In this document: positions 1 to 25,846 of the stretch, in pieces
Position numbering within the stretch: the stretch's first letter is position 1
Layout: each line of letters begins with the position of its first letter
Virus record (IMG/VR): IMGVR_UViG_3300034104_002635
Span: 1-25,846 of that record
Length of the DNA: 25,846 nucleotides
Direction: 5' to 3' (one strand)
Source of the DNA: a virus
Translations under genes and position numbers: made by a program
Notes under the pieces: generated by a model
Database searches by the model: none
The model's input: the letters and a program-made list of their open reading frames with translations, nothing else
What the model was told of the DNA's origin: nothing

Positions 1-2
1 AG

Positions 3-620
3 CTTAATCGTACCTTCGTGGGCAGCGGTACGTTCGGCGGCTCGCGCAGTGCTGAGTTCATGCGCCGTGCGGTTCGCGACACGCAGAGCGCAGCGCTGGG
101 CAAGCAGATGGAAGCGATGGCCGACGCGTATAAGTCGGGCGCTGATCTGTATGGCACCGAAGCCAGCCGTGCGCTCACAGGGGCGCAGCAGTATGCGCAG
201 TTGGGTGACACGGCTCAGCAGCAGCGCCTGCGTGAACTGTCCGGTCTGGAGTCCATCGGTGCGAAGCGTCAGGAACTGGCGCAGACGTCGGCGAATCTGG
301 CGTATGGCGACTTCGAGCGTCAGCGCGATTACCCGCTCACGCAGTTGCAGCAGTTGGCAGGCATTGGCGGCACGCCTTCGGCGCAGGGAACGGGCACGAC
401 GATCAGCAAAGAGCCGGGCACGTCTGGCTTGGGCTCCGCTCTGGGCTTGGCTGCGACGATTGCCGGCGGTCTAGGTTCTACCGGCGCGTTCGGCAAGACT
501 GGTTGGCTAACCGGCCTGTTCAAGAAAGAGGGCGGCGCGATTGAAAGCCCCGTCAAGGATGGGAAGCGTAATATTAAGAGCCCGATGCACGGGCTCGGCT
601 GGCTGAAGGATGTGCGCTGA
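3..620 (+). CDS. Phage structural / internal virion protein, 5'-truncated
   Basis: The reading frame is open to the left edge, so the start lies outside the window; the first GTG (18) is probably internal. The visible 205 residues are rich in Gln, Ala and Arg. They include a GGSRSAEF segment and a helical stretch ending in DFERQRDYPLTQLQQLAGI, a pattern I recognise from podovirus-type structural or DNA-ejection proteins. The C-terminal third is Gly/Ala-rich (possible membrane-active helix) and ends in a basic GLFKKEGG...KDGKRNIKSPMHG tail. The next gene starts on its stop codon (TGATG), so the two are translationally coupled. The structural role is from family resemblance; the exact function is unknown. 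Confidence 0.7.
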   Translation, partial: LNRTFVGSGTFGGSRSAEFMRRAVRDTQSAALGKQMEAMADAYKSGADLYGTEASRALTGAQQYAQLGDTAQQQRLRELSGLESIGAKRQELAQTSANLAYGDFERQRDYPLTQLQQLAGIGGTPSAQGTGTTISKEPGTSGLGSALGLAATIAGGLGSTGAFGKTGWLTGLFKKEGGAIESPVKDGKRNIKSPMHGLGWLKDVR

Positions 621-1966
621 TGGCACGGATGGATATTAGAAAGGCTCGCGCTCTCGCTGAGCAGATGATCATGTCCGGGCAGAATAAGGGTAAGAGCCTA
701 GAGGATCTTGTTCGTCAGATAGTTGTAGAGTCAGAGGGCGCGCCTGACACCGCCATCGGGAATGCGTTGGTGGTTGTGCCGCAAAGGTTGACGCCCGCCA
801 CCCCTGCCCCAATGCAGACGGGTATTCCGATGTTTGCACCGAAGCCGACGGCTGAGATGTTGCCCCAGCCGCAGGAGCAGGAACTGCCGGTGGCTGAGGC
901 TCCGCAGCGTGCGGCGCGTCCGTCGCGTTATCAGCCGGAACTAGACAGGGTTATGGCTAACATTGCCGTCGCTGAGCAGGCGATGGTGGGTCAGCAGCCG
1001 AACGTGACGGATCAGATTCGTCTTGGTGGATTGAAGCAGCAGGCCGAAAGGCTTGGCGCCTTGGTGCGGGCGGAGCAAAGCCCGGAAGCCGAGATCCCCG
1101 AAGAGATGCGGGCTGCTATGGAGGGCCGTCAGGCGCGTCTTACGCGGCGCGAGGAGTTGCTGGCCGAAGCCAAGGCCCGCTCGCCGTTCGAAGCTCTTCT
1201 GGCCGCTGGTGCGGCGGGGGCGCAAGGTCGTCGCGGTGAGACGGATATCGAAGCTATAACACGGGTCCTGCAGGCTGGCTTCGGCAGTTACGGGCAGGCT
1301 CGCCGTGCCGGCGAAGAGGGCGCTGAGGGCATCGCTGAAGCGCGTGATCAGGCAATGATTGACCGCTATAACATGCAGGAGCGGGCGCGTGAGGCCGCTC
1401 GTCAGCGTGCGCTTGAAATTATGGGTATCGGTGAGAAGGCTGAAGACCGGGCGGTGAGGGACGTTCGTCTCCCGATGCAGATTCGCGGTGAAGAAGCCGG
1501 GACTACGCTTGCCGAGTTCAAGGCAGCCAATGCTCCTGCGGAATTTGCACTGGATACGGCCTATAAAAAGGCTCAAATTGGTGAGCTTGGTAGCCGAGCC
1601 GGTGAACGCAAAAGAGAAATGACTGCCAATCAGGAGTACAACGCCGAGCAAAATTTCATCGCGGCTGACGAAAAAATGCGAGAGGCCCTCGAAGAGTATA
1701 GCGCAGATTACGAACAGGCTAAGGGTGTTAAAACCAGCATGGACGCAGCCAAATTTGCAAAATACAAGGCGCTTCTCAAGCGCAGAGAAGACATGCGTCG
1801 AGCTTACCAAAAGACGTTTGGCCGCCCCCCGGCTGGCGCTGGCGAGATGCTTTTGCCAGACGGCACCCCTGCTGCTCCTGCCCCGGGTCAGGGAAGGGGC
1901 GCCCCAAGCCGAACGGCGATAGCTGCTCCGACCGGTGGCGCAGGGTGGTCAGCCATTAAGTTTTAA
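620..1966 (+). CDS. Ala/Gln/Glu-rich phage virion-associated protein of unknown function
   Basis: 448 residues. The ATG overlaps the preceding TGA by one base (TGATG), with AAGGA about nine bases upstream. An N-terminal charged helix is followed by a Pro/Ala-rich linker (about residues 50-105). Then come long Glu/Arg/Ala-rich helices likely to form coiled coils (about 105-390) and a Gly/Pro-rich C-terminal tail. No enzyme motif is visible. It lies between two virion-type proteins, so a role in the internal core or tail complex is inferred from position. The segment from about 1550 to 1800 is visibly less GC-rich than its surroundings. Confidence 0.68.
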   Translation: MARMDIRKARALAEQMIMSGQNKGKSLEDLVRQIVVESEGAPDTAIGNALVVVPQRLTPATPAPMQTGIPMFAPKPTAEMLPQPQEQELPVAEAPQRAARPSRYQPELDRVMANIAVAEQAMVGQQPNVTDQIRLGGLKQQAERLGALVRAEQSPEAEIPEEMRAAMEGRQARLTRREELLAEAKARSPFEALLAAGAAGAQGRRGETDIEAITRVLQAGFGSYGQARRAGEEGAEGIAEARDQAMIDRYNMQERAREAARQRALEIMGIGEKAEDRAVRDVRLPMQIRGEEAGTTLAEFKAANAPAEFALDTAYKKAQIGELGSRAGERKREMTANQEYNAEQNFIAADEKMREALEEYSADYEQAKGVKTSMDAAKFAKYKALLKRREDMRRAYQKTFGRPPAGAGEMLLPDGTPAAPAPGQGRGAPSRTAIAAPTGGAGWSAIKF

Positions 1967-1980
1967 TATAGGGTCCGGGC

Positions 1981-4900
1981 ATGCCTAGGTTCCGCGTTAA
2001 GTCCCCAGATGGAACAATGTATGAGGTGAATGCACCTGAAGGGGCGACCCAGCAGGATGCTATCGCATACGTGCAGGCAAATGCTTCGAGCATTCCGAAA
2101 GCTGAAACCTCCGTCCTCCGTGACGTGGGTGGCGCGCTCGTGCGCGGCGCTGGTCAGATCGTATCTCTTCCCGGCCAGCTTGCCGGCCTTGTTACCGGCG
2201 ACATGGACAACATCTCTACGCGCGCCGGTCGGTCTGTCGAGGAGTTCGGCGAAGAGCTTCAGACGGAGGCTTTCCGTGAGCGCCAGCGCCAGCAGGCGGC
2301 GCGCGTTGAAGAGGCCGGGAAGGAAGGCTTCCTCTCTGGCTTCGGGCAACAGGCCAAAGAACTACTGACGGATCCTCTGTCGCTGGCTGCTGGCATCGCA
2401 CAGACGGCGCCGGCTATGATCGGTACGGGCGGCGCTGGCCTTGCTGGTCGCGCTCTGGCTGGACGTCTGATTGGCCAGCAGGCAGCAAAGCGTGGCGCTC
2501 TGGTAGGCGCTGCCACTGGCGAGTCGGCCATCGTTGGTGGCGACGCGGCGCAGGCTACCTATGACCGCGTGAGCCAGATGCCGCAGGAAGTGGTGGCACG
2601 CTCAGACGCATATCAGGCAGCCATCGCTGAAGGGGCAACACCTGAAGAGGCGCGCAATGCTGCGGCTATCTCTGCTGCCCGTCGCGCTGCCGCAGTCGCC
2701 GCTCCGATTGCTGCCGCCACTGGGCCGCTTGGTCTTGAAGCCGCGCTGTTGACCGGTGGCGTGCGTCGGGGTGTTCTTCGCGGCGGTGCTGAAGGTGCCA
2801 TTCGTGAAGGCGGCACGGAAGTCGTTCAGGAAACCGGGCAGGGCGTTGCTGAGAACATCGGCGCGCAGGCCATCGATCCGAACGTCGCATTGACCGAAGA
2901 TCTCGGCGGGCGCGCGGCTGCTGGCCTGATCCTTGGCGGCACGATGGGTGGTGGAGCAGGCGCTATTAGCGGGCTGCGTGGGCCGGAAGCTGAGCCGGAA
3001 GCTGAGCCGCCTCCTCCGCCGCCGCCCCCGGCTGGGGAGCCTGAACCTGAGCTTGGCGTCCCGGCTACGCCGTTCGGCGCTCCTCCCGCCTCTGAGCCGC
3101 CGCCGTCTCGCCCTGCTGGTGAGACCGTTACGATTGAAGACGACGAAGTAACTATTGAATATCCGGATGGCAGGCTTGAGACCATCCCCCGTGAGGAGTG
3201 GGATGCAAGACAGAAGGCGGCTGCTCCTCCGGTTGAAACGCCTGCCGCTGAGCCTGTGGCTGAACCGGTCGCTGAGCCTGTGGCTGAGCCTGTGGCTGAG
3301 CCTGTGGCAGCAGCTGTGCCAGAGCCGACGACAGAACCCGCGCCCAGCCCTAACAACACGGAAAAGCGTTCGCAGGTTGGCGTTGTTACGTTCGATCAGA
3401 AATCCGGCATTGGGCAGGTGCCTTACAATCAGAACGTAGACTACAGAGGCTTCACGGCGATGATGAGGCCGTCGAAGTTCCTTGAGCTTGGCGCCGATCT
3501 GGAGGCGCCTCTGCAGAGCAGCCTTGATTATCTCACCAAGGAAATCTCTTCAGGGAAACCTGTAGGCTCTCCATTCTTGATTGTAGATTTTGAAACGGGC
3601 AAGGTCAGCGGTCACGACGGTCGCCATCGCATGACGGTGATTCGGGATCTCAATAACGATCAACCCGTCCCGGTCCATTTTTTTGGAAAGGGAGAGCAGC
3701 GGGCAAGGTCTCTCGACGCTGACAAGATTCGCTCATTTGCCGCCAACCTGACCAGCGAGAACGGTCGTCCGTCTGCTGACAATTTTTCTGAAGCGTTTCT
3801 GCAGGGGACGACCGTTGGTGCTACACCCTCCGCGCCTTCCACTGAACCCGTGTCTAGGTATGCATCGGTCGAAACGCCTTCTGGTCCGATTGATATAACG
3901 CCTCCGAAGGGATCCATATCTGCCACTCCGATTGAGGACGTCGAGCCGATCACGCCTGAGCAGTTCGCCGCTGCGGAGACTGCGACCGCTCAAATTCAAA
4001 AGATGATTGCCGGCAAGACGATGCAGCAGGTGGCGCGCGAACTGGGTCAGAATGCCATCCTCGACACCACTCGCACCATCATGCCGCGTGTTGCAAACAT
4101 TTTGGATGAGTTCGAGAAAGTTGGTATCCAGCTTCGCATTGGCGTTCAGACTAAGGGCAAGCAGGGCCTGCCCGGCATTCAGCTTAAAACGACTGAGCGG
4201 GGTCAGACTTCTTGGCGATTGCGGGAACCGTCGGTGAGCGTCGTTGTGGGCGGCATGGATGCGATTATCCCCGGCACAGCTGAAAGAACTCTGGCTCACG
4301 AGCTTATCCACGCGGTTACTATACTTGCGATTGATAAGGCGGATAAACTCCCTCCCAACTCTGAAATCAGCAAGGCGGTTAAAGATTTGAAGGCCCTGTC
4401 TAGGGTCGTTGCAAAGAGGATGCGTGAAGACGAGAAAGCTGGGACGCTTGGATGGACTAAGAAGTTTAGGCTTTACCGTCAAGATCCCAACGAGATACTC
4501 GCGTGGGGCCTGACTGACAGCAATTTTCAGAACTATCTGAAGACCATCCCGACCAAGACGGGCAATGCGTTCACCGACTTCGTGCGCTACATCGGTAAAC
4601 TGCTTGGCGTGGGTCCAAAAGATCAGAACGCACTCGCTCGGCTGATTGAGATTTCTGACAGGATCATTCCAGAAAGTCAGGCGGGGATTGCTGATGTGAC
4701 CGCTGGCGTTGTGGCGTCTGCAGTTGAGTTTGGGGGGATTCCGTCATCACCCCCTTCGCCCACGCCGCCATCACCCCCGCCTCCTCCGCAGCAGCCCCCG
4801 CCGCCACCTCCTCCGCAGCAGCCTCCGCCGCAGCAGCCTGCCCCGTCGCCGCCGCCTCCCATCACTCCGACCAAAGAGACGCGCGTCGAAGGGTGGGCCC

Positions 4901-7653
4901 GCAAGATCGTCGACCGCTTCGAACGTCTGCGCGTAGTGCAAAACCTTGGCCAGCTGCGCGCTGGCATCGAGGGTTTCTACGAGGCTGCCCGCAAGTTCGA
5001 TAGCCGTGCCGGTGAACTGATGGCGAAGTTCAACCGGGACTACTTCCAGCCCATTGAAAAGATCATGAAGGAGGCTGGGCTCAATCTGGAGACGGTCGAC
5101 GCCTTCCTCTATGCCCGCGCCGCGCCGGCTCGTAACGCGCGCCTGAAGGCTAAGGCAGAGAACGAGATCCGCGCCAAGATGGAGAACAAAATCCGCACAG
5201 AGATGGAGGCTGATGGCGCTGCCGAAGCTGACATTCAAGCGGCCATCGCTGACGCGGATGCTGACATTCAGGCGGCGATTGCAAAGGCCGCAGCCGATGG
5301 CAAGATTCCTGAAGCCGGCTCCGGCATGACCACGCAGGAAGCCACCGACATCATGAACGGCTTCCGGGGTCAGGATTACTTCCCGGCCCTTGAGCGCATC
5401 GGCGAGATCTTCAACCGTGCCAACAAGGAGCGGATGGAGAATAACATCCAGCGCGGCCTCGTGTCCCGTGAGATCGGCGAGCAGCTGCTGCGCGAAGAGC
5501 CAGACTACGTCCCGATGAAGGGCTTTGTCTTCGACGAGAACCTGACTGAGCCCGCTGAGGACTTCGAGGACGTGATGGGCTACGGCGGCAGCGGCTTCGG
5601 TGTCAGCGTCCGCGAGTGGTACGATACGCGCGGTCGCACCAGTCTGGGCTTCTCTCCGCTTGGCACGTTTGTCTCCGACGTGGGCACGTCCATCGTTCGC
5701 GGCGAGCGCAACCGCGTTGGCCAGAAGCTGATGACGTTCTTCATCGATAACCCGTCTGAGTCGTGGAAGGTGTTCAGCTATCGGAACCCGCCGCGTAATC
5801 GGAACGGCGACATCCAGCGCCCGTCGCCGTTTGACCCGAACTTCATGGTGGTGAAGCGCGGCGGCGACACGTTCTACCTGCGCATCGATGACCCCCTGTT
5901 GGCGAAGGCTGCGAAGAACCTGAACCCGCAGCAGATGAACTCGCTCCTGCAGATTTCGAGCAACCTGACGCGCATGCTGTCACGCTCGTTCACGACGGCG
6001 AACCCGGACTTCTTCGTGCCGAACGTCTTCCGCGATCTGCAGTCCGCGGCGCTGAACCTTGGTGCTGAGGCGCCCGGTCTGCTGAAGGCGTTCAGGGATA
6101 AGATTAAGGACGGCAAGGCATTCCGTAGTGTCGCCGCCTTCGAGTATGGCCGTGAGGGTGGAGATCCCGCGCTGCGCGAACTGTACGAGCAGTTCAAACT
6201 CGACGGTGGATCGGTGTCGTGGGTGCAGCGCGAGACGCCGCAAGAGGCCGCGGCTCGGATCCAGAAGGATCTGAAGACGGTCAATGACAGCCTGAAGGAT
6301 TTGAAGGACGCCCGCAGCGCCAAGCAGGCTATCGAAGCTGTGTGGAATCCGACCGGCAAGGGCTTCCGCGCGATGGTTGGCGCCCTCGAAAGCACCAACG
6401 CCACCTTCGAAAACAGTGTCCGCTTCGCCGCTTACAGGGCGGCGCTCGAAATCGGCATGAGCCGTGATCAGGCGGCTATGATTTCCCGTGAGGCGACCGT
6501 GGACTTCAACCGTCGGGGCGAGGCCGGCGCTCTGCTGAACGCTCTGTACGCCTTCTTCAATGCCGGCATTCAGGGTAGTGTCCGCACCGCGCGGGCGCTG
6601 TCGAACAACCCGTTGAAGACCGGCAAGCTGTCCACCACGCAGGCGGCGCTGCTCGGCATGATGACCACGGCTGCCACGCTGGCAGCTGCGAACGCGGCCA
6701 TGTCCGACGAGGACGACGACGGCAAGCTCTTCTGGGACAAGATCCCGGACTACGAGAAAGAGCGCAACCTCATCATCATGAACCCGCTGGATGGGAAGAC
6801 CTATACCAAGATCCCGATGCCCTACGGCTTTGGCTTCTTCCCGTATCTGGCAACCCGGACGATGGATGCCGCCCGTCGCGGTGACGATCTCGGCGCTGTC
6901 GGTCTGGACATAGCAACTGCCGGCCTTGGCAACTTCTCGCCAGTGCAGTTCAGTGCCGGCAACATCCCCAGTTCGATTGCCCGCGCGGCAACGCCGACGA
7001 TGGGCAAGCCGTTCGTTGAACTCATGCTCAACGAGAACTTCATGGGCAAGCCGATCTACAATGAGCCGTTCGACAAGGGTCAGTCCTACGCCTCTGTCGC
7101 CCGGTTCAATACGCCCGAAGGATATAAAGAACTGTCCCAGTTCCTGAACGACATCAGCGGCGGAGAGGGTAAGCTCAAGGGCAACCTGAATGCCCCTGCT
7201 GAGAGCTTCGAATACCTCACAGAGTTTGCCTTCGGTGGCGTGACCAATCTGGCCAAGTCACTCTATCGGACGGGCGAAGAGGGTGATGCCGTGGCCGCTC
7301 CTGTGGTTCGTCGCCTTGTTGGCCAGCCGGGTAAGGGGCGCAACGTGGGCGAGTATTACGAGCGCGAAGAGCGGGCACGCGTCGTGAACCAGCAGATGAA
7401 GGAACTGACCGGTCTTGAGAGGCGTGCGCTGATCGAGAAGTTCCCGGCGGAAACCAATCCGCGTGTCCAGTCGGCCTTGACCGCTACCCGCTCTGCGGTT
7501 CGTAAACTGAACGAAGAGCGCAAGCGCATTCGGAATCTGGACATCGATGAGGGCGTGAAGGCTGAGCGCCTTGAGGCTCTTCGGGAGCGCACCGATGCGG
7601 AGTTCGTGCGCTTCAACCGGATCTACAATCAGGTGGAGCAGGCGACCCGTTAA
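1981..7653 (+). CDS. Giant polyvalent internal virion protein (ParB-like, HEXXH zincin and LPD38-like regions)
   Basis: 1890 residues. The N-terminus (1-35) matches the 'MPxFxVxxPDGxxYxVxAPEGA' opening of phage internal virion proteins. Ala/Gly-rich hydrophobic stretches follow (about 128-168 and 310-330). A Pro/Glu linker includes five AEPV repeats (423-442). A ParB/sulfiredoxin-like region (about 460-590) has the motif GHDGRHR at 544-550. Next is a zinc-metallopeptidase motif HELIH at 773-777 with a candidate third ligand E838 in DPNEILAW. A second Pro/Gln-rich linker (921-965) leads to long helices and an LPD38-like region (about 1315-1575). Such 'polyvalent' proteins are packaged in podovirus heads and ejected with DNA, and the peptidase may act in the envelope or host. 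Domain identities are from motif reading; catalytic activity is inferred. Confidence 0.82.
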   Translation: MPRFRVKSPDGTMYEVNAPEGATQQDAIAYVQANASSIPKAETSVLRDVGGALVRGAGQIVSLPGQLAGLVTGDMDNISTRAGRSVEEFGEELQTEAFRERQRQQAARVEEAGKEGFLSGFGQQAKELLTDPLSLAAGIAQTAPAMIGTGGAGLAGRALAGRLIGQQAAKRGALVGAATGESAIVGGDAAQATYDRVSQMPQEVVARSDAYQAAIAEGATPEEARNAAAISAARRAAAVAAPIAAATGPLGLEAALLTGGVRRGVLRGGAEGAIREGGTEVVQETGQGVAENIGAQAIDPNVALTEDLGGRAAAGLILGGTMGGGAGAISGLRGPEAEPEAEPPPPPPPPAGEPEPELGVPATPFGAPPASEPPPSRPAGETVTIEDDEVTIEYPDGRLETIPREEWDARQKAAAPPVETPAAEPVAEPVAEPVAEPVAEPVAAAVPEPTTEPAPSPNNTEKRSQVGVVTFDQKSGIGQVPYNQNVDYRGFTAMMRPSKFLELGADLEAPLQSSLDYLTKEISSGKPVGSPFLIVDFETGKVSGHDGRHRMTVIRDLNNDQPVPVHFFGKGEQRARSLDADKIRSFAANLTSENGRPSADNFSEAFLQGTTVGATPSAPSTEPVSRYASVETPSGPIDITPPKGSISATPIEDVEPITPEQFAAAETATAQIQKMIAGKTMQQVARELGQNAILDTTRTIMPRVANILDEFEKVGIQLRIGVQTKGKQGLPGIQLKTTERGQTSWRLREPSVSVVVGGMDAIIPGTAERTLAHELIHAVTILAIDKADKLPPNSEISKAVKDLKALSRVVAKRMREDEKAGTLGWTKKFRLYRQDPNEILAWGLTDSNFQNYLKTIPTKTGNAFTDFVRYIGKLLGVGPKDQNALARLIEISDRIIPESQAGIADVTAGVVASAVEFGGIPSSPPSPTPPSPPPPPQQPPPPPPPQQPPPQQPAPSPPPPITPTKETRVEGWARKIVDRFERLRVVQNLGQLRAGIEGFYEAARKFDSRAGELMAKFNRDYFQPIEKIMKEAGLNLETVDAFLYARAAPARNARLKAKAENEIRAKMENKIRTEMEADGAAEADIQAAIADADADIQAAIAKAAADGKIPEAGSGMTTQEATDIMNGFRGQDYFPALERIGEIFNRANKERMENNIQRGLVSREIGEQLLREEPDYVPMKGFVFDENLTEPAEDFEDVMGYGGSGFGVSVREWYDTRGRTSLGFSPLGTFVSDVGTSIVRGERNRVGQKLMTFFIDNPSESWKVFSYRNPPRNRNGDIQRPSPFDPNFMVVKRGGDTFYLRIDDPLLAKAAKNLNPQQMNSLLQISSNLTRMLSRSFTTANPDFFVPNVFRDLQSAALNLGAEAPGLLKAFRDKIKDGKAFRSVAAFEYGREGGDPALRELYEQFKLDGGSVSWVQRETPQEAAARIQKDLKTVNDSLKDLKDARSAKQAIEAVWNPTGKGFRAMVGALESTNATFENSVRFAAYRAALEIGMSRDQAAMISREATVDFNRRGEAGALLNALYAFFNAGIQGSVRTARALSNNPLKTGKLSTTQAALLGMMTTAATLAAANAAMSDEDDDGKLFWDKIPDYEKERNLIIMNPLDGKTYTKIPMPYGFGFFPYLATRTMDAARRGDDLGAVGLDIATAGLGNFSPVQFSAGNIPSSIARAATPTMGKPFVELMLNENFMGKPIYNEPFDKGQSYASVARFNTPEGYKELSQFLNDISGGEGKLKGNLNAPAESFEYLTEFAFGGVTNLAKSLYRTGEEGDAVAAPVVRRLVGQPGKGRNVGEYYEREERARVVNQQMKELTGLERRALIEKFPAETNPRVQSALTATRSAVRKLNEERKRIRNLDIDEGVKAERLEALRERTDAEFVRFNRIYNQVEQATR
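3247..3309 (+). repeat. In-frame tandem repeat encoding AEPV units
   Basis: Five consecutive 12-base units of the type GCTGAGCCTGTG encode AEPV repeats inside the Pro/Glu linker of the giant virion protein. Units differ only at synonymous positions, indicating recent slippage or unequal recombination in a flexible linker. Confidence 0.85.
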
Positions 7654-7664
7654 GGCCGCCTGCT
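7637..7664. terminator. Hairpin at the convergent junction, possible terminator
   Basis: Perfect 8-bp stem AGCAGGCG / CGCCTGCT with a 12-base loop, overlapping the stop codon of the giant virion gene (7651-7653). On the + strand it is followed by only two further T residues, so termination would be modest. It sits 11 bases from the stop of the convergent gene, the expected place for a shared terminator. Confidence 0.5.
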
Positions 7665-7675
7665 TTCACGGTAAC

Positions 7676-7978
7676 CTAAAATGGAATCGAATCCTCCTCG
7701 ACCGGGCGCTGCGGTGCTGGCTGCCGCTGAGCGGGTGCTGCTGACCGCTGCTGGGCGGGCTGAGCGCCGTCCTGCTTGGGCTCATACATCGATACGATGA
7801 TGCTCTCGCGGCCATCGTTGCCGCCGACACCAGCAGGATTAAACGTGCGGTCGAGCAGGATGTAGGGGCCGTTCTGCCCATCCATCACGACGCCGACATT
7901 CTTGAAGCGGCCTTTGGTCTGGCCTTGGCCGTCAGTGTATTCGCCAACCTTGACGACCAGATCGTATTTCTTACCCAT
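7676..7978 (-). CDS. SSB-like protein with acidic C-terminal tip
   Basis: 100 residues. The N-terminal 65 residues form a beta-rich region (KYDLVVKVGEY...GPYILLDRTFNPAG). A Gln/Ala/Pro-rich disordered linker follows, and the protein ends in EEDSIPF. That tail closely resembles the acidic tip that bacterial SSBs use to dock partner proteins (DDDIPF in E. coli). It is much shorter than canonical SSB (about 150-180 aa) and lacks an obvious classic OB signature, so it may be a divergent phage SSB. It is the last gene of the leftward operon, right after recT (the stop of recT is 11 bases upstream; GAGGAGAG Shine-Dalgarno before the ATG). This supports a role in single-strand handling during recombination and replication. 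Confidence 0.72.
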   Translation of the reverse strand: MGKKYDLVVKVGEYTDGQGQTKGRFKNVGVVMDGQNGPYILLDRTFNPAGVGGNDGRESIIVSMYEPKQDGAQPAQQRSAAPAQRQPAPQRPVEEDSIPF

Positions 7979-7989
7979 TCACTCTCTCC

Positions 7990-9030
7990 TCAGTTAAACA
8001 GTTTGCGCAGCTTCAAGGCGCCGCGCGGTGCCATCAGTTCGGCTTCGTCGAGATAGCCGTTGTGCAGATCTCGCCACTCGCCACGCTCTTCCGGTGTCAG
8101 CTTCGCGACGATTTCGCATGCGGCCTCGCACCATTCATCCCAATCGACCATGTCGCCTTCTTCCTGCGGCTCCAGAATGTCGATGTGGAGTTCCTTCTTC
8201 TGGCGCGGTGCTGCCGTTGTCTTGGCGGCCAGCTTCTCTTCGAGGCTCTGCACCTGCACTTCCGCGACCGGGGTCTCATCGAAGTCCGTGATATCGATCT
8301 CGCTGCCGGCATACTCGTCAGCTTCGACCACGCCTTCCGCCTGATTGTCCACGGCCACAGCGCGCTGCGCTTCGGTCGAGAGCGGCATGTACTTGCTGGC
8401 CCGGCGGACAACGGTCTTGCGCCACATCTCGGCTTCGTCCGTCTTCCACGGGCCGACGATGTTGCCGTCCTTGGTCTTGGCCGATGAGCGGTCACGGATG
8501 GCAAGGATCTGTTCCTTGCTCATCACCTCGAACTGGGTCTCGCCGTTCTTCAGCTTCCACACGCAGTAGGCACCGACCATCGCGCCGCGGTTGGACAGGC
8601 CGTGCTTGTGGACGATGCTGGAGTCCAGACCTTCTACAACCTCGAACAGATCGTTCTCGTGAACCAGCCGGCTCTCGATCTTCAGCACCTCACCCGACTG
8701 CATGGCCAGCTTCATCAGGCCCTTATAGCGGGGCCGGAATTGCGCCACGTTCTTCTTCAGGCGGCCATCCCACACCTTCAGGATGTCTGCCTCACCCATG
8801 TTCTTGTTGAGGCTCAGGCCCAGTTCTGCGGCGCTCAGGCACGCCTTCAGCAGCGAGCCACGGTCGCACTCCAGCAGATCCATGTTGTCGGCCACAGCGG
8901 CGACGACGATGCCTTGAAACTTATCGACGGTCATGGCCTGCGGAAGCAGGCTGCGCAGGTGGCTCTCGCGCATGGCGAGCTCCTGCTTGAACCGATCCAT
9001 CGGTTTGGCCGGGAGGTTACTTGTTTGCAT
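7990..9030 (-). CDS. recT: RecT-family single-strand annealing recombinase
   Basis: 346 residues. It shows the RecT core: a helical N-terminus, then ACLSAAELGLSLNK (about 63-76), FRPRYKGLMKLAMQSG (about 98-113), the V.END.FEV segment with a following histidine, and EMWRKTVVRRASKYMPLS, the usual C-terminal end of the fold. RecT proteins bind ssDNA and anneal complementary strands together with a partner exonuclease; that partner (YqaJ-type) lies just upstream, and an SSB-like gene just downstream. The last 120 residues are acidic and variable. The ATG lies inside the 3' end of the small gene before it (14-base overlap), implying translational coupling. Confidence 0.93.
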   Translation of the reverse strand: MQTSNLPAKPMDRFKQELAMRESHLRSLLPQAMTVDKFQGIVVAAVADNMDLLECDRGSLLKACLSAAELGLSLNKNMGEADILKVWDGRLKKNVAQFRPRYKGLMKLAMQSGEVLKIESRLVHENDLFEVVEGLDSSIVHKHGLSNRGAMVGAYCVWKLKNGETQFEVMSKEQILAIRDRSSAKTKDGNIVGPWKTDEAEMWRKTVVRRASKYMPLSTEAQRAVAVDNQAEGVVEADEYAGSEIDITDFDETPVAEVQVQSLEEKLAAKTTAAPRQKKELHIDILEPQEEGDMVDWDEWCEAACEIVAKLTPEERGEWRDLHNGYLDEAELMAPRGALKLRKLFN

Positions 9031-9184
9031 TGTTCTGCTCCTCTTCCATGTCTTCGATCATGAGTTCAATCGCGCGCTCAACGGTGGCGCGCAGGGTGGG
9101 CTTGAGCGGGTGGCGTGCAGCCACTGAGCGCAGCTTGCCCAGCAGTTCGCGGTTTACCCGCATCATCACGTCTTCTTTCTTCAC
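9017..9184 (-). CDS. 55-aa helical (possibly ribbon-helix-helix) DNA-binding candidate between exo and recT
   Basis: A short gene starting with GTG at 9184, whose first bases overlap the TGA of the exonuclease gene (GTGA), and whose stop lies 14 bases inside recT. The product starts VKKEDVMMRVNRELLGKL and continues with a second helix LRATVERAIELMIEDMEEE. A short strand-like start (VMMRVN) followed by two amphipathic helices fits an Arc/MetJ-like ribbon-helix-helix fold. Tight overlap at both ends and a codon pattern like its neighbours support a real gene. It could autoregulate the recombination genes or bridge exonuclease and RecT; both are inference. Confidence 0.66.
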   Translation of the reverse strand: MKKEDVMMRVNRELLGKLRSVAARHPLKPTLRATVERAIELMIEDMEEEQNNANK

Positions 9185-10119
9185 TTTGACACCGTCACTT
9201 TCTTGTAGCCGGAGCGAGCGCCGTAGAACGTGCCGATCATCTGCTCCGTGATCTCAGTGCCGACCGACGCCTTAATGGTGCTGATCGACAGCTTGTGGTC
9301 GCCGCACTTCACGACGGCCTTGTCCTGCGACGTGTTCATCTTCTTCATCTCCTCGATGCTGAGGGTCAGAAGCTCGGTCTTCGCTGCGTCCTTCTTGGCC
9401 TTGGCCTCCTTCTCAATCGCAGCGTTCTCCTGATACGTCTGGAACAAGTGGGCATGCTCCGTGGTGAGCGTCACCTCAGACATGGGCACGAAGTCCAGCA
9501 GGCGCACGACGGCGTCTCCGTCCTTATTGAAGTCCACCGGTGGTTCTTCGCCTGCCCGGACGCTGTCCCAGAACTTCGCGACATGAGATTTAATTTTCGA
9601 AATTATTTCCACGCTGCGAGGAACCTTCATGCGGCGTGGCTCGTTCCGTATCAGCGCAATCAGCCAGCCATACTCAGCGCCAGTGCAAGCCATCTGGTGC
9701 AGAACCTGAAGGACGTAGTTGTCGGGAGCGCAGGTGATCGTGTCACCTTCGTATTCCCAGCCGTCACCGTGGGCCGACCACTTGATCTCGACCGGGTGAC
9801 CACCGTCCGTCTGGAAATCCAGCGATGCGCCCATGCCGGGGCAGTCATCCGCGGTATAGTAATCGACGACCTTCTCGATCTTCATGTCCCAACGGTGCGC
9901 CGCCCAGTTAGCGATGCCGCTTTCGAGGAAGGTGCCAGCCTGAACAGACTTGTTGCCCGAGAGATCTTCGGGTGGCAGCTTGCCAGACTTCTCCATCCAC
10001 AGCTGCCATAGCGTCGTGAACGGGGACATGTCGAACAGCGCCGCGACTTCGCTTGCGCCGATGTGTTGTGATCTTATCTCATGCCAGTGCGTCTGGTCAC
10101 GGACGGATATTGCTCCCAT
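9181..10119 (-). CDS. YqaJ-type viral recombinase exonuclease (PD-(D/E)XK)
   Basis: 312 residues. All main motifs of the YqaJ/lambda-exo family are present: GASE at 21-24, the conserved Glu in GTFLE (E66), GASLD...VEIKW with D101, E111 and K113 as metal/catalytic residues, and Q138/Q142 in LQVLHQM. These enzymes resect dsDNA 5' to 3' to leave ssDNA for the annealase, here RecT. The C-terminal 100 residues are a Lys/Glu-rich coiled coil followed by a small beta-rich end. The start is supported by GGAGG placed about five bases before the ATG. It is coupled to the following 55-aa gene by a GTGA overlap. Confidence 0.92.
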   Translation of the reverse strand: MGAISVRDQTHWHEIRSQHIGASEVAALFDMSPFTTLWQLWMEKSGKLPPEDLSGNKSVQAGTFLESGIANWAAHRWDMKIEKVVDYYTADDCPGMGASLDFQTDGGHPVEIKWSAHGDGWEYEGDTITCAPDNYVLQVLHQMACTGAEYGWLIALIRNEPRRMKVPRSVEIISKIKSHVAKFWDSVRAGEEPPVDFNKDGDAVVRLLDFVPMSEVTLTTEHAHLFQTYQENAAIEKEAKAKKDAAKTELLTLSIEEMKKMNTSQDKAVVKCGDHKLSISTIKASVGTEITEQMIGTFYGARSGYKKVTVSK

Positions 10120-10165
10120 GTATGCCTCCGGTCTTGTTGTTGTGGGCTTGCAGGCATACCGCTGT

Positions 10166-10486
10166 CTACGGTTTTATGTCAAGCCCCTTGTAAACGTCAT
10201 CGAGAGAGCGGGCTAAGATATAGATTCCGCCGCGCCTTTCCCATGCAAGCTGCCACGCAGCCTGCACCTGACGCTGCTTACCGCGCTGTGCTTTCACCTC
10301 GATGGCAAACGCGCGACCGGGGGTAATGACACCCAGCAAGTCCGGGGTTCCCTCCGGCGCCGACTGAATCACGCGAGCCCCGCCGTCCAGAGGGCGGAAC
10401 TTACCCACGTTGATGCGGAACATCATGATGTCCGTGCGCCGCCCTAGGGCGAGACGGATCTCGGCTTGGAGGATTGCTTCTTTCAT
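10166..10486 (-). CDS. VRR-NUC domain nuclease
   Basis: 106 residues, the usual size of stand-alone phage VRR-NUC proteins. An N-terminal helix carries E9, followed by the motif GTPDLLGVI with D49, then FAIEVKAQRGKQ with E63 and K65, and a following Gln-rich helix. This is the PD-(D/E)XK layout of the family, which includes FAN1 and phage Holliday-junction or flap nucleases. It overlaps the stop of the upstream 285-aa gene (ATGA) and precedes the exonuclease, so it probably resolves or trims branched replication and recombination intermediates. Confidence 0.9.
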   Translation of the reverse strand: MKEAILQAEIRLALGRRTDIMMFRINVGKFRPLDGGARVIQSAPEGTPDLLGVITPGRAFAIEVKAQRGKQRQVQAAWQLAWERRGGIYILARSLDDVYKGLDIKP

Positions 10487-11340
10487 GCCCGCGACTCCAC
10501 CTTGTAATCCTTCACCACGATGCCGTCCGTGCCGTTAATCATTGCGGCTCTTACCCACGACTTGCGACCAGACTTGTATGTCCGCCAATGGCCACGACGC
10601 AGGTGAGCGACGGGTGATGCGTGTGTGCCGCCCTTGCTGACCTCCGACACCCGGCGCTTCCCGGTGATCGTGATGACCTTGTAGGTGTAGAGCGGCTTCT
10701 TCCCACGAATCCGGCGCTGCCTTGCAAGCTCGGCGTCGGGACGGTGGTCGGTGAACTCGGTGTCGTATTCCGCCAGAGCCTTGCAGAAGTCCATGTAAAC
10801 GGACAGTTCTTGGTTTAGGTTCCGCAACTCGGCGGTGATGTAGAGATCCAAAGACATCCAGCTGCTAATCGCTCCATCCCACACCTCCCCCGCTGCAAGA
10901 ATGTCGTCGGTGAGAGCCTTCGCCTCCGACCGGCTTAGCGTGATCTCCTTACCGTAGTAGAACCGGCAATAGATCGCTGGCGGTATCCAGCAAGCCTTGT
11001 GGTCCCTAAAAAAGGCGGGGAAGAGCACGACGCTGTCACCCTCATCAACCGCCATAACCAAACGTTTTGAGGATCGAAATTCACCGGGCTTCAACACGCT
11101 GTCGGCTGTCACGAATTCAATAACGGTAGTTGGGAACGGTGGCTTCAACACATCTGTGGATACGATCACGCTGTCACCAGAATCTGGCAGCACGTACCCG
11201 TCCTCAGGTAGTTTAAAGTGAACTGCATGTGACTGCAGCCGTTTGCGCAGCCGCCCGAAAAACGCAGCCCCCTGCGGCTTTGTTTTCATATACCGCGTCA
11301 GATCATCGCAGAACTCATCCGAAAAATAACCGATGCTCAT
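10483..11340 (-). CDS. Phage protein of unknown function with basic C-terminal HLRRGHWR region
   Basis: 285 residues. The N-terminal two-thirds are mixed alpha/beta and acidic, with no enzyme motif I recognise. The C-terminal 85 residues are strongly basic and aromatic (KKPLYTYKVITI, then HLRRGHWRTYKSGRKSWVR, then a GTDGIVVKDY end). I associate this ending with conserved phage proteins of unknown role, and it could bind nucleic acid. It sits inside the nuclease/helicase operon, overlapping both neighbours by ATGA, so a DNA replication or recombination accessory role is plausible by context only. Confidence 0.75.
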   Translation of the reverse strand: MSIGYFSDEFCDDLTRYMKTKPQGAAFFGRLRKRLQSHAVHFKLPEDGYVLPDSGDSVIVSTDVLKPPFPTTVIEFVTADSVLKPGEFRSSKRLVMAVDEGDSVVLFPAFFRDHKACWIPPAIYCRFYYGKEITLSRSEAKALTDDILAAGEVWDGAISSWMSLDLYITAELRNLNQELSVYMDFCKALAEYDTEFTDHRPDAELARQRRIRGKKPLYTYKVITITGKRRVSEVSKGGTHASPVAHLRRGHWRTYKSGRKSWVRAAMINGTDGIVVKDYKVESRA

Positions 11341-11561
11341 TGCAGCGTCACCCCTTCCGTCTCACCGCTCAGGCATTCCATTGCGGCGTTGACCGCTGCG
11401 GCCATCGCCACGAAGCACCTGCTGGCCTCGATCTCCTCGATGCCGCGCTCTTCCTGCCATTCATCCAGTGCCCGCAGCAGACCAACTGACAGCGCCTGTA
11501 TCAGCGAGAGTGGTATCAAGACCGCATCGAGCTCTGGCTCGTTCCCATCGTCATCTTCCAT
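11337..11561 (-). CDS. Small acidic helical phage protein, unknown
   Basis: 74 residues, acidic N-terminus (MEDDDGNEPELD) followed by three predicted helices (LIQALSVGLLRALDEW; ASRCFVAMAAAVNAAMECL). No known motif. Its first 46 bases overlap the end of the upstream helicase gene in another frame, and its stop overlaps the next ATG (ATGA). A GAGAGGA Shine-Dalgarno lies about eight bases before the ATG. It may be a partner of the helicase, which is only a positional inference. Confidence 0.62.
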   Translation of the reverse strand: MEDDDGNEPELDAVLIPLSLIQALSVGLLRALDEWQEERGIEEIEASRCFVAMAAAVNAAMECLSGETEGVTLQ

Positions 11562-13003
11562 ATTGCTGTCCTCTCTTCTTCGGTTAGCCCGTTCGTGGTC
11601 TGAGCGTTGCGCGCCCCCACCTTCTTCGCAATGCGCGCAGCCTCCTGCCCGCAGATGACATTGAACGCCCAGTGCGTCGGATTCTTATACCCACGCTTAC
11701 GCGCGACGCTGGTCAGCACCTTGAACTTGTTCTGGAGCATGCCCTCTGGGGTCGCGACATTCTCCTCACCCTCACGGGCCATCATCACCAGATCGCCATC
11801 GACGTGCTTCACCATCCGTGGCTTCACGGGATAGACATGACCACACACAGGGCAGGTCGGGCTCGGCTTGTGCATGGCGAAGCAGGCGGTGCAGGTTCGC
11901 ACCGTCTCAGCCTTGTCGCCTTTGCCACGTTCCTGAACGAACCCATCAGCCAGCGACCACTCGCGGTCGTCGTCGATGAACCCATGCCGCGCCGTGTTGC
12001 CAGCGTGGTCGAGGATGATGGTCTTCTCCTTGTCAGGGTGGGGTCTGATCGCGCGCCCGCATTGCTGCAGGTATAGCCCCAGAGACTTCGTCGGGCGCAG
12101 CAGGATCGCCACCTCCACAGCCGGCAGGTCGAAGCCCTCGCTCACCAGATCGCAGCTGGTTAGCACCTGCACCCGGCCTTCCTCGAACGCCTTCAGGACG
12201 CCATCGCGTTCCTCTTCATTCATGCCGCCGTCGATGTGGCTAGCCGTGTAGCCAGCCTCCCGGAATTCTGCAGCCACATCCTTGGCGTGCCTCACGCTCA
12301 CGCAGAACGCGATAGCCTTCTTGCCCGACGCGTATTTCCCGTAGTGCTTGACTGCACTCCCGGTGATGACGGTCTTCACCATCGCCGCCTCAAGCTGCTT
12401 CTGCACGTAGTCGCCCATGCGCGTGCCCACTCCGTTCAGATCCGGCGCGCTCGGCGCATAGACGATAGCGTGGGATAGGAACCCCTGAGCGGTCAATTCA
12501 GCCACCGTAGGGCCCATCACCATGTCGTCGAACATCTGACCCAGCCCCTTGCCGTCGAGGCGCTCAGGGGTGGCTGTGACGCCCAATACGCGGGCACGCG
12601 GGAAACCAATGACGACCTTGCCCCAGCTGGAGTCAGGCGTGAAGTGATGCGCCTCGTCGCCGATGATGAGATCGAACGGCTGCATGCCTTTGATTCGCTT
12701 CACGAGCGTGAACACGGATGCCACGACGACGTTCGCCGTAGGCACGCCGCGATACCCGCCGGCCATCACCGCATGCGCCACGCCGACCTTCTTCAAGGCG
12801 GCACTGATCTGCTTCAGCAGTTCGCGGCGGTGGGCCACGATCAGGATGCGCTTGTTGTTCCGGGCCATGCCGGCGGCGATGTATGAAAAGATCACTGTCT
12901 TCCCTGAACCGGTCGGGCTGACCAGCAGGGTGTGCTTGTGACCAGAGCGAAAGCTATCGCGCACCGCCTGCACGGCGGATTCTTGGTAATCTCGAAGCTG
13001 CAT
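11516..13003 (-). CDS. SF2 DEAD/DEAH-box helicase with C-terminal zinc finger
   Basis: 495 residues from the ATG at 13003, chosen because AAGGA lies about six bases upstream and the protein then begins with the Q-motif-like MQLRDYQESAV. In-frame starts at 13027 and 13099 have no good ribosome site. Motif I SPTGSGKT at 29-36, motif II DEAH at 116-119, motif III-like GVTATP, and motif VI QQCGRAIRPHPDKEK are all present. A CxxC...CxxC finger (CTAC...CPVC) lies at about 368-386. The architecture matches phage helicases related to UvsW/RecG-like or Type III Res enzymes, ATP-driven translocases that remodel branched DNA. Neighbouring nuclease genes agree with this. Confidence 0.92.
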   Translation of the reverse strand: MQLRDYQESAVQAVRDSFRSGHKHTLLVSPTGSGKTVIFSYIAAGMARNNKRILIVAHRRELLKQISAALKKVGVAHAVMAGGYRGVPTANVVVASVFTLVKRIKGMQPFDLIIGDEAHHFTPDSSWGKVVIGFPRARVLGVTATPERLDGKGLGQMFDDMVMGPTVAELTAQGFLSHAIVYAPSAPDLNGVGTRMGDYVQKQLEAAMVKTVITGSAVKHYGKYASGKKAIAFCVSVRHAKDVAAEFREAGYTASHIDGGMNEEERDGVLKAFEEGRVQVLTSCDLVSEGFDLPAVEVAILLRPTKSLGLYLQQCGRAIRPHPDKEKTIILDHAGNTARHGFIDDDREWSLADGFVQERGKGDKAETVRTCTACFAMHKPSPTCPVCGHVYPVKPRMVKHVDGDLVMMAREGEENVATPEGMLQNKFKVLTSVARKRGYKNPTHWAFNVICGQEAARIAKKVGARNAQTTNGLTEEERTAIWKMTMGTSQSSMRS

Positions 13004-13106
13004 TGTATGTCCTTGTTTGGCAGACATCTTGGCCCGGTCTGCCAGCGGGGGGCGACGTGCCGACTCCCCAATGTTGGAGAGTCTTCCCGGCCCGTCCAAG
13101 CTCTGA

Positions 13107-13271
13107 TCAGTCTTTGCGCCGGCCCTTGGCGATACGCCCGGTCTTTCGGTCGCGATGGAACATCGTCTCGCATTCCATCTTTAGCTCGTGAAGCTCACGG
13201 CGCAGCTTTCCCTCGACGTGCATCAAGGCAAAGATAGCTGCCAGCAGAGCAAGTGCAATCAAAATAGTCAT
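13107..13271 (-). CDS. 54-aa small single-pass membrane protein
   Basis: A short gene with a strong GGAGG Shine-Dalgarno about eight bases before its ATG. The product has an N-terminal hydrophobic helix (MTILIALALLAAIFALMHV) followed by a charged, coiled-coil-like cytoplasmic tail (GKLRRELHELKMECETM) and a very basic end. It lies between the helicase and a 66-aa Cys-rich gene in the same direction. Topology suggests N-out/C-in. No family recognised; membrane tethering of a phage or host factor, or superinfection exclusion, are possibilities without direct support. Confidence 0.68.
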   Translation of the reverse strand: MTILIALALLAAIFALMHVEGKLRRELHELKMECETMFHRDRKTGRIAKGRRKD

Positions 13272-13316
13272 CGCTCACACCTCCATATCTCGCTCTTCGT
13301 TCTGATCAGGATGGCT

Positions 13317-13517
13317 TTAGTCACCCTGCAACACGCCTCTTTCAAACATGACGTTGCGGCTGCATCCAAGGCAAACTAGATGGTCGACATATGCACCCAA
13401 CTCGTGATTGACCATTACCACTGCCCACCCTTTGTATTCCGCATCTGGGTCGTTGCATTCGCAGACCATCATGCTGTCGGTAAAATTCTTACGACGAAAA
13501 TATATTACGTTAGTCAT
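13317..13517 (-). CDS. Cys-rich small phage protein, possible zinc binder
   Basis: 66 residues from the ATG at 13517, chosen because it overlaps the TGA of the upstream gene (ATGA); an upstream GTG at 13529 is the alternative. Cysteines in MVCECND and LVCLGCSR form a CxC...CxxC set that could bind one zinc ion, as in small zinc-ribbon proteins. Between them is a beta-rich core (YKGWAVVMVNHELGAYVDHL). Function unknown. Confidence 0.66.
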   Translation of the reverse strand: MTNVIYFRRKNFTDSMMVCECNDPDAEYKGWAVVMVNHELGAYVDHLVCLGCSRNVMFERGVLQGD

Positions 13518-14050
13518 TCGCATGACCACACTTCTGTAGAACGCTTGAGCTTCGGCCAGCCCTGATCGAGGGTGAAGCTACGCTCTTCAAACAATAAATT
13601 GTTCGTCGGCACGATGGTCAACCGGTCGCCAGTAGTTCGGATGAACATAAATTCTTTGTCCTGCGACGGCTCGTGCGTGAACGCATCACCCTGCGGAACC
13701 GCCGTAAACAGATACTCACCGGCCTCCCCGCTCTTCACCCGCACCCGTAGCCCGTCCAGATAGTCATACACCAAAAGCGAGAAGTCCCTGCCGTAGCAGT
13801 CCCAAACTTGCGCCTGCGACAGCGTCCAATCGGTGCATGCCGGATCGGCGCTGAACGCGAGGGCGTGTGGGGGCAGATTTCTGAACACCGCGCCACATTC
13901 AAGCATGACAGTGCAGCCCCACGCGCGGCCGGGGTGGCTATGCAAACCAAACCAAACAGCCGGCTCATACCCAACAGCACTCTCTCGGATGAATGCAGAA
14001 TCCACCCAAACGTAGTAGTGGCGCGGCAAGGATCCGCTGGAACTACTCAT
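13514..14050 (-). CDS. Conserved phage protein of unknown function (WFGLxSxPGRAWG type)
   Basis: 178 residues. Conserved-looking aromatic/glycine motifs run through it: VWFGLHSHPGRAWGC, ECGAVFRNLPPHALAF, VWDCYGRDFS and EYLFTAVPQGDAF. I recognise this pattern from replication-region proteins of other phages, where no function has been shown. It is beta-rich and soluble, with no transmembrane segment. Both ends overlap neighbours by ATGA, so it is tightly co-translated with a membrane microprotein upstream and a Cys-rich protein downstream. Confidence 0.78.
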   Translation of the reverse strand: MSSSSGSLPRHYYVWVDSAFIRESAVGYEPAVWFGLHSHPGRAWGCTVMLECGAVFRNLPPHALAFSADPACTDWTLSQAQVWDCYGRDFSLLVYDYLDGLRVRVKSGEAGEYLFTAVPQGDAFTHEPSQDKEFMFIRTTGDRLTIVPTNNLLFEERSFTLDQGWPKLKRSTEVWSCE

Positions 14051-14175
14051 GGCCAGATGTCGTCATCGTATAGCATGCCCAGCGTCTCCTGCTCGGTCGC
14101 CTTGTTACGGACGATCAGGAAGATCGCAGTCGCAAACGTCGCGACCATGACTGCCAGCAGGTATCGGCCCGACAT
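14047..14175 (-). CDS. 42-aa single-pass membrane microprotein
   Basis: Start ATG at 14175 with GAAGGG about six bases upstream. The product is a short N-terminus, one hydrophobic helix (YLLAVMVATFATAIFLIV), then a polar, acidic tail ending LYDDDIWP. It starts two bases after the stop of a predicted secreted protein and overlaps the next gene by ATGA. The same frame remains open upstream, but no start there has a ribosome site. Role unknown. Confidence 0.62.
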   Translation of the reverse strand: MSGRYLLAVMVATFATAIFLIVRNKATEQETLGMLYDDDIWP

Positions 14176-14177
14176 AG

Positions 14178-14354
14178 TTACCCTTCGATCTTCAGCGGGC
14201 AAACCCGGTAGCCGACGTTCAGCACAGTGCCGTTGTCGTAGCGGCAGAAGTGATTGCCGTTGGCATACCACTCAGCGACGAGGTAGCTCGCCAGAGCCAG
14301 CGCCGGGGTGGCGGCGGTCACTGCAATCACAGCGGCGATAATCAGTTTCTTCAT
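14178..14354 (-). CDS. 58-aa predicted secreted protein with two cysteines
   Basis: A short gene with a strong AGGAGA site before its ATG. The N-terminus MKKLIIAAVIAVTAATPALA is a textbook Sec signal peptide with a likely cleavage after ALA (about residue 20-22). The mature part is only about 36 residues, with two cysteines (HFCRYDNG and YRVCPLKI) that could form a disulfide in the periplasm. It is followed directly by a 42-aa membrane protein gene, so the two may act together at the envelope. No family assigned. Confidence 0.66.
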   Translation of the reverse strand: MKKLIIAAVIAVTAATPALALASYLVAEWYANGNHFCRYDNGTVLNVGYRVCPLKIEG

Positions 14355-14375
14355 GATACTCTCCTGTTTCTCAGC

Positions 14376-14603
14376 TTACTCGTAACGCCACACGCGCACA
14401 CCGCCATCGGCCAAGCGGACAACGAACTTCTTACCGTAGCGCCGACCCGCATGTGACGCAGTGCTGGTCATCGAGCGGAGCGGCGCGCCCTCGACGTAGA
14501 AGCTCTGCCCCACTTCCAGCTTCGTCCACGGATACTTCGGACGCCGACTGCTAGGCTGGCGCGCTGCCGGGATTGCGTAACCATCTTCAACTTGGAATGT
14601 CAT
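14376..14603 (-). CDS. Small beta-rich phage protein (DUF7303-like)
   Basis: 75 residues from the ATG at 14603, chosen because GGAGG lies about five bases upstream; a GTG at 14636 in the same frame lacks such a site. The core pattern KYPWTKLEVGQSFYV...GKKFVVRLADGGVRVWR is one I know from many small phage proteins, grouped as a domain of unknown function (I believe DUF7303). Likely a small beta-barrel. Its place just downstream of the primase genes suggests an early role. Confidence 0.72.
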   Translation of the reverse strand: MTFQVEDGYAIPAARQPSSRRPKYPWTKLEVGQSFYVEGAPLRSMTSTASHAGRRYGKKFVVRLADGGVRVWRYE

Positions 14604-14625
14604 TCTGTCCTCCGGTTTTTTAAAC

Positions 14626-14799
14626 TTATAAGTCACGGCGATACCGCTCGTCCCTAAATATCACGTTTGCTTCAGCTACGCTAATACCAAACGTGTATGT
14701 CAACTCATGCGGCTCACGCTCCATCAGTGTGGAATCAGGCCATGCGCGCACCGTCTGGAGCGCAAGCTCAAAGCCCTTCGATCTCTTCTTCAGTTTCAT
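14626..14799 (-). CDS. 57-aa small basic phage protein, unknown
   Basis: Start ATG at 14799 overlaps the TGA of the primase-helicase gene (ATGA); a GTG at 14814 is an alternative. The product has a basic N-terminus (MKLKKRSKGFELALQ) and an acidic, helical C-terminus (ISVAEANVIFRDERYRRDL). No motif recognised. Its conserved position after the primase argues for a real gene. Confidence 0.58.
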   Translation of the reverse strand: MKLKKRSKGFELALQTVRAWPDSTLMEREPHELTYTFGISVAEANVIFRDERYRRDL

Positions 14800-17198
14800 A
14801 ACCCTACTGGCCACTCATGCTTCGGTAGAAAAATCCCACGCGACATCGACCCCTTGAAGCGGATCGAGTTCTCGCTCTTCCGCGCGCTCGGGTGGCGCAG
14901 CAACACGCCCGACCAGCCTTCGTAATAGACCGACGTCTGCATGATCTTGTTCAGGGCAGCGATGCTCTGGCCAATCCACACCCCGACCGCCAGCCCATAC
15001 TCGATCTCAACCTTCAAGCCGACGCGCGCCAGTGACTCGTCCGCAATCTTCAGGCCCACGTCTGCGTTCTCTTGCCGGGTGAAGCAGATCACCAGAAGCT
15101 CACCAATCGTCCGGTCTTGCACGCCGTGCAGGGTCTCAACGCGGATCGCACTCTGCACGATGTGGTCGAGCAGCACCCGGTCTTCGCGCTCCGCCTTCAC
15201 CTGCAGGAACTCGTCGAGGTTCACCGTGTTCAGATACTTCTCGCACTGCTTCATGTCCAAACGCTTCGTCGAATAGAGGCTGTAGCATCCGGCCATCAGC
15301 GTCCCCAGCTGGTCGCCGATACGGCGGTTGGCCAGCACCGTGGCAATCGTTTCTTTGAAGACCAAGATGTTGTGGCGCAGCGTGAACAGGTTGTGCAGTT
15401 GGCGCCCCAGCAGGCGCTGCGGCATATCCCTTGGGATCGACGAAGCCAGCGCCACGAAGTCCTTGAACTCCTCCTCCTTCTTGCGCCGCTCCTGCAGCGT
15501 GAACGAATCCAGCGGTTTAATCGTCAGCACCGCCGTGCGCGTCAGGTCGGCGGCTTCCTTCAGGCCCACGCCAATCGATGACATCAGGAACGACGACCGC
15601 ATCGTGAACGCCCGCGCTTGGTGGTTCGCTGATCCCTTCAGGATGCGCCCACGCCCTTCGCTCGACGCCTGTCGCATCAGATCCATCACGGCCTTGCGCC
15701 GCGCCGCAGCCGCCATCTTATTCTCTTTTTCGTCGCTCTCCGCTTCGTCGAACACCACAGGCATGGCATCGTTCTGCACCACCTGCCGGATCCCGGCCTC
15801 CGTTGTGGCGCCCAGCGGATAGATCGCCAGATCGCCAAGGCATGCCCCGGCCACCGTGTTCACCACCGTGGACTTCCCTGACCCTTGGTTACCCGTGACC
15901 CACGCATGGGTGCGCCAGTCCAATCCGCCACACACCACCGCCGTTGCAATCCAGCCAGCCAGCAGGTCGCCGTAGATTGGCGCGTCCCACCGCACCTTCC
16001 CGCACAGTTCACGGATCATGCGACCATCGTCGTCGCTCGCCATCGTCTCGAAGTTATCGACGTTCAGGATCAGGTCGCGGCCCTTCTCGTAGATCCAGCC
16101 GCTCTTCAGGCGAACGTGAGACACCTCGCGCGTCGGCGCTTCAGGGCGGCTGACCAAGAGCTTGTTCCCAGAATTAAGGATCGCCCTCGGCCCGTCCCTT
16201 TCGTCAAGCCAGATGCCGCGCCCGCGCAGCTTGGTCGGATCATACACCCCGGCCTTGTGGCACTGCTCCATCAGCATCACGCCAGATGCAACCCAGTCCA
16301 CACCCTTGCCGTCTTCTTTGCCCTGCAGCCGACCCCAGTGATTGACGTCACCATAGACGTTCATGCACCCCTTCTGGCTCATCAGGCGGTCAGGATCGAA
16401 CACGATCACCTGCTGCTGGTTCTGCAGCATCAGCATATATTTGTTGTGGTCATGCCCCAGCGGTCGCCACTCACGCGCGGCCTCCTCGTCAGGGTCTTGA
16501 TCCTCCAGCGGCGTCACATCGACGACCACCTTAGGCACCGCCGCGCGCTTCAGTTCCCGGCGCAGGATGTCCGTGATCTGCTGCGGCTTCGCCTTCAACG
16601 GCAGCGTGTCGGCCAGATCCCAGCCATCCGGGAACACCGCACTCAGCGTCACAATCGACACCGGCACACGCTGCTCACCCAGTTTCTTCTGAATCTCCAG
16701 CGCCGCCTCGATGCCCGGCGTGTCGTTATCAGGCCAGACCACGCAGCTATGCCCAGCGAGCAGGCTCCAGTCCGTCTGATCGACAGCCTTCGCCCCGCCC
16801 TGCCACGTCGTAATGACCCAGCCCTCAGGCACATATTGCGCCGCACCATCGGCGGCCTTCTCGCCCTCGACGATCAGCACCGGTGCGCTCGGCGATGCCG
16901 CCAACAGGTCGCCGTTATACAGCGGGCGCTCCTTGCCGAACCCGGACGTGAGAAACTTCTTCCCGTCCCAGACAATCGGCCTGATCTCTTTGCGCGCACC
17001 CGGCGGATTCCACCGTGCCACCGCCCCAAACGCGGCGCCATCAGCCATGCGGTAGATCCACATCGCATCAGGCTCTGGGCCGAGAGACTTCCGCAGCGAG
17101 TCCGGGATCACCACCGGCTCAGGCATCGGCGTGACAATCTCGGCCTTAGCCGTGATGTCCTCAGCAATCGCCAGCGCCTTCAGGTCTACCTTACGCAT
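14796..17198 (-). CDS. Toprim / SF3-like primase-helicase
   Basis: 800 residues. A Toprim-like region has VLIVEGEK at 107-114 and the acidic pair WPDND around 154-158, the metal site of DnaG-type primases. A middle region of unknown fold (about 250-400) is followed by a helicase ATPase with Walker A GNQGSGKST at 436-444 and Walker B MPVVFDEAE at 479-487, then a helical C-terminal part. The order matches phage primase-helicases that prime and unwind at the fork. The zinc-ribbon part normally at the N-terminus is encoded by the separate gene just upstream, whose stop overlaps this ATG by eight bases. No phage DNA polymerase gene is present in the window, so a host polymerase may be recruited. 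Confidence 0.88.
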   Translation of the reverse strand: MRKVDLKALAIAEDITAKAEIVTPMPEPVVIPDSLRKSLGPEPDAMWIYRMADGAAFGAVARWNPPGARKEIRPIVWDGKKFLTSGFGKERPLYNGDLLAASPSAPVLIVEGEKAADGAAQYVPEGWVITTWQGGAKAVDQTDWSLLAGHSCVVWPDNDTPGIEAALEIQKKLGEQRVPVSIVTLSAVFPDGWDLADTLPLKAKPQQITDILRRELKRAAVPKVVVDVTPLEDQDPDEEAAREWRPLGHDHNKYMLMLQNQQQVIVFDPDRLMSQKGCMNVYGDVNHWGRLQGKEDGKGVDWVASGVMLMEQCHKAGVYDPTKLRGRGIWLDERDGPRAILNSGNKLLVSRPEAPTREVSHVRLKSGWIYEKGRDLILNVDNFETMASDDDGRMIRELCGKVRWDAPIYGDLLAGWIATAVVCGGLDWRTHAWVTGNQGSGKSTVVNTVAGACLGDLAIYPLGATTEAGIRQVVQNDAMPVVFDEAESDEKENKMAAAARRKAVMDLMRQASSEGRGRILKGSANHQARAFTMRSSFLMSSIGVGLKEAADLTRTAVLTIKPLDSFTLQERRKKEEEFKDFVALASSIPRDMPQRLLGRQLHNLFTLRHNILVFKETIATVLANRRIGDQLGTLMAGCYSLYSTKRLDMKQCEKYLNTVNLDEFLQVKAEREDRVLLDHIVQSAIRVETLHGVQDRTIGELLVICFTRQENADVGLKIADESLARVGLKVEIEYGLAVGVWIGQSIAALNKIMQTSVYYEGWSGVLLRHPSARKSENSIRFKGSMSRGIFLPKHEWPVGL

Positions 17199-17583
17199 GG
17201 CTCAGGCCCAGCATCTCAGCGAACCCAGCAATCGTTTCCTGCAGGCTGTCGCCGAACAGCTTCATGGACAGGTCAATCATGTCGCCCTTTTCGCCGGTCG
17301 CGAAGTCCTGCCAGCGCCCGGTGCTGAACGATACGCCCAGCGATGGGTTCCGGTCGTCGCGCCACGGCGCACACGCCAGATACCAACCGCCCTGCCGCTT
17401 GCCACCCGGCAACCAGTCACGGCACAGCGCCTCGATGTGAGACGGACTCAGGCGATCCTTGATGTCACGGATGGAGTAAGACCGGGACTTGACGGATACG
17501 GCGGGGGAACAGGGGGGAGCACGCCTCCCGCCGCTCTTGTGGTTTTTAGGCAAGCCTTGGACATCGCCACAATTCCCGGTCAT
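17191..17583 (-). CDS. Degenerate primase zinc-ribbon (CHC2-like) protein
   Basis: 130 residues from the ATG at 17583; an in-frame TTG at 17658 would add 25 residues. The C-terminal 95 residues follow the CHC2 primase pattern: YLACAPWRDDRNPSLGV, then GRWQDFATGEKGDMIDL and a helix. The second zinc pair (CxxC of normal CHC2) is replaced by WQDFATG, as in several phage primases that no longer bind zinc in the usual way. It probably provides template recognition for the Toprim/helicase encoded just downstream, with which it overlaps by eight bases. Confidence 0.8.
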   Translation of the reverse strand: MTGNCGDVQGLPKNHKSGGRRAPPCSPAVSVKSRSYSIRDIKDRLSPSHIEALCRDWLPGGKRQGGWYLACAPWRDDRNPSLGVSFSTGRWQDFATGEKGDMIDLSMKLFGDSLQETIAGFAEMLGLSHA

Positions 17584-17672
17584 TTCGATATTATCCCTCT
17601 GTATCCGCGCCGTCAAACGCGGGGTCGCCAATGCTACAGTTTCAAATTGAACTGACAAGCCTATCAGCGAAA

Positions 17673-18008
17673 TTATTCCTCAACGTCAGCATCGTAAATG
17701 CCACTGACAAAGCTAAACCTATGGAAACGCTTAGGGATTTCCGACAGCACATAGGTGTAACCCTGCGCGTCCTTCCATTCCCCGAACTTCGTCAGCCGAA
17801 TCCGCAACATCAGCGCCTCTGGATCGACCTCGATGTCCCACTGCTGCTCCTGCTCGTTCGTGCAGTTACCCAACAGCATGATCGGCTTCCAGCCTTTACG
17901 CAGGGTGCAATCCATCTCGCAAATGATCATCTCGGTCGGACTGACAGGCTCCAGCACCTCGAAGGGCAGGATACTCCCATCTTCGGTGCAACGGTTCGCA
18001 AACCGCAT
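17673..18008 (-). CDS. Phage protein of unknown function (111 aa)
   Basis: Start ATG at 18008 chosen for the strong GGAGGG site upstream and the TGATG overlap with the previous gene. Begins MRFANRCTEDGSILPFEVLEP and continues beta-rich (PTEMIICEMDCTLRKGW; IEVDPEALMLRIRLTKFGEW), ending in an acidic tail. No catalytic motif. It is the first gene upstream of the primase pair; function unknown. Confidence 0.68.
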   Translation of the reverse strand: MRFANRCTEDGSILPFEVLEPVSPTEMIICEMDCTLRKGWKPIMLLGNCTNEQEQQWDIEVDPEALMLRIRLTKFGEWKDAQGYTYVLSEIPKRFHRFSFVSGIYDADVEE

Positions 18009-18205
18009 CAGCCTGCCCTCCGGCCCAGCCGCGCCTCCACCGCACGGCGCAGCATCAGCGGGGTGAATCCCCACATCCGCATCGCCTCGCTGTAGTGCTT
18101 CACCAACTCCGCAATCTCAGCGTCAACGGCATCCATCTGCGCCTTCAGCGCATCGCGCCTGTCAAACGCCCCAGCCGCAGCCGCAATCGTTTCATTCTCA
18201 GTCAT
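18008..18205 (-). CDS. 65-aa Ala-rich helical phage protein, unknown
   Basis: ATG at 18205 with a GGGGGAG site. Nearly all helix: an acidic N-terminal part (DRRDALKAQMDAVDAEIAEL) likely forms a short coiled coil, and the C-terminus is basic (LRRAVEARLGRRAG). The stop overlaps the next ATG by one base. Could be a small dimeric regulator; no family assigned. Confidence 0.62.
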   Translation of the reverse strand: MTENETIAAAAGAFDRRDALKAQMDAVDAEIAELVKHYSEAMRMWGFTPLMLRRAVEARLGRRAG

Positions 18206-18219
18206 GCTCCCCCTCCCTC

Positions 18220-18528
18220 TCAGTGCTTCGCGGCTGGCCGCATGCCGTATTCCCGGAGCAAGTCCAGCGCCCGCTCCATCTCGGCATACAGGCGCCCCGG
18301 TATGATGCTGTCATCCGTGAAGGCGTCGAACGCATCCACCAGATTGTCCAGCACACGCAGCGCCCGGCCAGCATCGCGCGCTGTCAGGTCGCCCGGCTTC
18401 TCCAAGTGCATCGCGCTGATCAACTGATCCCGCGAGATCGACGTTAGCAAATCACTCAACTGCGCCCACGCCTCCGTCTCATCCTCGGCCCTGATGCCGA
18501 AGCACAGATTGAATTCATGGTGTTTCAT
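18220..18528 (-). CDS. Small acidic helical phage protein (102 aa)
   Basis: Start ATG at 18528 (MKHHEFNLCFGI), which overlaps the preceding TGA (ATGA) and follows a GGGAGGGGG site. A short strand-helix start (FNLCFGIRAEDETEAWAQLSDLL) is followed by Asp/Ala/Leu-rich helices. The opening resembles small phage proteins that carry a ferredoxin-like alpha/beta unit, but I cannot name a family. Unknown function. Confidence 0.65.
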   Translation of the reverse strand: MKHHEFNLCFGIRAEDETEAWAQLSDLLTSISRDQLISAMHLEKPGDLTARDAGRALRVLDNLVDAFDAFTDDSIIPGRLYAEMERALDLLREYGMRPAAKH

Positions 18529-18764
18529 ATTTCCCCCTCCCAATCGATTCCGTCGGTCAGTCCGTAAATCGCGTCACGCAAATCCTTCGGCAGCGCCGCC
18601 GCATCCACAGACACGCCCAGTATCTCAAGCTCATCTATCTCAGCGGTCTCCTGCACAGGCTCCCACCATGATGGTGAGCGCGGCACACCGTAGTCGGCGC
18701 GCTCCATCTGGCAGACGAACGTCACCCGCAGGTCGTCGCTCTCGTATGTGGCTGTCGCAATCAT
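18525..18764 (-). CDS. Small acidic phage protein (79 aa), unknown
   Basis: ATG at 18764 has GGAG eight bases upstream. A GTG at 18773 that overlaps the previous stop (GTGA) is the alternative and would add three residues. The product is beta-rich at first (IATATYESDDLRVTFVCQM) with a Trp pair (SPSWWEPV), then helical and acidic (LPKDLRDAIYGLTDGIDWEGEI). Acidic, small and early, which is common in phage inhibitors, but no specific evidence exists. Confidence 0.62.
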   Translation of the reverse strand: MIATATYESDDLRVTFVCQMERADYGVPRSPSWWEPVQETAEIDELEILGVSVDAAALPKDLRDAIYGLTDGIDWEGEI

Positions 18765-18769
18765 CTCAT

Positions 18770-19189
18770 TCACTCCGTCACGGTGATAAAACTTCTCGTC
18801 GGTATCAGCACCACGCGCTCGACATCGCGGCTGTCGCCCCGGTCATAGCGGCCCCCGGTGGATACCGTGTGTTCGACAGGCACCTGCACGATGCCCAGTT
18901 CATCCGTCCACTGCACCGCCAGCAGGGCGTCAGCGCCCCTCGCGTCGATGGCGCAGAGCGCATTGTATTTATGCTCACTCAGCAGATAGGTTTCGTATCG
19001 CGCGCGCTCATTCCTACGCACCTTGATCTCAACGACACGGGGTCGCGGCTGGCAGCGGAAAACGGCATCGTATGGCGCGAACGGGTCTCGCGGCGCAGTG
19101 GCTGTCAAGCCGAAGGCGCGCTCCAGTTTTGCGATGACGCCCGCCTGATTGGCGCGATCCGCATCGCTTTCATAGACGGGTCGCGTCAT
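18770..19189 (-). CDS. PD-(D/E)XK-like small nuclease-fold protein
   Basis: 139 residues. PYDAVF (D41) followed by VVEIKVRRNE (E54, K56) and the helix YETYLLSEHKYNAL gives the D...ExK spacing of a restriction-endonuclease-like fold; the N-terminal helix carries Glu/Asp candidates. It has a strong GGAGGGGGA ribosome site and overlaps the previous gene by ATGA. Small phage enzymes of this type can be recombination, packaging or host-DNA-degrading nucleases. The fold call is from motif spacing only; activity is unproven. Confidence 0.68.
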   Translation of the reverse strand: MTRPVYESDADRANQAGVIAKLERAFGLTATAPRDPFAPYDAVFRCQPRPRVVEIKVRRNERARYETYLLSEHKYNALCAIDARGADALLAVQWTDELGIVQVPVEHTVSTGGRYDRGDSRDVERVVLIPTRSFITVTE

Positions 19190-19638
19190 TCCCCCTCCCC
19201 TTTCTTCCTCGATTGCCTTCGGCCATTAGCCACAGCCCGCGCGTGTATCTCTGGCCGCAGCTTCCGCAACTGCACGCCGAATTTTGTCCCACAGCCCCAG
19301 CCACAGGCCCGCCCCAGCTGAGACAGGTTCAGGGTTTCATCATACTGGCCCGCAATCGGCAGCCTGCGTGTGCCTGTGTCGTTGCTGCGATGCAGCCCAG
19401 TCACCTTGCGCCACTCCGCCACCTTCCGCACATCGACGCCATACCGCGCCGCCAGATCGTCGTTGCTGCGCCCCGCGAAGGTCGCAAAATCGTCCGGCAC
19501 CGGGCTACCCTTAGCCACGACAGACGACACCTGCGACAGGTGCGCCCGCGCCCGCTCAGACAGGCGCACAGGCGTCAGCTTCTTGCCGTCCCACCACATG
19601 AACCTACGGTCGTGGATAATCACACGCCTATCCGACAT
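19186..19638 (-). CDS. Helix-turn-helix DNA-binding protein, candidate early regulator
   Basis: 150 residues, basic. A helix-turn-helix is readable in SNDDLAARYGVDVRKVAEWR (about 58-77), with the recognition helix near VRKVAEWR. A second HTH-like stretch (LNLSQLGRACGWGCGTKFGVQLRK, about 104-127) precedes a very basic tail (RRQSRKKGEGE). A dual-HTH layout fits a DNA-binding regulator or a homing-endonuclease-type DNA-binding module. It is placed just downstream of three evenly spaced ATTAAT-type repeats (19665-19725), which could be its sites. This last link is inference. Confidence 0.66.
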   Translation of the reverse strand: MSDRRVIIHDRRFMWWDGKKLTPVRLSERARAHLSQVSSVVAKGSPVPDDFATFAGRSNDDLAARYGVDVRKVAEWRKVTGLHRSNDTGTRRLPIAGQYDETLNLSQLGRACGWGCGTKFGVQLRKLRPEIHARAVANGRRQSRKKGEGE

Positions 19639-19664
19639 CGCCCTCGCCCATCACACAGCCCCTC

Positions 19665-19725
19665 AAATTAATCCGCCAGTAACTCGCCATTAATTCGCCG
19701 CGCCTCGAAATTAATCCGCCGCGCC
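19665..19725. repeat. Three ATTAAT-centred direct repeats at 21-22 bp spacing
   Basis: ATTAAT cores at 19667, 19689 and 19710, each followed by (T/C)CGCC, and the last two extended to CGCCGCGCC. The spacing of two helical turns puts all copies on one DNA face, as for an operator array. The third copy overlaps the end of the 60-aa gene. Confidence 0.6.
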
Positions 19726-19893
19726 TTCGCAGATAAGATCGGCAACGGTTGCGCCGTCGAACCAATAGTTGTTGATGGCGTCCATCGCGCCTTTGACCCG
19801 TTCACCAGCCGCCATGCGAATCTTCAGCGCCTCATTCAGCGCGGCCAGTTCGCCTGTGGTGTAAACGTAATCGGTGTTGTCGTGCGTAAACAT
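19711..19893 (-). CDS. 60-aa acidic phage protein, unknown
   Basis: ATG at 19893 preferred over the GTG at 19896, with a GAGGTGGAG site just upstream. MFTHDNTDYVYTTGELAAL forms a short strand-helix start, followed by a helix with basic residues (ALKIRMAAGERVKGAMDAINN). A phage family, but not one I can name. Part of the coupled accessory block. Confidence 0.6.
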   Translation of the reverse strand: MFTHDNTDYVYTTGELAALNEALKIRMAAGERVKGAMDAINNYWFDGATVADLICEGAAD

Positions 19894-20084
19894 CACTCCA
19901 CCTCATACGTGTCGAAGGGTGCGCCGCAGGCTTGCTCCCAGCCACCATGCGCTTCCTCTGCATCTAGTTGAACGATGCGCCGCAGCAGTGCCGCCCTGAA
20001 CATCTCAGGCGTCACGTCCAACCCCTCTGGGTCATTGCTCACGACACTGAACGCCAATTCATAGGCGTGATTATATCGCGTCAT
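19893..20084 (-). CDS. 63-aa phage protein with PFDTYE-type C-terminus
   Basis: ATG at 20084 chosen over the GTG at 20087; it overlaps the upstream stop region. The pattern YNHAYELAFSVVSNDPEGLD-VTPEMFRAALLRRI...ACGAPFDTYE is one I recognise as recurring in small phage early proteins of unknown function. Alpha-helical, acidic. The stop overlaps the next start. Confidence 0.65.
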   Translation of the reverse strand: MTRYNHAYELAFSVVSNDPEGLDVTPEMFRAALLRRIVQLDAEEAHGGWEQACGAPFDTYEVE

Positions 20085-20245
20085 CACTCCGTCCCCTCTG
20101 CCCTGTTAATCATCTGCTGCACGTCATACAGCAGCCGCGCCGCGCTATTCGGCTCCATGCCGCCATAGCCGTCTGACTCATAGTCGGCGTATCTATCCAG
20201 AAATTCCGCGCACTCGGCCAGCATGTCCAGTATCTCGGCCATCAT
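20084..20245 (-). CDS. 53-aa acidic helical phage protein
   Basis: ATG at 20245 overlaps the preceding TGA (ATGA) and has GGGAG about eight bases upstream. MMAEILDMLAECAEFLDRYA is a helix, followed by a tyrosine/aspartate-rich middle (DYESDGYGG) and a second helix (NSAARLLYDVQQMI). No known motif. Confidence 0.55.
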   Translation of the reverse strand: MMAEILDMLAECAEFLDRYADYESDGYGGMEPNSAARLLYDVQQMINRAEGTE

Positions 20246-20400
20246 CTCACGCGCTCCCTCTCCAGCCGCGCCCACCGCGCCAGCGCCTCACGCGCCACCT
20301 GCGCGGCCTCGTCACGCACCCGGCGGGCATGAACCCACCGCGCCCGCTCCTGCTCCGCAATCGCTGCATCCAGCGCCTGCAATGCCTGCTGTCCCGTCAT
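20242..20400 (-). CDS. 52-aa Arg/Ala-rich helical phage protein
   Basis: ATG at 20400 overlaps the preceding TGA (ATGA). The whole product is one long charged helix (ALDAAIAEQERARWVHARRV, then EAAQVAREALARWARLERER), consistent with a coiled coil. No function assigned. Confidence 0.55.
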   Translation of the reverse strand: MTGQQALQALDAAIAEQERARWVHARRVRDEAAQVAREALARWARLERERVR

Positions 20401-20717
20401 TTCATCGTTCCTTTTATAAGGCCCATCGGCGTCATCGACATCGCCCGCTCGTAGGCGTTCTTCTTCTTCACCGCAGATGAAAACTGCTGCTCCCTCAGCC
20501 ACAAAAGCTCCTCCAGCACCTCCAGCATGTCAGGCGCAGCAGCGATCAATCGCGCGTTCGCCTGCACGGTCTGCGCGTCCCAATCTTTCTCCATAGTGCA
20601 GACTGGCAGCCAGCGTGCCTCGCCATCAGGCCCCGGCTCGCATAGCGCCTCAACCCCCGTCTCGATCATGAACCCCTTGCGGGTAACGAACCACGGCCCC
20701 GGCGTGTGTCCCGTCAT
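20397..20717 (-). CDS. HTPGPW-motif phage protein, copy 1
   Basis: 106 residues. HTPGPW at 4-9, then a beta-rich region and the ANARLIAAAPDMLEVLEELL helix, the recognised signature of a widespread small phage protein family of unknown function. The C-terminal end (AVKKKNAYERAM) is nearly identical to copy 4 at 21204. The stop and start overlap neighbours by ATGA. Confidence 0.8.
   Translation of the reverse strand: MTGHTPGPWFVTRKGFMIETGVEALCEPGPDGEARWLPVCTMEKDWDAQTVQANARLIAAAPDMLEVLEELLWLREQQFSSAVKKKNAYERAMSMTPMGLIKGTMK
20438..20474. repeat. 37-bp exact repeat shared by two HTPGPW genes (copy 1)
   Basis: Identical to 21260-21296. It encodes the shared KKKNAYERAM-type end of the two paralogues, showing a duplication recent enough to keep exact DNA identity over a short stretch. 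Confidence 0.85.
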
Positions 20718-20914
20718 TTCAATTCTCCCTTCGCATATGCAATTATCGCGCGAGCTTGTGCCTGCTCCGCCTCGTCCTGCTCATCCCAAGATGGGGAGTC
20801 ACACAGCGCACGGTGGCTGATAACTAAAGCCTCCAGTGTGGCCAGCAGATCAGGCGCGGCCAACTGCAAGCGCCGACGTTCCGCCAGCCCTGACCAACCG
20901 ATATTATCGCTCAT
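20714..20914 (-). CDS. HTPGPW-family member lacking the N-terminal motif
   Basis: 66 residues from ATG at 20914 with a GGGAG site. It contains the family's helical part (RRRLQLAAPDLLATLEAL) and the C-terminal ARAIIAYAKGE pattern, but the HTPGPW-containing beta region is missing. It is either a trimmed paralogue or a natural helical-domain version. Situated between two complete copies and coupled to both by overlaps. Confidence 0.68.
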   Translation of the reverse strand: MSDNIGWSGLAERRRLQLAAPDLLATLEALVISHRALCDSPSWDEQDEAEQAQARAIIAYAKGELK

Positions 20915-21216
20915 CACGCCTCTCCCTTCGCACTCGCTATCACTGACGCAATCGCCGCCAGCACTTCGTCGTCTTCACCCTCGAAGTTCGACGCCTCCAG
21001 ACAATCACGCGCGACCTCCAGCATTTTCAGCATGTCAGGCGCGGCAGCGATCAGGCGGGCGTTAGCCATCGCTGTTGCATCGTTATGCAGCGCGCCTTGC
21101 CCAAACGAGTGGGCGTTCGTCGTGCAGATATCCGCGACAGTCTCGCTCTCAATTTCCACCTGATACCCGACCGCAAACCACGGCCCCGGTGTGTGCTTCG
21201 CAATCAATCCGGCCAT
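20914..21216 (-). CDS. HTPGPW-motif phage protein, copy 3
   Basis: 100 residues. HTPGPW at 8-13, the ANARLIAAAPDMLKMLE helix, and an end (IASVIASAKGEA) related to the 66-aa member just downstream. AGGGGATGG lies upstream of its ATG. It begins 13 bases inside the 3' end of the previous paralogue (copy 4). Confidence 0.8.
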   Translation of the reverse strand: MAGLIAKHTPGPWFAVGYQVEIESETVADICTTNAHSFGQGALHNDATAMANARLIAAAPDMLKMLEVARDCLEASNFEGEDDEVLAAIASVIASAKGEA

Positions 21217-21548
21217 TTATCCATCCCCTCTATGATACGCATCGCCGTAAGCGAATTACACATCGCCCGCTCGTAGGCGTTCTTCTTCTTCACCGCCGAT
21301 TTAAACTCCTGCGTCCTCAGCCACAGCAATTCTTCCATCACCTTCATAAGATCGGGCGCACACGCGATTAACCGCGCGTTCGCGGCCACAGTCTCCGCAT
21401 CCCAATCTTCCCCCATCTCCATCGTGCAGACAGGCACCCAGTGCGTCCGAAAGGAACGCCCCAGCTCTCCCGCCACTTCGATGATCGTTTCGCCGGTTTC
21501 CGCCTTCCGGGCGACAAACCACGGCCCCGGTGTGTGTCCCGCGCTCAT
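21204..21548 (-). CDS. HTPGPW-motif phage protein, copy 4
   Basis: 114 residues. HTPGPW at 5-10, WVPVCTME and ANARLIACAPDLMKVMEELLWLR, then the SAVKKKNAYERAM segment shared with copy 1. The start overlaps the previous stop (ATGA). Family function unknown; the amplification is described under findings. Confidence 0.8.
   Translation of the reverse strand: MSAGHTPGPWFVARKAETGETIIEVAGELGRSFRTHWVPVCTMEMGEDWDAETVAANARLIACAPDLMKVMEELLWLRTQEFKSAVKKKNAYERAMCNSLTAMRIIEGMDKWPD
21260..21296. repeat. 37-bp exact repeat shared by two HTPGPW genes (copy 2)
   Basis: Identical to 20438-20474, about 820 bp away and in direct orientation. Recombination between the two would delete the intervening genes. Confidence 0.85.
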
Positions 21549-21808
21549 ACGTCCGCCTCCACTTCCCGATAATCCTCAATCATGTGTTCCGCTATCTCGC
21601 GCCAGTTCACATCCGAGAGGAACGCCTCGGCATAGTCCAGCGCCAGCCCGGAAGCCTGTTCCGCCACCGTCTCCAGCGCAAACTCCCGCAGCCGCTGGCC
21701 CAAATCATAGGCGTCCAGATCGTTATCGCTGGCGAAATCGCCACCGTCGAACATCTCCAGATTAACGCGCCATGTCGCGTAGTTCGTCCATCCGTTATAT
21801 TCGCTCAT
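21545..21808 (-). CDS. NGWTNYATW-motif phage protein (DUF7249-like)
   Basis: 87 residues. It opens with MSEYNGWTNYATWRVNLEMFD, the hallmark of a small family found in phages and plasmids (I believe the DUF7249 group). A helical middle and acidic C-terminus follow. No function is established for the family that I know of; plasmid/phage sharing hints at a role in host interaction. Overlaps neighbours by ATGA. Confidence 0.78.
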   Translation of the reverse strand: MSEYNGWTNYATWRVNLEMFDGGDFASDNDLDAYDLGQRLREFALETVAEQASGLALDYAEAFLSDVNWREIAEHMIEDYREVEADV

Positions 21809-21972
21809 TGTCCTTGCCCCTCAATGAAATCCCAACCTGCCTCACCCATGCGCTGTTCGACCTCCTCCGGGTCAACCTCGCCCAGTTCCTCCGGGTCAAA
21901 GGCGCACACCGCGAACCCCGCATCGCGCAGCAGCCGGAGTGCATCCAGCATCGCATACGTATATGTGAACAT
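21805..21972 (-). CDS. 55-aa acidic phage protein (AxxFxPEEL type)
   Basis: ATG at 21972, with GGGAG upstream. LDALRLLRDAGFAVCAFDPEEL followed by an acidic stretch and RMGEAGWDFI is a recognisable pattern in small phage proteins of unknown function. Probably a compact alpha/beta fold. Confidence 0.72.
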   Translation of the reverse strand: MFTYTYAMLDALRLLRDAGFAVCAFDPEELGEVDPEEVEQRMGEAGWDFIEGQGQ

Positions 21973-21989
21973 CGTCCCTGCTCCCTTCG

Positions 21990-22268
21990 TTATGCGTCCA
22001 GCGCCGCATCCAGCGCCGCCGCGACCGCTTCCCTCAGCCCACACAGACTATCGTCCGCATAGGCGTCAAACAGCGCCGTATCCGGCCCACCGTCCCAGCC
22101 GGGAGGATACGCAACCACGCGCCAATCCTCCCATGTCGGCACATCGCAGCCGTGCGTGTCCGAAACCCACACATACGCACCAGACAGCAGATACCGCGAC
22201 AGCAGATGGCACCCGCCACCCGTGTGTTCGACCTCAAAGCCTTCCCCGGCCAGAATGTTATCCAGCAT
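21990..22268 (-). CDS. TGGGC-motif small phage protein (92 aa)
   Basis: ATG at 22268, with GGGAGG upstream. EGFEVEHTGGGCHLLSRYLL and a following strand SGAYVWVSDTHG resemble a phage family with an invariant TGGGC loop. The rest is acidic and ends in an Ala/Asp-rich helix. Function unknown; the conserved Cys could be functional. Confidence 0.7.
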   Translation of the reverse strand: MLDNILAGEGFEVEHTGGGCHLLSRYLLSGAYVWVSDTHGCDVPTWEDWRVVAYPPGWDGGPDTALFDAYADDSLCGLREAVAAALDAALDA

Positions 22269-22279
22269 CACAGCCTCCC

Positions 22280-22612
22280 TCACTCCGGATAAAAACACAG
22301 GTCGAAACTGTAATGCGGCTCTGCGAAAATGCCGCACTGGCACAGCGCCTCACTCGCCACGATGGCCCACTGATACGGGCCAGCCTCGAACGATATGCGC
22401 CAGCCCTCGCGCTCTTGCCGCATGAAGCATTCGCGCTCCGGGTCGCAGCCGATAGCAGCCGCAAACTTGCACATCGCGTCATAGGCGGCCTTCGCCCGGC
22501 CCTTGCAACTGGTGCGCTTGCTGGCGGCCAGCGCCACCTTCTCAGCGATCAGCGCGGCTCCGTGGCCATAGTAATAGCCCTCATTCTTGCGGGCATAATC
22601 CAAATTAAGCAT
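22280..22612 (-). CDS. Phage protein of unknown function (110 aa)
   Basis: ATG at 22612 with GGGAG about nine bases upstream. The start MLNLDYARKNEGYYYGHGAAL is rich in Tyr/Gly. The middle is helical with cysteines (AAYDAMCKFAAAIGC), and the end is beta-rich (PYQWAIVASEALCQCGIFAE). Six cysteines in all, but no clear zinc pattern. Unknown. Confidence 0.65.
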   Translation of the reverse strand: MLNLDYARKNEGYYYGHGAALIAEKVALAASKRTSCKGRAKAAYDAMCKFAAAIGCDPERECFMRQEREGWRISFEAGPYQWAIVASEALCQCGIFAEPHYSFDLCFYPE

Positions 22613-22625
22613 CACACAATCTCCC

Positions 22626-22703
22626 TCAGATAAGCGCCAGAACGGCGACCACGATACCCAGCGCGGCAACGGCCAGCGCGGATTGCAAGCGGCCCTCAGT
22701 CAT
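22626..22703 (-). CDS. 25-aa membrane microprotein
   Basis: An ATG at 22703 overlaps the TGA of the preceding gene (ATGA), with GGGAGG seven bases upstream. The product starts MTEGRLQ and then is a single hydrophobic helix (SALAVAALGIVVAVLALI) running to the stop. Size and topology match phage microproteins that insert in the inner membrane. Shine-Dalgarno plus coupling make chance unlikely, though such short genes can only be confirmed by ribosome profiling. Confidence 0.58.
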   Translation of the reverse strand: MTEGRLQSALAVAALGIVVAVLALI

Positions 22704-23167
22704 GCCAAAGCCTCCCGCATCTCATCAACCCGGACGCGCGCCACATCCAGCGCCTCGTCCAACAGCTCGTTCGCCACCTCGACCAGATAGGCGTTCGCCC
22801 GCTGGCCCCGACGAAACACGGGATAATTGCACTCAATGCCCCAGAGTGATGCAGCATGGTCGTCAATCTCAATGCCATTGCGCGACACGCTCACGACTAT
22901 ACCGCACCAGAACCATTCATCGTTCTTCCATGCGTCCATTACAGCCTGCGCCCGCGCCATGCGCCGCGCCAGTGTCGCCTTGCTTTTCGGCCCAATCCAG
23001 CCCGCATCCTTCGGGTCAAGCGAGGGCCAAAAACCGTCCTGTTCTCTGTCAGGCGCGCCGCTGTTCGTGTCATAACGAACCGTCGCCGTTACCTCGAAGC
23101 CGTCCACCTCGCATGTGATGCTATCGCCCTCGCAGACGTAATCACGGAAACCTTGACCAACAAACAT
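22700..23167 (-). CDS. Conserved phage protein (155 aa), first gene of the leftward early block
   Basis: ATG at 23167, with a strong GGGAGGC site. Beta-rich N-terminus (DSITCEVDGFEVTATVRYD), then EWFWCGIVVSVSRNGIEIDD and ASLWGIECNYP, and a helical acidic C-terminus (NAYLVEVANELLDEALDVA). I recognise the GFEVTA and SLWGIE patterns from many phage early proteins without a known function. It is promoter-proximal in the leftward operon. Confidence 0.75.
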   Translation of the reverse strand: MFVGQGFRDYVCEGDSITCEVDGFEVTATVRYDTNSGAPDREQDGFWPSLDPKDAGWIGPKSKATLARRMARAQAVMDAWKNDEWFWCGIVVSVSRNGIEIDDHAASLWGIECNYPVFRRGQRANAYLVEVANELLDEALDVARVRVDEMREALA

Positions 23168-23177
23168 TTCATGCCTC

Positions 23178-23190
23178 CCGTTTCAAACGG
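23178..23190. promoter_or_regulatory. CCGTTT-C-AAACGG palindrome upstream of the 155-aa gene
   Basis: Perfect 6-bp arms around one base, containing the GTTTCA hexamer that recurs to the right, and lying 11 bases before the start codon at 23167. Its position upstream of the ribosome site suggests an operator or a leader structure. Confidence 0.5.
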
Positions 23191-23203
23191 CCCGTCAAGA
23201 CCG

Positions 23204-23356
23204 TCACCCAGCCTCTAATTCAACGTGACATTTCGCGCAACAATAAATCAGCACCGAAAACGGAGCTTTCACATCCGCAATCGGATCGACAGGGAAACGC
23301 TCGTTTTCGATTAAAACTAACTTACAACGAAGGGTTAACCCATTGAGATTGCTCAT
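23204..23356 (-). CDS. Possible 50-aa Cys-rich protein
   Basis: Open frame from ATG at 23356: MSNLNGLTLRCKLVLIENER, then a Pro/Asp-rich middle, ending in LIYCCAKCHVELEAG. Cysteines near the end (CCAKC) could bind metal. No Shine-Dalgarno is visible before this ATG and the base composition is lower in GC than the neighbours. It may be a leaderless early gene or a chance frame within the control region. Confidence 0.35.
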   Translation of the reverse strand: MSNLNGLTLRCKLVLIENERFPVDPIADVKAPFSVLIYCCAKCHVELEAG

Positions 23357-23443
23357 GAAACAAAATGTCACGGGCCAAGCCCCTGAAACCAAACGATAAA
23401 ACAGCGTTTTGAAACGGGTGAAACGCCCCTGTGACGGTTGGCT

Positions 23444-23657
23444 GTTTCACTCCAAGGCACTGATAACATTACCAAAATCGGGGCAAAAACGCAAATGAAA
23501 CGGTTTTTCGGGAAATATAGCCCCATATAGGTATTCATACCCCCACTGTGTTATGTATACAACTCACCCCATCCTTATAGCTATATATATCTAAATCTCG
23601 TTTCATTTATAATAATAATAAGAAAAAGGGTGTTCTTTCAAAGGCTTGGAGTGAAAC
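23444..23657. repeat. Inner 15-bp inverted repeat (23444-23458 / 23643-23657)
   Basis: GTTTCACTCCAAGGC pairs with GGCTTGGAGTGAAAC at 14 of 15 positions, nested inside the outer repeat. The right arm is followed by CGG, giving the extended TGAAACGG form. Confidence 0.85.
23534..23562 (-). promoter_or_regulatory. Candidate leftward early promoter
   Basis: On the - strand TTGTAT (23557-23562) and TATGAA (23534-23539) are separated by 17 bases. Agreement with consensus is moderate (3/6 and 4/6). The -10 lies inside a palindrome GGTAT-TC-ATACC (23530-23541), which could be an operator. It is upstream of the 155-aa gene in the expected place, with a leader of over 300 bases. Confidence 0.32.
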
Positions 23658-23699
23658 GGGGGGTGTGACATTTGGCGTTTTTCTGTTTCAAAACGCCTT

Positions 23700-23920
23700 T
23701 TTATGCAGCAAAGACAGGCTCTTAGCCCGTGACACAGCAGATAGCCGATAGCTTGCGTGTCAGCAGGGGTTGCCAGCAGGGGACAAGCTCTGGCGGTGGG
23801 TGCGAGAGGCTGCCGATTTTAAAGCCCTCTCAGCGCGGCGGGGTGCCGGGGGTGGTGCTGGTGCCAGACAGGCGCGGGCGGCGCTGTGCGGGGCCTCTGG
23901 CGGGCTGGGAGAGGGCAAAG
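23700..23920. other. GC-rich 220-bp segment without a convincing gene
   Basis: No frame has both a ribosome site and a protein-like composition. A short direct repeat CAGCAGGGG occurs at 23761-23769 and 23774-23782. It separates the early control region from the terminator on its right and may be a decayed gene. Confidence 0.4.
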
Positions 23921-23946
23921 AAAAAGCCCGCCGGTTAGGGCGGGCT
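23921..23946 (-). terminator. Intrinsic terminator of the three-gene leftward operon
   Basis: Read on the - strand: perfect 8-bp stem AGCCCGCC / GGCGGGCT with a six-base loop followed directly by TTTT and C. It lies 22 bases after the stop of the 75-aa gene, a classic position. It would keep this operon's transcripts out of the control region to its left. Confidence 0.85.
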
Positions 23947-23968
23947 AGGTGGGGGTGGGGGATGTGGA

Positions 23969-24196
23969 TCAGGCTGTCAGGCTGCAAGCCTTCAGGAACG
24001 TCTCGCGTTCGAAGCGGGGATTGTCAGCCGCCAGCGCGTCAGCCAGCCGGAGAGCCGCAAGGTGCGCGCCTTGGCTCTCGCCAGAATTAAAGGTGCGGCC
24101 ATCGTCTGACAGCCGTTCGCTGTCGCCATTGCTGGCGATATGGGCCAGCGTCTCCCGGAGGGCGGCGGCAATCAGGATATAATCTTTGCGCGTCAT
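23969..24196 (-). CDS. Small phage protein of the 'RKDY...NPRF' type (75 aa)
   Basis: ATG at 24196, with GGGGAGACC upstream. MTRKDYILIAAALRETLAHI at the start and ADNPRFERETFLKAC at the end are a pattern I know from many small phage and prophage proteins of unknown function. Helical and soluble. Last gene of a three-gene operon, followed by an intrinsic terminator. Confidence 0.78.
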   Translation of the reverse strand: MTRKDYILIAAALRETLAHIASNGDSERLSDDGRTFNSGESQGAHLAALRLADALAADNPRFERETFLKACSLTA

Positions 24197-24219
24197 GGTG
24201 GTGGTCTCCCCTCTTGCGG

Positions 24220-24576
24220 TTAGAAGCTGTTGCGTTCGGCGAGGGCGTTCAGCGCCTCCTGCTGCTCCCGGGTGAACTTCCCCCAGAAATCGGCGACACA
24301 GTCCACGCCCCAGCATGGCTCCTCGCTCTCCTCAGGGGAGGGGGCGGTATACTCTGCCACGCAAGCCCATAGAGCCTCGTAGAGCGCCCCTGTGACGCCT
24401 TCCCAGCACTCGGCCACCTCATCGGGGCGGATGATGTCGAAGGCATCGTGTGGCTCAATTTCTAACGGCTCCTCAGCGCACCCGGCGCGCCAATCGTGAT
24501 AACCGAAACACTGGTCGCAGAAGTGGTCGCTGGCCGACTCGGTGTGCGGCTCGAAGGTGTGGTGGTTCTCGTTCAT
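24220..24576 (-). CDS. Acidic Cys/His-rich phage protein (118 aa)
   Basis: ATG at 24576, with AGGAGACC upstream. The N-terminus has FCDQCFGYHDWRAGC, a CxxC plus later Cys/His residues that could hold a metal ion. The rest is strongly acidic (DEVAECWEGV, PSPEESEEP) and helical at the end (FTREQQEALNALAE). Acidic, early and small, so DNA mimicry or host-protein inhibition is possible, but no direct evidence. Middle gene of the operon. Confidence 0.68.
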   Translation of the reverse strand: MNENHHTFEPHTESASDHFCDQCFGYHDWRAGCAEEPLEIEPHDAFDIIRPDEVAECWEGVTGALYEALWACVAEYTAPSPEESEEPCWGVDCVADFWGKFTREQQEALNALAERNSF

Positions 24577-24598
24577 GGTGGTGGTCTCCTGTGGTGGT

Positions 24599-24620
24599 GG
24601 GCCGGCGCTGTGGCCGGCCC
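24599..24620 (-). promoter_or_regulatory. Perfect GC hairpin between two genes of the operon
   Basis: GGGCCGGC / GCCGGCCC, eight pairs with a six-base loop, flanked by CCACCACA-type repeats, lying nine bases after one stop codon and about 10 bases before the next gene's ribosome site. There is no U-tract, so an mRNA stability or translational element is likelier than a terminator. Confidence 0.55.
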
Positions 24621-24628
24621 TGTGGTGG

Positions 24629-24865
24629 TTAGATTGTGATGCCGTGCTGCGCGGCCAGAGCTTTACCGGCGTCAGTAAAGAACAGCCAAGTGTGCCCTTC
24701 TTCAATGTCGGTTGTGATTAGACCGGCCACCTTCAGCTGAGTAAGGTTGCCACGCTCTGCTTTGTCGCCGCCCACGTTGCCGCCCACCAACGGTGTGCCG
24801 TTCCAGTTGCCAGCGTCGTCGGCGTAGGCGAGAAAGACCTTCAGGCTCGTTTCGGTAATGTTCAT
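24629..24865 (-). CDS. Winged-helix-like small phage protein (78 aa)
   Basis: ATG at 24865, with AAGGA about nine bases upstream. An N-terminal helix (TETSLKVFLAYADDAGNW) and a C-terminal stretch NLTQLKVAGLITTD...TWLFFTDAGKALAAQHGI have the helix-strand-strand ('recognition helix plus wing') layout of MarR-like winged helices: L..L...GLI followed by a beta hairpin and T..GK. Members in other phages are unassigned. As first gene of a self-contained operon next to both control regions, it may be a transcription regulator; inferred. Confidence 0.72.
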   Translation of the reverse strand: MNITETSLKVFLAYADDAGNWNGTPLVGGNVGGDKAERGNLTQLKVAGLITTDIEEGHTWLFFTDAGKALAAQHGITI

Positions 24866-24929
24866 CTGTCCGTTCCTTTTCCACTGGATGATGGGCGTGA
24901 GTTGCCCAGCGGGCCTATGCCCACTGCCA

Positions 24930-24957
24930 CCAATACAGCAAGCAACAATGGTGTCAA
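24930..24957 (-). promoter_or_regulatory. Promoter for the three-gene leftward operon
   Basis: On the - strand a perfect -35 TTGACA (24952-24957) and a weaker -10 TATTGG (24930-24935), 16 bases apart. Transcription would start near 24923, leaving a leader of about 58 bases before the ATG at 24865. Fits a host-type sigma-70 early promoter. Confidence 0.6.
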
Positions 24958-25012
24958 CAGGGGGCGTCATCACCTAGGCGCAGCATCGCACCGGGCAGCG
25001 AGACCGCGCACT

Positions 25013-25042
25013 GCCCTGCCCGTTGCTGGCTGGGGGCAGGGC
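25013..25042. repeat. 9-bp perfect inverted repeat with 12-base loop
   Basis: GCCCTGCCC / GGGCAGGGC. No T-tract follows on either strand, so it is a structural or protein-binding element rather than a standard terminator. Confidence 0.7.
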
Positions 25043-25057
25043 CGGCGCCCTCTGGCA

Positions 25058-25080
25058 CCCCCCACCCACCCACTTCCCCC
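25058..25080 (-). other. G-quadruplex motif on the - strand
   Basis: Four G-tracts of 5, 3, 3 and 6 with loops AAGT, T and T. Short loops predict a stable quadruplex. Seen directly in sequence; folding is inferred. Confidence 0.6.
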
Positions 25081-25184
25081 GGCTTGGCCGCCCTTCGTAG
25101 CTATATATACCCACCCTCAGGCGTATTTCGTTCTGAATCCGTCCCGGCCTTCTCCAGACCCCCCACCCCCTAAAACACCCCCCT

Positions 25185-25212
25185 TTGTTTTTAGCTGCGG
25201 TTCCATTATGTT
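25185..25212 (+). promoter_or_regulatory. Weak candidate promoter for terminase
   Basis: TTGTTT (25185-25190) and TATGTT (25207-25212), 16 bases apart, about 30 bases before the terminase ATG. Matches are partial; a late gene may also depend on a phage activator. Confidence 0.25.
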
Positions 25213-25241
25213 TATTTTGTAGTTTTGCCGGGGCGCTGATT

Positions 25242-25754
25242 ATGTTTGATGACACGGGTGATTTGGATGTGATAGGTCCTGCTGAGCGGGACGCGATTTT
25301 TGCGCGTGTTTATGTTGAGCAGCGTGCGTTGAAGAAGGGGAATGCGGCTGAGATTGCTTGTGTTCGGGCTGGGATTACGAGTCCTGAGTTGAACATGTCG
25401 ATTGTCGCGTCGAGGCAGCTGGCGCGGCCTGAGGTTCAGCGTTTGATTATGGCGGCTGAGGCTTCGGGGGTTGAGGTTGAGCGGCGGGAATATACGCGGG
25501 ATTTGTTTTTGGATGAGTTGCAGGCTGTTGTTCAGGCGGCGATGGACAAGGGTGCGTATCCGAGTGCGATTAGTGCGGTGAAGACGCAGGCGCAGTTGCT
25601 GGGGATGTTGGATCAGACGGTGAATGTGAACCACAGTGTGAGCGCGAAGGATCTGGATTTGGCGACGCTCAGGGCGATGGTTGCGGATCGGGCGAGGCCG
25701 GTGAAGGTGATTGAGGGGACGTTGGTCCGGGGGATTGGGGATGGCGATGACTGA
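25242..25754 (+). CDS. terS: Terminase small subunit
   Basis: 170 residues from the ATG at 25242; the frame extends upstream, but an earlier start would add an unrelated hydrophobic stretch with no ribosome site. An N-terminal HTH-like unit reads GNAAEIACVRAGITSPELNMSI followed by ASRQLARPEVQRLI, the classic phage small-terminase pattern. A helical middle (DELQAVVQAAMDKGAYPSAI) with KTQAQLLGML follows, then a short C-terminal tail. TerS oligomers bind the packaging site and hand DNA to the large subunit. Codon third positions are strikingly rich in G and T compared with the other genes. The next gene overlaps its end. Confidence 0.83.
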   Translation: MFDDTGDLDVIGPAERDAIFARVYVEQRALKKGNAAEIACVRAGITSPELNMSIVASRQLARPEVQRLIMAAEASGVEVERREYTRDLFLDELQAVVQAAMDKGAYPSAISAVKTQAQLLGMLDQTVNVNHSVSAKDLDLATLRAMVADRARPVKVIEGTLVRGIGDGDD

Positions 25755-25846
25755 GACGGAGAAGGACGCGCGGATTGCGAAGTTGGAGGCGGAGTTGCAT
25801 CGAATGCATCGGCGCCATTCGGAGATGGCGCAGTACGCGGCGTTTT
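25747..25846 (+). CDS. Start of the next late gene (truncated by window end), possibly terminase large subunit
   Basis: Open frame from ATG at 25747 (or the in-frame ATG at 25741), overlapping the terS stop. Only 33 codons are visible: MTETEKDARIAKLEAELHRM and then HRRHSEMAQYAAF, a coiled-coil-like start. Large terminase genes usually follow terS and some begin with such a helix, but the ATPase motifs would lie beyond the window, so the identity rests on position only. Confidence 0.55.
   Translation, partial: MTETEKDARIAKLEAELHRMHRRHSEMAQYAAF

Follow-up and report, generated by a model that had tools for sequence, protein, structure and literature searches.

The window analysed here is the whole 25,846-nucleotide stretch of the IMG/VR virus record IMGVR_UViG_3300034104_002635, in which all genes from approximately 24.9 to 8.0 kb are read leftward. 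These include recE/recT-like genes, a helicase, a VRR-NUC protein, a CHC2 zinc finger, and a TOPRIM primase-helicase. The last of these, a candidate initiator of 800 amino acids (14796–17198, minus strand), ends in a 161-residue C-terminal domain predicted to be a winged helix (14799–15281, minus strand), and its CHC2 zinc-finger primase part is encoded by a separate gene (17191–17583, minus strand). The helicase gene is followed by a small ORF with an HTH-like sequence (14626–14814, minus strand) and by the gene for a DUF7303 protein (14376–14636). In the near-complete relative G001, the early and late blocks lie on opposite strands, and terminase, portal, and capsid genes are present. No nucleotide relatives were found among named phages.

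Among the other ORFs of the window, a leftward ORF of 178 amino acids (13514–14050) matches PHROG 3704, annotated as ferredoxin (E = 5e-14), and may be an auxiliary gene; it is mosaic among relatives, with 58–96% identity. The pattern HTPGPWFV...ANARLIAAAPDML runs through several neighboring small ORFs at 20397–21548, which look like repeated duplications of a single short gene. The 1890-amino-acid ORF at 1981–7653 is probably the counterpart of a 1216-amino-acid ORF in the relative L024 (18677–22327), the corresponding end lying next to recT; the L024 protein matches very large phage proteins of unassigned function, with a weak further match to the C-terminal portion of a “virion RNA polymerase” family. 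G002, the record of L006, has ATACAG seven times at intervals of exactly 63 bp in its late (structural) region (38402–38785), which points to a tandem repeat of 63 bp.

Directly upstream of the early leftward operon lies a conserved dyad array (23366–23734, unstranded), a candidate replication origin. Its place is the one given for a cluster of TGAAAC/GTTTCA hexamers in the first-pass annotation, between the start of the first gene of the leftward early block (23167) and the terminator-like hairpin that closes the upstream leftward genes (23946–23925, minus strand). All ten hexamers reported there were recovered, within 511 bp, and the expectation of fewer than one by chance agrees with shuffles of the surrounding 980 bp, which gave 0.6. 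The window as a whole holds 19 copies, against 9.5 expected from dinucleotide shuffles, with ten of them in 2% of the sequence and the remaining nine across the other 25 kb. The relative G001, 55 kb long, has 25 copies, of which nine fall within 335 bp at the same position relative to the genes, and a comparable cluster, which would count against a special role for this interval, was found nowhere else in the 55-kb relatives. The extended form TGAAACGG, noted at first reading for four of the ten copies, occurs five times in the window, four of these at the array. As in an iteron origin, a short site is thus present in multiple copies within a short noncoding stretch.

Three of the ten hexamers, at 23180, 23356 (23356–23361, plus strand), and 23384 (23384–23389, plus strand; probably incidental), are kept only in close relatives. 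The palindrome CCGTTTcAAACGG (23178–23190, unstranded), which contains the tenth TGAAAC, does exist as described, but it is not conserved in L001, L003, or L006. The palindrome is thus a peripheral feature, and conservation of the array extends over 23366–23734. Four further sites that fit the array scheme, GTGACA/TGTCAC at 23366, 23665, 23729, and 23225, had been missed earlier. The left arm consists of TGTCAC at L1 (23729–23734, minus strand), TGAAAC at L2 (23685–23690, minus strand), TGTCAC at L3 (23665–23670, minus strand), and TGAAAC at L4 (23652–23657, plus strand) and at L5 (23600–23605, minus strand), the innermost site. From the innermost site outward, the right arm carries TGAAAC at R1 (23496–23501, plus strand), R2 (23444–23449, minus strand), R3 (23419–23424, plus strand), and R4 (23410–23415, plus strand), followed by TGTCAC at R5 (23366–23371, plus strand).

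These sites form four mirror pairs about one center (23685/23410, 23652/23444, 23600/23496, and, as the fourth and outermost, the TGTCAC pair 23729/23366), and the near-symmetrical layout noticed at first reading is borne out (P = 0.001–0.004). Five pairs share one center in L006, a number that none of 3000 random placements reached, and random placements give P = 0.005–0.009 for the four pairs of L082 and P = 0.018–0.032 for the three pairs of L018. The 12-bp inverted repeat at 23404/23685 is perfect, as claimed; the 15-bp repeat at 23444/23643 exists but carries one mismatch. Four imperfect inverted repeats (20–29 nt, 76–90% complementary) have their common center at 23550.

The innermost inverted sites enclose an AT-rich core of 98 bp (23502–23599, unstranded), a putative unwinding region with 62% AT relative to 40% for the whole window; an adjacent AT-rich region of this kind is again a feature of iteron origins. 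Across the arrays, the core measures 97–100 bp, and the innermost sites stand 103–106 bp apart in classes I and IV of the four site classes described below. The core contains a central palindrome, GTTATGTATACAAC (23550–23563). Symmetric arms around a central palindrome are also seen in N15 tos and attP, and on this ground the array could be a site for recombination, telomere resolution, or partition (attP, tos, or parS). Such a site is nevertheless extremely unlikely: the core palindrome is merely ~14–18 bp long and variable, no Phage_integrase or ResT-TelK protelomerase domain was found in six records, and no prophage was found.

The array also carries words that resemble the IHF consensus WATCAANNNNTTR, namely TATCAGTGCCTTG (23453–23465, minus strand), TTTCAAAGGCTTG (23636–23648, plus strand), and TCTCAATGGGTTA (23336–23348, minus strand), each with one mismatch, and TTTCAGGGGCTTG (23376–23388, minus strand), with two. 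The three words with at most one mismatch compare with 0.10 expected, an approximately 30-fold enrichment; most other arrays have two to four against at most 0.34 expected, and L082 has one against 0.11. No exact match to the consensus occurs in the window. Between the two innermost left-arm sites lies the tract TTATTATTATTATAA (23607–23621, minus strand), which class I and class II arrays both retain and which coincides with the minimum of the cumulative GC skew. Taking GC skew as a proxy for replication start, the minimum lies inside the array in nine of 16 loci, several of them at the AT tract itself, and this holds for most class I and II genomes. The genes just upstream and downstream of the array share one strand, yet the minimum is located at the array. 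For class III and L082, the minimum is displaced ~0.6–2.8 kb upstream, a point against the origin reading, with the skew still climbing steeply past the array. An RNA element at the array was also considered, and Rfam gave no credible match.

Relatives collected via the helicase and via the AT tract show syntenic arrays at the same place in at least 30 metagenomic phage contigs, with conserved arms and eight to ten homologous site positions per array. The window, L006, and L031 have an identical left-arm spacing of 44-20-13-52. Spacing and symmetry persist while the word itself changes as a set, and four classes can be distinguished: class I, with TGAAAC (the window, L001, L003, L006, L008, L024, L031, L032, L035, L040–L043, and L046); class II, with TCATAC/TAATAC/TAAAAC-type words (L010, L012, L015, L017, L027, and L048); class III, with TGTCAC (L018, L019, L023, L060, L066, L067, and L083); and class IV, with TGTAAC/TGTTAC (L069, L074, and L082). 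The words are class-specific and nearly all-or-none. TGAAAC occurs 9–11 times in class I and 0–2 times elsewhere, ATACAG 6–8 times in class II arrays, and TGTCAC 8–11 times in class III; TGTWAC gives 15–23 matches in class IV, where one site is often counted on both strands.

The change can be followed letter by letter at aligned positions. Site L4 (23652–23657) reads GTTTCACTC / GTATGAGTC / GTGACAGAA by class, and site R2 (23444–23449) reads gTGAAACag / TCATACag / TGTCACaa, with TCATAC in class II L015 and L027 and TGTCAC in class III L018 and L019. Class II has TAAAAC at L3 and TCATAC at R5, class III has TGTCAC at both, and R4 is found in class I only. L006 carries TGAAAC at three positions, including L3 and R5, where the window has TGTCAC, and the two words are therefore interchangeable within class I. 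Helicase homologues with 50–53% identity in L071–L073, L075–L077, and L081 have no such array in the stretches examined.

From the array to the upstream terminator, the DNA is GC-rich and has no convincing ORF (23701–23925); several class I relatives conserve this stretch at ~70–90%, and class II conserves it in part. The first gene after the array (22700–23167) varies among relatives of the same class and seems to be a spot for gene exchange. In L082 (1340–1540), GTTGAC/GTCAAC recurs within and to the right of the TGTAAC array, and the core holds a perfect palindrome, TGTTGAC-N5-GTCAACA; these may mark an additional binding site or the -35 elements of promoters.

Set-wise change of a recognition word is known also from heteroimmune repressors. 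Together with the position of the array directly upstream of the early operon, and with symmetric arms and IHF-like sites that suit a repression loop, it allows the locus to be read as a multi-operator regulatory region, in which a phage regulator bound to the sites would control the early leftward operon through IHF-assisted looping. This reading is unlikely. Neither an integrase (Phage_integrase) nor an HTH_3 protein was found in six records, four of them 51–56 kb long and all possibly incomplete, and no prophage relative was found, since the search applied to the genome contigs of 84,980 species turned up no helicase relative; the group to which the window belongs looks like one of virulent phages. 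Furthermore, the promoter-like TTGACA/CTATGG of class III lies outside the array, on the gene-proximal side, and in the cultured phage S-H1, discussed below, the array follows the helicase gene instead of standing at the head of the early operon. The first-pass annotation had offered the locus as either an iteron origin or a multi-operator switch (a master control region), and the latter half of that proposal finds little support here.

Natural recombinants point to the protein that may read the sites. Over 8.0–13.5 and 16.5–21.5 kb, class II L015 and L027 are mostly 90–99% identical to the window at the DNA level; class II identity falls to 70–84% at 14.5–16.5 kb, and at 22–24.5 kb, which includes the array, it is at most 77% or the DNA is unalignable. 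Because identity drops at both places, the array travels together with the stretch of the helicase gene that codes for approximately residues 240–800. No such co-segregation is seen for the TOPRIM part, the CHC2 zinc finger, or most of the genes that lie between helicase and array. Helicase residues 1–200 (TOPRIM) were rejected as the determinant, since classes I and II are intermixed there, as were residues 241–400, where L008 differs but has class I sites (69% identity to the window at 15990–16489, 94% at 14490–14989). L008 and L024 share the class I word yet differ from the window at residues 241–400, which shifts the determinant to the C-terminal half of the helicase or to the two small ORFs that follow it. 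In an alignment of 21 C-terminal domain sequences, position 759 holds Tyr in class I, His in class II, and Phe in classes III and IV. Among fragments that stop short of the array, L014 has His here, L009 and L013 have Tyr, and L020–L022 have Phe, so that they would be expected to fall in classes II, I, and III, respectively. This residue is no more than a specificity candidate, because descent confounds the comparison: the C-terminal tree places class II inside class I, so that the changes in word and protein are partly confounded.

Both the small ORF (14626–14814) and the DUF7303 gene (14376–14636) lie in the co-segregating segment, and either product could conceivably read the sites, the helicase then being recruited indirectly; the small ORF has its HTH-like sequence in favor of this. 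We consider this rather improbable, and the small ORF is disfavored, for L006 (class I) and L010 and L027 (class II) have nearly the same HTH-like helix and different words, and the window and L006 have the same word and different helices. L082, which ends inside the helicase gene, falls outside this comparison. Three other DNA-binding candidates put forward at first reading also fell away: the ORF at 24629–24865 was found in no relative tested, that at 19186–19638 is missing from class III and L031, and that at 9017–9184 does not match the site class.

A packaging site (cos or pac) was considered as well, in which the sites would be read by the small terminase. The probable gene for this protein (25242–25754) lies ~1.5 kb from the array, and lambda cosB likewise combines repeated sites with IHF. 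The identity of the small terminase to that of the window does not follow site class, however, being mostly 91–94% in class II (81% in L010) and 81–85% in class I L006 and L031, and the protein is therefore disfavored as the site reader. The symmetric array around an AT-rich core also differs from the layout of cos or pac, and a packaging function is very unlikely.

The C-terminal domain of the helicase is the preferred candidate for reading the sites. Its model (pLDDT 87) has a winged-helix-like fold, and VIA-align returned mostly winged-helix DNA binders, with a weak best Z of 4.8; the best matches were TcpK with and without oriT DNA (5vfx, 5vfy) and DUF1528 (2ipq), and the P4 origin-binding domain is absent from the matches listed. 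Foldseek with the same model gave no E-value below 0.36, and a PDB sequence search with the helicase and its C-terminus gave nothing significant. The AlphaFold model of residues 401–800 (ATPase) was poor (pLDDT 56) and was set aside, so that the assignment to a helicase family rests on sequence.

Cultured phages provide a remote comparison. Synechococcus phage S-H1 (MK105819) and Stutzerimonas phage ZRG1 encode helicases homologous to that of the window (30–36% identity; for S-H1, 100% probability and 36% identity over 722 columns), and both carry unannotated CTAACG arrays in which inverted sites flank AT-rich cores of 91 bp (S-H1) and 107 bp (ZRG1). The array layout thus stays with the helicase family even among remote relatives. 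The S-H1 array shares with ours the homologous TOPRIM helicase and iterons around its AT-rich core, but it uses the word CTAACG/CGAACG, lies directly downstream of the helicase gene, and has a less exact mirror symmetry. In Bordetella phage PBb001, which has a helicase homologue, no array was found in the stretch examined.

Among known systems, SaPI Rep and SCCmec Cch2 are similar in that a phage-related element uses its own helicase, there a self-loading initiator, at an origin of short repeats. In contrast, the present system has a CHC2/TOPRIM primase attached or adjacent, a phage genome of ~55 kb, an origin 6 kb from the helicase gene, and IHF-like sites, and the DUF927 helicase domain gave no match at E ≤ 10 in G001, G002, G004, and G009. 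P4 alpha, a primase-helicase fusion (PMC7145576), acts with ori and crr. The phage P4 record shows 8-bp type 1 repeats, TGTTCACC, in both orientations and some 9–11 bp apart, and the P4 TGTTCAC resembles the TGTCAC found here. P4 differs in having two separate elements, ori and crr, with no dyad around a 100-bp core, and the alignment of its alpha protein with the helicase of the window is confined to the Walker A motif (28 columns, probability 10%). Finally, the iteron plasmids R6K and pSC101 combine iterons, an AT-rich unwinding region, and IHF sites, as the array does; unlike the array, they have an initiator that is not a helicase, and most of their iterons repeat in the same direction to one side of the AT-rich segment. 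By analogy, the best reading is that array and helicase would work in the manner of the SaPI Rep and P4 alpha origins while belonging to neither group.

The array is therefore best read as an iteron origin that would be opened by the phage's own TOPRIM helicase through its C-terminal winged helix, and it is quite probable that it serves as the replication origin of the phage. The origin half of the first proposal draws on the conserved symmetry, the AT-rich core, the IHF-like sites, the GC-skew minimum, the helicase-linked word change, and the layout in remote homologues. Mechanistically, approximately ten short sites would form two inverted arms around an AT-rich core of ~100 bp, and the TOPRIM primase-helicase would bind them, most likely via its winged-helix domain, while host IHF bends the arms. 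The paired arms could thereby load a helicase ring at either flank of the core, which would open and allow forks to depart in both directions. Since no family-A DNA polymerase was found, we propose that a host polymerase copies the DNA. The sites would constitute a specificity code, such that all the sites would change whenever the gene for the helicase is exchanged or altered in its 3' part.

More tentatively, and with a little less than even confidence, this two-armed inverted iteron array, which would load a pair of TOPRIM helicases around its ~100-bp core and use a discrete, exchangeable code, may represent an undescribed family of lytic-phage origins. Four classes of the recognition code are seen here, and one more in cultured phages. 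Few origins of virulent phages are known to the level of the initiator binding code; in these phages, every site switches its word on a single scaffold that can still be aligned, and natural recombinants map the array's partner to the 3' end of one gene. A joint change in initiator and site specificity would be directly testable through exchange of the ~160-amino-acid domain and the ~370-bp array between classes, and the array layout offers a route to the origins of other phages with this helicase. If the proposal is true, these phages would provide a natural series of initiator-origin co-evolution, and the code would decide which phages share, or rob, each other's replication machinery.

Follow-up and report, generated by a model that had tools for sequence, protein, structure and literature searches.

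Three conserved C-rich boxes upstream of a candidate small-terminase gene may mark where a group of phages starts DNA packing

What might be the function of a C-rich spacer that lies between two diverging gene blocks in a phage genome? The stretch of DNA analyzed here, referred to as the window, comprises the 25,846 bases of a virus record and is most likely a phage fragment; related contigs were drawn from IMG/VR. Structural genes of the window run rightward up to position 7,653, and a leftward block from ~24,865 encodes RecT, a RecE/YqaJ exonuclease, an SF2 helicase, a primase, and small genes. The first ORF candidate of this leftward early block is located at 24629–24865 on the minus strand, with an ATG at 24865 (it was scanned from 24862, one codon in), and a family search with it gave no match. 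A 170-residue terS candidate (25242–25754, plus strand) heads the rightward packaging/structural operon. The spacer is thus a divergent junction, with a leftward early (replication/recombination) block on one side and rightward terS on the other. Elsewhere in the window, a 1,890-residue ORF (1981–7653) has matches in large phage families without a known function, as well as partial matches in DarB-like and virion RNA polymerase families, and a 139-residue protein (18770–19189) matches Pfam PDDEXK_14, a putative phage endonuclease.

The gene at 25242–25754 is designated a candidate terS by its position and by weak family matches. In relatives, genes for terL (Terminase_6N/6C) and portal (SU10_portal) are found downstream of terS. 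For example, contig L013 carries terS (9995–10510), a 117-residue ORF (10507–10860), and terL (10861–12396) in that order, placing the candidate shortly upstream of terL in one operon. Two of six terS relatives matched Terminase_2, the best E-value (3.5e-4) falling short of the Pfam cut-off. A family search with the TerS protein of the window itself gave no match, and a TerS structure model of low confidence (pLDDT 63) had none at E ≤ 0.001 in a fold search of the PDB. Rfam and tRNA scans were empty, and blastn against a phage collection gave no match.

An earlier note on this DNA had described a four-tract G motif, further C-runs, and a perfect inverted repeat in the spacer, and had suggested that such a structure-prone stretch could be a packaging or replication-pausing site. 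The described features are all present. On the minus strand, the G motif reads GGGGGAAGTGGGTGGGTGGGGGG (25080–25058), with loops of 4, 1, and 1 nt and a G4Hunter mean of −2.56. The C-runs of 25159–25183 consist of C6 (25159–25164), C5 (25166–25170), and C6 (25178–25183), and their G4Hunter value of −2.76 is the strongest in the window. The 9-bp inverted repeat (25013–25042; arms 25013–25021 and 25034–25042) lies just to the left of the span that the note had given. A second strong four-tract G motif, GGGCGGGCTAGGTGGGGGTGGGGG, occurs on the plus strand at 23938–23961, to the left of a leftward ORF (23969–24316). In 1000 dinucleotide shuffles of 24863–25241 (379 nt), a four-tract motif arose somewhere in 261, a G4Hunter value of 2.56 was reached by 15, and three runs of C6 or longer were seen in 69. 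Taken by itself, the G4 motif is thus unremarkable, being weakly unusual relative to shuffles; what goes beyond chance is its conservation in relatives.

Relatives were gathered by several scans. A terS scan yielded 33 loci and a primase scan 44, while DNA-pattern scans returned 22, 26, and 24 stretches. From two TerL scans, with 315 and 185 matches, the best 80 of each were used, on largely shared contigs; those of the first scan, plus five more from the second, make up a TerL set of 85 contigs. From these sources, 41 distinct versions of the element were extracted under the rule that box3 lie at +80 to +120 from box1, such that wider-spaced versions were left out. Thirty-nine were compared, and 26 of them are <85% identical to one another.

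What is conserved in these relatives is a set of three C-rich boxes, given here for the plus strand. Box1 is CCCCCACCCACCCA (25059–25072), and the G motif corresponds to its complement plus the next C-run. Box2 is TATATATACCCACCCTCAGGCGTATTTC (25102–25129), for which many relatives have TATATATACCCACTCTCNCCCACATTTC, with CCCAC at +51 from box1. Box3 is ACCCCCCACCCCCTAAAACACCCCCCTTTGTTTTT (25158–25192), the point where contigs of relatives end, and it is followed by a conserved right flank (25193–25219) composed of AGCTGCGGTTCCAT and then AT-rich sequence. The 14-mer of box1, would-be loop bases included, is exact in 38 of the 39 compared versions, a set limited to those whose box1 has no more than two mismatches. 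A count on contigs not chosen by box1 is available from the TerL set (best 80 of 315, plus five): among the matches listed, 47 contigs extend 1600 nt or more upstream. An exact box1 with the TATA stretch at the right distance is present in 40 of them, three carry box1 with one mismatch, and four (L138, L159, L219, and L220) have no box1 with up to two mismatches. The left flank holds 0.2–0.5 bits per base, versus up to 2.0 in the boxes.

Spacing is conserved as well. The gap between box1 and box2 was 37 nt in 26/26 matches of a scan that permitted 20–50 nt, and in 25 of the 26 non-redundant versions the final TATA of box2 begins at +45 or +47. Box3 is mostly 99–100 nt from box1; it is found at +98 to +100 in 24 of these 26, from which versions beyond +120 were left out, and each of the 18 versions with a CCCCTTT has it at +120 to +122. 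Exceptions occur between box2 and box3. Box3 is ~12 nt farther away in L032, L033, and L066, extra bases are present in L149 and L138, and an ORF sits between the two boxes in L023 and L125. The fixed 37-nt gap, together with the variable spacing of box3, indicates two modules, a rigid one made up of box1 and box2 and a looser one consisting of box3. The ORFs of L023 (~9350 to 9850) and L125 (~2000 onward) occupy the same place in two different phages; judged by eye, the inserted ORF looks HNH-endonuclease-like.

The element also tends to occur once per genome. The box2 core has a single exact copy in the window, and no more than one exact box1 was found per record in 22 records searched, except for G019 with a second exact copy. 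Both motifs are essentially single-copy in large contigs of 43–56 kb. A search of cellular genomes (genome_contigs) for box1-N31-ATACCCACTC gave no exact match.

Could the conserved property be DNA folding into a G-quadruplex (or a cruciform) at which replication or packaging would pause, along the lines of the earlier note? A canonical motif is present in the window, three G-tracts are retained at box1 in nearly all versions, and two-tetrad folds would be possible in all of them. However, four tracts occur at box1 in only 15 of the 26 non-redundant versions and at box3 in 1 of 26 (allowing loops up to 7), and loop bases of box1 are invariant, which is the reverse of tracts being kept while loops vary. 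The G-quadruplex was accordingly rejected as a conserved feature. So was the inverted repeat, since neither its place nor its sequence is kept: most relatives have no counterpart of the window's 9-bp repeat with the same sequence and place, and their best arms average 6.2 versus 5.3 in shuffles. Formation of a G-quadruplex or cruciform is thus not a conserved property of the element. In addition, no listed TerL contig was seen to stop at box1, which is the better G-quadruplex. Folding is therefore a very improbable explanation. The G-tracts, whose lack of conservation would by the note's own account have spoken against its reading, are conserved, but as exact sequence and not as G-quadruplex potential.

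A different kind of evidence comes from the places where contigs end. Among the 85 TerL contigs listed, which were sorted into end classes partly by hand, the end lies to the right of box3 in 26, inside it in seven, and shortly to its left in five, while 47 pass through. Of the 59 listed contigs that extend from the TerL side as far as box3, seven thus stop inside its 34 bp, versus 0.21 or 0.72 expected from the density of ends on the left or right; the corresponding Poisson values of 3e-9 and 1e-5 are optimistic, since the 34-bp stretch was picked after the cluster was seen. Start points precede CCCCTTT by 13 nt in L100, L111, and L122, 12 nt in L109, 18 nt in L018, and 20 nt in L105, and L139 starts in a divergent version of box3.

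Several observations argue against a cut at box3. The start points are scattered over 8 nt (12–20 nt before CCCCTTT); 47 of the 59 listed contigs run through the box; and one circular assembly (G001, with a 123-bp end overlap) has box3 inside. Mirror ends are missing as well, in that only L188 among left-side contigs ends in the element, and does so in box2 instead of box3. Scans with box1–box2 or with box2 found no left-only contigs, although contigs from the left side are without hallmark genes, and a virus collection may contain too few of them. Also counting against the contig-end evidence is that a strong C-rich triple run is able to depress sequencing coverage. It is possible, though less likely than not, that the ends are only an assembly or sequencing artefact of C-runs, an explanation that touches this one line of evidence and not the element itself. 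All seven box3 ends do fall in C-runs. Elsewhere, by contrast, such runs attract no ends: of 143 contig ends examined, the 136 apart from these seven include 6 with a run of C4+ or G4+ within the first 14 nt (4.4%, against a background of 5.4%), and L137, which has much longer C-runs nearby, is unbroken there.

Two contigs carry insertions at this place. In L202, the left half of box3 flanks a stretch of ~250 bp (minus strand, ~18700–18940) at either side; a similar ~250-bp stretch in L061 (~5780–6030) is bounded in part, by the last ~9 bases of that half. The join is at the same CCCCTGATAT point, where contigs begin. The insertion repeats all of box3 in L202 and part of it in L061, and its right half is a different one. 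These joins resemble what end-joining at a cut site would give.

The position of the boxes at the divergent junction of the gene map fits another function, which is the main rival to a packaging site. The element could be a divergent promoter/operator, whose boxes bind a phage regulator that toggles transcription between leftward early genes and the rightward late operon, both of them read by host RNA polymerase. We consider this rival serious, if unlikely. Both the TATA-like box2 and the AT-rich stretch past box3 are conserved, and the ORF that parts box2 and box3 in L023 and L125 suits two separable modules. The right flank of L024 and L025 has a sigma70-like TTGTTT-17-TATAAT (z of 3.0–3.4), and TTGACA is found on the minus strand ~100–190 nt left of box1 in several relatives. 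Host transcription is also in keeping with the finding of no clear RNA polymerase gene among the scanned window proteins, the 1,890-residue protein being only a partial match to the virion RNA polymerase family. However, good sigma70-like −35/−10 pairs are confined to a few relatives, and most others are not clearly above shuffles. Promoter-like pairs as a whole barely exceed shuffles (mean z of 0.79 on the right and 0.69 on the left), and their places differ. The single-copy nature of box1 and box2 in the 43–56 kb contigs likewise argues against an operator, and the ending of contigs in box3 is left unexplained. Palindromes resembling TCACA-N6-TGTGA occur ~40–120 nt left of box1 in L060, L066, L123, and L202; these we take to be similar to CRP-type operators.

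A replication origin, in which the C-rich boxes serve as initiator sites beside an AT-rich unwinding stretch, is improbable. The boxes are accompanied by an AT-rich flank, are normally single copy, and have a cumulative GC-skew minimum nearby. In each of the five large contigs (G001, G002, G003, G012, and G013), that minimum falls ~1.6–2.8 kb to the left of the element, which is weak evidence against an origin located right at the boxes. Moreover, the skew tracks gene direction, and no initiator gene was identified.

The best-supported explanation, held tentatively and at somewhat below an even chance, is that the three boxes form a composite, sequence-specific site for terminase recognition and cutting, predicted from sequence to be cos- or pac-like. 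This reading is preferred because it explains together the position of the boxes directly upstream of terS-terL-portal, their single copy, their rigid spacing, and the contig ends in box3. Counting against it are the breaking of the box2–box3 spacing by an ORF (L023 and L125) or extra bases, the lack of a constant two-fold symmetry in the common type of box3, and the absence of the boxes from the terS-upstream bases read in the cultured relative CRP-901. The packaging site that the earlier note had put forward therefore stands as the leading candidate, while the structural reason offered for it, involving G-tracts and the inverted repeat, does not. Subunits of TerS would dock on box1 and box2 from the same face of the DNA (in steps of ~50 bp, or near five turns), with box3 usually about five more helical turns away. 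TerL held at the boxes would then cut in or beside box3, around ACCCCCCAC/CCCCTGATATG in relatives, to yield a chromosome end adjoining terS. Neither docking nor cutting would require G-quadruplex folding. Sequence, spacing, conservation, and the excess of contig ends are observed, and from them we infer TerS binding, TerL cutting, and the direction of packaging.

How does such a site compare with known ones? The pac sites of headful phages typically lie within the small-terminase gene. The element is pac-like in being a putative terminase-recognized site near terS, and differs in being located in the spacer. In phage lambda, as described in PMC9026076, TerS binds three R sites, of which R2 is inverted and R3 begins at bp 50, the distance between cosN and cosB is crucial, and cosN is two-fold symmetric. 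Like lambda cos in that account, the element lies upstream of terS, is single copy (G019 again excepted), comprises several short repeated sites, and appears to depend on distance; its ~50-bp steps recall the 50 bp that separate R3 from the left cohesive end. In contrast, its order is box1-box2-(cut candidate)-terS versus cosN-cosB-terS in lambda, such that boxes 1 and 2 lie beyond box3 and not between the cut and terS, and all of its boxes point in the same direction, unlike the inverted R2. The common type of box3 has no constant dyad, and arms such as CACCCCC...GGGGGTG occur in only some other versions (e.g., L063 and L157). Dyads of the common type (CTAAAA...TTTTAG and GATATA...TATATC) were set aside as chance, since their centers differ between relatives. 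With order, orientation, and symmetry all different, the element was not filed as a lambda-type cos. It is possible, though doubtful, that it represents a packaging site of undescribed layout, in which TerS would bind same-direction boxes about five turns apart and TerL would cut the third, terS-side box. The docking boxes would then stay on the chromosome end opposite to that in lambda, and mobile genes and cut-site joins would insert at the site.

Judged by portal and TerL, the closest cultured relatives include the Roseobacter phages CRP-901 and CRP-902 and the pelagiphages HTVC023P and HTVC027P. TerL identity is 33–34% (CRP-901, HTVC023P, and HTVC027P), and portal identity is 36–40%. In CRP-901, the one cultured relative read for boxes, they are absent from the 548 bases before terS held in its record. 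An assembly gap in CRP-901 (PCR primers given in PMC10149686) was rejected as a clue to its terminus; the gap is at 11,184–12,110 and not at terS. A limited literature search on phage G-quadruplexes, cos, terminase, and packaging sites found no published description of the element, and the portions of PMC9599517 and PMC8443750 consulted say nothing on it.

If the boxes are indeed a protein site, the element would illustrate how a G-quadruplex motif can arise as a side effect of such a site, with selection keeping the exact sequence and not G-quadruplex potential. The three boxes may mark where these phages start to pack their DNA. If so, genome ends across a large group of uncultured phages would have a recognizable sequence signature, and those ends could be found from contigs alone.
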